Assembly: GCA_003220495.1 (NCBI GenBank)
Contig: QHSP01000042.1
Coordinates: 1 to 55,564 of the forward strand
Source of the DNA: Candidatus Rokuibacteriota bacterium
Lineage (GTDB): Bacteria; Methylomirabilota; Methylomirabilia; Rokubacteriales; CSP1-6
Direction: 5' to 3'
DNA: 55,564 nt
The notes below the pieces were generated by a model, which saw only the letters and a program-made list of their open reading frames with translations, did no database searches and was not told where the DNA came from. A program made the translations under genes and the position numbers. Below are positions 1 through 55,564 of the stretch, piece by piece. Position 1 is the stretch's first letter, and each line of letters starts with the position of its first letter.

Positions 1-371
1 TCAGCCTTGTAGAGGACATAGTCCATCGCGCGGAAGGACGCCTCGTTATAGACCCCCGGTCCGGACTGGAGCGCCGTCGCCTGGCCCGGGTCGTCGAAGA
101 ACCCCCAGGCCCGGAAGACGGTGAAGCCCAGGCTTTGGGCCATGGTCATGGTTTCGTCCGTGTAGTTGGTCGCGCCCCAGGTAGCGGCGGGGACCAGGTA
201 ATAGGCGTTGCTGCCCACGAAATAGAAGGGCCGACCATTCAACACGAACTGCCCGCCACTGGCCGAGACGAACCCCGAGTTGGCGGCCTGCGCCGGCGCG
301 GCCGTGGCGAGGAGCAGCGCACCAAAAGCCACGGCGTGGACAGCTGATGCCAGAGCGCTACAACGGGTCAT
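1..371 (-). CDS. GH5 endo-beta-mannanase-like secreted enzyme, N-terminal part (cut by window edge)
   Basis: The ATG at 371 follows an AAGGAG ribosome site and opens a frame that runs off the window, so only the first 123 residues are visible. A signal peptide (about residues 1-30, ending near PAQA) is followed by a stretch typical of GH5 subfamily 7 mannanases: FVLNGRPFYFVGSNAYYL, then VFRAWGFFDD, then ALQSGPGVYNE and FRAMDYV. Members of that family cleave internal beta-1,4-mannosidic bonds. The catalytic glutamates lie beyond the edge and cannot be checked. The gene lies downstream of a second secreted glycanase (664-1878) in a polysaccharide locus, so it may trim or release the cell's own polymer rather than digest food. 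A sigma-54-like site lies about 90 bases upstream. The family assignment is good; the substrate is inference. Confidence 0.8.
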   Translation of the reverse strand, partial: MTRCSALASAVHAVAFGALLLATAAPAQAANSGFVSASGGQFVLNGRPFYFVGSNAYYLVPAATWGATNYTDETMTMAQSLGFTVFRAWGFFDDPGQATALQSGPGVYNEASFRAMDYVLYKA

Positions 372-461
372 GCGACACTCCTTATTCTATTGAACATCGA
401 GTGCCGAGCGACTCGAACCGGTTTCATCCTGCCACGCATTTTACGCCCACGCCCTGGGGCG

Positions 462-477
462 AGCAGGAACGGTGCCA
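462..477 (-). promoter_or_regulatory. sigma-54-like -24/-12 promoter upstream of the GH5 gene
   Basis: On the minus strand the sequence reads TGGCACCGTTCCTGCT, against the consensus TGGCACGRNNNTTGCW. The invariant GG and GC are present at the correct 10-base spacing. The predicted start of transcription is near 450, about 80 bases before the GH5 ATG. The rest of the 372-663 gap holds nothing else I can support. Confidence 0.55.
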
Positions 478-663
478 CGCCATGTCCAGTGCGTCGCCCG
501 AGGAAAAACATTTGCCGGGAAGGTGATTTATGAGCCCCCGGACAAGGCGCGAACGTCGCCAGAACGCGTGGTCGTCGCAGTGTGAGTGTCAGGCTGACCC
601 GACGACCGTCGAGGAGTCGACAAACGTACGCGTCGCCTCGGCCGGCCGGTGACGGGCCCGAGG

Positions 664-1878
664 TCAGCGCGCGTCACCGCTCCGAGAGGGTTCCGACGGT
701 GAATGAGGATCTGCCGAGGCGACGGTGATCGTCGCGGCTGCGTTCCTCCAGAGATAGAGGAGGCGCCAGTCGTTGCTGAAGACCCCGATCTTGACCGTGA
801 ACGTCCCGGCGGCGGCTGAGCCGGGCCAGGTCCAGGCGTAGGTGCGGACCTGCCCCGCGTTGAAGCTCTGCTCGGAGATGGCGTTCTGAGCGACCCTTGT
901 GCCCGCCCCGTCATAGACCTCGATGTCGATGATGCCCGAGCCCGCCGTCGCCGAGGTGACCGGGACCGTGATGGCGATGCTCTGCCCCGGCCGGGCCGTA
1001 TCGGGGCTCACCGAGACGGTCCCGACGGTGAACGAGGGTGACGACGGCGTCGGCGACGGCGAGGGCGCGCGGGAGGGTGAGACCGCTCCCCCGACCGTGA
1101 TGCTGTAGGTGCTCACATTCAGTGTGCCCTTGCCCTTGAAGACCTCCGGCCCGAACTGCACGCTGTCGAGCCACCAGTCTGCGGGGAGGTCGTGGTTGTT
1201 CACGAGCCACTGGGCGAACTGCATGATGCCTAAGGTCGCCCCCTTCAGGTCCGCCGGTTCGTCGAGCAGGAATGTCGCAACCGGGGCTGAGCCACCCTTT
1301 TTCTCGATGACCTTCCACCGGTGCCCGCCGATCGTGGCGTAACCGATGGCCGGGTAGTCCGAGAAGAGCTCGCGGGAGTAGGCCAGCCAGATCATCATCT
1401 CGTAGGCGGGGTGACTCGTGCCGGGGTTGGCGGTCTTGTGGAACCAGATGTCGTAGGAGATGTTCAGTCGACACACGCGGGACCCCCCGCAAGATGAATC
1501 GGGCACGTAGTCGAAGAGCGCTGTCGTGTTGATGGGAGTTCGCGAGGAGAGCTGAATCGGCAACCCAAGCCGTGCGGGCGGAACATGCCAACCCCATTGC
1601 CACCCAAAGATGGCCGCCGCGTAGGTTGTGACGACCCAGTTTTCGCTGCGGTCAAAGTCCCAGCTGGTCGACCAGGATGTGCCGCTGTTGACTGTGATGC
1701 GCTGCCGGCCAGAGGCGCCGCCCTTGTTCCAGTGGTTGTTGAGGACGTAGACCGAGGGCGTCAACTCGATGACACAGCCATCGAACTCGCACTTTTGGGG
1801 GAACTGGGCGCTTTCGCCCTCCACCAAAACAAGCCAGGGCATGGCCGCAAGGGCCACCAAGAGGGTGAAGAGCTTCAC
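664..1878 (-). CDS. Secreted GH12 endoglucanase/xyloglucanase with C-terminal beta-sandwich domain
   Basis: 404 residues. A signal peptide (about 1-24) leads into a GH12 jelly-roll catalytic domain (about 25-265). The nucleophile is probably Glu160 in AYEMMIWLAY and the acid/base Glu245 in FGPEVFKGKGTLNVSTYS; both motifs are characteristic of the family, which cuts beta-1,4-glucans. A Pro/Ser/Thr linker (about 268-285) connects to an immunoglobulin-like or carbohydrate-binding-like domain (about 286-390) that I cannot assign to a numbered CBM family. The start overlaps the stop of the upstream decarboxylase by 4 bases, so translation is probably coupled. Being the last gene of a polysaccharide-modification operon argues for a role in processing the cell's own exopolymer, as in cellulose and other EPS systems that carry their own glycanase. 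That role is inference. Confidence 0.85.
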   Translation of the reverse strand: MKLFTLLVALAAMPWLVLVEGESAQFPQKCEFDGCVIELTPSVYVLNNHWNKGGASGRQRITVNSGTSWSTSWDFDRSENWVVTTYAAAIFGWQWGWHVPPARLGLPIQLSSRTPINTTALFDYVPDSSCGGSRVCRLNISYDIWFHKTANPGTSHPAYEMMIWLAYSRELFSDYPAIGYATIGGHRWKVIEKKGGSAPVATFLLDEPADLKGATLGIMQFAQWLVNNHDLPADWWLDSVQFGPEVFKGKGTLNVSTYSITVGGAVSPSRAPSPSPTPSSPSFTVGTVSVSPDTARPGQSIAITVPVTSATAGSGIIDIEVYDGAGTRVAQNAISEQSFNAGQVRTYAWTWPGSAAAGTFTVKIGVFSNDWRLLYLWRNAAATITVASADPHSPSEPSRSGDAR

Positions 1879-3200
1879 CAGAGCGGGTTCTGGTTGGCGA
1901 GGACGTCGTCCGGCTTCCCGGCTTCGCGCAGCGTGTGCATCTTGCCCCCGTATACGAGCACCTCAGCAGGAGTGGGATGGCTCAGAAAGGCCAGGCTGCT
2001 CGCACTGTAGCCGTACGCGCCGCTCATAAAGACGCCGATCACGTCGCCGGGTGACACGTGCGGGAACGGCAGGTTCTGCGCCAGCGTGTCCAGGGGGGTG
2101 CAACATGGGCCGACGATCGTTGTCCGCTCTTCCACACGGCTGCTCCAGCGGTCGAGAACCGCGATCGGGTACGCCTTGCGCAACACCTGGCCAAAATTCC
2201 CGGTCGCGGTGATGTGATGGTTCATGCCGCCGTCGGTCACGACAAACGTCTTGCCACGCGAGTGCTTGATGTCCACCACGCGCGTGGCATAGATCCCGGC
2301 TTCCGCCACCAGATATCGCCCGAGTTCAATGACGGGCCGAGCGCGCTCCAGCATCGTGTGTTTCCGACATGACTGCACCACGCCTCGGTACCCTTCGGCA
2401 AATGCGTCCAGGTCCAGTTCTGGTAAGTCCTCGAAGTAGGGGACACCAAAGCCGCCACCAAAGTCGATGAACTCGAGCGGCTGTCCCACTTGGGTCGCCA
2501 CATCGCTGGCGGTCTCTACGACATGCGCGCAATGCGCCAGCAGTCCGTCGACATCGAAGATCTGCGTGCCGCCATACACGTGGATCCCGACCACGTGTAG
2601 CCATGCGGACTTCTTTGCGAGCCGGATGGCTTCCGGGATCTGCTCCTCGTCGATGCCGAACTGCTGTGGCCCTCCTCCCATGCGCATGTAGGCGCCTTTG
2701 ACGTGCTTGAGCGGGTTCACGCGAAGACCCAGAGCCGCGCGCTTCCCGGCCGCGGACGCGATGTCCGCCAGGCGCTCGATTTCTCCCAACGATTCGACGT
2801 TGATCGCCTGAATGCCGAGAGAGACCGCGGCGCCCAGTTCCGCATCGGTCTTGCCGGGGCCTGCAAACAAGGTTCGTGACGCAGGGAACCCGGCCCGTTG
2901 CGCCAGGAGCAACTCTCCAATCGAAGCGACCTCGGCGCCTACGCCCTGCCGCGCGATGAGTTGGCACACGCCCAAACTGGGGTTCGCCTTCAATGAGTAA
3001 TAGAGCGACGTCTCCGGCCCCAGCACCGAGGCAACCCGCTGGATCTGGGCGATGATGGCCTCGCCGCTGTAGACGTAGCAGGGGGTGGAGACACGGCGCG
3101 TGATTTCAGCGATTGGCACCCCGGAAATGGACAAGCCATCCTGAGAGATGGCGCCAAGCACCTTGACGAGCCGCGCGAGCTTAGCCTCGGGCCACTCCAT
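1875..3200 (-). CDS. Fold-type III PLP-dependent decarboxylase, exosortase-associated type
   Basis: 441 residues, similar to diaminopimelate and ornithine decarboxylases and closest in style to the pyridoxal-dependent decarboxylase that accompanies exosortase A polysaccharide loci. The cofactor lysine is Lys71 in SLKANP. The GGGFGVPY phosphate-binding glycine loop, ELGRYLV, and the GPCCTPLD/GAYGYS C-terminal active-site elements are all present, so it should be active. The substrate is not evident from sequence. The ATG at 3200 lies 20 bases inside the upstream ligase gene, and the stop overlaps the GH12 start. With the ligase and carrier protein just upstream it plausibly decarboxylates an amino acid, free or tethered to the carrier, to supply an amine used to decorate the polysaccharide. 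That scheme is proposed for exosortase loci but has not been shown here. Confidence 0.85.
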   Translation of the reverse strand: MEWPEAKLARLVKVLGAISQDGLSISGVPIAEITRRVSTPCYVYSGEAIIAQIQRVASVLGPETSLYYSLKANPSLGVCQLIARQGVGAEVASIGELLLAQRAGFPASRTLFAGPGKTDAELGAAVSLGIQAINVESLGEIERLADIASAAGKRAALGLRVNPLKHVKGAYMRMGGGPQQFGIDEEQIPEAIRLAKKSAWLHVVGIHVYGGTQIFDVDGLLAHCAHVVETASDVATQVGQPLEFIDFGGGFGVPYFEDLPELDLDAFAEGYRGVVQSCRKHTMLERARPVIELGRYLVAEAGIYATRVVDIKHSRGKTFVVTDGGMNHHITATGNFGQVLRKAYPIAVLDRWSSRVEERTTIVGPCCTPLDTLAQNLPFPHVSPGDVIGVFMSGAYGYSASSLAFLSHPTPAEVLVYGGKMHTLREAGKPDDVLANQNPLW

Positions 3201-4749
3201 GCTTCAGCGCGCTCCTGTCGATCTTGCCAGAGGGAGTTCGCGGCAACTCGGCAAGGATCTGAACGATTTTTGGTACCACGTAGTGAGGGGCTCGCTGCAA
3301 GCACCCCGCTTTGATTTCCTCCGGTGTGCACGTGAACCCCGACTTGAGAGCCACGACCGCCACGATCTTATGGCCTGACGCTCCATCCTTTTGACCGAAC
3401 ACAGCCGCTTCGGCCACGGGCGGTAAGCCAGAGAGAATATCTTCCACCTCGTGCGGGCTGACTCGGTATCCGTCGCTTTTGATTTGTTCGTCACGCCTTC
3501 CCACAAAGTAGAGAAAGCCGTCTTCCCCCCGTTTGACCAGGTCTCCCGAGTACACCACGCGATCAAGGGTCGGCAGTTCCGGCGATGCGAGCGGATTTGG
3601 CTTGTACACGGCGCGGGTTTTCTCCTCGTCGCCCCAAAAGCCGAGCGCCACGGTCGGCCCTCGATGGACCAGCTCCCCTTCTTCGCCCGGCAGGCATTCC
3701 TCGCCGCGCTCGTTGAGGACCCAGATGTCGGTATTGGGGATCGCGCGACCGATGCACGCTGGTCCTCGATCAATGTGTTCAGGCGGCAGATATGTGGACC
3801 GAAACGCCTCGGTCAGGCCGTACATCAAGTAAAGCTTTGTGCTGGGCAACAAGGACCGGAGCTGCTCGAAGTGCGCCTGCGGAATCATTCCCCCCGAATT
3901 CGTGATGTACCGCAGCTCTGAAAGCGGCTGGCGCTCCAGGCTGCGCCGGTTCTGCAGGAGCAGCGTCCACACCGGTGGCATGCCAGCGAGCCCGGTGATC
4001 CGCTCTTGACGGAGGGTTTTCAGCATATCCCCGGGCAGGAGAGACCGCGGGAGGACGAGCGTTCCTCCCACGCGGACCATCGTCGTGAGCTGGCTGAGAC
4101 CGTAGTCAGAACTGAACGGAAGGACGCTCAGCACACGGTCGGAAAAGGTGTTCTCCAGGTAGAGGGAGACAATCTGAGCGCCAGCGACCAGATTGCGGTG
4201 GGACAGCATGACGCCCTTCGGCCCGCCCGTAGAGCCGGACGTGTAAATAATGCTGGCGAGGTCGGTTTCAATCGCTGGCGTCTCCAGGGAACCGCTGGAG
4301 ATACTTCCGAGGGCTTCCTCGAAGGACACGGACCGTTTCGCCCAGGCAAGCGCCGTGGCCGAGTGCGTGAGAAACACGGTCTCCACCTCTGGTAGCGCGG
4401 AGCCTTCGAGCTTGGCCGGATCGCTCACCAGCATCCGCATACCGCAGTTGCGCATGATGTGGGCGACCTGGGGTTCTTTGAGCAACGGATTCATGCTGAC
4501 AAAGCAGCCCCCTGCCTGCGCGACAGCGAAGATGCTCACCACCGCGTCCAGAGACTTCTCCAGATACACCCCGACCCGATCCCCTCGCCGGAGGCCGGCC
4601 TTCCTCAGCGCATGAGCGAAGAGGGCGGTCCGCCGCAGCAAGTCGCCGTGGGTGCACCGTTCCCCATCAGCCACGACCGCCACCGCGTCGGGTCGTTGCT
4701 CTGCCGCGTTCCGGAGGAGGTGGAACAGGGTGAATTCGGCCAAGCTCAT
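3181..4749 (-). CDS. AMP-forming acyl/aminoacyl ligase, exosortase-associated type
   Basis: 522-residue member of the adenylate-forming (ANL) family. Core motifs are YTSGSTGGPKG (169-179), YGLTEAF for adenine binding, YSGDLVKR and GRRDEQIKSDGYRV at the hinge, and PRTPSGKIDR carrying the catalytic lysine near the C-terminus, so both adenylation and thioester formation look intact. The enzyme would activate a carboxylic or amino acid with ATP and load it onto the pantetheine arm of a carrier. The obvious partner is the acyl carrier protein encoded immediately upstream, whose stop overlaps this start by 4 bases. It matches the AMP-forming ligase commonly found with exosortase A systems. Substrate specificity cannot be read from the sequence. 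Confidence 0.87.
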   Translation of the reverse strand: MSLAEFTLFHLLRNAAEQRPDAVAVVADGERCTHGDLLRRTALFAHALRKAGLRRGDRVGVYLEKSLDAVVSIFAVAQAGGCFVSMNPLLKEPQVAHIMRNCGMRMLVSDPAKLEGSALPEVETVFLTHSATALAWAKRSVSFEEALGSISSGSLETPAIETDLASIIYTSGSTGGPKGVMLSHRNLVAGAQIVSLYLENTFSDRVLSVLPFSSDYGLSQLTTMVRVGGTLVLPRSLLPGDMLKTLRQERITGLAGMPPVWTLLLQNRRSLERQPLSELRYITNSGGMIPQAHFEQLRSLLPSTKLYLMYGLTEAFRSTYLPPEHIDRGPACIGRAIPNTDIWVLNERGEECLPGEEGELVHRGPTVALGFWGDEEKTRAVYKPNPLASPELPTLDRVVYSGDLVKRGEDGFLYFVGRRDEQIKSDGYRVSPHEVEDILSGLPPVAEAAVFGQKDGASGHKIVAVVALKSGFTCTPEEIKAGCLQRAPHYVVPKIVQILAELPRTPSGKIDRSALKHGVARG

Positions 4750-5060
4750 TCTGCCTCCAACTTCCGCTCCACGAGGGTGGCGATCGAGGATATCGAGCGG
4801 AAATTGTGCTCGTTGACCTCTTCGGGGTCGATCTCGATCCCAAACTTCTCGCCGAGAAACATGACCAACTCTACGGCTTCGAGTGATGTGAGGTAGCCGT
4901 TCTGGATGAGCGGCGTGTCAGCCGCGACCTCGTGGCCACTTCCCTTCGCGAGCTGTGTCGTGATGCAGGCATGGATTACCGCAATCACCTCCGTGCGGGG
5001 TGATCTCGACGTGCGCTCGCTCGACGTGGGCCGACGCGGCCCATCGCTAGATGAATGCAT
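4746..5060 (-). CDS. Acyl carrier protein, exosortase-locus type
   Basis: 104 residues from the ATG at 5060. I prefer this start to a much longer upstream one because the extra N-terminus would be low-complexity read-through of the preceding gene. The carrier fold covers about residues 25-100. The pantetheine attachment serine is in NGYLTSLEAVEL, so the usual Asp-Ser-Leu reads Thr-Ser-Leu. The following helix (LVMFLGEKFGIEID) and the acidic EEVNEHNF loop are typical. A basic 20-residue N-terminal tail precedes the fold. It overlaps the upstream GNAT gene by 14 bases and the ligase by 4. It presumably carries the acid activated by the ligase to the decarboxylase or the GNAT transferase. Confidence 0.82.
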   Translation of the reverse strand: MHSSSDGPRRPTSSERTSRSPRTEVIAVIHACITTQLAKGSGHEVAADTPLIQNGYLTSLEAVELVMFLGEKFGIEIDPEEVNEHNFRSISSIATLVERKLEAE

Positions 5061-6165
5061 GGCTCGCCTCGCTGTCTCCAAAGCTGTAATTCCAGGCGCC
5101 TGGTCGTGTCGCAATGGTCTGTATGCCCGGGTCAGCGAACTTGACCGACAGCACAAAGTCGCCTCGCCGGATGAACCCCAACCGGCGCAAGTCGGGCACG
5201 GGCATGGCACCAGGGCTCGCAAAATAGCGGACTGTCCACGCGCCCTCGGCGCGAAGCCGCTTGACGGCGTACCGCATGAGGGAGATCGGGACCTCGACAC
5301 CTGCTTCCGGCAGCGCCAGCAGGTCCAAGATCAGCCCCCGGTGAGTCTCCACTGAGAGATGGAAGACCACGTATCCCAGAAGGTTCCCGCCCCCGTCGGT
5401 CACAACTGCAATCTCTCGTGTGGGGTGCGGCGATGTCGGACCATAGCGCCACTGCAGGAACCTCAAGTCTCTGACCGGCATGGCCGGCGCACGCTGCGAG
5501 ATCCGTAAGAAAAACTTCTCGAGCCGGCGGTCAAACTCTCGAAGCGGCTCCACGTGGAGCGCATTCCGACCAGCCAGCCGAACGGTATCTCTAAGACCCA
5601 GCGCGCCCGTCAGCAGCCACTGAGCCAGGAGCGGCACACGATTGAGCCTCTCGTGTTGGCGCAGCGCGCGGCCGTCGAGCACTTTGACGTAACCTACGAG
5701 GCGTCCTGCTCGTTTGGCGCCCAACCATTCCGTCACCTTGATGGTGGATGGAACGTCATCCGCGCTGACACAGTTCGCGCACGTGCGAAAGAACTGGTGC
5801 ATGAGTTGAAGGCCGTAGAACCTGTATTCCGGATCGACCATATAGTCCGCAGGTGTATGCGCAGTGAGCGTGGTCCCGCCAATTCGGTAAGCAAGGGGGA
5901 CAGTGTTCAGAAAACCGACGACACGGTCGTTGTCGACAAGCACCCACTTCGCACCACCGTCGAAAAAGAGATCGTTCTCACGCCCCCACTCCCAACGCGC
6001 TTCAAATCCCACCCGTGATCGTTCCGAAAAGATCTTGCCGTACAGCTCATACACCTGCTGGCGATGGCGTATCTGAAATGGCATGATCCGCACCTGCTTA
6101 CTCGAGTGCGGCCCGGCCCCTGGCTCGCCTTGCTTGCCCACGGCTTCGTCGATGGACTTCAGCAT
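5047..6165 (-). CDS. GNAT-fold acyl/aminoacyl transferase-like protein
   Basis: 372 residues from the ATG at 6165. An earlier in-frame start at 6243 would overlap the methyltransferase by 59 bases and add an unstructured leader, so I reject it. The N-terminal half has a GNAT-like pattern (WVLVDNDRVVGFLNTVPL, then the YMVDPEYRFYGLQLMHQFF helix), and a second GNAT-like half follows (AVVTDGGGNLLGYVVFHL, LLALPEAG, FASPGAMPVPDLRRLGF). It is therefore a double-GNAT protein of the kind seen beside carrier proteins in exosortase polysaccharide loci. A role in moving the carrier-bound group onto a sugar is inference. The 3' end overlaps the ACP start. A second, sequence-distinct GNAT protein sits beside an ACP at 18064-18951. 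Confidence 0.68.
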   Translation of the reverse strand: MLKSIDEAVGKQGEPGAGPHSSKQVRIMPFQIRHRQQVYELYGKIFSERSRVGFEARWEWGRENDLFFDGGAKWVLVDNDRVVGFLNTVPLAYRIGGTTLTAHTPADYMVDPEYRFYGLQLMHQFFRTCANCVSADDVPSTIKVTEWLGAKRAGRLVGYVKVLDGRALRQHERLNRVPLLAQWLLTGALGLRDTVRLAGRNALHVEPLREFDRRLEKFFLRISQRAPAMPVRDLRFLQWRYGPTSPHPTREIAVVTDGGGNLLGYVVFHLSVETHRGLILDLLALPEAGVEVPISLMRYAVKRLRAEGAWTVRYFASPGAMPVPDLRRLGFIRRGDFVLSVKFADPGIQTIATRPGAWNYSFGDSEASHAFI

Positions 6166-6184
6166 CACATGCCCCGACGAGCGA

Positions 6185-7102
6185 TCAGACGGATCCGACC
6201 GTGCCGGGTTTACCGAGAGGGAGACGCGGGATGGCCGGACCAACCTGAATCATCACTCGGCGGCTTTTTTGTCCCAGCACCCAAAAGAAAGAGCCGTCCG
6301 TCCGTGGCGACTCGTCGGCAAGGACGTCGATTTCAACACATCCCAACTCTCCCAGCCTACGAACAACCCGACGGGGAGATAGTGTTGCGCCGTGCCAGGT
6401 CTTCAAGTTCCCCAAGAATGCAGTGGGCTGCTTGACGGTCGCCCGAGCGTCAGGGCGTCGGCGAAGTCTCTCCGAAATTCGAGATACGGCATGGTAGGCG
6501 GCACGGACGTGCGGGCGAATGGCTCCGGGAAGTGCAATCAGAGTCCTGGCCTTCAGGGGAATACTCTTCCGCAGATGCAACTGAAAGAGGCCTCCCGGTT
6601 TGAGCACCCTGTACACCTCTGGAAGGTATCCAAGAGCGATCTGGTCGTTGGGCACATAGCCCAGCACGTTATAGGAGAAGCAAAAGTCAAAATAGCCATC
6701 GGGGAGGCCCGATAGATCGTAGCCGTTTCCGAGAACAAACTTAGCCTCGCGAATTCGGCATAGGGCGAGTCCACGTTCGATCATCGTTGGCGAAACGTCG
6801 ACGCCCCAGATCTCGCCAAAACCCAACGCGTGGAATCCCGGGAACAACCTCCCGATTCCACACCCTAATTCGAGCATCCGCTTGCCGGACGCGCGAAACG
6901 ACGATCGCTCGAGGGCCGGTGAGGTCAACGTGATCGCGTGAGCTTTCCCCTCTTCATAGAATGCACCAAGGTCGCCATCGGTGTTCCAGCCATCATCGTT
7001 CCAGCAGATGTACCGGAGATCGCCCCTGACGCGCTCATCCCAATCATCTCGCATCGTCTGTTCCCACGAGGACCTTCTAGCCGCTGATCGCTCATGTTCC
7101 AT
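6185..7102 (-). CDS. Class I SAM-dependent methyltransferase
   Basis: 305 residues from the ATG at 7102, which has a GAGAGAGG ribosome site 7 bases upstream; a start at 7156 is also open. The SAM-binding motif I is LELGCGIGRLFPGF, followed by the acidic WGVDVSP strand, a DFCFSYNVLGYVP motif and a VLKPGGLFQLHL post-motif, all of the Methyltransf_11 type. It probably methylates a sugar or sugar precursor. It is the first gene of the operon that continues with GNAT, ACP, ligase, decarboxylase and GH12, and a sigma-54-like site lies about 95 bases upstream. The C-terminal 90 residues after the fold are basic and not assigned. Confidence 0.8.
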   Translation of the reverse strand: MEHERSAARRSSWEQTMRDDWDERVRGDLRYICWNDDGWNTDGDLGAFYEEGKAHAITLTSPALERSSFRASGKRMLELGCGIGRLFPGFHALGFGEIWGVDVSPTMIERGLALCRIREAKFVLGNGYDLSGLPDGYFDFCFSYNVLGYVPNDQIALGYLPEVYRVLKPGGLFQLHLRKSIPLKARTLIALPGAIRPHVRAAYHAVSRISERLRRRPDARATVKQPTAFLGNLKTWHGATLSPRRVVRRLGELGCVEIDVLADESPRTDGSFFWVLGQKSRRVMIQVGPAIPRLPLGKPGTVGSV

Positions 7103-7195
7103 CCAGCGCCTCTCTCTCGAACTCGTCGGCACCCAGCCCACGCCGTTAAGCCCCAAGGCGCGGGCCCTGCGGGCGTTAATCAGACGCTTCGCTAT

Positions 7196-7211
7196 CGCAA
7201 GAGCGGTGCCA
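7196..7211 (-). promoter_or_regulatory. sigma-54-like promoter of the methyltransferase-to-GH12 operon
   Basis: On the minus strand the site reads TGGCACCGCTCTTGCG, matching 14 of 16 consensus positions including TGGCAC, TTGC and the correct 10-base spacing between GG and GC. The predicted transcription start is near 7185, giving a leader of about 80 bases before the ATG at 7102. This is the best of the four sites found in the locus. Confidence 0.65.
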
Positions 7212-7375
7212 CGAGGGAAACTGGCCGCAACCCGCTGCGTCGCGGCCCCGGCCGTTCACTCCATTGGCAAAATTCTCCGGAATGGCTGAAACAATTGCCG
7301 ACCCGGCGTGCTCCGGACGGAGGCGATCTGCCGGGGAAGGGCTTGAACTGGGTCCGCCGGGACGGTCGCCGGCCA

Positions 7376-7391
7376 TGGCAAGGCGCTTGCG
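7376..7391 (+). promoter_or_regulatory. sigma-54-like promoter of the GT4 gene
   Basis: The plus strand reads TGGCAAGGCGCTTGCG, matching 14 of 16 consensus positions with correct spacing. The predicted transcription start is near 7402, about 70 bases before the ATG at 7471. It lies roughly 165 bases from the oppositely directed site at 7196-7211, so the 7103-7470 gap (368 bases, otherwise empty) looks like a divergent control region where one bound activator could serve both sides. Confidence 0.58.
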
Positions 7392-7470
7392 TGCCGCAGG
7401 TACGATGAACGTGGCGGCTTGCCGGCAGATCGGACCGATCCAGGCGTCGTCGCCGCCGCGCGAGCCCGGC

Positions 7471-8697
7471 ATGGAGATCTTGGTCTGCGCCCCGTACCCG
7501 CCGTACCCGCCCCGCTTCGGCGGTGCGACGCGGATGTTTCACTTGATCCGCGTCCTCGCCCGGGATCACCGGGTGACCCTGCTCTGCTTGGCCTCCGCGG
7601 AGGAGGCCGCCGCCCTCGGGCCGCTTCGGGAGATCTGCGCCGCCGTTCACACGGTCGAGCCGCCGCCGGGTGCCCGGTGGAAGCGGCTCTACCAGCTCCG
7701 GTCTATCCTGGAGCGGCGCGTCTACGCCTCTCACGTGTACTACTCCGTCGAGATTGCGTCGCGCCTCGCGGCACTCCTCGCGCGTCACAAGTTCGATATC
7801 GCCCAGATCGAGTTCGGAGACATCGCCGGCCACTACGCCGTGCCTGACACTGTTCTCCGCGTCGTCGACGAGCACAACGTCGAATACCTCCTGCTCGAGC
7901 GCACGTGGCGTCAAGAGGCAAACCCGCTCCGCCGGCTCTACAACCGGCTCCAGGCCGAGTGGCTCCGACGCGCCGAGCTGACGAGCTGCCGGAATGCGGA
8001 CGCGATCTTGACGACCTCGGCCATCGATCGCGACGTGCTGGCTCAGGACGTCCCTAGTGTCCCGATCCGGGTCGTCCCGAACGGTGTCGACACCGCCTTC
8101 TTCACGCCGGGCAGCGACCCGGTCGATCCGAACCGGCTCGTTTTCACGGGCGCCATCGACTACCGCCCGAACACCGACGGCGTGCTCCATTTCTGTGCCG
8201 AGATCCTGCCGAGGATCCACGCAGCGGAACCCGAGGCTACGTTCGCCATCGTCGGCCGGAATCCCCCCCGGCAGGTCCGCCGTTTGGCCGACCGGGTGCT
8301 GGTCACGGGAACCGTCCCGGACGTCCGGCCCTGGATGCGCCAGGCGGCGGTGTTCGTGGTCCCTCTGCGGGTCGGAAGCGGCACGCGGCTGAAGATCCTC
8401 GAGGCGATGGCGACTGGCTGCGCAGTGGTGTCCACGTCGGTCGGCTGCGAGGGGCTCGAGGTGACGCCCGGGGGCGACATCTTGATCGGGGACACGCCCG
8501 AAGCGTTCGCCGAGCAGGTCGTCCGATGCCTCCGCGACCCCGGTCTCCGTGCGCGACTCGGCGCGCAGGGGCGGGCCCTCGTGGAGCGGCGCTACCGCTG
8601 GGAGGCGATTGGCGAGGAGCTCACCGCGTTCTACCGGGAGCTGTGCAAGGCTCGCGTCGCCGTCCCGCGCCACGCCGGGCCGACCACCATCGCATGA
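7471..8697 (+). CDS. GT4-family glycosyltransferase (exosortase/EPS type)
   Basis: 408 residues from the ATG at 7471; the frame is open further upstream but the earlier residues are not protein-like. The N-terminal Rossmann domain begins MEILVCAPYPPYPP and FGGATRMFHLIRVLA, which fits the sugar transferases found in PEP-CTERM/exosortase loci. VVPNGVDTAFF links to the C-terminal GT-B domain, which has the retaining-enzyme motif region PLRVGSGTRLKILEAMATG and the glutamate-bearing SVGCEGLEV loop. It would transfer a sugar from an NDP-sugar to the lipid-linked polysaccharide intermediate at the inner membrane. It stands alone on the plus strand between two minus-strand operons and converges on the pseudoenzyme gene with a 30-base gap. 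Confidence 0.85.
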   Translation: MEILVCAPYPPYPPRFGGATRMFHLIRVLARDHRVTLLCLASAEEAAALGPLREICAAVHTVEPPPGARWKRLYQLRSILERRVYASHVYYSVEIASRLAALLARHKFDIAQIEFGDIAGHYAVPDTVLRVVDEHNVEYLLLERTWRQEANPLRRLYNRLQAEWLRRAELTSCRNADAILTTSAIDRDVLAQDVPSVPIRVVPNGVDTAFFTPGSDPVDPNRLVFTGAIDYRPNTDGVLHFCAEILPRIHAAEPEATFAIVGRNPPRQVRRLADRVLVTGTVPDVRPWMRQAAVFVVPLRVGSGTRLKILEAMATGCAVVSTSVGCEGLEVTPGGDILIGDTPEAFAEQVVRCLRDPGLRARLGAQGRALVERRYRWEAIGEELTAFYRELCKARVAVPRHAGPTTIA

Positions 8698-8727
8698 ACC
8701 TGGAGGCACTGTTCGCCGATGCACCGT

Positions 8728-10290
8728 CTATAAGACGACCGCTCGGGAACCGGTCTTGACGCGAACCGCGACTCCGGCCCGGCTGCGTACCGCTGCGGCC
8801 AGCAGCCGAAGGTCGAGCGCGCGAGTCCGCATCTCGGTGTAGAGCCGGTCGAGCGCGAGTCGGCCGTCCCGCTGGGGACGTGAAGGAGTGAAGTGCCCGA
8901 GCGTCACCAATCCTGGTGGCGCCAGATCGGGCTCACCGCGAGCCCTGAGCGCGTCGACCTCGGCGGAGCTCCGCGGCGTGGTGCCGACCCACTGCAGATC
9001 GCCTCGGAGGATGCTCCAGAGATATGGAAGGCGCTTGCAGCCCCATCGGCTCAACATCCTCCCACACGGGCCACGCACGGCGAAGGAGCAGAGCCTGACC
9101 GGCCACCCCCGGGCGCCGACCACCTCGCGCCGGTGAAATGGCCGCCCGTGGGTTTCCAGGATCAATGCAAGTAGGATCAGGCCCCACATCGGCGCCGCTG
9201 CGACAAGCACGAGCGCGGCGAGTAGATTGCCGAGCAGGAGATTCCTCGGGGCGACCAGCGCCGGTGTGCGCGTGTCGACCAACAGACACGGGTCCCGCAC
9301 GTCGATCCATGTCGTCGGCTGGGCAAGTCCCACACCGCCCGGCGTGACGACCGCATCCTCGAGACGGAGGCCACCGCCGACGTGCGTCCGCGCCGTCACC
9401 ACCGATTGGCGAATCGTCGAGGCCTCGTCCACGATCGCCTCGTCACCGATCACGGCGCTCGCCAGCAGGGCGCCGCGGCCTACGACCGCGTTCGTTCCCA
9501 CGAGCACAGGCGCCGACAGCCGAGCACGAGGATGAATCGACGCGCCACGGCAGACACGGATCCCGGGTTCGATCTCCACTCCGGGGACGACCAGACCCGG
9601 CAGCTCGCCAGCGAGCGCGCGTTGGTTCGCCTGGAGGAGCTCAGCGAGTGTCCTGATAACCACACCCGGCCCGCTGGTCACTTGTCCGTACACCGGGAGC
9701 CTTGCCTCGAGCAGCCTCGGGACCAGGTCGGCGACGAGATCCGCCGGCCGGTCGAGCCGCGGCAGATGCCGCAGTGCGGATGGGCTCACAACGGCGAGCC
9801 CCGCCAGGCCGAACGAGCCCATTCTCGGCAGGCTTGGGAGCAGGACGCGATTGTCATCCGTGAGGTCCAAAACGCCATCGGCCGCGGTGGTCGGCTTGAC
9901 CAACAGAGTGAGCGCGGCGTCGTGGGCGCGGTGGAAGGCGCTGGCTTTCGCTAGATCGGCGGGAACCAACGCCGTGCCGGCGGCGAGCACGAACGGCTCC
10001 GTCCATGACGCGGCGATCCGCCGCGCGCTGCCGGCAGTGCCGAGGGGGGTGCGCTCGAGCACGTAGTCGAGCCGTAGCCCGAGTCGCGTGCCGTCCCCGA
10101 GGCATGCTTCCAGGGGATAGGGGTAGTGGTGCAGGGCCAGAGTCGCGGACTCGACTCCGTGGCGGACCAGCATCTCAAGGAGATGCTCGATCACCGGGCG
10201 GTTCACCACCGTGAGCAAAGCTGCCGGACGGTCCCGCGTGAGCGGCCACAGACGGGTGCCCGCGCCTCCAGCCAGGATTACTGCCTTCAC
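8728..10290 (-). CDS. Fusion of degenerate NDP-sugar nucleotidyltransferase and degenerate phosphoglycosyl transferase
   Basis: 520 residues. Residues 1-220 are a sugar-nucleotidyltransferase fold (ILAGGAGTRLWPLT), 235-320 a left-handed beta-helix of hexapeptide repeats, 348-378 a hydrophobic membrane segment, and 380-515 a polyprenyl-phosphate sugar-transferase (monotopic PGT) domain. Key residues are missing. The PK-type catalytic lysine after GTRLWPLT reads Pro-Ala, and the metal-binding Gly-Asp reads Gly-Thr (VLAAGTALV). In the PGT half, the Asp-Glu dyad seen in the neighbouring active enzyme as SLDELPQ reads Cys-Lys-Arg-Leu-Pro (Lys419, Arg420), and the YKFRSM element is also lost. The protein therefore looks catalytically dead in both halves and may act as a scaffold or sensor. 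Its start overlaps the STAS gene stop by 4 bases. Confidence 0.78.
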   Translation of the reverse strand: MKAVILAGGAGTRLWPLTRDRPAALLTVVNRPVIEHLLEMLVRHGVESATLALHHYPYPLEACLGDGTRLGLRLDYVLERTPLGTAGSARRIAASWTEPFVLAAGTALVPADLAKASAFHRAHDAALTLLVKPTTAADGVLDLTDDNRVLLPSLPRMGSFGLAGLAVVSPSALRHLPRLDRPADLVADLVPRLLEARLPVYGQVTSGPGVVIRTLAELLQANQRALAGELPGLVVPGVEIEPGIRVCRGASIHPRARLSAPVLVGTNAVVGRGALLASAVIGDEAIVDEASTIRQSVVTARTHVGGGLRLEDAVVTPGGVGLAQPTTWIDVRDPCLLVDTRTPALVAPRNLLLGNLLAALVLVAAAPMWGLILLALILETHGRPFHRREVVGARGWPVRLCSFAVRGPCGRMLSRWGCKRLPYLWSILRGDLQWVGTTPRSSAEVDALRARGEPDLAPPGLVTLGHFTPSRPQRDGRLALDRLYTEMRTRALDLRLLAAAVRSRAGVAVRVKTGSRAVVL

Positions 10291-10718
10291 GATGCGGTGT
10301 CTCCCTCGAGCAGGCGGCCCGCGGCCCGGAAGGGCTCACGCGGAACTTTCGCGACCACAGGGCCCGCTGCGCGGTCCGTCAGCGCCAGGATTTCGCACGC
10401 TTGAGAGATGTCGTTGCACATCTCGAAGAGGAGATGAAGCTGCATGATTTCGAGGAGGATCCGTACCTCGGGGCGCGATCCGACTAGGCACAGCCTGCCG
10501 CGGCGACGCTCCGCATCCCGGAGGAGCGACACCAACGCGCCGAACCCGCTGGAGTCCACGTGGGGGACCTGACTGAGATCGACCGCGATGAACGGCGGGC
10601 TCGCCGCTTCGAGCAGGCGGCGGGCCGTTCGGAGGAACGCCGGGGCAGCCCCACTGACCAGATCGCCGTCGAGCGCGATGACTAGCACAGAATCGATCTC
10701 ACGGGCAGTGACCTTCAT
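10287..10718 (-). CDS. STAS-domain protein (anti-sigma-factor antagonist-like)
   Basis: 143 residues from the ATG at 10718, which has a purine-rich GGGAGAGAGGGG ribosome site; a start 27 bases earlier is less likely. The STAS fold (about 1-105) includes the phospho-acceptor motif HVDSSGFG (Ser56/Ser57), so it could be switched by a serine kinase and phosphatase in the manner of SpoIIAA. A basic 35-residue C-terminal tail follows. Encoded inside the exopolysaccharide operon and coupled to the pseudoenzyme (4-base overlap), it more likely controls a local protein-protein switch in polymer synthesis than general stress sigma factors. No kinase or phosphatase partner is visible in the window. Confidence 0.85.
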   Translation of the reverse strand: MKVTAREIDSVLVIALDGDLVSGAAPAFLRTARRLLEAASPPFIAVDLSQVPHVDSSGFGALVSLLRDAERRRGRLCLVGSRPEVRILLEIMQLHLLFEMCNDISQACEILALTDRAAGPVVAKVPREPFRAAGRLLEGDTAS

Positions 10719-10803
10719 CGCCCCTCTCTCCCTTCGACTGTCCACCTTCGATCTCTACCGTCGACCTCATCCCATGGCCCTCAGAGTCCGTTCGTCGGCT
10801 CAG

Positions 10804-11613
10804 CTAGGACGCTCCCTTACCGGAGAGGACCGCGGGAATGGTGCGCGCCAGGATCTCGAGATCGAGCCCCAGGGTCTGGCGCTCGATATACCTGATATCG
10901 AGCTGCACTTGCCCATGGAAGTCGATGTTGCTGCGCCCCGAGACCTGCCAGAGACCCGTGATTCCCGGTACAGCGGTGAGCCGCCGCCGATCGGCAGGAT
11001 CGTAGAGGGCGACCTCCGAAGGAACCGGCGGACGAGGCCCGACCAGAGACATCTCTCCGCGAAGGACGTTGACGAACTGTGGCAGCTCGTCCAGAGACAA
11101 TTTGCGGCAAACGCGCCCGACCCGGGTGATGCGTGGGTCCTTGCGAATCTTGAATAGAATCCCGTCGGGCATCTCGTTGAGCGCCATGAACGCGGCCTTG
11201 CGCGCCTCGGCGTCTGGCACCATCGACCGAAACTTGTACATCACGAACGGGCGGCCGTTGCGCCCCACCCGTATCTGCCGGAACAAGACGGGGCCGCCGT
11301 CTGAGAGCTTGATGGCGAGTGCGATCGTGGCGAAGAGGGGGGCACCCAGGGTCAGAGCCGCGGCCGCCCCGACGACGTCCACGCCGCGCTTGAGGTGTGC
11401 CGCGAGCCAGATGCGGGACCGCCACGCGAGCCGGCGGACCGTCCGCGACGCGATCTGCCGGCGGCGTGCCGAGCCGAGTCCGCCGCCGGCAAGGCGGTGA
11501 TACCGCTCCTGGAGCAGCTGGACCTGGTAGGGACTCACGGCGCGCTCGCTGCGGGACCCACGGGTCGCCTCATATCGCCCGTCGCCCGGTCGGCGTCCAT
11601 TCGGCCCTTCCAC
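10804..11613 (-). CDS. Polyprenyl-phosphate hexose-1-phosphate transferase (monotopic PGT, WcaJ/Wzx-locus type)
   Basis: 269 residues from a GTG at 11613; a GTG at 11538 is an alternative that would remove the 44-base overlap with the GT2 gene. A basic N-terminus leads to one membrane-embedded helix (about 80-105), then the catalytic core: FRQIRVGRNGRPFVMYKFRSM, SLDELPQ with the Asp-Glu dyad, LRGEMSLVGPRPP, and VPGITGLWQVSGRS. All hallmark motifs are present, so it should start the repeat unit by moving a sugar phosphate from an NDP-sugar to undecaprenyl phosphate. It lacks the long multi-helix N-terminal half of WbaP-type enzymes. It is the intact counterpart against which the degenerate copy at 8728-10290 can be judged. 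Confidence 0.9.
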   Translation of the reverse strand: MEGPNGRRPGDGRYEATRGSRSERAVSPYQVQLLQERYHRLAGGGLGSARRRQIASRTVRRLAWRSRIWLAAHLKRGVDVVGAAAALTLGAPLFATIALAIKLSDGGPVLFRQIRVGRNGRPFVMYKFRSMVPDAEARKAAFMALNEMPDGILFKIRKDPRITRVGRVCRKLSLDELPQFVNVLRGEMSLVGPRPPVPSEVALYDPADRRRLTAVPGITGLWQVSGRSNIDFHGQVQLDIRYIERQTLGLDLEILARTIPAVLSGKGAS

Positions 11614-12784
11614 GGCGCGTCACCCGGGCGCAGACCGCGACCTTGTTGAGCACGTATCGCGGTGCGCAGTAGATGAGGGCCAGATAGGTCCGCGCCGGAA
11701 CCCCGGCCAGTGCGCAGCCAGCAAGCGCATAGAAGGTCTGGGCCACGAGCAACCCGCCCCAGCAGGCTGCGGGGGCGAAAGGACCGCCGGCCAGCCACGC
11801 GATCGCGTGCGCGGTCGCCATCAACGTTGTGCCGGCTGCCAGCAGGGCGAACGGCGGCGTTGCAAGATCGAGCGCAGCGTCGAGGCACGTCCAGGACCGA
11901 AGGCGCACTGCCGCCCGCAGGAGCGCCGGCAGGTACGCGCGGGCGATCTCGAGCCGCCCGCCCTCCCACCGGAGCTCCTGGTTCTCGGCCGCCTCGAAGG
12001 TGGGCTCCATGACCGTCGCGACCACGGCGTCCGGGACGAAACCCACGTGACCCCCCGCGAGCACGAGCTGGAGGTGATATTCCTGATCTTCAGCCACTGA
12101 GCACGTCTGCCACGTGGCGCGGCGGAGCGCGACGCGCGTCAGGCAGACGCCGTTGCCACGGAGGCCGGCCGAGGCCCCAAGCGCCTGCCGGCCAAGCGGC
12201 CGCAGATAGTAGATGAGCGCGACGTCGGCGGCCATGAGCGCGGTGCGCCAGCTCTCGTGCGGGTTCGCGACGCTGACGTGACCCTGGAGCGCATGGGCTC
12301 CGCGCTGGAGCTCGCGGTCGAAGGCCCGTAACAGTGTGGGAACCGGCTGAGAGTCGGCGTCGAGGATCACGAACGCGTCGTGGCGGTCTTCAGCCAATAG
12401 CGAAGCGAAAGCCCACCGCAGCGCGAAACCCTTTCCACCGCGCGCGCCCTCGGTATGCTCGAGCACCCGTGCATGACCGACGCGCGCGAGGCTGGCCGTC
12501 CCGTCGGTGCAGTGGTCGGCGACCACCACGATCTCGTACAACTCTCGCGGGTATTCGAGCCGCTCGAGGCTCCGCAGCAACACCGGGAGCGTGAGTGCCT
12601 CGTCGTGGGCCGGGATCACTACCGCGAACCGATGTCGCGGCGGCGGGGCGGCGCCAGTCGGCTTCCGTCGCGGGTGACCGACAATCGCCGCGCCGGTGAG
12701 AAGCGCGAGGTAGCCGGTGAACACGCCGGTCGACAGGACGAGCGTGAACCCGAGCAGGCTGAAGACGGCGAGCAGGATCTCCAT
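11570..12784 (-). CDS. Membrane-bound GT2 glycosyltransferase (processive, BcsA-like topology)
   Basis: 404 residues. An N-terminal membrane helix (about 4-32) precedes a GT-A domain beginning FAVVIPAHDEALTLP. VILDADSQP provides the DxD-type metal site, VAEDQEYHLQL the catalytic base region, and QELRWEGGR the QxxRW-like motif that binds the growing chain in processive enzymes. Two or three further helices (about 305-365) complete a synthase-like topology. It would add sugars to a polymer or lipid-linked oligosaccharide at the inner membrane. Its ATG shares one base with the stop of the tyrosine-kinase gene, and its 3' end overlaps the PGT gene. The exact polymer is unknown. Confidence 0.85.
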   Translation of the reverse strand: MEILLAVFSLLGFTLVLSTGVFTGYLALLTGAAIVGHPRRKPTGAAPPPRHRFAVVIPAHDEALTLPVLLRSLERLEYPRELYEIVVVADHCTDGTASLARVGHARVLEHTEGARGGKGFALRWAFASLLAEDRHDAFVILDADSQPVPTLLRAFDRELQRGAHALQGHVSVANPHESWRTALMAADVALIYYLRPLGRQALGASAGLRGNGVCLTRVALRRATWQTCSVAEDQEYHLQLVLAGGHVGFVPDAVVATVMEPTFEAAENQELRWEGGRLEIARAYLPALLRAAVRLRSWTCLDAALDLATPPFALLAAGTTLMATAHAIAWLAGGPFAPAACWGGLLVAQTFYALAGCALAGVPARTYLALIYCAPRYVLNKVAVCARVTRRGRAEWTPTGRRAI

Positions 12785-14634
12785 TAGCCGTAGTTCGCGT
12801 AGAAGTATCGGTCCCGGGTCAGGCGCACGTGGTTCAGCACGAGGCCCAGGATTTTGGCGCCCTGGAGCTCCAGGCGGTCACGGGCCACCCACACCGCTTC
12901 GACCGGCGTGGCGTGCGCCCGCGTCACGAGCAGCACACCGTCGACAATGGGTGCCAGGACGGCTGCGTCCGAGGCCGGAAGGACCGGGGGCGAATCGATC
13001 ACGACCCACCGATACTGTTCTCTCAGGTCGTTCAGCAGGTCGCTGAGCCGCTCGGACGAGAGTAGCGCGGCTGGATCGGCGGGCCGTGGCCCAGTGGGTA
13101 GGAACGACAGGTTCGAAACGCCGGTGGGCACGATCACGGAGGCCGGGGCGTCCCCGCGAGCGAGAACCGTCGACAGCCCGACCTTCGGAAACTCAAGGTC
13201 GAACGCATGGTGACACACTGGCTGGTGGAAGTCCCCGTCGATCAGCAGCACGGGGTGGCCGGTCTTGGCCAACGCCGCCGCCAGGTTCACGGCGATGAAG
13301 GACTTGCCCTCGGACGGCTGGGCGCTCGTCACGAGGATCGTCCGCGGCGCGGTCTCGGCGCCCCGCTTGAGGACGGTTGCCCGAATGGAGCGGAACGCTT
13401 CGCCGGCGATCCGTTCCGGCCGCAGCTGGTTTTCCCTGACCAGACTCTGGAGATCGTCGAGAGGGGCCAGCATCCGGCGCGTGAAACCGCGGATGGCTGG
13501 CACAGTCCCGACGCTTGGGAGCTGGGTGATCAAGTCGACTTCACGGGCGCTGCGCAAGGTCGTGTCGCCGAGCTCGAGCACAAACGCCAAGGCCAGCCCG
13601 CCCACGAGGCCCCCAGCCAGCGCGAGCATGAGGTCGCGCTGGTGGTTCGGCGTCACTGGCGTACGAGGCCGCTCCGCAGCGTCGATGACCTTGATGTTCG
13701 CGACCCGCACCTGGGCCGACAGCTCGAGCTCCTTGAGACGCTTGGTGAGCTCGCTCTGGACCTCGTTGTCGAGGCGGTCCTTGGCGTAGGCGAGATCCGC
13801 CTCCAGCTCCATCATCTTCGGGTGCTGCGGTCCGTAAACCGTGCGCGCGCGAGCGACCTCACGCTCGAGGTGCGAGAGGTCTGCCTTCAGCGTCCGGAGG
13901 AGGTCGCCACCGACAGCGGCCGCGACGGCGTACGGGTCCACGGTGGCGGGAGTGCCACTCGACCCCTCGCTCCGCGAATGGAGGCTGGCGAGCGCGCTTT
14001 TGAGCCACCGAGTCGCGAACTCCGAAACCTCAAGGCCCTCCTGGCCGGCGGCGCGTATGTATTCTTTCGCGATGCGGTTGGGGATGGCGGCGGCCAGCGC
14101 CGGATCGGGGACTCTGGCGGTGATCTGGACCATTCGGGTTCTCTTGACCTGCGATACGTTGATGTACGACTCGAGACCGGCCGGGCCCGGCTGGGCGTTG
14201 GCGAACGCCGGATGGTGATTGAGGTCGAGCGCGGCCTCGACGCGAGCCAGCAGGCTACGGCTCCTGATCCGTTCGTACTGGGTGTTGTAGTAGGCCTCGA
14301 AGACCCGCTCGTTGAATCGTATGTCTTCCTGGGGCGCCAGTTCTGATGGGATGCCAGTGAACGCCACGGCCCTCGGGCGCTCTGGATCGATCTGCAGCAC
14401 CGTCGTCGCCTCGTATATCGGCGTCGTGGTGTAGCTCCAGAGCGCGACCGCTGCCACCACCGCCGCGGTGAACGCGACAATCAACCAGCGGCGATGAACG
14501 ATGATGTCCCAGAGGCTTCGTGACGGTCGGCGGGGCGCCGCGGCATCCGCCGGCTCCCCGCCAGGGAACTGGAAGGCCTGGACCACCCCGTTCTGCGAGG
14601 ACAGCTGCAGTCGGCGTTCCATGTAGGGGGTCAT
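12784..14634 (-). CDS. wzc: Wzc-like polysaccharide co-polymerase with C-terminal tyrosine autokinase
   Basis: 616 residues. A Wzz-type chain-length domain with membrane helices near 47-68 and 325-350 flanks a periplasmic region that includes coiled coil (about 235-300). The cytoplasmic BY-kinase domain (about 425-616) has Walker A SAQPSEGKS, Walker A-prime LLIDGDFHQP and Walker B WVVIDSPPV, and ends in a tyrosine cluster YFYANYG, the usual autophosphorylation target. This protein controls chain length and couples synthesis to export through the Wza pore. Its start overlaps the Wza gene by 4 bases. Membrane and kinase parts are fused in one chain, as is usual in Gram-negative bacteria. Confidence 0.92.
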   Translation of the reverse strand: MTPYMERRLQLSSQNGVVQAFQFPGGEPADAAAPRRPSRSLWDIIVHRRWLIVAFTAAVVAAVALWSYTTTPIYEATTVLQIDPERPRAVAFTGIPSELAPQEDIRFNERVFEAYYNTQYERIRSRSLLARVEAALDLNHHPAFANAQPGPAGLESYINVSQVKRTRMVQITARVPDPALAAAIPNRIAKEYIRAAGQEGLEVSEFATRWLKSALASLHSRSEGSSGTPATVDPYAVAAAVGGDLLRTLKADLSHLEREVARARTVYGPQHPKMMELEADLAYAKDRLDNEVQSELTKRLKELELSAQVRVANIKVIDAAERPRTPVTPNHQRDLMLALAGGLVGGLALAFVLELGDTTLRSAREVDLITQLPSVGTVPAIRGFTRRMLAPLDDLQSLVRENQLRPERIAGEAFRSIRATVLKRGAETAPRTILVTSAQPSEGKSFIAVNLAAALAKTGHPVLLIDGDFHQPVCHHAFDLEFPKVGLSTVLARGDAPASVIVPTGVSNLSFLPTGPRPADPAALLSSERLSDLLNDLREQYRWVVIDSPPVLPASDAAVLAPIVDGVLLVTRAHATPVEAVWVARDRLELQGAKILGLVLNHVRLTRDRYFYANYG

Positions 14635-15659
14635 GGGACGAGGCCGATGCTGAGCAGGCGCGCCAGGACATCGAGGATCGTGTAGCCGACGACCTTCGCT
14701 CTGCTCGCCGGGACGACTACCACGTCGTGCGGCCTGAGGGGCAGATCCTTGGTTGTGTCCCCCTCCAGGATCGAGTCGAGATCCAGGCCGGTGAGCTCCT
14801 CGCGATGCCCGGTCTCGGTGGTTCGGACGATCGTGACTCGATCGGACGCGCGCTTGGTCACACCGCCAGCCTCGGCGATCGCCTTGGCGACTGTCGTGCC
14901 CCGGCGCAGCGTGTACGCCCCGCGCTTCTCCACCTCGCCGCTGACATAGAACGTACTGGCTTCCGGGACGTACACGGAGTCGCCGGGCTCCAGCATCACA
15001 CCGCCGCCCTGCCCGGCCCGGAACAGCCCGTCGAGGTCGACCTCGAGCGGCTGCGGCTCGTCGCTTCGGGGTTTCGCCCGCAGGACATACGCGACGCGGC
15101 CCGCGTTGTCGCGCGCGCCGCGCGCTTCGGACAGGGCATCCCGGAGCGTGACCTCGTTGGTGCGGATCGGGTATGCGCCGGGCTGGTTCACAGCGCCGAC
15201 CACCGAGAACTGGCGTCCCCGGAATTCAGAGACCGTCACCGTGACACGGGGATTCTTCAGATACGCTGGCTTCAGCGCGCTCTCGATGGCCGTCTCGATG
15301 TCGCGTCCCGTACGGCCGGCGACCTGAATCTCTCCGACCAGCGGCAGCGTGATGGTGCCCCTCTCGCTGACTCGCGCCGTCCGGGTGAGGTCGTCATGGC
15401 CGTGAATCTGGACGAACAGCTGGTCACGTGGCGCCACGTGGTAATCCCCCATGTCGGCCGGAGCGACTGCCGGACGGACCGGCTCGGACGGGGGCGTGAA
15501 TTCGGGGCGCGAGAGCGATCCAGGCAGGGCTGTCGGCGTGGCGGTTGGCGCCGCCTTTGTCTCGCGAGGCGAGGCCGGCGCGGTTGCGCGTGTCGCCGGG
15601 CTCGTCGCGCATCCGGCGGCGAGCGCCACGACGAACAAGCTCGCAAGCGATCCATGCAT
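14631..15659 (-). CDS. wza: Polysaccharide export outer-membrane lipoprotein (Wza/OPX family)
   Basis: 342 residues from the ATG at 15659, which has a strong AGGAGG ribosome site; an earlier in-frame start lacks one. A lipoprotein signal peptide ends in LAAGC (Cys17). A Pro/Ala/Thr-rich linker follows, then the polysaccharide export domain (YHVAPRDQLFVQIHGHDDL, about 72-155) and SLBB-type repeats (FSVVGAVNQPGAYPI; FYVSGEVEKRGAYTL). It forms the periplasmic and outer-membrane channel for the polymer and pairs with the downstream Wzc-like kinase. It is the first gene of a seven-gene operon that runs down to 8728. Confidence 0.92.
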   Translation of the reverse strand: MHGSLASLFVVALAAGCATSPATRATAPASPRETKAAPTATPTALPGSLSRPEFTPPSEPVRPAVAPADMGDYHVAPRDQLFVQIHGHDDLTRTARVSERGTITLPLVGEIQVAGRTGRDIETAIESALKPAYLKNPRVTVTVSEFRGRQFSVVGAVNQPGAYPIRTNEVTLRDALSEARGARDNAGRVAYVLRAKPRSDEPQPLEVDLDGLFRAGQGGGVMLEPGDSVYVPEASTFYVSGEVEKRGAYTLRRGTTVAKAIAEAGGVTKRASDRVTIVRTTETGHREELTGLDLDSILEGDTTKDLPLRPHDVVVVPASRAKVVGYTILDVLARLLSIGLVP

Positions 15660-15687
15660 GACAGCCACCTCCTGGCTGCCGGGGAGC

Positions 15688-15703
15688 TGCAAGGGGGATG
15701 CCC
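15688..15703 (-). promoter_or_regulatory. Possible sigma-54-like promoter of the wza operon
   Basis: On the minus strand the site reads GGGCATCCCCCTTGCA. GGCA and TTGCA are present with correct GG-to-GC spacing, but the first T and CG of the -24 box are not. The predicted start would leave a leader of only about 18 bases before the ATG, still enough for the ribosome site. It is weaker than the sites at 462, 7196 and 7376. Confidence 0.38.
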
Positions 15704-16267
15704 GTCGCTCCAGGGGACGCGCGACCCGTGTTCCCTGGCACGCTGGACCGCGCGGGCGACGGGGAATCGGGACTCCCGGCGTGCATCGGTCTGCGCCGGC
15801 GAAATCGCTCGGGACTCACAAAGTTGCCGGCGAAGCGGCAAAAATTGCGTACGCGACTCGTCGCGGGCCGGGCGAGCTCGTCATCGGCTCGGTCAATGCC
15901 TCCGAGAACCTATTGATGGTCTCGATCGGGGTTGAACCGGAGGGACCCAGCCGCCGGTTGTCTGCGATCCCGACGGCGTCGTGCACGATCTGGCTCAGAG
16001 CCCACGCCAACGAGCTGCTCGGCCAGGCGCAAGCCCGCGAACTGCCTAATGCGTCGCACCGTACTATCCGCCGCCGCTCGACCACATTGACCGATCCCCC
16101 ACGAGCTTCGCGCCCGTGCTTCCATGAGCTGGGCGTCACCGAAGATCGTGGCGAGGAGCGAGCAGAGCAGATGGAGACATGCGGGAACCCACCGGCTCCG
16201 ATTACTGGATCCATGGGATTGTCGGCACGAGCGTCTAGGCACACGTTATGCGAGGGAGCGGAGAGGC
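15704..16267. other. 564-base intergenic region between the divergent wza operon and metA-like gene
   Basis: No convincing gene. Open frames on both strands here lack any family resemblance. A small inverted repeat (TGCCG/CGGCA) lies around 15824-15840. I looked for a SAM riboswitch ahead of the metA-like gene and for a GEMM riboswitch ahead of wza and recognised neither. The region may hold activator-binding sites for the divergent units. Confidence 0.4.
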
Positions 16268-17263
16268 ATGCTGGTAGGAACGAACTCCGTACTCGGGAAG
16301 CCGACGGTCGAGTTCCGGGAATCAGACGCCAACTGCCTCGACATCGGCCTCATCAATAACATGCCGGACGCGGCCCTCGAGGCGACGGAACGGCAGTTCG
16401 ACTCCCTTCTCGACTCGGCGGCCGATGGCATGCTGGTGCGCCTGAGGGTCTACGGGATGCCCGACGTTCCTCGAACGGAGTCCGGCCGCCGTCACGTGGA
16501 CAGCTTCTATTCCGACATCAAGGAGCTCTGGGACCGCCATCTCGACGGCCTCATCGTGACCGGCACGGAGCCGCGGGCGCAGAACCTCATGGACGAGCCA
16601 TACTGGGGAAGCCTGACGAGAGTCCTGGAGTGGGCCGAGCACAACACGCATTCGACTGTCTGGTCCTGCCTGGCTGCGCATGCCGCGGTGCTCCACATCG
16701 ATGGCATCGGCCGGCGAGCGCTCAGCCACAAACGGTTCGGAGTCTTCGAGTACGCGCGGATGTCAGATCACCGATTGACGGTCGACACCCCACCCCAGCT
16801 GCCGATGCCCCATTCCAGGTGGAACGATGTTCCGGAGGACGTCCTGACGTCGTGCGGCTATCGCGTGCTCACGTGGTCGGCCGATGCGGGCGTCGACGCC
16901 TTCGTCAAACAGCGGAGAAAGAGCCAGTTCGTCTTCCTCCAAGGCCACCCAGAATACGAAGCGAATACGCTGCTGCTTGAATACCGCAGAGACATCAGGC
17001 GCTTCCTCGGCCATGAGAGAGAGACCTACCCGACAATGGCGCAGGGCTACTTCGACAAACCGACCGTCGAGGCATTGGCCGCGCTGCAACGGCGTGCTCT
17101 GGCGGATCGAAGCGAGGCGCTGCTCGAGGATTTCACGACCATCCTGGCACGGGCACGAGTGACCAACACATGGCGTCCAGGCGCGACGCGAATGTATCGC
17201 AACTGGCTGTTCGACATGTGCGCCCAGAAGGCCCGACGAGTGAGGGCGAGGCAGTGGCGCTGA
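16268..17263 (+). CDS. MetA-like homoserine O-acyltransferase, divergent branch
   Basis: 331 residues; the ATG at 16268 follows a GGAGCGGAGAGG ribosome site. Class-I-amidotransferase-like fold of the MetA family with an intact catalytic triad: Cys134 (WSCLAAHA), His227 and Glu229 (QGHPEYE), at the same spacing as Cys142/His235/Glu237 in E. coli MetA. It should transfer an acyl group from acyl-CoA to the hydroxyl of homoserine or a similar acceptor. Two features are unusual. The acyl-specificity position (Gly111 for succinyl, Glu for acetyl in studied enzymes) aligns with Arg103 in TGTEPRA. The Lys pair after the NLMP motif is replaced (NNMPDAALEATERQF). It may use another acyl donor or acceptor. 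It heads a cluster with a MetY-type enzyme at 23171, a possible user of its product. Confidence 0.82.
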   Translation: MLVGTNSVLGKPTVEFRESDANCLDIGLINNMPDAALEATERQFDSLLDSAADGMLVRLRVYGMPDVPRTESGRRHVDSFYSDIKELWDRHLDGLIVTGTEPRAQNLMDEPYWGSLTRVLEWAEHNTHSTVWSCLAAHAAVLHIDGIGRRALSHKRFGVFEYARMSDHRLTVDTPPQLPMPHSRWNDVPEDVLTSCGYRVLTWSADAGVDAFVKQRRKSQFVFLQGHPEYEANTLLLEYRRDIRRFLGHERETYPTMAQGYFDKPTVEALAALQRRALADRSEALLEDFTTILARARVTNTWRPGATRMYRNWLFDMCAQKARRVRARQWR

Positions 17264-17396
17264 CCCGGGGGCCCCCTCCTGGCTCGCGGCACGGCTCAGC
17301 CTCTTGAGTTTCAGAGATCCACTGGCTGGACTGTGGGGCCAGACCCCCGCAGTTCCGAGCAGTAACGAGGGACGCACGGAAAGCTGAGATGGGGAC

Positions 17397-18137
17397 GTGA
17401 CGACCAAGCCATCGAACACAACGCCGATCCAAGAGCGCGTCGAATGGACGATCGAGAGACTGATCGCGTCCTGCCCGGACCCGGCCCAGCTCTCGCCCGA
17501 GGAACGCCGCGGGATCATCGCGCGCTACGCCGCAGTGCTCGAAGGGAATTTTATCTACTGGATGACCGCCGCCTATCTCTCCGTCGCGTCGGATGAAGCC
17601 CACGCGATCGTCCAGGACAACCTCCGTGAGGAAGTCCGCGACAATCATCCTGGGATGCTTCGACGCTTCGCCATGGCCGCTCGGGCCCTTCCGACGGATG
17701 TGGATGCGCTGGCCGTCTGGCCGGCGCTGGAGAGCGTCCGCCGATTCGTGGCGGGGCTCTCGGGCGTGAAGATCGTGCTCATGATGACCTTCTTCGAAGG
17801 GTTCATCAGTCGGTTCATGCCGTATCTGGCAGAGCTCGCGGCGAGCCAGGGCTCGGCGGAGCGGGAATATACGGATGTTCACGGCGTCGTCGACATCGAG
17901 CACACACAAGGACTCTTCCGCGCGTCCGAAGCCGAGATGACGCTGATGAACGATGAGTGTCCGCCTGCGGAAGAGCTCTTCGAGGGGCTGGAGCTCCTTC
18001 AGACGCTGATCCAGAGCATCCTTCGTCTCGGGGTCCCGGGCGTCTCGGTGTCCGGGGCCGGCCTCACTCGCGGTGACCAAACATGGCGAGTTCCGAATAT
18101 GCCAGGTCCCCGAGACGCGGTGGATGAGGTCCCTTGA
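17397..18137 (+). CDS. Heme-oxygenase-like diiron oxidase (HDO superfamily)
   Basis: 246 residues from a GTG at 17397. The all-helical protein carries the metal-ligand pattern of heme-oxygenase-like diiron oxidases: Glu49 in helix 1, Glu78/Glu79 with His84 (NLREEVRDNHPGM), Glu134 (FFEGF), and the signature His162-x3-Asp166-x2-His169 (VHGVVDIEH). This set is seen in UndA, CADD, SznF and BesC, and argues against a simple heme-binding or PqqC-like cofactor-free protein. Known members use iron and oxygen for decarboxylation, C-C cleavage, N-oxygenation or desaturation, often on amino or fatty acids. Here it lies beside amino-acid and acyl-activating enzymes, so its substrate is probably made by or loaded onto them. 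Its last 74 bases overlap the convergent GNAT gene. Confidence 0.8.
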   Translation: MTTKPSNTTPIQERVEWTIERLIASCPDPAQLSPEERRGIIARYAAVLEGNFIYWMTAAYLSVASDEAHAIVQDNLREEVRDNHPGMLRRFAMAARALPTDVDALAVWPALESVRRFVAGLSGVKIVLMMTFFEGFISRFMPYLAELAASQGSAEREYTDVHGVVDIEHTQGLFRASEAEMTLMNDECPPAEELFEGLELLQTLIQSILRLGVPGVSVSGAGLTRGDQTWRVPNMPGPRDAVDEVP

Positions 18138-18951
18138 AGTATTTGGGATGTGGGCTGAGATACCGGCCAATGAGCCCGCGGATCGGGCCGTTCGCGTCGA
18201 GCATGACCAGCGGGCATCCTCGCCGCGCGAGGAAGCGTCCCAGCGGCCCGGCAAACCGGACGAAGTCTTCGAGAGCGCGGCAATAGACGAGATATGCGAT
18301 GGGCACGAAACGGAACCGGCGGAGCCTGAAGATGAATGGGTGGCCGCGGTTCGCCGAGCTGCAGACCACGCTCACGCAGCCATACCGCGCGTGGGCCAGC
18401 AGTAGTTGGAACTCGGACGGCGACAGGTCCTCTCGCGCGCCCGTATCGGATTCGACGGTCTGGACGCGAGCGCCATACGACCGCGCCGAGAGCGCCGGGA
18501 TGGCCACGAATCGCCCGCTGCAGTACCGCGTGAACCCCTGCGCTTCGAGTATGGGGGGTGTATGAGGCGCGGGCGAGATATTGAAATACGTGACACGCTC
18601 TGGCCGCAGCGCATAGGCCGCCAGCATCGCTGCGTGACTCCTGAACGCGGGCTCCACGTACCAGCTGGACAGATTGCATCGGATTCTCACGTCTCCGTCG
18701 ACGGGGATGGACGAATGTATTCGAAGCGTGACTCCAACCGGAGTGCCGGCGCTCTCGAGCAGATAGCCGTACTTCGGGAACCCAGACGGCGTCGGGTGTT
18801 GCGACAGGCGCTCGATCGCGCGCCGAAAGTACTGCGAGTTGCGGCCCGGGAAGCCGCGCTCGAGGAGAGCGATGATCCCGTCGGTATCGCTCTCCAGTAT
18901 CTCACGACAACGGATCCGCTGCGGTGGTCGCAGCGCCATGAGGGGCAACAT
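18064..18951 (-). CDS. GNAT-fold acyltransferase-like protein
   Basis: 295 residues from the ATG at 18951, which is preceded by GAGG; a TTG at 18975 is also open. The N-terminal half shows GNAT-like features (LESDTDGIIALLERGFPGR, GYLLESAGTPVGVTLRI, LSSWYVEPAFRSHAAMLAAYAL, FNISPAPHTPPILEAQGF), and a second domain follows. It is divergent from the ACP gene (53-base gap) and convergent with the diiron oxidase gene, overlapping it by 74 bases. It resembles in role, though not closely in sequence, the GNAT protein that accompanies the ACP at 4746. A likely job is moving an acyl or aminoacyl group between carrier and amine, which is inference. Confidence 0.62.
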   Translation of the reverse strand: MLPLMALRPPQRIRCREILESDTDGIIALLERGFPGRNSQYFRRAIERLSQHPTPSGFPKYGYLLESAGTPVGVTLRIHSSIPVDGDVRIRCNLSSWYVEPAFRSHAAMLAAYALRPERVTYFNISPAPHTPPILEAQGFTRYCSGRFVAIPALSARSYGARVQTVESDTGAREDLSPSEFQLLLAHARYGCVSVVCSSANRGHPFIFRLRRFRFVPIAYLVYCRALEDFVRFAGPLGRFLARRGCPLVMLDANGPIRGLIGRYLSPHPKYFKGPHPPRLGDLAYSELAMFGHRE

Positions 18952-19004
18952 ACTCACATTGTCCTCGAAGGGCAATCACGAACGACGGGGGAGGCCTCAG
19001 CGCG

Positions 19005-19250
19005 ATGTCAGTGAGAACCGACGTCGTCTCACTATTCGAGCAAGTCGCCGCGCAGCAGAAGAAGAAATTGGCGCCACTGTTGGATGAGCTCGTCCTGCTT
19101 GACTCTGGGCTCGACTCGCTATGCCTCGCGATCATCGTCGCCCGGCTCGAGGATACGTTGGGGGTCGATCCGTTCACCGCCGCCCAAGACGCCGACTTTC
19201 CGGTGACCCTCGGCGAGTTCATCAGATTCTACGACGATGCCGTGCGATGA
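19005..19250 (+). CDS. Acyl carrier protein
   Basis: 81 residues with the pantetheine attachment motif SGLDSL (serine about residue 38) followed by CLAIIVARLEDTLGVDPF, a standard carrier helix. Unlike housekeeping AcpP it is not strongly acidic around the motif and ends in FIRFYDDAVR. The stop overlaps the start of the adenylating ligase by 14 bases, so the pair is almost certainly co-translated and functionally linked. It starts the six-gene operon that ends at 25861. It is a stand-alone carrier: no ketosynthase or condensation domain is seen nearby. Confidence 0.88.
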   Translation: MSVRTDVVSLFEQVAAQQKKKLAPLLDELVLLDSGLDSLCLAIIVARLEDTLGVDPFTAAQDADFPVTLGEFIRFYDDAVR

Positions 19251-20631
19251 CCCGAGCTCGCTGTGGAGCTCGTTGAGCGCCGGGTGCCTGGCCCAATGCG
19301 TGCTTCACGGCGCCGAGGCGAGCGTGACGTTGGCGGATCTGAGTCACGGCTCGAGTCTCGGCGGCCGACTGGAGGAGCTCCGCGGGCGGTCGGTCCTTGT
19401 CGTGACCCGGCACCAGCTCACCGCGGCATTGGCGCTGGTCGAGCTCGACGGCATCGCCGGGCGACTCGTGCTGTGCCCTCCGAATCTTCCGATCGAGCAT
19501 CTCGCGTTCGTCGTCGCGACGGCGGCGGTGGACGCGCTCGTAACTGACCAGGCCGCGGCCGCGGTCGAGCCGCTGGACATTGGCCGTCTCGTCACGTGCA
19601 ACCCGAGGATCACAGGTGCCGAGCCAGAGCGGAGCGCCCGCCACCGGACGGAATGGGTCCTGCTCACATCCGGCACGACAGGGCAGCCGAAGCTCGTCGC
19701 GCACACGTTGTCGAGCCTGACCGCGGCGATCCGAGACGGCGGGACGCCGCCGCGATCTTCGGTATGGAGCACCTTCTATGACATTCGCCGGTATGGCGGC
19801 TTGCAGATTTTTCTGCGCGCGCTCCTCGGCGGGGGATCGCTGGTGCTCTCGAGCGCCGAGGAATCGACGGCGGACTTCCTGGACCGGGCCGGAACGCACG
19901 GCGTGACCCACATCTCCGGGACTCCGTCTCATTGGCGTCGGGCCCTCATGAGCCCGGCGGCTCGCCGGATCTCGCCTCGCTACGTTCGTCTGTCGGGAGA
20001 GATCGCCGACCAGGCGATCTTGGACCATCTCCGGCTCGTCTATTCGGAGGCCAGGATCGCCCACGCCTTCGCCTCGACGGAGGCCGGTGTCGCGTTCGCC
20101 GTGGACGATGGTTTCGCCGGCTTTCCGGCGAGCCTGCTCCACCGGCCAGGCGTCGAGGTCCAGATGAAGGTCGGGGCCGGCTCGCTCCGAATCCGGTCAG
20201 CCGGAAACGCAATCCGCTACCTGGGCTGCCCGGCAGAGCTCCTCGCGGACGCCGACGGCTTCGTCGACACCGGCGACCTGGTCGACCTGCGTGGCGACCG
20301 GTACTACTTCATCGGCCGGCGGGGCGGAGTCATCAACGTCGGCGGTCTGAAAGTCCATCCAGAAGAGGTCGAGGCGGTGATCAATCGCCACCCCAGGGTA
20401 TGGATATCCCGCGTGCGATCGAGAAAGAGCCCCATCACAGGGGCGCTCGTCGTCGCCGACGTGGTCCTGAAGACCGCGCCCGAGCCCGCGCATGGCCGGG
20501 TGGGGCTCGAGCACGAAATCCTGCGGCTCTGCCGCGAGGCGCTTGCGCCGCACAAAGTCCCGACGGCGATCGACTTCGTTCCCACCCTGGCCGTCGCCGC
20601 GTCCGGCAAGATGGCGCGCGCCAATGCGTAA
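19237..20631 (+). CDS. Short AMP-forming acyl-ACP ligase
   Basis: 464-residue ANL-family enzyme, slightly shorter than usual in the N-terminal domain. It has the P-loop LLTSGTTGQPKLV, the ASTEAGVAF adenine motif, VDTGDLVDLRGDRYYFIGRRGGVINVGG at the hinge, and the C-terminal lysine region SGKMARANA. It would adenylate a carboxylic acid and pass it to the ACP encoded immediately upstream (14-base overlap). It overlaps the reductase gene downstream by 8 bases. The N-terminal region is reduced compared with acyl-CoA synthetases, as is common for stand-alone enzymes that serve a carrier protein. The specific acid is unknown. Confidence 0.83.
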   Translation: MPCDDPSSLWSSLSAGCLAQCVLHGAEASVTLADLSHGSSLGGRLEELRGRSVLVVTRHQLTAALALVELDGIAGRLVLCPPNLPIEHLAFVVATAAVDALVTDQAAAAVEPLDIGRLVTCNPRITGAEPERSARHRTEWVLLTSGTTGQPKLVAHTLSSLTAAIRDGGTPPRSSVWSTFYDIRRYGGLQIFLRALLGGGSLVLSSAEESTADFLDRAGTHGVTHISGTPSHWRRALMSPAARRISPRYVRLSGEIADQAILDHLRLVYSEARIAHAFASTEAGVAFAVDDGFAGFPASLLHRPGVEVQMKVGAGSLRIRSAGNAIRYLGCPAELLADADGFVDTGDLVDLRGDRYYFIGRRGGVINVGGLKVHPEEVEAVINRHPRVWISRVRSRKSPITGALVVADVVLKTAPEPAHGRVGLEHEILRLCREALAPHKVPTAIDFVPTLAVAASGKMARANA

Positions 20632-21358
20632 CGTCGTCGTGACGGGCGGAAGCCGGGGCCTGGGGCTGGGCATCGCCCGCAAGCTCACGGCGGCGGGGTA
20701 CCGCGTGATTGCCATAGCACGAAAGGAGAGCAATCAGCTGACGTCCGCGATGGAGGAAGCCGAACGCGACGGTCCCGGACTGCTCCACTTCGTCCCGTTC
20801 GATCTGGCCGAGATCGGGGAGATCCGCCGGCTGGTCACGACGTTGCGGAAAGACTTCGGCCCGATCTACGGGCTCGTCAACAACGCGGCCATCGCGTTCG
20901 ACGGCGTTCTCGCCATCATGCACAACTCGCAGATCGAGCACCTCGTGCGTGTGAACACCCTGTCGCCGATCGTCCTCACCAAATACATCGTGCGCTCGAT
21001 GATGGCCGACGGAGGCGGACGGATCGTGAACGTCGCCTCGGTCGTCGGCTTCACCGGATACAGTGGTCTTTCGGTCTACGCGGCGACCAAGGCGTCGATG
21101 CTCGGCTTCACCCGGTCGCTCGCGCGCGAGGTCGGGCGTCTGGGCGTGACCGTCAATTCAGTCGCGCCCGGCTTCGTGGACACCGCGATGACACAGAACC
21201 TCGACGCCGAGCAACGGCAGCAAATCGAGCGGCGCAGCGCGCTGCGCCGTCTTCCCGACGTCGACGACGTGGCGAACGCGGTCGAGTTCATTCTGAGCGA
21301 CAAGGCGAAGAGCATCACGGGGACCGTGATCACGGTCGACGCCGGCAATACGGCATGA
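20624..21358 (+). CDS. Short-chain dehydrogenase/reductase, FabG-like
   Basis: 244 residues from the ATG at 20624. Cofactor-binding TGGSRGLGLGIA, NNAAIAF, and the catalytic triad Ser139 (NVASVVG), Tyr152 and Lys156 (YAATK) are all in place, and the C-terminus (SITGTVITVDAGNTA) is that of FabG-type 3-oxoacyl-ACP reductases. It probably uses NAD(P)H to reduce a ketone or oxidise an alcohol on a carrier-bound or CoA-bound intermediate. It overlaps the upstream ligase by 8 bases and shares an ATGA overlap with the acyl-CoA synthetase downstream. As no ketosynthase is present, its substrate is not a locally made polyketide. Confidence 0.87.
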   Translation: MRNVVVTGGSRGLGLGIARKLTAAGYRVIAIARKESNQLTSAMEEAERDGPGLLHFVPFDLAEIGEIRRLVTTLRKDFGPIYGLVNNAAIAFDGVLAIMHNSQIEHLVRVNTLSPIVLTKYIVRSMMADGGGRIVNVASVVGFTGYSGLSVYAATKASMLGFTRSLAREVGRLGVTVNSVAPGFVDTAMTQNLDAEQRQQIERRSALRRLPDVDDVANAVEFILSDKAKSITGTVITVDAGNTA

Positions 21359-23166
21359 AGACTCTCGGCGATCGTTCGACCATCACACCGTGGCTGCGGG
21401 CGCTCGAGCTGACGGCGCCGATCGCGAAGAATCCTCGTCGCATTCTGCCGACGGTGATCGAGGAGCTCGCCGAGCAATTCGGTTCGGCGCCGGCGCTCCT
21501 GTCCGACCACGAGCGCCTGAGCTATCGCGAGCTCGGGGAGCGGTCGAACCGATATGCGCGCTGGGCCCTCGGCCAGGGTCTCGACGAGGGCGACGTGGTG
21601 GGTCTGTTCATGCCGAACCGGCCCGAGTACCTGGCGATCTGGCTCGGGATCACGCGCGTCGGCGGTATCGTGGCGCTGCTCAATACGAACGTGACCGGTT
21701 CCGCACTCGCCCATTGCGTCGATATCGTCGCACCCAAGCACATCATCGCGGCGGCGGAGCTGATCGGGCCGTTGAGCGCCGCGCTGCTCGGCCGCGAGGC
21801 GGCGGTCAAGATCTGGGCTCACGGCGCCGGCAGCGACGAGTTCCCGCGCGTCGATTGCGACGTCGAGCTCCCGCCAGCCGAGATGCTGCGCGATGCCGCG
21901 CGCCGTCGGCCGACCCTCGACCATCCCGCGCTCTACATCTATACGTCGGGGACGACCGGACTGCCGAAAGCCGCGACGGTGAGTCATTTTCGGCTTATGC
22001 AGTGGAGCCATTGGTTCGCCGGGATGATGGACGTGCGCCCGCGCGATCGGCTGTACAACTGCCTGCCGATGTATCACAGCATCGGCGGCGTGGTGGCGAC
22101 CGGGGCGCCGCTGGTGGCCGGCGGGTCCGTGGTCCTCGGGCAACGCTTCTCGACGAGCCGCTTCTGGGACGACGTCGTCGAGTGGGATTGCACCCTCTTC
22201 CAGTACATCGGCGAGATGTGTCGGTACCTCGTGAACAGCCCGTCGCACCCGCGGGAGCGCGAGCACCGGCTCAGGATCTGCTGCGGCAATGGGCTGAGGC
22301 TCGAGGTGTGGAACGCCTTCCAGCGCCGCTTCCGCATTCCGCGGATCCTGGAATTCTATGCTGCGACCGAAGGCAACGTCTCGCTGTTCAACGTCGAGGC
22401 CAAGCCCGGCGCCATCGGCCGTATTCCGCCGTTTCTCGCCCATCGATTCCCGGTGGCGGTCGTGCAATTCGATGTCGAGCGAGACGAGCCCGCCCGCGAC
22501 GCGCGAGGATTCTGCGTTCGCTGCGGCCCGAACGAAGTCGGCGAGGCGATCGGCAGGATCCCGGAGGATCCCTCGAGCGTGAGCGGTCGCTTCGAGGGGT
22601 ACACCAGCCGGGAGGCGTCGGAGAAAAAGATCCTCCGCGGCGTGTTCGAGCCGGGCGACGCCTGGTTCCGCACCGGTGACCTGATGCGAAGGGACGCGGG
22701 AGGCTATTTCTACTTCGTCGACCGTATCGGTGACACGTTCCGCTGGAAGGGCGAGAATGTGTCGACCGCGGAGGTCGCCGAAACGATCGCCGCGTGCCCC
22801 GGCGTGACCGACGCGCTGGTCTACGGCGTGACCATTCCCGGGGCGGAGGGGCGGGCCGGGATGGCCGCGATCGTGGTCGGCCCGGGCTTCGACCTCGTCG
22901 CGTTCCGGCGGTACCTCGTCGAGCGCCTGCCCGACTACGCCCGTCCGCTGCTCCTGCGTATTCGTGACGAGATCGAGACGACGCCGACGTTCAAGCCAAA
23001 GGCACGGCGCCTCGCCCAGCAAGGCTATGACCCGGCCGTCGTCGGCGACCCCATCTATGTCGATGACCCGGTCCGCCGCGCATTCGTTCGGCTCGATCAG
23101 GACGGATATCTCCGAATCCAGGCCGGCCCGGTGCGCTCTGATCGGGCCGAGTCGCCCGCGAGGTGA
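21355..23166 (+). CDS. FATP/FadD6-type long-chain acyl-CoA synthetase
   Basis: 603 residues. The AMP-binding motif YIYTSGTTGLPKAA, the FATP-type block EFYAATEGNVSLFNVEAKPG, FRTGDLMRRDAGGYFYFVDRIGDTFRWKGENVSTAEVAE and the terminal FKPKARRLAQQGYDP together identify the fatty-acid-transport-protein branch, which activates long or very long chain acids as CoA esters at the membrane. Its presence in the same operon as a carrier-protein ligase means the operon has two separate acid-activating enzymes, one CoA-directed and one ACP-directed. It overlaps the reductase by 4 bases and is 4 bases from the MetY-type gene. It may also provide the acyl-CoA used by the MetA-like enzyme or the GNAT protein (inference). 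Confidence 0.85.
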   Translation: MKTLGDRSTITPWLRALELTAPIAKNPRRILPTVIEELAEQFGSAPALLSDHERLSYRELGERSNRYARWALGQGLDEGDVVGLFMPNRPEYLAIWLGITRVGGIVALLNTNVTGSALAHCVDIVAPKHIIAAAELIGPLSAALLGREAAVKIWAHGAGSDEFPRVDCDVELPPAEMLRDAARRRPTLDHPALYIYTSGTTGLPKAATVSHFRLMQWSHWFAGMMDVRPRDRLYNCLPMYHSIGGVVATGAPLVAGGSVVLGQRFSTSRFWDDVVEWDCTLFQYIGEMCRYLVNSPSHPREREHRLRICCGNGLRLEVWNAFQRRFRIPRILEFYAATEGNVSLFNVEAKPGAIGRIPPFLAHRFPVAVVQFDVERDEPARDARGFCVRCGPNEVGEAIGRIPEDPSSVSGRFEGYTSREASEKKILRGVFEPGDAWFRTGDLMRRDAGGYFYFVDRIGDTFRWKGENVSTAEVAETIAACPGVTDALVYGVTIPGAEGRAGMAAIVVGPGFDLVAFRRYLVERLPDYARPLLLRIRDEIETTPTFKPKARRLAQQGYDPAVVGDPIYVDDPVRRAFVRLDQDGYLRIQAGPVRSDRAESPAR

Positions 23167-23170
23167 ATCC

Positions 23171-24475
23171 ATGAAAAGCGAGACGATCGCCATCCATGCC
23201 GGCTACGAAGTCGATCCGACGACGAAGGCGGTGGCCGTACCGATCTACCAGACCGTCGCGTATGCGTTCGACAGCGCCGACCACGGCGCTGCGCTCTTCG
23301 ATCTCGAGGTCGAGGGATTTCGCTACAGCCGCATCGGCAACCCGACCACGGCGGTGCTGGAGCGGCGGGTGGCCGCGCTCGAGGGAGGAGTGGACGCGCT
23401 GAGCGTCAGCACCGGGCAGGCGGCGCTCAACTATGCTGTGCTCAACGTCAGCCAGCTGGGGAGCAACATCGTGTCGGTTCCGCAGCTGTATGGGACCACG
23501 TACACGCTCTTCGCCCACATCCTGCCCGGTCAGGGCGTCGAAGTCCGGTTCGCGGAGTCCGATCACCCGACCGCCATCGAAAGGCTGATCGACGACAAGA
23601 CGCGGGCGGTCTTCTGCGAAAGTGTCGGCAACCCGGCGGGCAACATTTGCGACATCGAGGCGCTCGCACGCGTGGCCCACGCACACGGCGTGCCGCTCAT
23701 CGTCGACAACACGGTCGCGACACCCATCTTGCTGCGGCCGATCGAGTACGGCGCGGACATCGTGGTGCATTCGCTCACCAAGTTCATGGGCGGGCACGGC
23801 ACGACGCTCGGCGGAATCATCGTCGACGGTGGCAAGTTCGCCTGGCGGGAGCACGATGAACGGTTCCCAATGTTCAACCGACCGGACGCCTCCTATCACG
23901 GGCTGGTCTACACCGAGCGCTTCAAGGAGGCCGCGTACACTGCGCGGTGCCGCAGCGTCTACCAGCGCACCACTGGGGCCGTGTTGTCGCCGCTCAGCGC
24001 CTTTCTCCTGCTCCAGGGCATCGAGACGGTGGCCCTGCGGGTCGAGCGCCACGTCGAGAACGCCAGACGCGTCGCCGAGTGTCTGCGCGCCGATCACCGG
24101 GTGGACTGGGTCAACTACGCCGGCTTCGCCGAAAGCCCCTATCACGCGCTCGCGCAGAAATATTTCGGCGGCCGTGCCTGCTCGCTGCTGACCTTCGGCG
24201 TCAAGGGAGGCTTCGAGGCAGGCAAGAAGTTCTACGACGCGCTCCGGCTCGTCAAACGGCTCGTCAATATGGGTGACGCCAAGTCGTTGGCCTGTCATCC
24301 GGCCTCGACGACGCATCGGCAGATGACGGTGGACGAGCAACGCAAGGCGGGGGTGACCCCGGAGACGATTCGGCTGAGCATCGGCATCGAGCACATCGAC
24401 GACATCGTGGACGACCTCGATCAAGCGCTGCATGCCGCGTGCCCCGAGCGCCGATCACTGCTGGCCGCGGGCTAG
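23171..24475 (+). CDS. O-acylhomoserine sulfhydrylase-type PLP enzyme (MetY family)
   Basis: 434 residues from the ATG at 23171, 4 bases after the previous stop. Cys/Met-metabolism PLP fold type I with the cofactor lysine Lys204 (HSLTKFMGGHG), the YSRIGNPTT and STGQAA loops, and the C-terminal HPASTTH and LSIGIEHIDD blocks of MetY. Family members replace the gamma-acyloxy group of O-acylhomoserine with sulfide, a thiol, or in some fungal pathways a carbon nucleophile. The sequence is close to ordinary MetY, so direct methionine-pathway sulfhydrylation is possible. Its position between acyl-activating genes and an amino-acid decarboxylase instead suggests that it makes a non-standard amino acid from the product of the MetA-like enzyme. 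Confidence 0.88.
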   Translation: MKSETIAIHAGYEVDPTTKAVAVPIYQTVAYAFDSADHGAALFDLEVEGFRYSRIGNPTTAVLERRVAALEGGVDALSVSTGQAALNYAVLNVSQLGSNIVSVPQLYGTTYTLFAHILPGQGVEVRFAESDHPTAIERLIDDKTRAVFCESVGNPAGNICDIEALARVAHAHGVPLIVDNTVATPILLRPIEYGADIVVHSLTKFMGGHGTTLGGIIVDGGKFAWREHDERFPMFNRPDASYHGLVYTERFKEAAYTARCRSVYQRTTGAVLSPLSAFLLLQGIETVALRVERHVENARRVAECLRADHRVDWVNYAGFAESPYHALAQKYFGGRACSLLTFGVKGGFEAGKKFYDALRLVKRLVNMGDAKSLACHPASTTHRQMTVDEQRKAGVTPETIRLSIGIEHIDDIVDDLDQALHAACPERRSLLAAG

Positions 24476-24502
24476 CGCTCGCGTGAAAGCCTTCAGACGG
24501 CG

Positions 24503-25861
24503 ATGACGTTTGACGACGTCCGGAGCGCGGTGGCGAAACTCGAGGCCCAGATCGCGAGCGGCCCCATTGTCCCGACGGTGACGCCAGACGAGATCCGTTG
24601 CCACCTCGCCGCGCGGTATGACTTTACGAGGCCGCTGGATCTCGACGACGTCGGCGCGGACGTCGAACGGATGCTGCGAACATGGCAGGTGCACGTCACC
24701 CATCCGCGTTACTTCGGCCTCTTCAACCCGAGCGTGACGCTCGCGTCGGTCGTCGCGGACACGCTCGTCGCGATGTACAACCCGCAGCTGGCGACCTGGC
24801 GGACCTCGCCGGCGGCGAACGAGATCGAGCGGCACACCCTGGCATGGCTGACGGGCAAGTTCGGCTTTCCGGCGAGCGCCGTCGCGAGCTTCACGAACGG
24901 CGGCGCGGAGGCGAATCTCTCCGCGGTCATCGTCGCGCTGACGCGGAGCTTCCCAGAGTACGGTGACGACGGGCTTCGGCGACTCGGCGCGGCGCCGGCG
25001 ATCTATCTCTCGGACCAAGCCCATCATTCGTTCGACAAGATCGCGCACATGACTGGGCTGGGGCGCCGGGCGATGCGCACGGTCGCGACCGACCGTGACC
25101 TCAAGATGGACCTCGACGAGCTTGCTCGCCGTGTCGCGGAGGACCGCCGACACGGGTTCGCGCCCTTCATGGTCGTCGGGACCGCCGGGACGACGGCAGC
25201 CGGCGTGATCGATCCGCTTGCGGATCTGGCGAGTTTCTGTCGCTCGCAGGGGCTCTGGTTTCACGTCGATGCGGCGTGGGGCGGCGCCGCGATCATCTCG
25301 CCGCGCCTCAGGGGCCATCTCGGCGGGATCGAGGCCGCCGATTCGATCACCTGCGACGCGCACAAATGGTTTTCAGTCCCGATGGGCGCCGGGATGTTCT
25401 TCTGCCGGCATCCCGACGCGGTGGGCGAGGCCTTCCGTGTGGAGACCTCGTACATGCCCGGAAAGACGGCCGGGCCGGTCCTCGATCCGTACACGACGTC
25501 GGTCCAGTGGTCTCGGCGATTCATCGGCCTCAAGCTCTTCCTCGCGCTCGCGCAGCGCGGCGAGTCGGGATACGTCGAGATCATCGAGCACGAGGCCCGC
25601 ATGGGCGACGTGCTCCGGGAGTCGCTGCGCCGCGAAGGATGGCGTGTGGTCAACACGACCCCGCTGCCGTTGGTGTGCTTCACCCGGGATGGCCTCGTCA
25701 CCGCCAAGTTCTTGGCGGCGCTGTATGACCGCCAGATCGCGTGGATGTCGGAAGTTCGGCTCGGCAACGGCGCGCCGGTCCTGCGCGCGTGCATCACGAG
25801 CTTGCGCACGACCGAGTCGGATATCGAATGGGTCGTGCGCGAGATGGGTCGGCTCGTGTAG
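24503..25861 (+). CDS. Group II PLP-dependent amino-acid decarboxylase
   Basis: 452 residues of the glutamate/aromatic/diaminobutyrate decarboxylase family (fold type I). The cofactor lysine is Lys288 in CDAHKWF, the pyridoxal nitrogen contact is in FHVDAAWGGAA (254-263), and the ring-stacking histidine lies in SDQAHHSFDK. The fold is complete and looks active. It converts an amino acid to its amine; nothing in the sequence fixes the substrate. It is the last gene of the operon (27 bases after the MetY-type gene) and is followed by a strong hairpin. In context it could decarboxylate the gamma-substituted amino acid made by the MetY-type enzyme, giving an amine for acylation. Confidence 0.87.
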   Translation: MTFDDVRSAVAKLEAQIASGPIVPTVTPDEIRCHLAARYDFTRPLDLDDVGADVERMLRTWQVHVTHPRYFGLFNPSVTLASVVADTLVAMYNPQLATWRTSPAANEIERHTLAWLTGKFGFPASAVASFTNGGAEANLSAVIVALTRSFPEYGDDGLRRLGAAPAIYLSDQAHHSFDKIAHMTGLGRRAMRTVATDRDLKMDLDELARRVAEDRRHGFAPFMVVGTAGTTAAGVIDPLADLASFCRSQGLWFHVDAAWGGAAIISPRLRGHLGGIEAADSITCDAHKWFSVPMGAGMFFCRHPDAVGEAFRVETSYMPGKTAGPVLDPYTTSVQWSRRFIGLKLFLALAQRGESGYVEIIEHEARMGDVLRESLRREGWRVVNTTPLPLVCFTRDGLVTAKFLAALYDRQIAWMSEVRLGNGAPVLRACITSLRTTESDIEWVVREMGRLV

Positions 25862-25892
25862 CCCCGAAGGACGTCGGCCGCGCCAAAAGATC

Positions 25893-25925
25893 AAGGGCCT
25901 ACGGGACAACCGCCCGTAGGCCCTT
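25893..25925. terminator. Bidirectional transcription terminator
   Basis: A perfect 13-base-pair stem (AAGGGCCTACGGG paired with CCCGTAGGCCCTT) with a 7-base loop lies between the convergent decarboxylase and OmpA-like genes. Reading the minus strand it is followed by a TTTT run; on the plus strand the tail is weaker. Its position at a convergent junction supports use in both directions. Confidence 0.85.
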
Positions 25926-25952
25926 GTGCTGATCGGTCACGCGGCCGGTCGT

Positions 25953-26741
25953 TCAGTCCTTCGGCACCAGGACGATCTCGATGCGTCGATTCTTGCCGCG
26001 GCCTTCCAGCGTCGCGTTGTCAGCCACCGACTTGAACTCGCCGAAGGCGGCGGCAGAAAGGCTGGCCGGCTCGATGCCCTGCTTCTGGAGATAGCGTGCG
26101 ACGTTGATCGCGCGCGCGGCCGACAGCTCCCAGTTGGTCGGATAGCGCTGGGTGAGCGGGCCCACGATGGGCTTGTTGTCCGTGTGCCCCTCGATTCGGA
26201 TCGACTTGTCGTTCACCGTCTTGAGGATCTCGATCACCTTGCCGAGGACCACCAGCCCCTCTTGCTTCACCTCCGCCTTGCCCGAGTCGAAGAGGATGGC
26301 CTCGACCATGTTGACGGTGAGCTTGCCCTTCAGCTCGGAGATCGTGACCTGCCCCTTGTCGATCTCCCCCTTCATCTTCGCGACGAGCTGGTCGTAGGTC
26401 GAGCTGACCTCGCGCACTTTCTCTTCGCGCGCCTTGTTCGCGTCGGTCAGCTCCTGCGTGAGGCGGGTCTTGTCGTCCTCGAGGGCGCTGAGGCGCTGGC
26501 GCAGATCCACGATGCTCTTGCCGAGCTCGCCCGATTTCAACGTCAGCGTGTGCTCCAGGTCGTCGTTGCGCTTACCCGAGTCGGCGAGATCGCTTTTCAG
26601 GCGCGCGTTCTGGGCCTCGAGGGCGTTGTAGCGGACCTCGGCTGATTGAACCGCCTTCGTGTACTCGCTCTTCGAGACGCATGCGGCGGTGCCGAGCGGG
26701 ACAAGGGCCATAGCGGTGATTCTGAGGAAGGTCTTGCGCAT
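25953..26741 (-). CDS. OmpA/Pal-family peptidoglycan-binding lipoprotein
   Basis: 262 residues from the ATG at 26741 (CAGGAG ribosome site). A lipoprotein signal peptide ends in GTAAC (Cys21). Residues about 25-120 form a long coiled coil, and about 135-262 an OmpA C-terminal domain with ILFDSGKAEVK, IEGHTDNKPI, LSAARAINVARYL and GRGKNRRIEIVL, which binds diaminopimelate in peptidoglycan. It probably links the outer membrane to the cell wall. It is transcribed alone, converging on region 2 and diverging from the GT2-methyltransferase gene. Confidence 0.9.
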   Translation of the reverse strand: MRKTFLRITAMALVPLGTAACVSKSEYTKAVQSAEVRYNALEAQNARLKSDLADSGKRNDDLEHTLTLKSGELGKSIVDLRQRLSALEDDKTRLTQELTDANKAREEKVREVSSTYDQLVAKMKGEIDKGQVTISELKGKLTVNMVEAILFDSGKAEVKQEGLVVLGKVIEILKTVNDKSIRIEGHTDNKPIVGPLTQRYPTNWELSAARAINVARYLQKQGIEPASLSAAAFGEFKSVADNATLEGRGKNRRIEIVLVPKD

Positions 26742-26908
26742 CGGTGGTCTCCTGGGTCGAAAACGCCTGGCGAACTGCCAGTGAGCGCATTGACTGCGGC
26801 GATCCATTATGACAAAGGACGCCCGGTCGACGAAGAATTGAGTCGGATGCCCCACGGGGCGCACGATGTTGGCGGGAATCCCCCGGCTGGTGTGGTGCAA
26901 TGGCCTAA

Positions 26909-28231
26909 ATGTCCGCTTACGACCTCGCCATCGTCATCCCCGCCTGGAACGAGCGGGAGAACCTCGAGCTCCTCCTGCCCGCCCTTCGCGAGATCGTCGG
27001 GGCGCTCGGCCTCCGCGCCCAGATCATCGTGGCCGACGGGGGATCGGTGGACGGCACCGAGCAGGTGGCCCCCCGCTGGGGGGCCGAGGTCGTCCTCCAA
27101 ACCGAGCGCGGGTACGGGGGCGCCCTCCTCGCCGGCTTCGCCAAGGCTGACGCACCCTTTGTGGTCACCATGGACGCTGACCTCTCGCACCGTCCGGTCT
27201 TCCTCGAGGCGCTGTGGCGCCATCGTCACGATGCCGAGATCCTGATCGCTTCGCGATACCTCGCCGGGGGCCGCGCCGACATGCCACCCTTTCGGCGAGT
27301 GCTCAGCGTCACCCTGAACCGGGTGTACGGCCACATGCTCCGCCTGCCTGTTCGCGATCTGTCGAGCGGCTTCCGGATGTACCGCCGCGATGCGCTCGCG
27401 AGCCTGGACCTGCGCTCGCGGGACTTCGACATCCTGCAGGAGCTCCTCGTGCGCGTGGGCGCCGAGGGCTGGCGGATCCGCGAGATCCCCTTCCACTACA
27501 TGGCGCGAGGGTCCGGCCGGTCGCACGCCCGTCTCCTGCGCTTCGGCTGGGCCTACCTGAAAACGCTGGTGCGGATGTGGCAGCTCCGCAACTCCGTCGA
27601 GGCCGCCGATTACGACGCGCGCGCCTTCGACAGTCCGATCTGGCTGCAGCGCTACTGGCAGCGCACGCGCCACCGGATCGTCCTCGACTACATGGCGGAG
27701 TCCCGGCGGGTGCTGGACGTCGGCTGCGGCTCGAGCCGCATCATCCTCGATCTGCCCTCCGCGACGGGTCTGGACATCCGTCTGAACAAGCTCCGGTGGC
27801 TGGCCCAGCGCCGGAGCCGCCTCGTGGGCGGAACGTGCCTGGGTCTGCCATTCCGTGACGCGAGCTTCGATGGGCTGATCAACTCCGAGGTCATCGAGCA
27901 CGTGCCCGACGACCCGGCGATCCTCCGCGAGGCGTGGCGAGTGCTCCGCCCCGGCGGCATCCTCGCCCTCGGCACGCCCGACTACGGGCGCTCGCTCTGG
28001 TGGGTGCTCGAATGGATCCACGGCCGGCTCTTGCCGGGAGGCTACGCCCACGAGCACATCACGCACTACACGCGCCGCTCGCTCGCGGCGCGTCTGGCCT
28101 CGGCGGGCTTCGAGGTCCTCGACTGTCGCTACGTGGGCGGGTGCGAGATGATCTTCAAGGCGCGCAAGCGAGACCCCGTCGGCGCGTCCCGCGCCGGCCC
28201 TCCAGCACCGTCCACCACACTGCCGCGATAG
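26909..28231 (+). CDS. Fused GT2 glycosyltransferase and SAM-dependent methyltransferase
   Basis: 440 residues with two domains. Residues 1-225 are a dolichol-phosphate-mannose-synthase-like GT2 (LAIVIPAWNEREN, VADGGSVDGT, VTMDADLSHRP, DLSSGFRMYRRD). Residues about 250-420 are a class I methyltransferase (VLDVGCGSSRI, LINSEVIEHVPDD, VLRPGGILALGTPDYG). The first half would make a polyprenyl-phosphate sugar or glycosylate a lipid; the second would methylate the product or another substrate. Both halves keep their key motifs. The gene is monocistronic on the plus strand, and its last 77 bases overlap a convergent gene at 28155-28739. Such fusions exist but are uncommon, and the linked order hints at a methylated sugar-lipid. 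Confidence 0.85.
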   Translation: MSAYDLAIVIPAWNERENLELLLPALREIVGALGLRAQIIVADGGSVDGTEQVAPRWGAEVVLQTERGYGGALLAGFAKADAPFVVTMDADLSHRPVFLEALWRHRHDAEILIASRYLAGGRADMPPFRRVLSVTLNRVYGHMLRLPVRDLSSGFRMYRRDALASLDLRSRDFDILQELLVRVGAEGWRIREIPFHYMARGSGRSHARLLRFGWAYLKTLVRMWQLRNSVEAADYDARAFDSPIWLQRYWQRTRHRIVLDYMAESRRVLDVGCGSSRIILDLPSATGLDIRLNKLRWLAQRRSRLVGGTCLGLPFRDASFDGLINSEVIEHVPDDPAILREAWRVLRPGGILALGTPDYGRSLWWVLEWIHGRLLPGGYAHEHITHYTRRSLAARLASAGFEVLDCRYVGGCEMIFKARKRDPVGASRAGPPAPSTTLPR

Positions 28232-28739
28232 CGCCCAAGGTCGCCACGACGAGGATCGCCACCGTCGCGTAGTCCGGGCTCGCATCGCCGCTCGCCCGCG
28301 GCTCCACGTCGAGCCACCTGATCACGGGACGGTAGCGCCACGCGCTCCGGGCGAGCGGATCGGCGGACACCGGGACTACGAGGAGCGCGAACGCGTGCTC
28401 GCCCGGCGGCCAGGCCCGGGGCCACTGCCGGACGATGGGTGGCGCGTTCACTCCGACGGCGCGCGCGTACGGCACCGGGCTCGGCGACCAGGCGCCGTCC
28501 TCGGTGAGGAACGACGCCTCATCCGTCCGGGCCAGGGCGAGATACAGATCGTAGGTCTCGGGCGCGCCCGCGCTCGGGGCGCGGACCGGCGCGATACGGA
28601 CGGTTGCGGGCGCGCCCTCCGTGACCGCGGCGGGGGACAGGCTGAAGTCGAACGGTGGCGCGGGCAGCGCGGCGGAGGCCGGAGCGGCCGCCAACGCCAG
28701 GATGGCCGCCGTCGCCAGCGTCTTCACCGGCGACGCCAT
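28155..28739 (-). CDS. Secreted, C-terminally membrane-anchored protein of unknown function
   Basis: 194 residues from the ATG at 28739. A signal peptide (about 1-24, ending AAPASA) is followed by an extracytoplasmic beta-rich domain of about 130 residues with no family I recognise, then a single membrane helix (YATVAILVVATLGAIAAVWW, about 160-180) and a basic tail. Its start overlaps the YfhO-like gene by 16 bases, so the two are probably co-translated and may work together at the membrane. The 3' end overlaps the convergent GT2-methyltransferase gene by 77 bases. Confidence 0.65.
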   Translation of the reverse strand: MASPVKTLATAAILALAAAPASAALPAPPFDFSLSPAAVTEGAPATVRIAPVRAPSAGAPETYDLYLALARTDEASFLTEDGAWSPSPVPYARAVGVNAPPIVRQWPRAWPPGEHAFALLVVPVSADPLARSAWRYRPVIRWLDVEPRASGDASPDYATVAILVVATLGAIAAVWWTVLEGRRGTRRRGLACAP

Positions 28740-31075
28740 CCGGGGATCATCGCGAGCGCCACGAGGCCGAGGGCGACGACCGAGATGAGCGCCCCGATCC
28801 GGAGCGACCTCGGCGCGTAGGTGAACACGACCTCGCGCGCGCCGGACGGCACCACCACGGCGCGAAGCGTGTGGTTCGCGCGCCACACGCGCGTCGGATG
28901 GCCATCCACCGTTGCGGCCCATCCCGGGAACCACGTGTCCGAGAGCACGAGGTACGCCGGACGATCCGTGGAGACCTGGACGCTCACGCGATTGGCCGAC
29001 TCGTCCCGGATGACGGCCGAGCCGCCCGGACCGGCACCCGCGCCGTCGGCGCTCGCGGGTGGCGACGCGCAGTCGGCGAGGAGCACCTCTCGGCGTGGGT
29101 CAAGGGCGCGGCCGCGGATGGCCTCGAGCGCGGCGGGATCATCGACGCAACGCGCCTGGCGGACGAGCATTGCGCGCGGCACTGCGCCGTCGTTGCGGAA
29201 GATCCGCGCGTCGGCCGCGTCGTAGACCAGGGCGAGGCCTGGCCGCGGGGGCGCGGCGCCGGGTGCCATGAGCACGTAGCGCACGCCGAGCAGGTCGAGC
29301 ACCGGCGAGACGAGGATCCGAATGCCGCTCAGCGGCTCGCTGCCGTGCAGGGCCACCGTGTTCTGGAGGAATCCGCGCGCCAGGGCGCCGCCCGTGCCCA
29401 CCACGCCGGTGATCTCGACGAGACGCCGCGGCGACATTCCGTCGTAGCCCTGCGCCTCGAACAGGCCATAGGTGAGCGCGACGGTTCCGGGCATCAAGAC
29501 GCGGCTCTGGTGGCCGGCCTCGCGCCGGAGGTAGTCGATGGCCGGCGTCGTTGGAAAGAACGCGCCGCGATCGACGCTCGGATTGTAGGTGGCGGCCAGG
29601 GGCAGCAGGCTCGCGACCTGGACCACCGCGAGCGCGGACAGGCCCCGAGCCGGCGCGAGGCCAGCCATCATGCGGACCACGATGATCGTGGCCAGGGTGA
29701 GCGCGATCAGGCCGATGGCGTACTGGACGGGGAGCGAGAGGATCATCTGCCGGGCGGCGGCGCGCGTGTGGTCCTGAGCGATCGCCACCAGGACCAGCAC
29801 GGCGACGGCCGTGAACCATCCGCCCACCAGCCACGGGACGACGCGATCGGGCTTCTCGGCCCGCAGCGCCTCCAGGCCCAGCGCGGCCAGGACGCAGAGG
29901 GCGAAGGCGATCACCGGCATGAGGCGCAGGTTCGTCCCGAGCGAGAAGCCCGGAACCTCGGCGGCCAGGGACACTCCCGGCAGACCGTAGTGAAGGGCGA
30001 GGCCCACGGCGGCGAGCCCGACGAAGAAGCGCTGCTCTCCACGGCGCAGAGCCGCTCGCGCGCCGAGGGGCAGCACGGCGAGGGTCACGATCCCCACGTA
30101 GCCGGTCTGGACGGCGAACTGCCACACGCCCCACGCCTCCTTGCCGACGCCGTAGTAGTACGGCATGAGGAACGTCGTGGCCGAGCGAAAGGGCGCGGAG
30201 AAGATCGGCGTCCACTGGCTGCGATACACGAACACGAAGCTCTCCCGCACGTACTCCACGAAGGGCACGAGCTGGACGGCGGCGAGGCCGAGGCCGAGCG
30301 CGACGGCGGCCGCGTAGCGAGCGAGAAATCCGAGTCCGCCGCCGGCTCGGGCGGCCAGCACCAGGGCCCACGCCGTGGCCACCACGAGCGCCTGCGCCGC
30401 AGCCTGCGGATAGCCGGCGAGCACGTCGAGCGTGACGACCACGGCCACCAGGACGAGCGCGCGCAGCTCCCGGCGCTCGCGCAATCGCTTGATCGCGCCG
30501 AGGACGAGGGGCAAGCAAAGGAAGGTCGAGGCGAAGGTCCACTGCAGCCAGCCGATGACCGGGGCGCTGAGCATGAAGCCGCACGCCGCGATGAAGGCCG
30601 GCCCGGGGCCCGGCCCGAGCATGCGTAGGAACCAATAGGTGGCCACGCCGATACTCAGCAGCTTGACCCACGAGATCACCGTGACCGCGACGGCCGCCGG
30701 CAGAACGAAGGCGATCATGGTCACCGGAAAGAGGAGCGCGCTCTGCCCGTTGCCGAAGAACGGCGCTCCCGTGTACTCGTGGGGGTTCCAGAGCGGGATC
30801 ACGCCGCCGCGGATCTGCTCGCCCGCGTAGAGCAGCCATGGATGGAACACCTGGGCGATGTCGGTGAGGGCGGCATTCGGCGGGGGCACGGGCGCGATGA
30901 CGGTGTGCCAGGGGGCGCGCTCCGCGAGGATGTTCATCGGCGAGACCGTGCGACCCGAGAGGAGCGTCGGGGCGAAGAGGACGAGGGTGATCGCGGCGAG
31001 TGCGAGGGCCGCGGTGAGGTCTGGACGGCGCCGCGCCCAGTCGCTCGGGGACCGCGCCGCCGCCGACCAGCTCAT
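28724..31075 (-). CDS. YfhO-like multi-spanning membrane protein (GT-C type)
   Basis: 783 residues with about 12-13 membrane helices across the first 470 residues and a C-terminal extracytoplasmic domain (about 560-745), ending in one more helix. The N-terminal loop has the YfhO pattern NILAERAPWHT followed by DIAQVFHPW and PLWNPHEYTGAPFFGNGQSALLFP; the C-terminal part has VLSDTWFPGWAATVDG, also typical. YfhO proteins are thought to add sugars from polyprenyl-phosphate donors to surface polymers. The nearby GT2-methyltransferase fusion could make such a donor. There is no clear ribosome site before the ATG. It lies downstream of the hybrid kinase gene, 63 bases away. Confidence 0.82.
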   Translation of the reverse strand: MSWSAAARSPSDWARRRPDLTAALALAAITLVLFAPTLLSGRTVSPMNILAERAPWHTVIAPVPPPNAALTDIAQVFHPWLLYAGEQIRGGVIPLWNPHEYTGAPFFGNGQSALLFPVTMIAFVLPAAVAVTVISWVKLLSIGVATYWFLRMLGPGPGPAFIAACGFMLSAPVIGWLQWTFASTFLCLPLVLGAIKRLRERRELRALVLVAVVVTLDVLAGYPQAAAQALVVATAWALVLAARAGGGLGFLARYAAAVALGLGLAAVQLVPFVEYVRESFVFVYRSQWTPIFSAPFRSATTFLMPYYYGVGKEAWGVWQFAVQTGYVGIVTLAVLPLGARAALRRGEQRFFVGLAAVGLALHYGLPGVSLAAEVPGFSLGTNLRLMPVIAFALCVLAALGLEALRAEKPDRVVPWLVGGWFTAVAVLVLVAIAQDHTRAAARQMILSLPVQYAIGLIALTLATIIVVRMMAGLAPARGLSALAVVQVASLLPLAATYNPSVDRGAFFPTTPAIDYLRREAGHQSRVLMPGTVALTYGLFEAQGYDGMSPRRLVEITGVVGTGGALARGFLQNTVALHGSEPLSGIRILVSPVLDLLGVRYVLMAPGAAPPRPGLALVYDAADARIFRNDGAVPRAMLVRQARCVDDPAALEAIRGRALDPRREVLLADCASPPASADGAGAGPGGSAVIRDESANRVSVQVSTDRPAYLVLSDTWFPGWAATVDGHPTRVWRANHTLRAVVVPSGAREVVFTYAPRSLRIGALISVVALGLVALAMIPGWRRR

Positions 31076-31138
31076 CAGGTCGACCGTATACTACTTCTCC
31101 GTGTCAGCCCAAACAATCGCGGCAGTGACGGACTTCGC

Positions 31139-33436
31139 TCAATGCCGCCGTTCCGGCACCAGGCCGGCGATCAGTGCCGTCAGCTCGAGAGGGTCGACGG
31201 GCTTGGCGATGTGGGTGTGAAAGCCCGCCTCGAGCGCGAGGGCGCGGTCCTCTGACCGCGCGTACGCTGTGAGCGCGAGGGCGCGGACCTGGCCTCCCTC
31301 CTCGGGACCGCGCGCCCGTATCTTGCGGATCAGGGCGTATCCGTCGTCGCCGGGCATCCCGATGTCGCTGACCAGCACGTCCGGACGCCAGCGTCGCAAG
31401 GTGTCGAGGGCTTCGTCGGCCGAGGCCACCACGACGACGTGTGCCCCGGCCTGGCCGAGGATCTGCGCCAGGAGCTCCCGCGCGTCGGCCTCGTCGTCCA
31501 CGACCAGGATCCTGCGCCCGGCGAGATTGATGAGGCGTGAGGAGGCGCTCTCGAGTCTCCGGTAGACGGCCGCGGGTTTCGAGGGCGGCCGGATGTCATC
31601 GGCGGGGAGCGGGAGCTCGACCACCAGCGTGGCGCCTCGGCCCTCACCCTCGCTCTCCGCGCGCACGCTGCCCTCGTGGAGCTCCACGATATGGCGCACG
31701 ATCGCGAGCCCGAGCCCCAGGCCGCCATGACGCCGCGTCTGCTCGTCCTGGCGGAAGCGGTCGAAGATGTGCGGCAGAAGCTCCCGGCTGATGCCTCGAC
31801 CCGTATCGCGGACCGTGAGGCGTGCGCGCGAGCCAGCCCGTTCCAGACGGAGGTCGATGCGTCCTCGGTTGGGCGTGAACTTGATCGCGTTGGCGAGGAG
31901 GTTGCTGACCACCTGCTGCAGGCGGCCGGGGTCGCCGGCGACCGAGCCGGCCGACGGATCGAGCACGGCTTTGAGGCCGATGCTCTTCGCGTCCGCGAGA
32001 CTCTGGACGGCCTCGATCGCCGACTCGATGACGGCGACAAGGTCAACGGGGCCGACCTCGAGTCGAAGCTTGCCGGCGACGATCCGAGATACGTCCAGGA
32101 GGTCGTCGATGAGCTGCGCCAGCAGCTTCGTGTTCCGCTCGATCACCGGCAGGGCGCGGGCGGATGTGGCGTCGTCCAGCATGCCGGTGGTCAGAAGCCG
32201 CACCCAGCCGAGCATCGCGGTCAGAGGCGTGCGCAGCTCGTGCGAGACGACGGCCAGGAATCGGTCTTTGGCCTGGTCCGCGTCACGGAGCTCGCGCCGC
32301 GACTCCTCGAGGTCGTGAAGAACCTGCTCGTAGGCCCGCATGTCGCGGAGGATGCCGATCGCGCCGATGACGTTGCCGTCCGCGTCCCGCAGGGCCGACG
32401 CGTTCAGTGTCGTCGAGATGACCTCGCCGGAAGCGCTCCGCGGATGGAGGCGGACGTTTCGGCTCACGCCGTGCTCGACCACTTCCCTGAGCGCGGCCAC
32501 GAACTCACGCGTCTCGTCGGCGACGAGGAATCTCGACACCGACTGCTCGACGACTTCGTCCTGTCGGAAGCCGAGGAGGTGGGACACGGCGTCGTTGGCC
32601 TGTAGGATCTTGCCTTCGAGGTCGGACACGAAGACGGGATCGGGCGCGTTCTTGATGAGGCTCTCGGCGTAGGCGCGCGCTTTGTCCAGCTCCCGCATGT
32701 CGCGCAGGATGCCGATGGCGCCGATGACCCGGCCGTCCGTGTCTCGCAACGCCGAGGCGTTCAGGGCGGTCGGGATCACGTCGCCGGATGCGCTCCGGGG
32801 GTGGAGCCTGGCATTGCGCGTCACCCCGCACTCCACGACCTCGCGAAGCGCGACCATGAACTCCCACGTCTCCTCCGGCGAGATGATGCGGGAAAGAGAT
32901 TGCTCGATCAGCTCGTCCGGACGGAACCCGAGGAGAGAGAACACGGCATCGTTGGCCTGGTGGATTTTTCCCTCGAGGTCGGACACGAACACCGGATCCG
33001 GCGCGTTCTTGATCAGGCTCTCGGCGTAGGCGCGGGCCTGGTCGAGCTCCCGCATGTCGCGCAGGATGCCGATCGCCCCGATGATGTTGCCGTCCGTGTC
33101 GCGCAGGGCCGACGCGTTGAGCGTGGTGGGGATCATTTCTCCCGACGCGCTCCGCGGCTGCAGCCGGACGTTGCGGGTGACGTCCCGCTCGACGACCTCG
33201 CGGAGGGCCACCACGAACTCCCGCGCCTCGTCCTGACCGAGAAAGCGCGAGATGGACTGCTCGAGAACCTCGTCGCGCCGCAGACCCAGCAGGCGCGACA
33301 CTGCGTCGTTCGCCTCGAGGATCTTGCCTTCCAGGTCGCAGACGAAGACCGGATCGGGAGCATTCGCGATGATGAGGTCGGCCGCGAGCGTCGCTCTCGC
33401 GGTGCGCTCGGCAGGCGGTGAGAGGGCTTCAGCCAT
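31139..33436 (-). CDS. Hybrid histidine kinase with three tandem PAS domains and a receiver domain
   Basis: 765 residues. Three PAS domains (about 20-135, 139-255, 258-370) are close copies of each other. A short coiled linker follows, then HisKA with phospho-acceptor His399 (VVSHELRTPLTAMLGW), HATPase_c with the N-box NLLANAIKF and G-boxes DTGRGIS and GGLGLGLAIV, and a C-terminal receiver with VVDDEADA and phospho-acceptor Asp in VSDIGMPGDDGY. There is no membrane segment, so it senses a cytoplasmic signal. A final output domain is absent; phosphate must be passed to a separate partner, none of which is visible nearby. It is the first gene of a unit with the YfhO-like gene. Confidence 0.92.
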   Translation of the reverse strand: MAEALSPPAERTARATLAADLIIANAPDPVFVCDLEGKILEANDAVSRLLGLRRDEVLEQSISRFLGQDEAREFVVALREVVERDVTRNVRLQPRSASGEMIPTTLNASALRDTDGNIIGAIGILRDMRELDQARAYAESLIKNAPDPVFVSDLEGKIHQANDAVFSLLGFRPDELIEQSLSRIISPEETWEFMVALREVVECGVTRNARLHPRSASGDVIPTALNASALRDTDGRVIGAIGILRDMRELDKARAYAESLIKNAPDPVFVSDLEGKILQANDAVSHLLGFRQDEVVEQSVSRFLVADETREFVAALREVVEHGVSRNVRLHPRSASGEVISTTLNASALRDADGNVIGAIGILRDMRAYEQVLHDLEESRRELRDADQAKDRFLAVVSHELRTPLTAMLGWVRLLTTGMLDDATSARALPVIERNTKLLAQLIDDLLDVSRIVAGKLRLEVGPVDLVAVIESAIEAVQSLADAKSIGLKAVLDPSAGSVAGDPGRLQQVVSNLLANAIKFTPNRGRIDLRLERAGSRARLTVRDTGRGISRELLPHIFDRFRQDEQTRRHGGLGLGLAIVRHIVELHEGSVRAESEGEGRGATLVVELPLPADDIRPPSKPAAVYRRLESASSRLINLAGRRILVVDDEADARELLAQILGQAGAHVVVVASADEALDTLRRWRPDVLVSDIGMPGDDGYALIRKIRARGPEEGGQVRALALTAYARSEDRALALEAGFHTHIAKPVDPLELTALIAGLVPERRH
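32303..33373 (-). repeat. Three 357-base tandem repeats encoding PAS domains
   Basis: The NAPDPVF motif recurs at residues 25, 144 and 263 of the kinase, an exact 119-residue (357-base) period. Blocks such as LRDTDG, IGAIGILRDMRELD and ARAYAESLIKNAPDPVFVSD are identical or nearly so. Units 2 and 3 are more like each other than either is like unit 1. This points to recent in-frame duplication. Confidence 0.9.
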
Positions 33437-33599
33437 ACCGTGTCCCTTCTGCCGGCATTGCGCTGCTGAACCTCACCCGCCGACCGGCGCTCGGCATCCT
33501 CCAGGCGGGGATGGTGCCGGCACGATTGTTCGGATCGGCCGGCTGGCTGTCTATCAGGTGATTACCGTAAAAGGTCATCGGCGAATCGCCGGGGCGGCA

Positions 33600-34316
33600 T
33601 CAGAGCGCCAGGTACTGCTGGCGGATCGAGGCGTTGTCGCGGAACTCGCGCGAGGTGCCCTCGTAGCGGATGTGCCCCTTCTCGAGCACGTAGACGCGGT
33701 CCGCGAGGTCGAGCGAGAAGTCCACGTTCTGCTCGGCGAGCAAAATCGTCAACCCGTCGGCCCTGAGCCGGCCGATCTGCCCCTGCAGGTGATCGACCAC
33801 GAGCGGCGCGAGCCCTTCCGAGGGCTCGTCGAGCAGCAGGAGCTCCGGGTTCCCCATCAGCGTGCGCGCGATCGTCAGCATCTGCTGCTCGCCGCCCGAG
33901 AGAAAGCCCCCGGCCCGGTCGCGTAGCGGGCGGAGGGCCGGGAACAGCTCGAAGACTCGCTCGGTCGTGAAGCCCCCGGGGCGCGACCGCCGCTCGGCGA
34001 CGTCGAGATTCTCCCACACGGTCAGATCCGAGAAGATCCGGCGGTCCTCGGGGACGAACCCGATGCCGAGGCCGGCCGCGCGGAAGGGCGCCTCGCGCGT
34101 GATGTCGCGCCCCTTCCACACGATCCGGCCGCTCGTCGGCGGCGTGAGTCCCATGATCGAGCGCATAGTCGTGGTCTTGCCGACGCCGTTCCGGCCGAGC
34201 AGACAGACACACTCGCCCGGCGCCACCCGGAGCGAGACACCGAACAGCACCCGGGACAGGCCGTAGGCCGTGTGAATGTCCTCGACCGTGAGGATGGGCT
34301 CGGGCGGCCCGGCCAT
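33600..34316 (-). CDS. livF: Branched-chain amino-acid-type ABC transporter ATPase LivF (system 1)
   Basis: 238 residues. Walker A GRNGVGKTT, Q-loop region FVPEDRRIF, signature LSGGEQQML and Walker B LLLLDEPSEGL are intact, and LAEQNVDF is the usual LivF form of the switch region. It is the second ATPase of the LivKHMGF system, pairing with LivG to drive uptake of a hydrophobic amino acid or a related amide or organic acid. The start shares one base with the LivG stop. It is the last gene of the operon, and 163 bases with no further gene separate it from the histidine kinase start. Confidence 0.93.
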   Translation of the reverse strand: MAGPPEPILTVEDIHTAYGLSRVLFGVSLRVAPGECVCLLGRNGVGKTTTMRSIMGLTPPTSGRIVWKGRDITREAPFRAAGLGIGFVPEDRRIFSDLTVWENLDVAERRSRPGGFTTERVFELFPALRPLRDRAGGFLSGGEQQMLTIARTLMGNPELLLLDEPSEGLAPLVVDHLQGQIGRLRADGLTILLAEQNVDFSLDLADRVYVLEKGHIRYEGTSREFRDNASIRQQYLAL

Positions 34317-35053
34317 CAGTGACGCTCTCCGAGGTAGACCCGCCGGACGGCCTCGTCGCGCCGGACCTCGTCCGGCGGCCCGTTGGCGATCACGCGCCCC
34401 TGGTGGAGCACCGTGATGCGCTCGGCGATCGAGAAGACCACTTCCATGTCGTGCTCGGTGAAGAGCAGGGTGAGCCCGCGCTCGCGCGCGATGCGCTCGA
34501 TCAGCCGGATGGCCTCGCGCGTCTCGGTCGCCGACATTCCCGCGGTCGGCTCGTCGAGCAGCAAGATCTCCGGCTCGAGCGCCAGCGCGAGCCCCAGCTC
34601 GAGCTGCTTCTGGCCGCCGTGCGACAGGAAGCCGGCGACCTCGCCCGCCCGGTCCATGAGCCCGATCGATGCGAGCAGAGCGAAGGTCTCGTCGCGGTAG
34701 AGGCGCTCGACCGGCGCCACGAGATTCCAGCCGCGCCCTCTATGCGAGAGGAACGCGGCCTGGACGTTCTCGAAGACGGTCAGGCGCGGAAAGATGTTGG
34801 TCCGCTGGAACGAGCGCCCCACGCCGAGCCGGCAGAGATCGTGGGGGGCGATGCCGGTGACGTCGCGCCCGTTGAGCTTCACGTGGCCGCGATCGGGCCG
34901 GAGGTGGCCGGTGATCAGGTTGAAGAGCGTCGTCTTGCCGGCGCCGTTGGGGCCGATGATCGCCCCGATGCTGCCGCGCGGCGCCTCGAGGCTCACGCCG
35001 CCCACCGCCACGAAGCCGTCGAAGACCTTGACGACGTCGCGCACCTCAAGCAC
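34316..35053 (-). CDS. livG: Branched-chain amino-acid-type ABC transporter ATPase LivG (system 1)
   Basis: 245 residues from a GTG at 35053. Walker A GPNGAGKTT and Walker B ILLLDEPTAGM are normal, and FTEHDMEVVF is the LivG switch region. The ABC signature reads LSHGGQKQLELG rather than LSGGQ-QR, as is usual for LivG. It overlaps LivM by 8 bases. It is the partner of LivF above. Confidence 0.93.
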   Translation of the reverse strand: MLEVRDVVKVFDGFVAVGGVSLEAPRGSIGAIIGPNGAGKTTLFNLITGHLRPDRGHVKLNGRDVTGIAPHDLCRLGVGRSFQRTNIFPRLTVFENVQAAFLSHRGRGWNLVAPVERLYRDETFALLASIGLMDRAGEVAGFLSHGGQKQLELGLALALEPEILLLDEPTAGMSATETREAIRLIERIARERGLTLLFTEHDMEVVFSIAERITVLHQGRVIANGPPDEVRRDEAVRRVYLGERH

Positions 35054-36026
35054 TGCGCACCCGACGCAACAGGCGCCCGGAGAGCGCGCCGACGGCCCCG
35101 GCGAGCCCGCCGGGGAAGCCGAACAGGAGCACCACCAGCACGGTGCCCAGCACGAGCGGCCAGTACTCGGTGTACGAGACGATCTGCTGGTTCAAGAGGA
35201 TCAGGACGAGCGCGCCGATGCTCGGGCCGAAGAACGTGCCCATGCCCCCGAGCAGGGTCATGATCAGCACCTCGGAGGACTTCGTCCAGTACGCGAAATC
35301 GGGAAACACGCCCCGGTTGAAGATCCCGAAGAGCCCGCCGGCGAGCCCGGCGAACGTCCCGGCCAGCACGAAGGCGGCGAGCTCGTAGCGTTGCACGTTG
35401 ACCCCGATGAACTCCGCCCGCTCGGCGTTCTCGCGGATCGTCGTCAGCATGCGGCCGAAGGGCGAGGTGACGATGCGATGGAGCGCCCAGAGGCTCGCCG
35501 CGACGAGGACCGTGCACAGGAAGTAGAAATACTCGGCCGTCCGCCAGCCGCCGAGGAGCGGCACGCTCGCGCCGATGCGCTCGATCCAGCCGAAGTCCGG
35601 GTAGGGGATCTCGGGCATGCCCTGCTCGCCCCCGGTGAGCTCGTTCCACTTGAAGCAGATCGCCCACACGATCTGCGCGAACGCGAGGGTGAGCATCGCG
35701 AAGTAGATGCGCGTGAGGCGCACGCAGAAGAAGCCGAAGACGAGCGCGCAGGCGGCGCCGACCACGCCGGCGGCCGGCCACGCCAGGACGAACGGCACCG
35801 CCAGCTTCTTCATCAAGATGCCGGTGACATACGCGCCGACGCCGAAATACGCCGCGTGGCCGAAGGATACGAGGCCGGTGTAGCCCACGAGCAGGTTCAA
35901 GCTGGTCGCGAAGAGCGCCCAGATGATCACGTCGTTGGCGAGGAACGTGTAAAAGCGCGAGCCGAGCGCGGGGACGAGGAGCGCGGCCACGAACACGGCG
36001 AGCCCCGCGAGCCCGCGGACGCTCAC
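35046..36026 (-). CDS. livM: Branched-chain amino-acid-type ABC transporter permease LivM (system 1)
   Basis: 326 residues from a GTG at 36026 that overlaps the LivH stop (GTGA); a much longer frame upstream is out-of-frame read-through of LivH. About 9-10 membrane helices, with the permease family blocks NLLVGYTGLVSFGHAAYFGVGAY, AMLTLAFAQIVW, TIRENAERAEFIGVNV and GGMGTFFGP. It forms the transmembrane channel with LivH. Confidence 0.92.
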   Translation of the reverse strand: MSVRGLAGLAVFVAALLVPALGSRFYTFLANDVIIWALFATSLNLLVGYTGLVSFGHAAYFGVGAYVTGILMKKLAVPFVLAWPAAGVVGAACALVFGFFCVRLTRIYFAMLTLAFAQIVWAICFKWNELTGGEQGMPEIPYPDFGWIERIGASVPLLGGWRTAEYFYFLCTVLVAASLWALHRIVTSPFGRMLTTIRENAERAEFIGVNVQRYELAAFVLAGTFAGLAGGLFGIFNRGVFPDFAYWTKSSEVLIMTLLGGMGTFFGPSIGALVLILLNQQIVSYTEYWPLVLGTVLVVLLFGFPGGLAGAVGALSGRLLRRVRSA

Positions 36027-36907
36027 CGGAGAGGCCGCCCCAGGAGGCCCCAGGGGCGGATGATGAGCACCGCCGCCATGAGGGCGAAGACCGCGAAGAT
36101 CGAGAAGCGCGGGAAGAAGAGGATCCCGAACGAGAGCACCTGACCGTAGACGACGGCGCCGAGGAAGGTTCCCCAGAGCGAGCCGAGACCGCCGATGACG
36201 ACGACCACGAACGCCTCGACGATCACCTCGGTGTCCATGCCCGGGGTGGTCGCGCGCATGGGGCTGATCAGCGCGCCGCCCAGACCGCCCAGGAACGACG
36301 CCAGCATGAACACCCCGGTGTACAGCGCCGTGACGTTGACGCCGAGCGCGCCCAAGGTCTCGCGGTCGAGGGCGGCGGCGCGGATGAAGCGTCCGGCCCG
36401 CGTGCGCTGCAACACGAACCAGAAGGCGAGCGCGATGCTCGGCCCGAGCAGGATGATGAACAGGTTGTACTGGGGGATCGTCGCGCCGAAGAGCGAGAAC
36501 GAGCCGGCCAGCTCGGGCGGCCGGCTCACCGACTTCTGCTGCGTGCCCCAGAAGATCTTCGCCGCGTCGCTGAGGATCAGCCCGAGTGCGTAGGTGAACA
36601 GAAGCTGGTAGAGCTCTTCCTTGCCGTACAGGTGGCGGAAGAGCACGCGCTCGACGACGCCGCCCAGCAGCGCGATCCCGAGCGCCGCGCCGAGGGCGGC
36701 GAGCCAGAAGCGACCCGGGCCCGGCCCGAGCCACAGCATCGCCTGGAACGCGAGATACGCGCCCAGCATGTAGAAGGTGCCGTGCGCGAAGTTCAGCACG
36801 CGCAGCACCCCGAAGATCAACGACAGGCCCGACGCGATCAGAAACAGAAACATCGCGGCCGTGAGGCCGCTCAGGCTCTGCGCGAAGACAAACGACGCGT
36901 CGGGCAC
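36023..36907 (-). CDS. livH: Branched-chain amino-acid-type ABC transporter permease LivH (system 1)
   Basis: 294 residues with about 8 membrane helices. Family blocks include GLSLIFGVLRVLNFAHGTFYMLGAY near the N-terminus, RAAALDRETLGALGVNV in the cytoplasmic loop and VIGGLGSLWGTFLGA near the C-terminus. It lies 4 bases after the LivK stop. It forms the inner-membrane channel with LivM. Confidence 0.92.
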   Translation of the reverse strand: MPDASFVFAQSLSGLTAAMFLFLIASGLSLIFGVLRVLNFAHGTFYMLGAYLAFQAMLWLGPGPGRFWLAALGAALGIALLGGVVERVLFRHLYGKEELYQLLFTYALGLILSDAAKIFWGTQQKSVSRPPELAGSFSLFGATIPQYNLFIILLGPSIALAFWFVLQRTRAGRFIRAAALDRETLGALGVNVTALYTGVFMLASFLGGLGGALISPMRATTPGMDTEVIVEAFVVVVIGGLGSLWGTFLGAVVYGQVLSFGILFFPRFSIFAVFALMAAVLIIRPWGLLGRPLR

Positions 36908-36911
36908 CTAC

Positions 36912-38096
36912 CTAGTCCATGAACCTCGACGGATCGACATACGTGACCGGCTTCATGATCGCGAAGGGATACTTCGGGTCTTTCACGGTCTTGCCGTAGA
37001 GCTGGCCCCGGTTGGCCTGGTGGTCCTTCTCGCGGATCGTCAAGGGCCCGATCGGCGTCTCGACCGCCAGCCCGAGCAGCGCCTTCGCGACCTTGTCGGA
37101 CTCGGCGCTCCCGGCCTTCCGGATCGCCTCGGTCAGGAACTGCATGCCGATGTAGCCCTGGATCGCCCACGACGACGGATACTCGTCCTTCAGGTATTTC
37201 GACAGCCGCGCGGTGTAGTCGCGATGCGCCGCGGTCTCGCCCCAGTAGAACGCGTCGTAGGAGTTGCCCCAGATGCCGACCGGATAGTCGGCGCCCATCG
37301 ACTTCGTCGTCTCCGGCGTGGCCGCCTCGCCGACGCCGATGAAGTTGTACTTGATCGTGTCGAAGACGCCGAGCGCCTTGGCCTGCTTCGAGTACGTCAC
37401 GAAGAAGCCGCCCCAGATCGACGAGAAGATGGCCTCGGGCTTCTTGGCCATCTGCGCGTTGATGAACGGGTTGTAGTCCTGCTCACCGAGCTTGGGCCAC
37501 TGCTGGTCGACGATCTGCGCGCTCGGCTTGATCTTCTTCAGGTGCTCGACGAACGCCCGGGTGACGTCCTGGCCGTAGGCGTAGTCGAAGCTCATCGTGG
37601 CGACCTGTGTCACCGGCCACTTGGCGACGATCTCGGCCGCGCTGCGCCCTTCCATCGTCGTGGTCGCCGCCACCCGAAACACGTACGGATGCAGCTTGTC
37701 GGCCGCGGTGAGCTGATCGGTCTTGGGGATCGGCGCGATGAAGACGATCTTGTTTTCCTTGGCGACCACCGAGACGGCCGGCCCTTCGGCGGACGTCAAG
37801 GTGCCGACCAGGAAGTCGACGTTCTCTTTCAAGATCAGCTCGCGGGCGACCCGCACCGCCTCGTTGGCGTCGGCCTTGGAGTCGCGCACGATGAGCTCCA
37901 GCTTGCGGCCGAGCACGCCGCCCTTGGCGTTGATCTCGTCCACGAACATCTGGGCGCCCTTCGACGCGGGGTCGCCGAAGAGGGCCGGGGGCCCGGAGAG
38001 CGGCATCGGCATCCCGACCTTGATGGGCTTTTGCGCCTCGGCGACGAGCGGGAGCGCGAGCAGGGCGGCCACGAGCAGGGTGAGGACGTGCAGCAT
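36912..38096 (-). CDS. livK: Periplasmic substrate-binding protein, LivK family (system 1)
   Basis: 394 residues from the ATG at 38096. A signal peptide (about 1-21, ending VAEA) precedes a type I periplasmic-binding fold: IKVGMPMPLSGPPALFGDPASKGAQMFVDEIN, then GGVLGRKLELIVRDSKADANEAVRVARELI. It binds the substrate for the LivHMGF transporter. The family covers leucine, urea, amides and aromatic acids, and I cannot set the ligand. A 47-base gap separates it from the lactonase gene upstream. Confidence 0.92.
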   Translation of the reverse strand: MLHVLTLLVAALLALPLVAEAQKPIKVGMPMPLSGPPALFGDPASKGAQMFVDEINAKGGVLGRKLELIVRDSKADANEAVRVARELILKENVDFLVGTLTSAEGPAVSVVAKENKIVFIAPIPKTDQLTAADKLHPYVFRVAATTTMEGRSAAEIVAKWPVTQVATMSFDYAYGQDVTRAFVEHLKKIKPSAQIVDQQWPKLGEQDYNPFINAQMAKKPEAIFSSIWGGFFVTYSKQAKALGVFDTIKYNFIGVGEAATPETTKSMGADYPVGIWGNSYDAFYWGETAAHRDYTARLSKYLKDEYPSSWAIQGYIGMQFLTEAIRKAGSAESDKVAKALLGLAVETPIGPLTIREKDHQANRGQLYGKTVKDPKYPFAIMKPVTYVDPSRFMD

Positions 38097-38143
38097 GAGA
38101 GAGCCTCCTATCGCGAGTCGTTTGGCCCGGGCGGTGGCGCCGC

Positions 38144-39034
38144 TCAGAGCGCCGCCAACCCCGGGACGCGCACGCGGATACGGTACACCGAGGTCGACGC
38201 CGTGATGTAGAGGGAACGTAGATCGTCGTCGCCGAAGGCCATGTTGGCCGTGTGCTCGGGCACGGGGATGACGCCGAGATCCACGGCCTCGGGGCTGAAG
38301 ACGTGGATCCCGCCCGGCCCGCAGCAGTAGACGTTGCTCTGCGAGTCGAGCTTCATCCCGTCGGGCGCGCCCTTGCCCTCGCCCTTCGTCTCCGCCCACA
38401 CGCGGCCGCCGGCCAGGGTGCCGTCGCGCTTCACGTCGAAGACGCGGATGTGCTGCCGGGCCGTGTCGTTCACGAAGAGCCGGCGCCCGTCGAGCGAGAA
38501 GCAGAGCCCGTTCGGGCGATCGAAGTCGTCCACGAGCAGGGTCGGGGACCCGGGGTCCGCGCCCGCACGGAAGACGCCCTGGAAGCCGAGCTCCTGTGCG
38601 CGCGGGATGCCGAAGAACTCGGCGCGTCCGTAGGGCGGGTCACTGAAGTAGATCCCGCCGTCCGCCGCGCAGACGATGTCGTTCGGGCTGTTCAGCGGCT
38701 TGCCGTTCCAGTGGGTCGCGATCGGCCGAGTCGAGCCGTCGGCCAGGGTCACCGTGACCTGGCTCGTGGCGTGCTCGCAGGCGAGCAGGCGCCCCTGACG
38801 GTCCCACGTGAGCCCGTTCGACTTCGCGCACGGTCTGCGAAACGTCGTGACACCGTCGGCCGCCGACCATCGACGCAGGTGATCGCCCGGCATGTCGCTC
38901 CAGAGCAGGTAGCGCTCGCGCGGATGCCAGAGCGGTCCCTCGGTGAAGAGACAGCCGCCGGCGATCTTCTCGAACGTGACGTCGGCGCCGACGACCGCGG
39001 TCAGGCGCGGGTCTCGAATCTCGAGGCTTGTCAT
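38144..39034 (-). CDS. SMP-30/gluconolactonase-family protein
   Basis: 296 residues from the ATG at 39034; a GTG at 39097 is open but adds an unlikely leader. A six-bladed beta-propeller with the family's metal-binding features: FTEGPLWHPRERYLLWSD near the N-terminus (Glu), LNSPNDIVCAADGGIYFSDPPYG (Asn), DDFDRPNGLCFSLDGRRLFVNDT and GAPDGMKLDSQSNVY (Asp). Such enzymes open sugar lactones using a divalent metal. Placed as the first gene of liv operon 1, it suggests that the imported compound is a sugar acid, lactone or similar carbon source rather than leucine. That link is inference. Confidence 0.88.
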   Translation of the reverse strand: MTSLEIRDPRLTAVVGADVTFEKIAGGCLFTEGPLWHPRERYLLWSDMPGDHLRRWSAADGVTTFRRPCAKSNGLTWDRQGRLLACEHATSQVTVTLADGSTRPIATHWNGKPLNSPNDIVCAADGGIYFSDPPYGRAEFFGIPRAQELGFQGVFRAGADPGSPTLLVDDFDRPNGLCFSLDGRRLFVNDTARQHIRVFDVKRDGTLAGGRVWAETKGEGKGAPDGMKLDSQSNVYCCGPGGIHVFSPEAVDLGVIPVPEHTANMAFGDDDLRSLYITASTSVYRIRVRVPGLAAL

Positions 39035-39207
39035 GCCGGGTGGCACCGTTGCCCTCGTCGTCGTGGAATTCGGGTCCGGAGGCGCGAAGCGTAGCACGGG
39101 AGCGCGGGGCGGCGCCAGGGCGGGTCTTGCTCAGTCTTCCATTCCTCCAGGCAGCCGTCAGCATGAACGGACGATGAGATCAGGATGAAAAATCGCGGTC
39201 CCGTGGC

Positions 39208-39237
39208 TTGACACCAGGCCATCGCGTTGTGAAGAAT
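39208..39237 (+). promoter_or_regulatory. Possible sigma-70 promoter of the dpp operon
   Basis: A perfect -35 TTGACA at 39208-39213 is followed after 18 bases by AAGAAT at 39232-39237 (4 of 6 matches to TATAAT). It lies in the divergent gap between the lactonase gene and the binding-protein gene, about 75 bases before the ATG at 39314. Confidence 0.45.
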
Positions 39238-39313
39238 GCGGCACCGCGCTGCGGGCCGTCGCGGAGCTGGGGCCCCGCCGGCCGAGACGCGCCGAACGTG
39301 CAAGGAGAAAAAG

Positions 39314-40948
39314 ATGCGCACATGGAGCCTGTTGGCCCTGGCGCTGAGCGGTCTTCTGGTCGCGGGCGAGCTTCCATCGGCGCAGGCCGCCGACAAGGAC
39401 ACGCTCGTCATCGCCCTGGACACCCTGGGCGCCCAGGTCATGGATCCGATCATGGACACGCGCGCGCCGCACGCGCACTATCAAGCGCCGATCTGGGACT
39501 CGCTGGTCGGCTTCGATCTCGAGAACGGCGGCATCGGCCCGGGCGTCGCCGAGCGCTGGCAGCTCGCCGCCGACGGCCAGAGCTGGACCTTCTACCTCCG
39601 CAAGGGCCAGCGCTTCCACAACGGCGACCCGGTCACCGCGCAGGACGTGAAGTTCAGCCTCGAGCGGGTCATGTCGCCGGAGTCGATCTCGTCGGGCGCC
39701 GCCGCGCTTCGGCGGGCGGTCGATCATATCGATGTCGTCGACGACCTGACCGTCCGCGTCTACACCAAGGGCGTCATCCCGCAGTTCGCGGCCAGCCTCT
39801 CCCGGGCCGTTTTCATGGAAGGCTCGGTCATGCCGAAGAAGTACATCGAGACCGTGGGTGCCAAGGGGTTCCGCGACAAGCCGGTCGGCAGCGGCCCGTG
39901 GAAGTTCGTCCAGAGCGTCCCGGGTGACCGCATCGAGTACGAGGCCGTCACCTATCCGCACTGGCGCGGCACGCCGCAGTTCAAGCGGCTGACCTTGCTG
40001 CTCGTGCCCGAGCAGAGCACGCGTCTCGCGATGGTCCGCACGGGCGAGGCGGCGATCGCGAGCATCGGGCCCGAGGCCGTGAAGGAGGCGCGCGCCGGCG
40101 GGATGAAGATCGTCAGCGTGCCGGGCACGATGCAGGCGGTCTATCAGTTCTGGGGCCTCTACCGGCCGGAGACGAAGGCCTCGCCGCTCAACGATGTCCG
40201 CGTCCGCGAGGCGCTCTCGCTCGCCATCGACCGCCAGCAGATCATCGACCACGTGATGGGCAAGGAAGCGCGGTGGCCGATGCCGTTCGCGGCGTTCAAG
40301 TACTCGAGCGACATGACCATCCCGCGCTGGGAGGACTGGTCGCGCACGGCGCTGCGCTACGACCCCGCCCGCGCCAAGCAGCTTCTCGCCGAGGCGGGCC
40401 ACGGCAGCGGCTTCAAGCTGACGTTCTGGAACACCGCGCTTCCGGGCACGCCGTTCATGGTCCCGATCGGCGAAGCCGTCGCCGGCTTCTGGGAGAAGGT
40501 CGGCGTCAGGGTCGAGATGAAGACCGTGGAATGGGGCGCGTTCGACCCGATGGGGCGCGGCGAGCAGAAGGGGCTGGTGGGCACGGCGTCGATGTACCGC
40601 ACCGCCGGCCGGCCGGAGCCGATCCCGCGCTACGCCACCACGTTCGTCTCCAAGGGAGTCCAGCACCTCTTCGGCGATCCCCAGAATTGCCCTGCGCTCT
40701 GCGTGGACGCCGACAAGGCCTACGAGGCGATCGTCTCGGAGAAGGACGACGCGAAGCGCACGGCGGCGACGAACCGCATGATCGAGCTCGTGGCCAAGAG
40801 CTGGATCGCCGTGCCGATCGTCGAGGGCATGGGTACCTGGGCGGTGAACCCCAAGAGCGTCGGGTACTTCAAGCCGATCCCCGGGCGCCACGAATTCGGC
40901 GACGTGACCGAGCGCATGCCGCGCCCGGAAGCGAAGCCCTGGCCCTGA
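39314..40948 (+). CDS. Dipeptide/oligopeptide-type ABC transporter substrate-binding protein
   Basis: 544 residues from the ATG at 39314 with an AAGGAG ribosome site. A signal peptide (about 1-25, ending AQA) precedes an SBP_bac_5 fold: VAERWQLAADGQSWTFYLRKGQRFHNGDPVTAQDVKFSLERV is the classic N-terminal block, and LNDVRVREALSLAIDRQQII the mid-domain one. Family members bind peptides, nickel, opines or sugars in the periplasm. It is the first gene of a five-gene transporter operon, with 12 bases to the permease gene. The ligand is not predictable. Confidence 0.92.
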   Translation: MRTWSLLALALSGLLVAGELPSAQAADKDTLVIALDTLGAQVMDPIMDTRAPHAHYQAPIWDSLVGFDLENGGIGPGVAERWQLAADGQSWTFYLRKGQRFHNGDPVTAQDVKFSLERVMSPESISSGAAALRRAVDHIDVVDDLTVRVYTKGVIPQFAASLSRAVFMEGSVMPKKYIETVGAKGFRDKPVGSGPWKFVQSVPGDRIEYEAVTYPHWRGTPQFKRLTLLLVPEQSTRLAMVRTGEAAIASIGPEAVKEARAGGMKIVSVPGTMQAVYQFWGLYRPETKASPLNDVRVREALSLAIDRQQIIDHVMGKEARWPMPFAAFKYSSDMTIPRWEDWSRTALRYDPARAKQLLAEAGHGSGFKLTFWNTALPGTPFMVPIGEAVAGFWEKVGVRVEMKTVEWGAFDPMGRGEQKGLVGTASMYRTAGRPEPIPRYATTFVSKGVQHLFGDPQNCPALCVDADKAYEAIVSEKDDAKRTAATNRMIELVAKSWIAVPIVEGMGTWAVNPKSVGYFKPIPGRHEFGDVTERMPRPEAKPWP

Positions 40949-40960
40949 GGCGGGCTGACC

Positions 40961-41878
40961 GTGCAGCGATTCATCCTCCGGCGCCTCGCTCAGAGCGTAC
41001 TGCTCCTCTTCGTCCTCGCGCTGATCGTCTTCGCGCTGGCGCGCGTGAGCGGTAACCCCGCGGATCTCCTCCTGCGTGAGGACGCCACCCAGGAGGACCG
41101 CGCGCATCTCCTGCGCGCACTCGGGCTCGACCGGCCCGTCCACGAGCAGCTGTACCTGTTCATCTCAGGAGCGGTCCGGGGCGACCTCGGCGAGTCGATC
41201 CGCTACCGCAAGCCGGCGACCGAAGTCTTCTTCGAGCGGCTTCCCAATACGCTTCGGCTCCTGCCGCTGGCGATGGTCGGCGCGCTCGCGCTCGCGATTC
41301 CTCTCGGCGTGCTGGCGGCCGTCTATCGCGGGACGATCGTCGATCGCGTCTCGGGCGCCATCGCCGTGCTCGGGATCGCCACGCCGTCGTTCTGGCTCGG
41401 CATCGTGCTGATCTACATCTTCAGCATCAAGCTCGGCCTGCTTCCTTCGTCGCGCATGGGCGGCCCGAGTCACTACGTGCTGCCGACGATCACGCTCGGC
41501 CTGTTCCTGGTGGCCGGCATGATGCGCCTGGTCCGCTCGAGCCTCCTCGAGGTGATGGGCAGCGAGTTCGTCAAGCTCGCGCGGCTCAAAGGCCTCTCGC
41601 AGACCGTGGTCATCTGGAAGCACTGTCTCCGGAACGCGCTGATCCCCGTCACGACCCTGTTCGGCGTCTATTTCGCGCTCCTGATCACCGGCGCGATCGT
41701 GACGGAGACGGTGTTCGCGTGGCCGGGGGTCGGACGGCTGACTTACGAGGCGGTCATCTTCCGGGACTACCCGCTGCTGCAGGCCGTGATCTTGCTGAAG
41801 GCGATCATCGTGCTCGGCGTCAACCTCGGCGTGGACATCGTCTACGCCTACCTGGACCCCAGGGTCCGGTACGCATAG
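40961..41878 (+). CDS. dppB: Dipeptide-type ABC transporter permease DppB
   Basis: 305 residues from a GTG at 40961. Six membrane helices, the N-terminal DppB pattern FILRRLAQSVLLLFVLALIVF followed by LRALGLDRPVHEQ, and the cytoplasmic EAA loop EFVKLARLKGLSQTVVIWKHCLRNALIP that contacts the ATPases. It ends directly before the DppC ATG. It forms the channel with DppC. Confidence 0.93.
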   Translation: MQRFILRRLAQSVLLLFVLALIVFALARVSGNPADLLLREDATQEDRAHLLRALGLDRPVHEQLYLFISGAVRGDLGESIRYRKPATEVFFERLPNTLRLLPLAMVGALALAIPLGVLAAVYRGTIVDRVSGAIAVLGIATPSFWLGIVLIYIFSIKLGLLPSSRMGGPSHYVLPTITLGLFLVAGMMRLVRSSLLEVMGSEFVKLARLKGLSQTVVIWKHCLRNALIPVTTLFGVYFALLITGAIVTETVFAWPGVGRLTYEAVIFRDYPLLQAVILLKAIIVLGVNLGVDIVYAYLDPRVRYA

Positions 41879-42787
41879 ATGGCGCGGGTCGAAGAGCGGA
41901 TCGACGCCGGCTTCGCCTCGACGACGACCGATGCATCCGATCATCCCCGGCCGCGCGGCGATCTCGCGCGGCTGCCGTGGGTCTCGTTCGTCATCATCGC
42001 CGTCATGGTGCTGGTCGCCGTGCTGGCGCCCCTCATCGCCCCACATTCGCCCACGGAGCAGTCGCTGCCCGACAAGCTGCTCCCACCGGCCTGGGAAGCG
42101 GGCGGGAGCACGAAGCACCTGCTCGGGACCGACGTCCTCGGCCGCGACTTGCTGAGCCGTCTCTTCTATGGCGCGCGCGTGAGCCTGATCGTCGCCGCGG
42201 TGGCGCTGCTGGCCGGCGGCGGAATCGGGCTGATCGTCGGCATCGTCTCCGGCTATCTCGGAGGCCGAACCGACAGCTTCCTCATGCGCGCCGTCGACGC
42301 GACCCTGACGTTCCCGACCATCCTGATCGCGCTGCTGCTGGCCGTGAGCCTCGGTCCGGGCCTCCGGACGATCGCCATCGCGATTACGGTCCTCATCTGG
42401 GCGCGCTTCGCCCGCGTCGTGCGCGGCGAGGTGCTGGCCGTGAAGGCCCGCGACTTCGTCGCGCTGGCCCGAGTCCACGGCTGCTCGCATCTGAGGATCA
42501 TGGCCGTTCACATCGTGCCGAACGTCCTCAACACGTTCATGGTGCTGCTGACGCTCCATATCGGATTCGTCATCATCGTGGAAGCCTCGCTCTCCTTCCT
42601 CGGCGCCGGGATCCCGCCGCCGACGCCGTCGTGGGGCCAGATGGTGTCCGACGGCCGCAGCCACATCGCGAGCGCCTGGTGGCTCTCGGTGGTGCCCGGC
42701 GCCGCCATCATGCTGGTCGTGCTCGCCTTCAACCTGTTCGGCGATTGGCTGCGCGACTGGCTGGATCCGCGTCTCAGGCAGGTCTGA
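41879..42787 (+). CDS. dppC: Dipeptide-type ABC transporter permease DppC
   Basis: 302 residues; the ATG follows the DppB stop without a gap. An N-terminal cytoplasmic stretch precedes the first helix, then HLLGTDVLGRDLLSRLFYGARVSL is the conserved DppC block, and DFVALARVHGCSHLRIMAVHIVPNVLN the EAA loop. A late helix carries EASLSFLGAGIPPPTPSWGQM. It pairs with DppB. Confidence 0.93.
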   Translation: MARVEERIDAGFASTTTDASDHPRPRGDLARLPWVSFVIIAVMVLVAVLAPLIAPHSPTEQSLPDKLLPPAWEAGGSTKHLLGTDVLGRDLLSRLFYGARVSLIVAAVALLAGGGIGLIVGIVSGYLGGRTDSFLMRAVDATLTFPTILIALLLAVSLGPGLRTIAIAITVLIWARFARVVRGEVLAVKARDFVALARVHGCSHLRIMAVHIVPNVLNTFMVLLTLHIGFVIIVEASLSFLGAGIPPPTPSWGQMVSDGRSHIASAWWLSVVPGAAIMLVVLAFNLFGDWLRDWLDPRLRQV

Positions 42788-42798
42788 GGAACGGTCTG

Positions 42799-43794
<996 letters not shown>

Positions 43795-44765
43795 TCCGCG
43801 TCGAGAACCTCGCCAAGCACTTCCCGGTCACCCGCGGCGTGCTCATCGCGCGAACCACGGGCCACGTGAAGGCCGTCGACGGGATCAGCTTCACGATCGG
43901 GCGCCAGGAAACCCTCGGCCTGGTCGGCGAGTCCGGCTGCGGGAAGACGACGACCTCGCGCCTGCTGCTGCGGCTCGAGCAGCCGACCGCCGGGCGCGTG
44001 CTCCTCGACGGTCAGGACGTCCACGCGCTGCGCGGCGCGGACCTGAGCCGCTACCACACGCGAGTCCAGGCGGTCTTCCAGGATCCGTGGTCGTCCCTGA
44101 ATCCGCGCCTGCGCGTCCGGGAGACGATCGCCGAGGCGCTCGTGGTGAACCGGCGCGTCACGCGCACCGGCAAGCTCGAGCGGGTCGAAGAGGTCTTGCA
44201 CCAGGTGGGACTGCCGCTGAGCGCGGCCGCGCGTTACCCCCACGAGTTCAGCGGCGGCCAGCGACAGCGGATCGCGCTCGCCAGCGCGCTGGCCGCGAAG
44301 CCCGAGCTGATCGTGCTCGACGAGCCGGTCTCGGCGCTCGACGTGTCGATCCGCGCGCAGATCATGAATTTGTTGAAAGATTTGCAGGCGAGGCATCAGC
44401 TGAGCTTCCTGCTCGTCGCGCACAACCTGGCGACGGTGCGCTACATCGCCCACCGCACCGCGGTCATGTACCTCGGGCGGATCGTGGAGCACGCCGACAC
44501 CGAGTCGCTGTACCGGCGTCCGCTCCATCCGTATACGAAGGCGCTGTTCGCGGCCGCGCTGCCGGCCGACCCGGACGCGCCGCGCGACGACATGATTCTG
44601 AGCGGCGAGGTGCCGTCGCCGATTGATCCGCCGTCGGGGTGCCACTTCCACCCGCGCTGCCCATTCGCGATGGAGCAGTGCTCGCGGGTCGACCCCGCGC
44701 TCAAGGCGATGACACCCGGACACGCCGTCGCCTGTCACCTGTACTGATTTCCGCGGAGGCTGCCG

Positions 44766-45206
44766 ATGACTCGTCGCATTCTGCACCCGACCGACTTCTC
44801 CCGAGCATCACGGGCCGCCTTTCTGAAGGCGATCGAGATGGCGAAATCGCATCGCGCCGAGCTCTTCGTGGTCCACGTCATCAGCCCGATCGTGCCGGTG
44901 CCCGGCGACGCCTACATCTCGCCGAAGATGTACGACGACCTCGCGGCGTCGGCGCGCGCGTTCGCGCAGAAGCAGCTCGACAAGCTGCTGGCGCACGCCA
45001 GGAAGGCGCGCGTCCGCGCGAGGGGATTCCTGCTCGAGGGAGCGCCGCACGAGGAGATCATCCGGTTCGCGCGGGCCCGACGTGTCGATCTGGTCGTGAT
45101 GGGCACGCACGGACGCACGGGGCTGGCCAAGCTGTTCGTCGGCAGCGTGGCGGATCGAGTCGTTGCGGCCGCGCCGTGTCCGGTCCTGACGGTTCGCGGG
45201 AAGTGA
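44766..45206 (+). CDS. Universal stress protein (UspA family)
   Basis: 146 residues; the ATG is preceded by CGGAGG. The single UspA domain starts RRILHPTDFSRASRAAF and has the ATP-binding signature VMGTHGRTGLAKLFVGSVADRVV (G-x2-G-x9-G-S type), so it belongs to the ATP-binding subgroup. It is 18 bases after the DppF gene and may be carried on the same transcript, or have its own promoter. It converges on the GDT1 gene. Confidence 0.92.
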   Translation: MTRRILHPTDFSRASRAAFLKAIEMAKSHRAELFVVHVISPIVPVPGDAYISPKMYDDLAASARAFAQKQLDKLLAHARKARVRARGFLLEGAPHEEIIRFARARRVDLVVMGTHGRTGLAKLFVGSVADRVVAAAPCPVLTVRGK

Positions 45207-45237
45207 GCGTGAGGGTGCGCGCGTTACGCTGACGCGC

Positions 45238-45501
45238 TCACGCGAGGAGCACCCAGACACCGACCGCGACGAAGCCGAGCCCGGCCACCGTCCGGACGAC
45301 CCTCGGCGAGATCCAGTCGCCGGCGTGGGCGCCGACCGCGACCGCCATCGCGCTCGAGAGCACCAGGGCCGCCGCGGCCGCGAGGAACACGCCGAGCTTG
45401 CCCGCGGCGGGGTCGGTGGCGTAGAGCAAGGTGGCGATCTGGGTCTTGTCACCTAGCTCGGCGACGAGCACACTCGCGAAGACGACCAGGTACGTTTTCA
45501 T
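45238..45501 (-). CDS. GDT1/TMEM165 (UPF0016) family manganese/calcium exporter, single-repeat form
   Basis: 87 residues from the ATG at 45501, with three membrane helices. The family motif E-x-G-D-[KR]-T appears once, at Glu15 to Thr20 (AELGDKTQIA). Eukaryotic and many bacterial members have two such repeats; this is a half-size protein that should act as a dimer, as is known for bacterial short forms. It probably exports Mn2+ or Ca2+ from the cytoplasm. It diverges from the VIT1-type gene with only 66 bases between the starts, so both may be controlled by the same metal-responsive regulator. Confidence 0.82.
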   Translation of the reverse strand: MKTYLVVFASVLVAELGDKTQIATLLYATDPAAGKLGVFLAAAAALVLSSAMAVAVGAHAGDWISPRVVRTVAGLGFVAVGVWVLLA

Positions 45502-45567
45502 TCGACCAATGTAGCAGGGCAGAGCGCGCCGGCCTCTGCCGGTGCGATCAGCGCGGGAGATGGGCCT

Positions 45568-46263
45568 ATGCCGTACACGCCGCACGTGGAGCAGCACTTC
45601 ACCGCCGGTCTCGTGGTGCGGGACGCCGTCATCGGACTGTCGGACGGCCTCACCGTTCCGTTCGCGCTGGCCGCCGGCCTCACCGGCGCCGTCGACTCGA
45701 CCGCGGTGGTCGTGACCGCCGGCCTCGCCGAGATCGTCGCCGGCTCGATCGCGATGGGTCTGGGGGGCTATCTGGCCGGCAAGAGCGACGTCGAGCACTA
45801 CGCCAGCGAGCGGGAGCGCGAGGAGCTCGAGATCCAGCAGAAGCCGGAGATCGAGGCCTTGGAAGTCGAAGAGCTGCTGCAACGCTACGGCGTCACGGCC
45901 GAGCAGAGCGCGCCCGTCGTCGAAGCCCTGCGCCGACGCCCGGAGGCGTGGCGCGACTTCATGCTGCGCTTCGAGCTCGGGCTCGTGCAGCCCGACCCCC
46001 GGCGGGCGGTGACGAGCGGCGCGGTCATCGCCGCCGCCTACATCGTGGGCGGCCTCATTCCGCTCTGCCCTTACATGCTGCGATCGAGTGCGCAGGGCGC
46101 GCTGCCGTGGTCCATCGCGGTGACCGGCACCGCGCTGGCCGTCTTCGGGTGGATCCGAGGTCGCCTCACGGGCGTCTGGCCGGTGCGCACCGCGCTGCAG
46201 ACGATCCTGATCGGCGGCCTCGCCGCCGCCGCCGCGTTCCTGATCGCTCGCGCCATCTCGTAG
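45568..46263 (+). CDS. VIT1/CCC1-family iron/manganese transporter
   Basis: 231 residues. The N-terminal block VVRDAVIGLSDGLTVPFALAAGLTGA and ITAGLAEIVAGSIAMGLGGYLA-like helices are typical of vacuolar iron transporters. A glutamate-rich cytoplasmic metal-binding segment (about 75-135, with EREREELEIQ and EVEELLQRYG) follows, then three more helices. It moves Fe2+ or Mn2+ out of the cytosol. Five membrane segments are visible. Its pairing with GDT1 suggests a small metal-detoxification module. Confidence 0.88.
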   Translation: MPYTPHVEQHFTAGLVVRDAVIGLSDGLTVPFALAAGLTGAVDSTAVVVTAGLAEIVAGSIAMGLGGYLAGKSDVEHYASEREREELEIQQKPEIEALEVEELLQRYGVTAEQSAPVVEALRRRPEAWRDFMLRFELGLVQPDPRRAVTSGAVIAAAYIVGGLIPLCPYMLRSSAQGALPWSIAVTGTALAVFGWIRGRLTGVWPVRTALQTILIGGLAAAAAFLIARAIS

Positions 46264-46408
46264 CGGCGCGCCGGCTTAAGAGCCGCTTGAGTTCTCGCGA
46301 TCGTGTTAGCCCGAATGGGCTACGAACGGCGGCAAGCGAGACCGGGCGGAGCCCTGCCCTGTGCCAGGCCCTGCCCGCCTCTCTCGTGCTGACGCTCAGA
46401 GACGAGTA

Positions 46409-47149
46409 CTAGACCGCGAGATCGGAAGACTTGATGCGCTTGACGCCGGCGCCCAGCATGTCCTTCCACGCCTTGGCGAGCGAGCCGTCGGCGTCGATGC
46501 CGCGGCACGCGTCCTCGATCACGAGCGCGCCGAAGCCCGCCTTGCGCGCGTCCATCGCGGACCACGCCACGCAGAAGTCGGTTGCGAGCCCGACGAGGAA
46601 GGCCTGGTTGAGTCCGCGATCCTTCAGGTAGCCCGTGAGCCCCGTCGGCGTCTTGCCGTCGGCCTCGTAGAACGCCGAATAGGAATCCATCTGCTTGCGA
46701 TAGCCCTTGCGGATGATCAGCTCGGCGTGGGGGATCCGGAGATCCTTGTGCAGGTCGGCGCCCGGCGTGCCCTGCACGCAGTGATCCGGCCAGAGCACCT
46801 GGGTTCCGTACGAGAGCTGGGTGGTCTCGAACGGCTTCTTGCCCGGGTGGGACGACGCGAACGACACGTGGCCCGGCGTGTGCCAGTCCTGCGTGAGCAC
46901 GACGTGCTCGAAGCCGGCGGCGAGCCGATTGATGAGCGGGATGACCTGGTCGCCTTCCTTCACCGCCAGCGAGCCGCCGGGCGTGAAGCAGTTCTGCACG
47001 TCGATCACGAGGAGGACGTCCTGCGCTGTCGGCTTCATCTTCATGCCCCCGGTTTGCGCGGCAGCCGCCCGCGCGGCGCCGGCGAACCCGGCGACCACGA
47101 GGCTCGCGGCCGTGCCTTTGAGGAATCCGCGGCGATCGCTCGTGAACAT
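46409..47149 (-). CDS. Tat-exported nicotinamidase/isochorismatase-family hydrolase
   Basis: 246 residues from the ATG at 47149. The N-terminus carries a twin-arginine signal (SDRRGFLKG, then a hydrophobic stretch ending near ARAAAA), so the folded enzyme is exported. The hydrolase domain shows the nicotinamidase pattern: catalytic Asp in LLVIDVQNCF, metal-site DWH in VVLTQDWHTPGHVSF, WPDHCVQGTPGA, Lys in IIRKGYRK, and the nucleophile Cys in VGLATDFCVAWSA. It probably cleaves nicotinamide or another amide in the periplasm. It is the last gene of the long operon that includes liv system 2 and a TlpA-like protein. Most PncA proteins are cytoplasmic, so the export signal is notable. Confidence 0.87.
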   Translation of the reverse strand: MFTSDRRGFLKGTAASLVVAGFAGAARAAAAQTGGMKMKPTAQDVLLVIDVQNCFTPGGSLAVKEGDQVIPLINRLAAGFEHVVLTQDWHTPGHVSFASSHPGKKPFETTQLSYGTQVLWPDHCVQGTPGADLHKDLRIPHAELIIRKGYRKQMDSYSAFYEADGKTPTGLTGYLKDRGLNQAFLVGLATDFCVAWSAMDARKAGFGALVIEDACRGIDADGSLAKAWKDMLGAGVKRIKSSDLAV

Positions 47150-47184
47150 TTTCGTCCCTCCGTCTAGTAATAGGCTCTCTTTCG

Positions 47185-47823
47185 TCACTCGTGACCGTGC
47201 GAGCCGGGCAGGAGGCGCTCGACGAGCGCCCGCATCTCGTCGCTGTTCCATTCGTGCGCCCCCACCGCCATTCCCGTGACCTCGCCGCCCGGGCGGACGA
47301 GGAACGTGGCCGGGAGGGCCGTCACCCGCCAGCCGTTGGACGTCTTCGAATCCGGGTCCAGGAGAATCGGGAACGTGAGCTTCAGGTTGCGCACGTAGGG
47401 CTCGAGTAGCCCTCGGGGCGACCCGCGATCCACCGAGACCGCGAGCACGACCAGCCCCCGCGCCTGGTAGCGCCGCCACAGCGCCTCCAGCGACGGCATC
47501 TCGAGCGCGCAGGGGTGGCACCAGGTGGCCCAGAAGTTGAGGACGACGAGCTTGTCGCGGTGGTCCGCCAGCGACGCGGACCCGCTGGGCAGGGTGGCGA
47601 GCGTGAACGCGGGCGCCTGCTGGCCTTCCTTGAGCTCGACGATGCCGGCCTTCTCGAACGGGTCCAGGGCGGGCGCGAGGCCGTGGTGGCCGCCGTCCTC
47701 GCCGGCGCGCCGCAGCGGCAGGAACACGACGACCGCGCCCAGCAGGACGATCGCGAGCGCGGCGCGGATCAGCGCCTCGCGACGGCTCGCCCCCAGGATC
47801 GCGTTAGACGCCCAGCTTCTCAC
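47185..47823 (-). CDS. Membrane-anchored TlpA-like thioredoxin
   Basis: 212 residues from a GTG at 47823. One N-terminal helix (about 19-38) anchors a periplasmic thioredoxin fold with the redox site WATWCHPC, FTLATLPSG at the start of the domain and the cis-proline region LPATFLVRPGG. TlpA and ResA relatives reduce disulfides in exported proteins such as cytochromes or copper-site proteins. The start overlaps the LivF stop by 20 bases, and a 35-base gap leads to the amidase gene. The tail ends Ser-His-Gly-His-Glu. Confidence 0.88.
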   Translation of the reverse strand: MRSWASNAILGASRREALIRAALAIVLLGAVVVFLPLRRAGEDGGHHGLAPALDPFEKAGIVELKEGQQAPAFTLATLPSGSASLADHRDKLVVLNFWATWCHPCALEMPSLEALWRRYQARGLVVLAVSVDRGSPRGLLEPYVRNLKLTFPILLDPDSKTSNGWRVTALPATFLVRPGGEVTGMAVGAHEWNSDEMRALVERLLPGSHGHE

Positions 47824-48511
47824 GCGTCACCGGGCTCTCGCGGAGCTCTCGCGAGGAGGCTTCGAAGACGATCGAGCCCTTTTCCATGATGTAGCCGCGG
47901 TCGCAGACGGCGAGCGCGACCCGCGCGTTCTGCTCGACCAGCAGCACGGTCACTCCCAGGCGCTTCAGCTCCGAGATCATGTCACGGATGTGCCGGATGA
48001 ACGCGGGCGCCAGGCCCTGCGTGGGCTCGTCCATGAGGATCAGCCGCGCCCCCGCCATCATGACGCGCGCGATCGCCAGCATCTGTTGCTCGCCGCCGGA
48101 GAGCGTCTTGCCGGGCTGCTCGATCCGCTCGCGAAGCCGCGGAAAGTGATGGAACACGTCGTCGAGCCGCCGGCTCCGGAGCGCGGCCGAGCGGTCGGGG
48201 GCGGCCGAGAGGCCGAGCTCGAGATTTTCCCGGACGCTGAGCCCCGCGAAGACGCGCCGGTTCTCGGGAACGAGGCCGACGCCGAGTCGGGCGATTTCGT
48301 GCGGCGCTCGCCGCGTCAGATCCACGCCGTCGAGCTCGATCGTCCCACGCCGGGGCTTCAGGAACCCCATCACGGTCTTCATCAAGGTGGTCTTGCCCAT
48401 GCCGTTGCGGCCGAGGAGCGCGACGGCCTCGCCGGCGCGCACCTCGAGCGACACGCCGAAGAGAATCGGCGTCGCGCCGTAGCCGGCGTGCACGTCTTTG
48501 ATCGTCAGCAT
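47804..48511 (-). CDS. livF: Branched-chain amino-acid-type ABC transporter ATPase LivF (system 2)
   Basis: 235 residues. Walker A GRNGMGKTT, signature LSGGEQQML, Walker B LILMDEPTQGL and the LVEQNARVAL switch identify LivF. The ATG at 48511 has no ribosome site: it follows TAATAATA and, just upstream, a 10-base-pair hairpin. It is separated from the LivG stop by 126 bases, the only real gap in this operon, which suggests that its translation is set separately. Confidence 0.93.
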   Translation of the reverse strand: MLTIKDVHAGYGATPILFGVSLEVRAGEAVALLGRNGMGKTTLMKTVMGFLKPRRGTIELDGVDLTRRAPHEIARLGVGLVPENRRVFAGLSVRENLELGLSAAPDRSAALRSRRLDDVFHHFPRLRERIEQPGKTLSGGEQQMLAIARVMMAGARLILMDEPTQGLAPAFIRHIRDMISELKRLGVTVLLVEQNARVALAVCDRGYIMEKGSIVFEASSRELRESPVTREKLGV

Positions 48512-48519
48512 TATTATTA

Positions 48520-48545
48520 TTGGGGGGCCTCGAAGGGCCCCCCAA
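48520..48545. repeat. Perfect G/C hairpin upstream of livF (system 2)
   Basis: Arms TTGGGGGGCC (48520-48529) and GGCCCCCCAA (48536-48545) form a 10-base-pair stem with a 6-base loop. A second C6 run at 48547-48552 could pair with the same G6 run instead. On the minus strand the hairpin ends 8 bases before the livF ATG. It may be a dispersed palindrome or an RNA structure that controls livF. Confidence 0.7.
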
Positions 48546-48596
48546 ACCCCCCGCGCTCGGAAGCGCCCCGGCGAAGCCGTGGCGCTCCTCGATTCC

Positions 48597-48644
48597 GCGA
48601 TACGGTCAACATTTCAGGCTGCGATACGGTCAACATGTCAGGCC
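48597..48644. repeat. 24-base direct tandem repeat at the livG-livF junction
   Basis: Two adjacent 24-base copies (48597-48620 and 48621-48644) differ at two positions. The shared core on the plus strand is GCGATACGGTCAACAT. The right copy overlaps the livG stop codon, so the gap appears to have been enlarged by duplication of the gene end. Confidence 0.85.
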
Positions 48645-49399
48645 TCCGGCGGTCCCAGATACGCTTCGATCACCTGCGGATCGTTCCGGACCTGCTCCGG
48701 CGCGCCTTCGGCGATCTTCTCGCCGAAGTGGAGCACCGCGACCCGGTCCGAGATCCCCATGACGACCGACATGTCGTGCTCGATCAGGAGCACCGTGAGG
48801 CCGCGCGCCGCCGCGATCTTTCTGATCAGCGCCGTGGCCTCTTTCGTCTCGCCCGGCGTCATGCCCGCCGTGGGCTCGTCCAGGAGCACGAGCGTGGGCT
48901 CGGTGGCGAGCGCCAGGCAGATCTCGAGGTAGCGCTGCTCGCCGTGCGAGAGGTTCTCGGCGAGCTCGTGGCGCTTGGCGTCGAGCCCGAACGCGCGCAG
49001 GAGCCCGGCCGCGCCGGCCTCGACGTCGGGCAGGCGCCAGAGCGACGCGAGCCGCCCCGACTCGCGCGCGCGCGACTGCGCGGCGACGCGCACGTTCTCG
49101 AAGACCGAGATTTCTGGGAAGATGTTCGTGATCTGGAAGGTCTTGGCGATGCCGAGGCGGTTGATCGCCTCCGGCGAGAACCCGGCGATCTCGCGGCCCC
49201 GGAACCGCACGCGACCGACGGTCGGCACGTGGAGCCCGGAGATGACGTTGAAGAGCGTCGACTTGCCCGCGCCGTTCGGCCCGATCACCGAGAAGATCTG
49301 GCCCTGCCGGACGGCGAAGCTCACCCGCGAGAGCGCCGCGAGGGCGCCGAAGCTCTTGGAGACCGAGTCGACCTCGAGGACTACGCCGTCGTGCGCCAT
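48638..49399 (-). CDS. livG: Branched-chain amino-acid-type ABC transporter ATPase LivG (system 2)
   Basis: 253 residues from the ATG at 49399, 19 bases inside the LivM gene. Walker A GPNGAGKST, signature LSHGEQRYLEI, Walker B LVLLDEPTAGM and the LLIEHDMSVV switch are intact. Its stop lies within the tandem repeat. It works with LivF. Confidence 0.93.
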   Translation of the reverse strand: MAHDGVVLEVDSVSKSFGALAALSRVSFAVRQGQIFSVIGPNGAGKSTLFNVISGLHVPTVGRVRFRGREIAGFSPEAINRLGIAKTFQITNIFPEISVFENVRVAAQSRARESGRLASLWRLPDVEAGAAGLLRAFGLDAKRHELAENLSHGEQRYLEICLALATEPTLVLLDEPTAGMTPGETKEATALIRKIAAARGLTVLLIEHDMSVVMGISDRVAVLHFGEKIAEGAPEQVRNDPQVIEAYLGPPEA

Positions 49400-50346
49400 C
49401 GCCGCCCGCCGAGGAGGTCGCGGATCCCGAGCAGGCCCCTGGGCATGAACAGGACGATGAAGATCAGCACGAGGCCGATCACGATGAAGTACCAGTCCAC
49501 GTACGACGAGACCTTCTCCTGGAGCAGGACGAAGAACGCGCCGCCGACGACGGGACCGGCCAAGGTGCCCAGCCCGCCGATCATGACCATGATGATGAAC
49601 TCGCCCGACACGGTCCACAGCATGAGGTCGGGGGTCGCGAAGGCCGAGCGCCCGGGGTAGAGCGCGCCGCCGAGGCCGGTGAGGAGCGCCGAGATCATGC
49701 ACACGGCCATCTTGTAGCGCTGGACGTTGTAGCCGAGAAAGCGCGCGCGGTCCTCGTTCTCGCGGATCGCGACGAGGACCCGGCCGAAGTGCGAGGTGAC
49801 GAGCACGCGGCACGCGAGGTAGGCGAGCCCCAGGTAGACCAGGACGAGGTAGTAGTTGCGCAGCGGCGAGTCGATCGCGACGTCGCCGACGAGGCGCGGG
49901 GCGGCAACGCCCTGGATGCCGTCCGAGCCGCCAAAGGTCTGCGTGTAGCGGAAGAACGTGTACACGACCTCGGCGAAGATCAGGGTGAGCAGCGCGAAGT
50001 AGATCCCGCGCCGCGCCGTGGCGAAGAAGCTGACCACGAGCGCGTAGAGGCCGACGACCAGCACCGCGAGGAGCAGACACGCCCAGAGCGACACGATCCC
50101 GCGCTCCAGCAGGGCCGCGCTCGCGTAGGCGCCGAGCCCGAAGAACGCGGCGTGGCCGAAGGAGACGAGCCCGGTATAGCCCATCAGGAGGTCGAGGCTC
50201 ATCGCGATCGTCCCGAACAGCAGTGCATCGAAGGCGAGCAGCAGATAGAACTTCGACATGAAGGGCAGGGCCGGCAGCAGCATCAGTAATAACCATACGA
50301 TCACCGCCCACCGCGAAAACACGCGCGCATAAACGGCTCTACTCAA
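49381..50346 (-). CDS. livM: Branched-chain amino-acid-type ABC transporter permease LivM (system 2)
   Basis: 321 residues from a TTG at 50346 that overlaps the LivH stop by 8 bases; an internal ATG would lose the first helix. Helix-rich, with SLDLLMGYTGLVSFGHAAFFGLGAY, LLTLIFAEVVYTFFRYT and AIRENEDRARFLGYNV. It forms the channel with LivH. Confidence 0.92.
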   Translation of the reverse strand: MSRAVYARVFSRWAVIVWLLLMLLPALPFMSKFYLLLAFDALLFGTIAMSLDLLMGYTGLVSFGHAAFFGLGAYASAALLERGIVSLWACLLLAVLVVGLYALVVSFFATARRGIYFALLTLIFAEVVYTFFRYTQTFGGSDGIQGVAAPRLVGDVAIDSPLRNYYLVLVYLGLAYLACRVLVTSHFGRVLVAIRENEDRARFLGYNVQRYKMAVCMISALLTGLGGALYPGRSAFATPDLMLWTVSGEFIIMVMIGGLGTLAGPVVGGAFFVLLQEKVSSYVDWYFIVIGLVLIFIVLFMPRGLLGIRDLLGGRRWRTTA

Positions 50347-51217
50347 GCACGCCCTCCCGGCCGAAGAATCCCCGCGGCCGCACGATCAGGATCACGATCA
50401 TGATCGTGAAGATCGCGATCGCGACGCGCTGCGGGTTCATCCAGAGCGTCAGGAGGCTCTGCGCGAGCCCGATGACGACGGCGGCGACCACCGAGCCGCC
50501 CATCGAGCCCATGCCCCCGAGGATCACGACGATGAACGCGAGCAGGATCATCTCCACGCCCATCTGCGGGTAGACCGTGAAGATGGGCGCGAGCAGGAGC
50601 CCGGCCAGCGCGGCGAGGGCGGCCGAGCCCGCGAACGTCAGGGTAAAGACGCGCGGCACGTTGACGCCGAGCCCGTCGAGCATCTCGGCGTCCTGCACCG
50701 CGGCCCGGACCAGGACGCCCGCGCGCGTGCGGGTGAAAAAGAGCCAGATCGCCAGCAGGAGCACCGAGGACGCCACCAGGAGAAACAAGCGGTAGTTCGG
50801 ATAGGTCATGCCGAGCAGCGGCGTCGAGCCCGTGAACGGCGGCATGATGCGTCGCATGTCGCCGCCCCAGATCTGGCGGGCGCCTTCGCGGAATACGAGG
50901 GCCAGGCCGAACGTCAGGATGAGGCCGTAGAGCGGCTCACGACGATAGAGCGGCCGGAGCGTCGTCACCTCGGTCAAGGCACCGATCGCGCCGACCGCCA
51001 GCGGCGCCACCACGAGCGCCGCCCAGAACGAGTGGGTCATGCCGATCACGGCGATCCCGGCGTAGGCGCCCAGCATGTACAGCTCGCCGTGGGCGAAGTT
51101 CATGACGCCGAGCAGCCCGAAGATCACGGTCAGGCCCAGCGCCAGCAGCCCCAGCGCGGCGCCGAAGACGAGGCCGTGCAGGAGCTGCGGCAGCAGGACC
51201 GCGACGACGTAATCCAA
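50339..51217 (-). CDS. livH: Branched-chain amino-acid-type ABC transporter permease LivH (system 2)
   Basis: 292 residues from a TTG at 51217 that abuts the LivK stop (TAG then TTG). Family blocks are GLTVIFGLLGVMNFAHGELYMLGAY, VRAAVQDAEMLDGLGVNV and VVILGGMGSMGGSVVAA. About 8 membrane helices. Confidence 0.92.
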   Translation of the reverse strand: MDYVVAVLLPQLLHGLVFGAALGLLALGLTVIFGLLGVMNFAHGELYMLGAYAGIAVIGMTHSFWAALVVAPLAVGAIGALTEVTTLRPLYRREPLYGLILTFGLALVFREGARQIWGGDMRRIMPPFTGSTPLLGMTYPNYRLFLLVASSVLLLAIWLFFTRTRAGVLVRAAVQDAEMLDGLGVNVPRVFTLTFAGSAALAALAGLLLAPIFTVYPQMGVEMILLAFIVVILGGMGSMGGSVVAAVVIGLAQSLLTLWMNPQRVAIAIFTIMIVILIVRPRGFFGREGVLE

Positions 51218-52435
51218 CTACTTCTTTTTGATCTCCCAGGTGAACCCTTCCACGGGGTCCTTGCCCACCATCGCCTCGCCGATCGAGTCGTTGCCGGCGA
51301 TGCGGGCGATCGGCAGGTTCTTGCCGCCCTTCACCTGGTAGAGGTGCATGTCCATGATGACCTGATGGTCTTCCTTGCGGATGCACTGGCGGCCGATGTG
51401 CGTGTTGTCGACGCACATGCCCTCGTGGGCTTCGGCGACCTTGTCGGAGTCGAACGACTTGGCCTTCTCGACGGCCGCCGCCCAGAAGAGCACCGCGTCG
51501 TAGGAGCCGGCGGCGATGTTGGCGTCGGTGCCGAACTTCTTCTTGAAGCGCGCGTTGTAGGCCTGCATGTTCGCGTCGGGGTTGTACGGCGAGAAGTGAT
51601 TCAGCTGCACGAAGCCTTCCATCGGCTCGGCGATCGACGGCAGATCTTGCTGCAGGAGGAAGCAGTCGATGCCAGCCAGCTTGTACTTCTTGGTCATGCC
51701 GAAGGAGTGGAGCTGGGTCATCAGCCGCAGCGAGTCGGTCCCCGCGAACGCCAGGAACAGCACGTCGGGACTCGACTGGTTGATCGCGCCGAACCAGGGG
51801 CTGAAGTCCTTCGTGTCGAGGGGCGCGCCCGCGACGCCGACCACCTCGCCGCCGAGCTTCTCGAGCGCGGTCTTGAACTGGCGGCCGTCCGACTGGCCCA
51901 TCGCGTAGTCGGTGTAGAAGATGTAGACCTTCTTGCCCATCTTGTCGACGATGTACTTGGCCAGGCCGGTGGCCTGCATGCGGGAATCGGGCTGGTTCGA
52001 GAAGTAGTACTTGTGGAACTTCGTGGTCCGCATGAACTCGGCGCACGAGACCGAGTTCCAGTGGATGGTCTTGTGCTTCTTGGTGACGTCCATCACCGCC
52101 AGGGTCGCCCCGCTGGAGACGGCGCCCACCAGGAGCTTCACGTCGTCTTGAAGGATGAGCTTCTCGGCCTTGCGCACCGCCGGCGCGGGCTTCGTCTCGT
52201 CGTCCTCGGAGACGATCTCGATCTTGTGGCCGAGGACGCCGCCCTTGGCGTTGAGCTCCTCGACCGCCATCTGCATGCCCCACGTCTGGTACTTGCCATA
52301 GCCCTCGAAGACGCCGACCTTGGAGCCGAGGTCGCCGATCTTGACCACCTTCGGCTGCGAGACGGCCGGCGCCGCGATCCAGACCAGCGCGGCCAGGGCG
52401 ATCAGCACGGTGAATCCCCACGTCACGCGCTTCAT
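51218..52435 (-). CDS. livK: Periplasmic substrate-binding protein, LivK family (system 2)
   Basis: 405 residues. Signal peptide (about 1-26, ending PAVSQ) and a type I periplasmic-binding fold: VKIGDLGSKVGVFEGYGKYQTWGMQMAVEELN, GGVLGHKIEIVSEDDETKPAPAVRKAEKLI and GAVSSGATLAVMDV. The ligand region differs from system 1, and it also has several cysteines (SVSCAEF, DCFLL, GMCVD, RQCIR), which is unusual for LivK and could form periplasmic disulfides. The TlpA-like thioredoxin in the same operon may be relevant. The start overlaps the secreted-protein gene by 4 bases. Confidence 0.9.
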   Translation of the reverse strand: MKRVTWGFTVLIALAALVWIAAPAVSQPKVVKIGDLGSKVGVFEGYGKYQTWGMQMAVEELNAKGGVLGHKIEIVSEDDETKPAPAVRKAEKLILQDDVKLLVGAVSSGATLAVMDVTKKHKTIHWNSVSCAEFMRTTKFHKYYFSNQPDSRMQATGLAKYIVDKMGKKVYIFYTDYAMGQSDGRQFKTALEKLGGEVVGVAGAPLDTKDFSPWFGAINQSSPDVLFLAFAGTDSLRLMTQLHSFGMTKKYKLAGIDCFLLQQDLPSIAEPMEGFVQLNHFSPYNPDANMQAYNARFKKKFGTDANIAAGSYDAVLFWAAAVEKAKSFDSDKVAEAHEGMCVDNTHIGRQCIRKEDHQVIMDMHLYQVKGGKNLPIARIAGNDSIGEAMVGKDPVEGFTWEIKKK

Positions 52436-53103
52436 GAATTCCTCCTTGGTGTCGTTGACGACGACGGTGGCGTTGACGACGCGTCGATCAGGGTCGAGAG
52501 GACCCGTGCGATTCGCTGGAGCGGCGGCCGGAGGCCGGCCGGGTCGGACGGCGCGGCCCCGCCGGCCGCCGGCTTCACGTAGGTCTCCGCCTCGTCGAAC
52601 GCGAGACGGACGGCGACCGAGGTCTTGTTGTCGCGCGTCGCGACGGCGAAATCGACGAGGTTGTAGTAGCGCCAGATCGCCTCGAGGAATTTCTTGCCCG
52701 TGGCGATGCGCGCTTCCGCGGGGGCGTCGGGCCGGGCGAGCTGGCGGTCGGCTTCGAGCGCCAGATCGCGCGCGAGCGCGGCGAAGAAGATCATGAGCCG
52801 CCGCTCGACCTCGGGCCCGTCGCCGGCCGCGAGCGCGGCGCGCGTGTTGTCCTCGAGGCCGGGCGGCAGGGTGGCGGCGTGCGCGCGCATCTCGGCGCGG
52901 AGCGGCCCGGTGTCGAACAGCCGCAGCGCCACGGCGTACTTCTTCGCCTGGACCGAGAACTTCACTTCCTTGAAGTTGGTGGTGACCGCGTTGTCCTTCG
53001 GCACGTACGCGCCGACGTGGTGAGCTGACGCTGGAGAGCTCGGCGCCGAGAGGAGGGCGAGCGCGGCGAGGGCCGCCCGAGCCACGAGCCGGCGGCCGGT
53101 CAC
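52432..53103 (-). CDS. Secreted protein with predicted His-His mature N-terminus, unknown family
   Basis: 223 residues from a GTG at 53103 that overlaps the upstream stop (GTGA). A signal peptide of about 27 residues ends in a signal-peptidase I motif (SPASA), so the mature protein would begin His-His-Val-Gly. The body is mainly helical and charged (about 60-165) and ends in a Ser/Thr/Pro-rich tail. I recognise no family. An N-terminal histidine after cleavage is a feature of copper histidine-brace proteins (CopC, LPMO-like), but no other part of those folds is visible. It is co-translated with two membrane proteins and with LivK. Confidence 0.62.
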   Translation of the reverse strand: MTGRRLVARAALAALALLSAPSSPASAHHVGAYVPKDNAVTTNFKEVKFSVQAKKYAVALRLFDTGPLRAEMRAHAATLPPGLEDNTRAALAAGDGPEVERRLMIFFAALARDLALEADRQLARPDAPAEARIATGKKFLEAIWRYYNLVDFAVATRDNKTSVAVRLAFDEAETYVKPAAGGAAPSDPAGLRPPLQRIARVLSTLIDASSTPPSSSTTPRRNS

Positions 53104-53645
53104 GCGCGGTGCCGATCGATCATCGACCACGCGACGAGCCCGGCGAGACACCAGAGCGCGACGATCGTGGCGGTGCCGAACGGCACCCAGACGAGCCACT
53201 CGGCGATCGTCTTCGCTCGCTCCAGCCCGTACGAGGGAATCAGCGCGCTCCATACGAGGTAGCCGACAGGATAGCCCGCTCCGCCTGTCGTGAGAAGGGC
53301 GATGATCGCCCGTCGGGCCGTGACGTGCCGGATCACGCTGGCCGCGACCATCGAGGTGGCGATGATCACCAGCCCCATGCCCTCCGCGTGCATGTGAAAG
53401 AGCCGGAGCCCCGCGTCGAACTTCACGAGCGCTTCGTCGAGAATCCGCTCGTCCACGTCCCGCACGCCGACCAGGCCGTGCACGCTCGGGCGGGCCAGCA
53501 TCCCGTCGCGGGCCCAGCGCGTCAGCTCGACCTTGAAGCGCGCCATCGAGCCGCCGCCGATCTCTGCGGCGACGATCGAGAGCACGGCGACCAGCAGGAC
53601 CCAGCGCGGCGGGACTCGCCAGGTTGGGGCGTCGGCTTCCCTCAT
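53100..53645 (-). CDS. Four-helix membrane protein, paralogue B
   Basis: 181 residues from the ATG at 53645, which overlaps the upstream stop (ATGA). Four membrane helices (about 15-32, 88-108, 115-137, 151-175). It shares with the next gene the blocks GSMARFKVE after helix 1 and LRLFHMHAEGMGLVII at the start of helix 2, including an F-H-x-H motif. The loop between helices 1 and 2 (about 45 residues) is probably periplasmic. Family unknown; the paired histidines could bind metal or heme. Confidence 0.6.
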   Translation of the reverse strand: MREADAPTWRVPPRWVLLVAVLSIVAAEIGGGSMARFKVELTRWARDGMLARPSVHGLVGVRDVDERILDEALVKFDAGLRLFHMHAEGMGLVIIATSMVAASVIRHVTARRAIIALLTTGGAGYPVGYLVWSALIPSYGLERAKTIAEWLVWVPFGTATIVALWCLAGLVAWSMIDRHRA

Positions 53646-54157
53646 GCGCGCCGGCGCGCCAGGGCGAGCCACAGGCCGGCGAGCCCGGCGATCGCCGAGA
53701 CGCCGAGCGGGGTGAGGATCCAGCGCTCGGCCAGCTCGATCCCGGCGTCGCGCCCGAGCTCGAGCCCGGCGGCGCCGTAGACGACATAGCCGAGCGGAAA
53801 GAGCCCGCCCAGGGTCAGCAGAACGTAGAGCACGGCTCGCGCGCGGCGCCCGGGTACGGTCGCCGCCACGAGCGCGCTCGCGAAGAAGAGGACCAGGCCC
53901 ACCCCCATGCCGTGGAGGTGGAAGAACGCGAGCCCGGCCTCGGCGGTGAAGATCGCGCGCTCGCGTACCTCGTCGTCGTACTCGGCCGAGCCGGAGAAGC
54001 CGTGCGCACCCGGGTTGGCGGCGACGCGAGCGGCGGCGTAGCGCTGGATCTCGGGCTTGAACCGCGACATCGCCGCGCCGGCCGTCTCACCGAGCGCCAG
54101 CACCACGATGGCGACGAGCACGACGGCGAGGGGCGGGCGCCTCACGGTGGCGGACAT
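53642..54157 (-). CDS. Four-helix membrane protein, paralogue A
   Basis: 171 residues from the ATG at 54157; a start at 54199 is open but adds a short non-hydrophobic leader. It matches paralogue B in length, topology and motifs (AAMSRFKPE after helix 1; LAFFHLHGMGVGLVLFF at helix 2; LTLGGLFPLGYVVYG at helix 3). It is the first gene of the ten-gene operon that runs to 46409. Tandem duplication with divergence suggests a heterodimer. Function unknown. Confidence 0.62.
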   Translation of the reverse strand: MSATVRRPPLAVVLVAIVVLALGETAGAAMSRFKPEIQRYAAARVAANPGAHGFSGSAEYDDEVRERAIFTAEAGLAFFHLHGMGVGLVLFFASALVAATVPGRRARAVLYVLLTLGGLFPLGYVVYGAAGLELGRDAGIELAERWILTPLGVSAIAGLAGLWLALARRRA

Positions 54158-54231
54158 TATCAGAAAAGTCAGCGTCGCGCCTCGGCCGGCGTTTGTCATT
54201 GGCGGCGGCCTGTGGCAAGGTGGGCGCGCTT

Positions 54232-55564
54232 ATGCGCAGTGGTGACGCGTACGTCGCGAGCCTCCGGGACGGGCGGGCGGTGTACCTCGACGGCGAGCGC
54301 GTCGACGACGTCACCAAGCACCCGGCGTTCGTCGAGCCGATCCGGAGGATCGCCGAGACATACGACCGCGCGAAGGCCGCCGAGAACGATCCCGCGCTGA
54401 CGTTCGCGGAGCCCGCGACGGGAGCGCGCCACAGCAACATGTGGCTCGTCCCGCGCTCGGCGGACGACCTCGGCGCCCGGCGGCGCGTCCATCGGTTCTG
54501 GGCCGAGCCGTCGTTCGGTCTCATGGGGCGCACGCCCGATCACGTCGCGTGCGTTCTCACCGCGTTTTCGGCCTGGCGCCACCTCTTCGACGGCGGCGGC
54601 GCGCGCTATGGCGACAACGTGGGGCTCTTCTACACGCGCGCGCGCGACGAGGACCTCTACGTGACGTACGCGATCGTGCCGCCGCAGGTCGACCGGTCGC
54701 GACCCGCCCATCGCCATCCGGAGCCGTTCCTGCATCCGGGAGTCGTGCGCGAGACCTCGGCCGGGATCGTGATCCGCGGCGCGCACGCGATCGCGACCTC
54801 GGCGACGATGGCCGACTGGCTCTTCGTCTCCTACATCACGCCGCTCGTGCCCGGTGACGAGGCCTATGCGATCTCGCTCGTGATGCCGATGAACGCGGAC
54901 GGGCTGCGCCTCTACCCGCGGCGCCCGTTCGCGTCGCTGGCCACGAGCGTGTTCGACTATCCGCTGTCGTCCCGATTCGACGAGGTCGACACGACGGTCG
55001 TCTTCAACGACGTCTTCGTGCCCTGGGAACACGTCTTCATCTACCGGAACGTCGACCTGGTCAACGCCCAGTTCCACGACTCGCCATCGCACACCACCGC
55101 GAACTTCCAGGCGCTGGTCCGCTTCGGCGTCAAGCTGGAGTTCATGGCCGGCCTCGCCGCGCGGCTTGCCGAGATCCAGACGGCGGACGGCGACGCCGCC
55201 GTCCAGGCCACGCTCGGCGGCGACATCGCCTCGCTCTGCGCGGCGTTCGACGCGCTGGTGAAGGCCGCCGAGCGTGATCCCCTGATCACCCGTGGGTACG
55301 CGCGGCCGCATCCCCAGTACATCTACGCTGGCATGGGGCTCCAGCGGCGGTTGATCGTGGACATGATGCGCACGCTTCGCGAGCTGGCGGGCGGCGCCTT
55401 CCAGACCGTGCCGTCGTCAGAGGCCGCGTTCACGAGCGCCGAGACCCGCGCGGACACCGAGCGCTACTACCAGGCGGCCGCGATCGGAGCTCGCGAGCGA
55501 ATCAAGCTCGTGAAGCTCATCTGGGACTTCGTCGGCACCGAGTTCGGCGGCCGCCAGCTCCAGT
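54232..55564 (+). CDS. HpaB-family FAD-dependent aromatic hydroxylase (cut by window edge)
   Basis: The ATG at 54232 follows AAGGTGG; 444 residues are visible and the frame is still open at the window end. The 4-hydroxyphenylacetate 3-monooxygenase large-subunit pattern is clear: YVASLRDGRAVYLDGERVDDVTKHPAF at the N-terminus, MGRTPDHV, the middle region FDEVDTTVVFNDVFVPWEHVF, and WDFVGTEFGGRQLQ near the C-terminus. These enzymes use reduced flavin and oxygen to hydroxylate phenols, with a separate flavin reductase that would lie outside the window. Some members act on other substrates, such as pyrrole-2-carboxylate or chlorophenols. It diverges from the membrane-protein operon with a 74-base gap. 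Confidence 0.88.
   Translation, partial: MRSGDAYVASLRDGRAVYLDGERVDDVTKHPAFVEPIRRIAETYDRAKAAENDPALTFAEPATGARHSNMWLVPRSADDLGARRRVHRFWAEPSFGLMGRTPDHVACVLTAFSAWRHLFDGGGARYGDNVGLFYTRARDEDLYVTYAIVPPQVDRSRPAHRHPEPFLHPGVVRETSAGIVIRGAHAIATSATMADWLFVSYITPLVPGDEAYAISLVMPMNADGLRLYPRRPFASLATSVFDYPLSSRFDEVDTTVVFNDVFVPWEHVFIYRNVDLVNAQFHDSPSHTTANFQALVRFGVKLEFMAGLAARLAEIQTADGDAAVQATLGGDIASLCAAFDALVKAAERDPLITRGYARPHPQYIYAGMGLQRRLIVDMMRTLRELAGGAFQTVPSSEAAFTSAETRADTERYYQAAAIGARERIKLVKLIWDFVGTEFGGRQLQ

Follow-up and report, generated by a model that had tools for sequence, protein, structure and literature searches.

What does a bacterial protein do when it carries the domains of two polysaccharide-synthesis enzymes and the catalytic residues of neither? 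The question is raised by a gene at positions 8728-10290 of the window, the whole 55,564-nucleotide stretch of DNA analysed here, which comes from the 6.0 Mb draft genome of a Rokubacteria host, a soil bacterium. The initial annotation had described the gene as a double pseudoenzyme without stating a strand; the ORF is real and runs on the minus strand (10290 to 8728), with a GTG start and 520 codons for amino acids. The protein comprises a pseudo-nucleotidyltransferase (residues 1-235), a left-handed β-helix (LbH, 236-320), a Pro-kinked membrane helix (354-382), and a truncated pseudo-phosphoglycosyl transferase (PGT, 383-510). In Pfam, it matches NTP_transferase (PF00483) over residues 2-136 (E 8.8e-20, 71.7 bits against a cut-off of 21.2), a match that alignment extends to about residues 1-235, and Bac_transf (PF02397) over residues 358-502 (E 1.3e-9, 38.3 bits against a cut-off of 27). 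The LbH match (residues 250-317) is sub-threshold in this protein, and its homologue in genome G037 passes for both Hexapep and Hexapep_GlmU. In addition, 8x7s aligns with the fusion over residues 2-334. Judging by sequence, the fusion thus belongs at the family level both to the NDP-sugar pyrophosphorylases (PF00483, GMPP-type) and to the monotopic PGTs (PF02397).

The fusion is the last gene of an exopolysaccharide (EPS) operon on the minus strand, which encodes, in the direction of transcription, an EpsE/EpsY-like Poly_export (OPX, Wza-like) protein (14631-15692), a Wzz/BY-kinase co-polymerase (12784-14634), and an EpsU-like GT2 glycosyltransferase (11570-12784), followed by a 269-residue PGT (10804-11613) and a 152-residue STAS-domain protein (10287-10745). 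The PGT, whose motifs indicate a catalytically intact enzyme, consists of the EpsZ/WbaP-type catalytic domain only and has no TMH/DUF half. The STAS protein (74.7 bits), which appears from its sequence to be of the anti-sigma antagonist type, carries a DSSG phospho-acceptor-type motif. Its stop codon overlaps the start codon of the fusion gene (GTGA), and because this overlap is preceded by GAGGGAG, the two genes are probably translationally coupled. Response_reg was matched neither in the fusion nor in the STAS protein in Pfam.

Other genes lie around this operon in the window. A glycoside hydrolase family 12 protein (664-1878, minus strand) adjoins the EPS region, and close to it is an exosortase A system-associated acyl-CoA ligase with a PLP decarboxylase and a phosphopantetheine carrier protein (1875-5300, minus strand). 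Further away, a single ORF (26909-28231, plus strand) joins a GT2 domain at its N-terminus to a methyltransferase domain at its C-terminus, and two ORFs of 657 and 303 residues (28655-30628, plus strand, and 18064-18975, minus strand) have no Pfam match at E 1e-4.

In the nucleotidyltransferase half, P22-A23 stands where Pro-Lys is expected and G105-T106 where Gly-Asp is expected, exactly as the initial annotation had stated, and the losses go further than those it listed. In the fusions of the window, G037, and AR8 (Candidatus Rokuibacteriota AR8, a relative in the phylum), the signature Lys is replaced by Ala, Ala, and Asp, and the metal-binding Asp by Thr, Thr, and Ala, respectively; EKP, NxG, and WxDxG are absent as well, and none of the three proteins keeps any of these five elements. 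Among 26 intact nucleotidyltransferases from the same phylum, which served as controls, all keep Lys, Asp, EKP, and NxG, and 24 have WxDxG in register, the Asp being placed two positions on in the remaining two.

In the PGT half, K419-R420 (T-R in G037) takes the place of the Asp-Glu dyad. Both complete copies (window and G037) also lack KFRSM and a segment of about 31 residues that would lie upstream of the dyad, and the Asp of the DX12P motif, as defined for PGTs in PMC7484181, is Gly in all three fusions. The dyad replacement, the missing KFRSM, and the intact neighbour at 10804-11613, which has DELPQ, KFRSM, and DX12P, had been noticed before; the DX12P Asp and the roughly 31 residues are further losses. 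All three fusions retain the helix-breaking Pro of the re-entrant helix (P367 in the window), which lines up with that of intact PGTs. The other five PGTs of the host genome, including the neighbour, all keep Asp-Glu and KFR(S/T)M. Since the motifs kept by 26/26 controls (24/26 for WxDxG) are kept by 0/3 fusions, and since the five other PGTs of the genome are intact, the losses cannot be attributed to chance, even if most of the PGT losses in AR8 are out of view because a contig end cuts that copy. The dead PGT half is 30-33% identical to the adjacent PGT; origin by duplication was considered, and the very long stem leaves its position in the tree unresolved.

A model of the C-terminal domain, built from 15 alignment rows, reached a pLDDT of 79 and a pTM of 0.66, and its only significant matches in the PDB are PglC and WbaP (TM about 0.6). 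Because the 14 other rows are true PGTs, which biases the result, this model indicates compatibility with the PGT fold and not independent proof of it. Rows of the alignment were also drawn from 18 viral PGT loci, found with a PGT pattern in viral contigs and used for this purpose only. A full-length AlphaFold2 model from four rows (pLDDT 36, pTM 0.21) was not used. The C-terminal domain resembles the large monoPGTs, such as WbaP (8t53), and the small monoPGT PglC (8e37) in its fold and Pro-kinked re-entrant helix, but differs from them by the lost dyad, KFRSM, DX12P Asp, and 31-residue segment, and by a nucleotidyltransferase in the place of the TMH/DUF region.

Two homologues with the same N-terminal layout were found among 95 genomes of the phylum, one in G037 (55% identical, full length) and one in AR8/G082 (66%), in two other genera, one of these in another family. 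The AR8 copy ends with its 4,040-base contig, and G082:C10 is evidently the same contig. The three pseudo-N-domains form one clade (support 100/99), which is most simply explained by one loss in a common ancestor. The nucleotidyltransferase losses recur in 3/3 fusions and the PGT losses in both complete copies, with a dN/dS (NG86) of 0.26-0.35 for the whole gene and 0.19-0.43 by domain; the operon neighbours give 0.28-0.30 (STAS), 0.19-0.27 (PGT), and 0.25-0.40 (GT2), all values being rough as dS is near or above 1. No intact fusion of this layout, which would have spoken against the initial annotation, was found among the 95 genomes. The plasmid records contain no such fusion and no record covering 80% of the query, and protein scans and one pattern scan of viral contigs for further alignment rows yielded nothing; the scan of all species used exact 8-residue patterns, which copies as diverged as that of G037 would escape. 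Since the losses are shared by the homologues and the dN/dS resembles that of the neighbours, they are conserved and under selection, in line with the original view of a double pseudoenzyme that is not decaying.

The 3 of the 95 genomes that have the fusion are also the ones that have the minimal PGT and the GT2. Among the 59 nearest relatives scanned, the STAS gene is present only in the window's genome and G037, and it also lies on AR8's own contig. The cassette is absent from all eight further species searched within the window's genus and is thus patchily distributed. This patchiness of a GT2/PGT/STAS/fusion cassette with a BY-kinase suggests horizontal transfer or repeated loss.

At all three loci, a STAS gene lies upstream of the fusion, with one extra STAS-like gene in between in G037, and all three STAS orthologues have the DSSG motif with its phospho-acceptor Ser. 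The G037 cassette comprises a BY-kinase, GT2, PGT, WecG-STAS, STAS, second STAS-like ORF, the fusion, a GAF histidine kinase, and an NtrC-type regulator. There, three consecutive STAS modules precede the fusion (G037:C382, 5548-8349, minus strand): a WecG-type glycosyltransferase-STAS, a stand-alone STAS, and a 102-residue STAS-like ORF without the Ser motif. On a plasmid of Streptomyces sp. NBC_00464 (5624-8505), a STAS gene overlaps by 4 nt the gene of an intact nucleotidyltransferase-LbH protein (834 aa), downstream of an AGE-family epimerase, and a STAS sequence similar to the Streptomyces one is found on a Nostoc plasmid, inside an AGE epimerase gene. STAS modules are thus associated with nucleotidyltransferase/LbH proteins in two separate cases, which are too few for a general rule.

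We hypothesize, with a probability of roughly 55%, that the fusion, anchored at the membrane and without catalytic activity, serves as a regulatory or assembly subunit in an exopolysaccharide machine of the EpsZ/EpsU/BY-kinase/OPX type. This machine is presumably Wzx/Wzy-dependent. The Pro-kinked helix and the truncated PGT fold would keep the fusion next to the active PGT on the membrane, the β-helix would oligomerise it, and the retained half with GGxGTR and LGTAG would perhaps bind a nucleotide. Large monoPGTs, such as WbaP and EpsZ, combine a TMH bundle with a cytoplasmic DUF. Because the adjacent PGT, unlike these, is a catalytic domain only, we infer that the pseudo-nucleotidyltransferase and β-helix could replace in trans its missing regulatory half. 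In WbaP, dimer contacts are made mostly by the non-catalytic DUF, to which a nucleotide-sensing role has been assigned (PMC10942596). The partner, the ligand, and the direction of control would be those suggested by such analogies; as the co-occurrence spans the whole cassette, including the GT2, it singles out neither the PGT nor the STAS protein as partner.

Two bacterial systems provide parallels. EpsZ of Myxococcus xanthus is activated at the post-translational level by the response regulator EpsW (PMC12802240). This resembles the role suggested here, in that the PGT that initiates synthesis at an EpsZ/EpsU/EpsY-type locus for EPS is regulated by a non-catalytic protein. Nevertheless, EpsW is a single-domain response regulator, whereas the active PGT of the window has no DUF and is accompanied by a STAS protein and a double pseudoenzyme. 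SypA, a stand-alone STAS protein of the syp locus of Vibrio fischeri, controls biofilm formation through a phosphorylatable Ser by a mechanism that is unresolved (PMC4517449). By analogy, the STAS protein of the window, likewise a lone STAS protein from within an EPS locus, might switch the fusion through its DSSG motif, but it differs from SypA in its probable translational coupling to a pseudoenzyme and in having no recognised SypE-type kinase/phosphatase beside it.

The closest competing explanation, less probable but still with appreciable weight, is that the fusion is a tether and nothing else, holding the PGT, GT2, BY-kinase, or STAS protein together with neither ligand nor switch. The loss of the metal and sugar-phosphate contacts would agree with this, and so would the β-helix, with 41% invariant positions in the pseudoenzymes against 32% in the controls. 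However, conservation within the N-domain is uneven in a way that a tether would not need. Among the three pseudoenzymes, 61% of positions are invariant in residues 1-100, where the phosphate loop and LGTAG lie, and only 34% in residues 101-235, where the metal and sugar-phosphate contacts lie, whereas 120 triples of active controls of similar divergence average 54% in both parts. The resulting ratio of 1.79 exceeds the maximum of 1.5 across the control triples, which share rows and are thus not independent, and comes from three sequences only. The nucleotide-binding half thus equals or exceeds that of active enzymes in conservation, and the rest of the domain is relaxed, a pattern that fits a protein keeping its nucleotide-binding face and oligomerisation module and giving up its chemistry. 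The adjoining STAS gene also suggests a switch. The main objection, which favours a tether and argues against universal nucleotide binding, is that AR8 has GGATSR in place of the GGxGTR loop. Together with the loss of EKP and NxG, the sugar-phosphate contacts, this makes nucleotide sensing more plausible than NDP-sugar sensing for a regulatory subunit. As for the initial suggestion that the protein senses NDP-sugar levels or assembles the synthesis machinery, the conservation pattern fits a retained nucleotide half, and both functions remain inferred.

Dead nucleotidyltransferase copies are regulators in eukaryotes (GMPPA and eIF2B subunits). Human GMPPA and plant KONJAC, paralogues of GDP-mannose pyrophosphorylase, combine like the fusion a dead nucleotidyltransferase with a β-helix under selection, and GMPPA, which regulates its own active paralogue, shows that such a domain can act as an allosteric regulator (PMC11228364). 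It is therefore conceivable, although rather improbable, that the fusion regulates in this manner a soluble NDP-sugar pyrophosphorylase encoded elsewhere, bound via the β-helix, with the dead PGT tail as the membrane anchor. The layout would permit this, as the GMPPA-GMPPB contact runs through the LbH domains (PMC9168903), and ten further matches to PF00483 are present in the genome, among them an intact protein on contig C81. On the other hand, the C81 protein is only 30% identical to the fusion, no active pyrophosphorylase was recognised in the operon or the homologous cassettes, and the PGT tail and STAS protein are left unexplained. In addition, GMPPA is soluble, has no membrane or PGT domain, and binds GDP-mannose, and its sequence match to the fusion is weak (34 bits, residues 2-90). 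By analogy, the fusion would work like GMPPA or EpsW, while being identical to neither.

If one half or both were still an active enzyme with changed chemistry, this would account for the strong purifying selection and for newly conserved motifs, LRGDLxWVGTTPRS and an invariant H54-H55 among them, but such activity is very unlikely, since the metal ligands, Lys, EKP, NxG, the Asp-Glu dyad, KFRSM, and 31 PGT-core residues are all missing. A decaying pseudogene or assembly artefact, to which the long stem branches in both domain trees might point, is practically dismissed by open frames in three genomes, conserved synteny, and the low dN/dS.

To our knowledge, no conserved dead PGT has been described. 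Nothing relevant on PGT/nucleotidyltransferase fusions or PGT pseudoenzymes was found in the searchable literature, a scope that leaves outside the monoPGT network paper (O'Toole 2021), cited by PMC12802240 for fused domains. As both enzymes are dead and yet the protein has been preserved intact in at least three species, its most probable role is to regulate or assemble the polysaccharide machinery and not to synthesise sugar compounds. The STAS protein, the pseudoenzyme, and the minimal PGT would together provide a compact system for studying bacterial control of undecaprenyl phosphate use at the PGT step.
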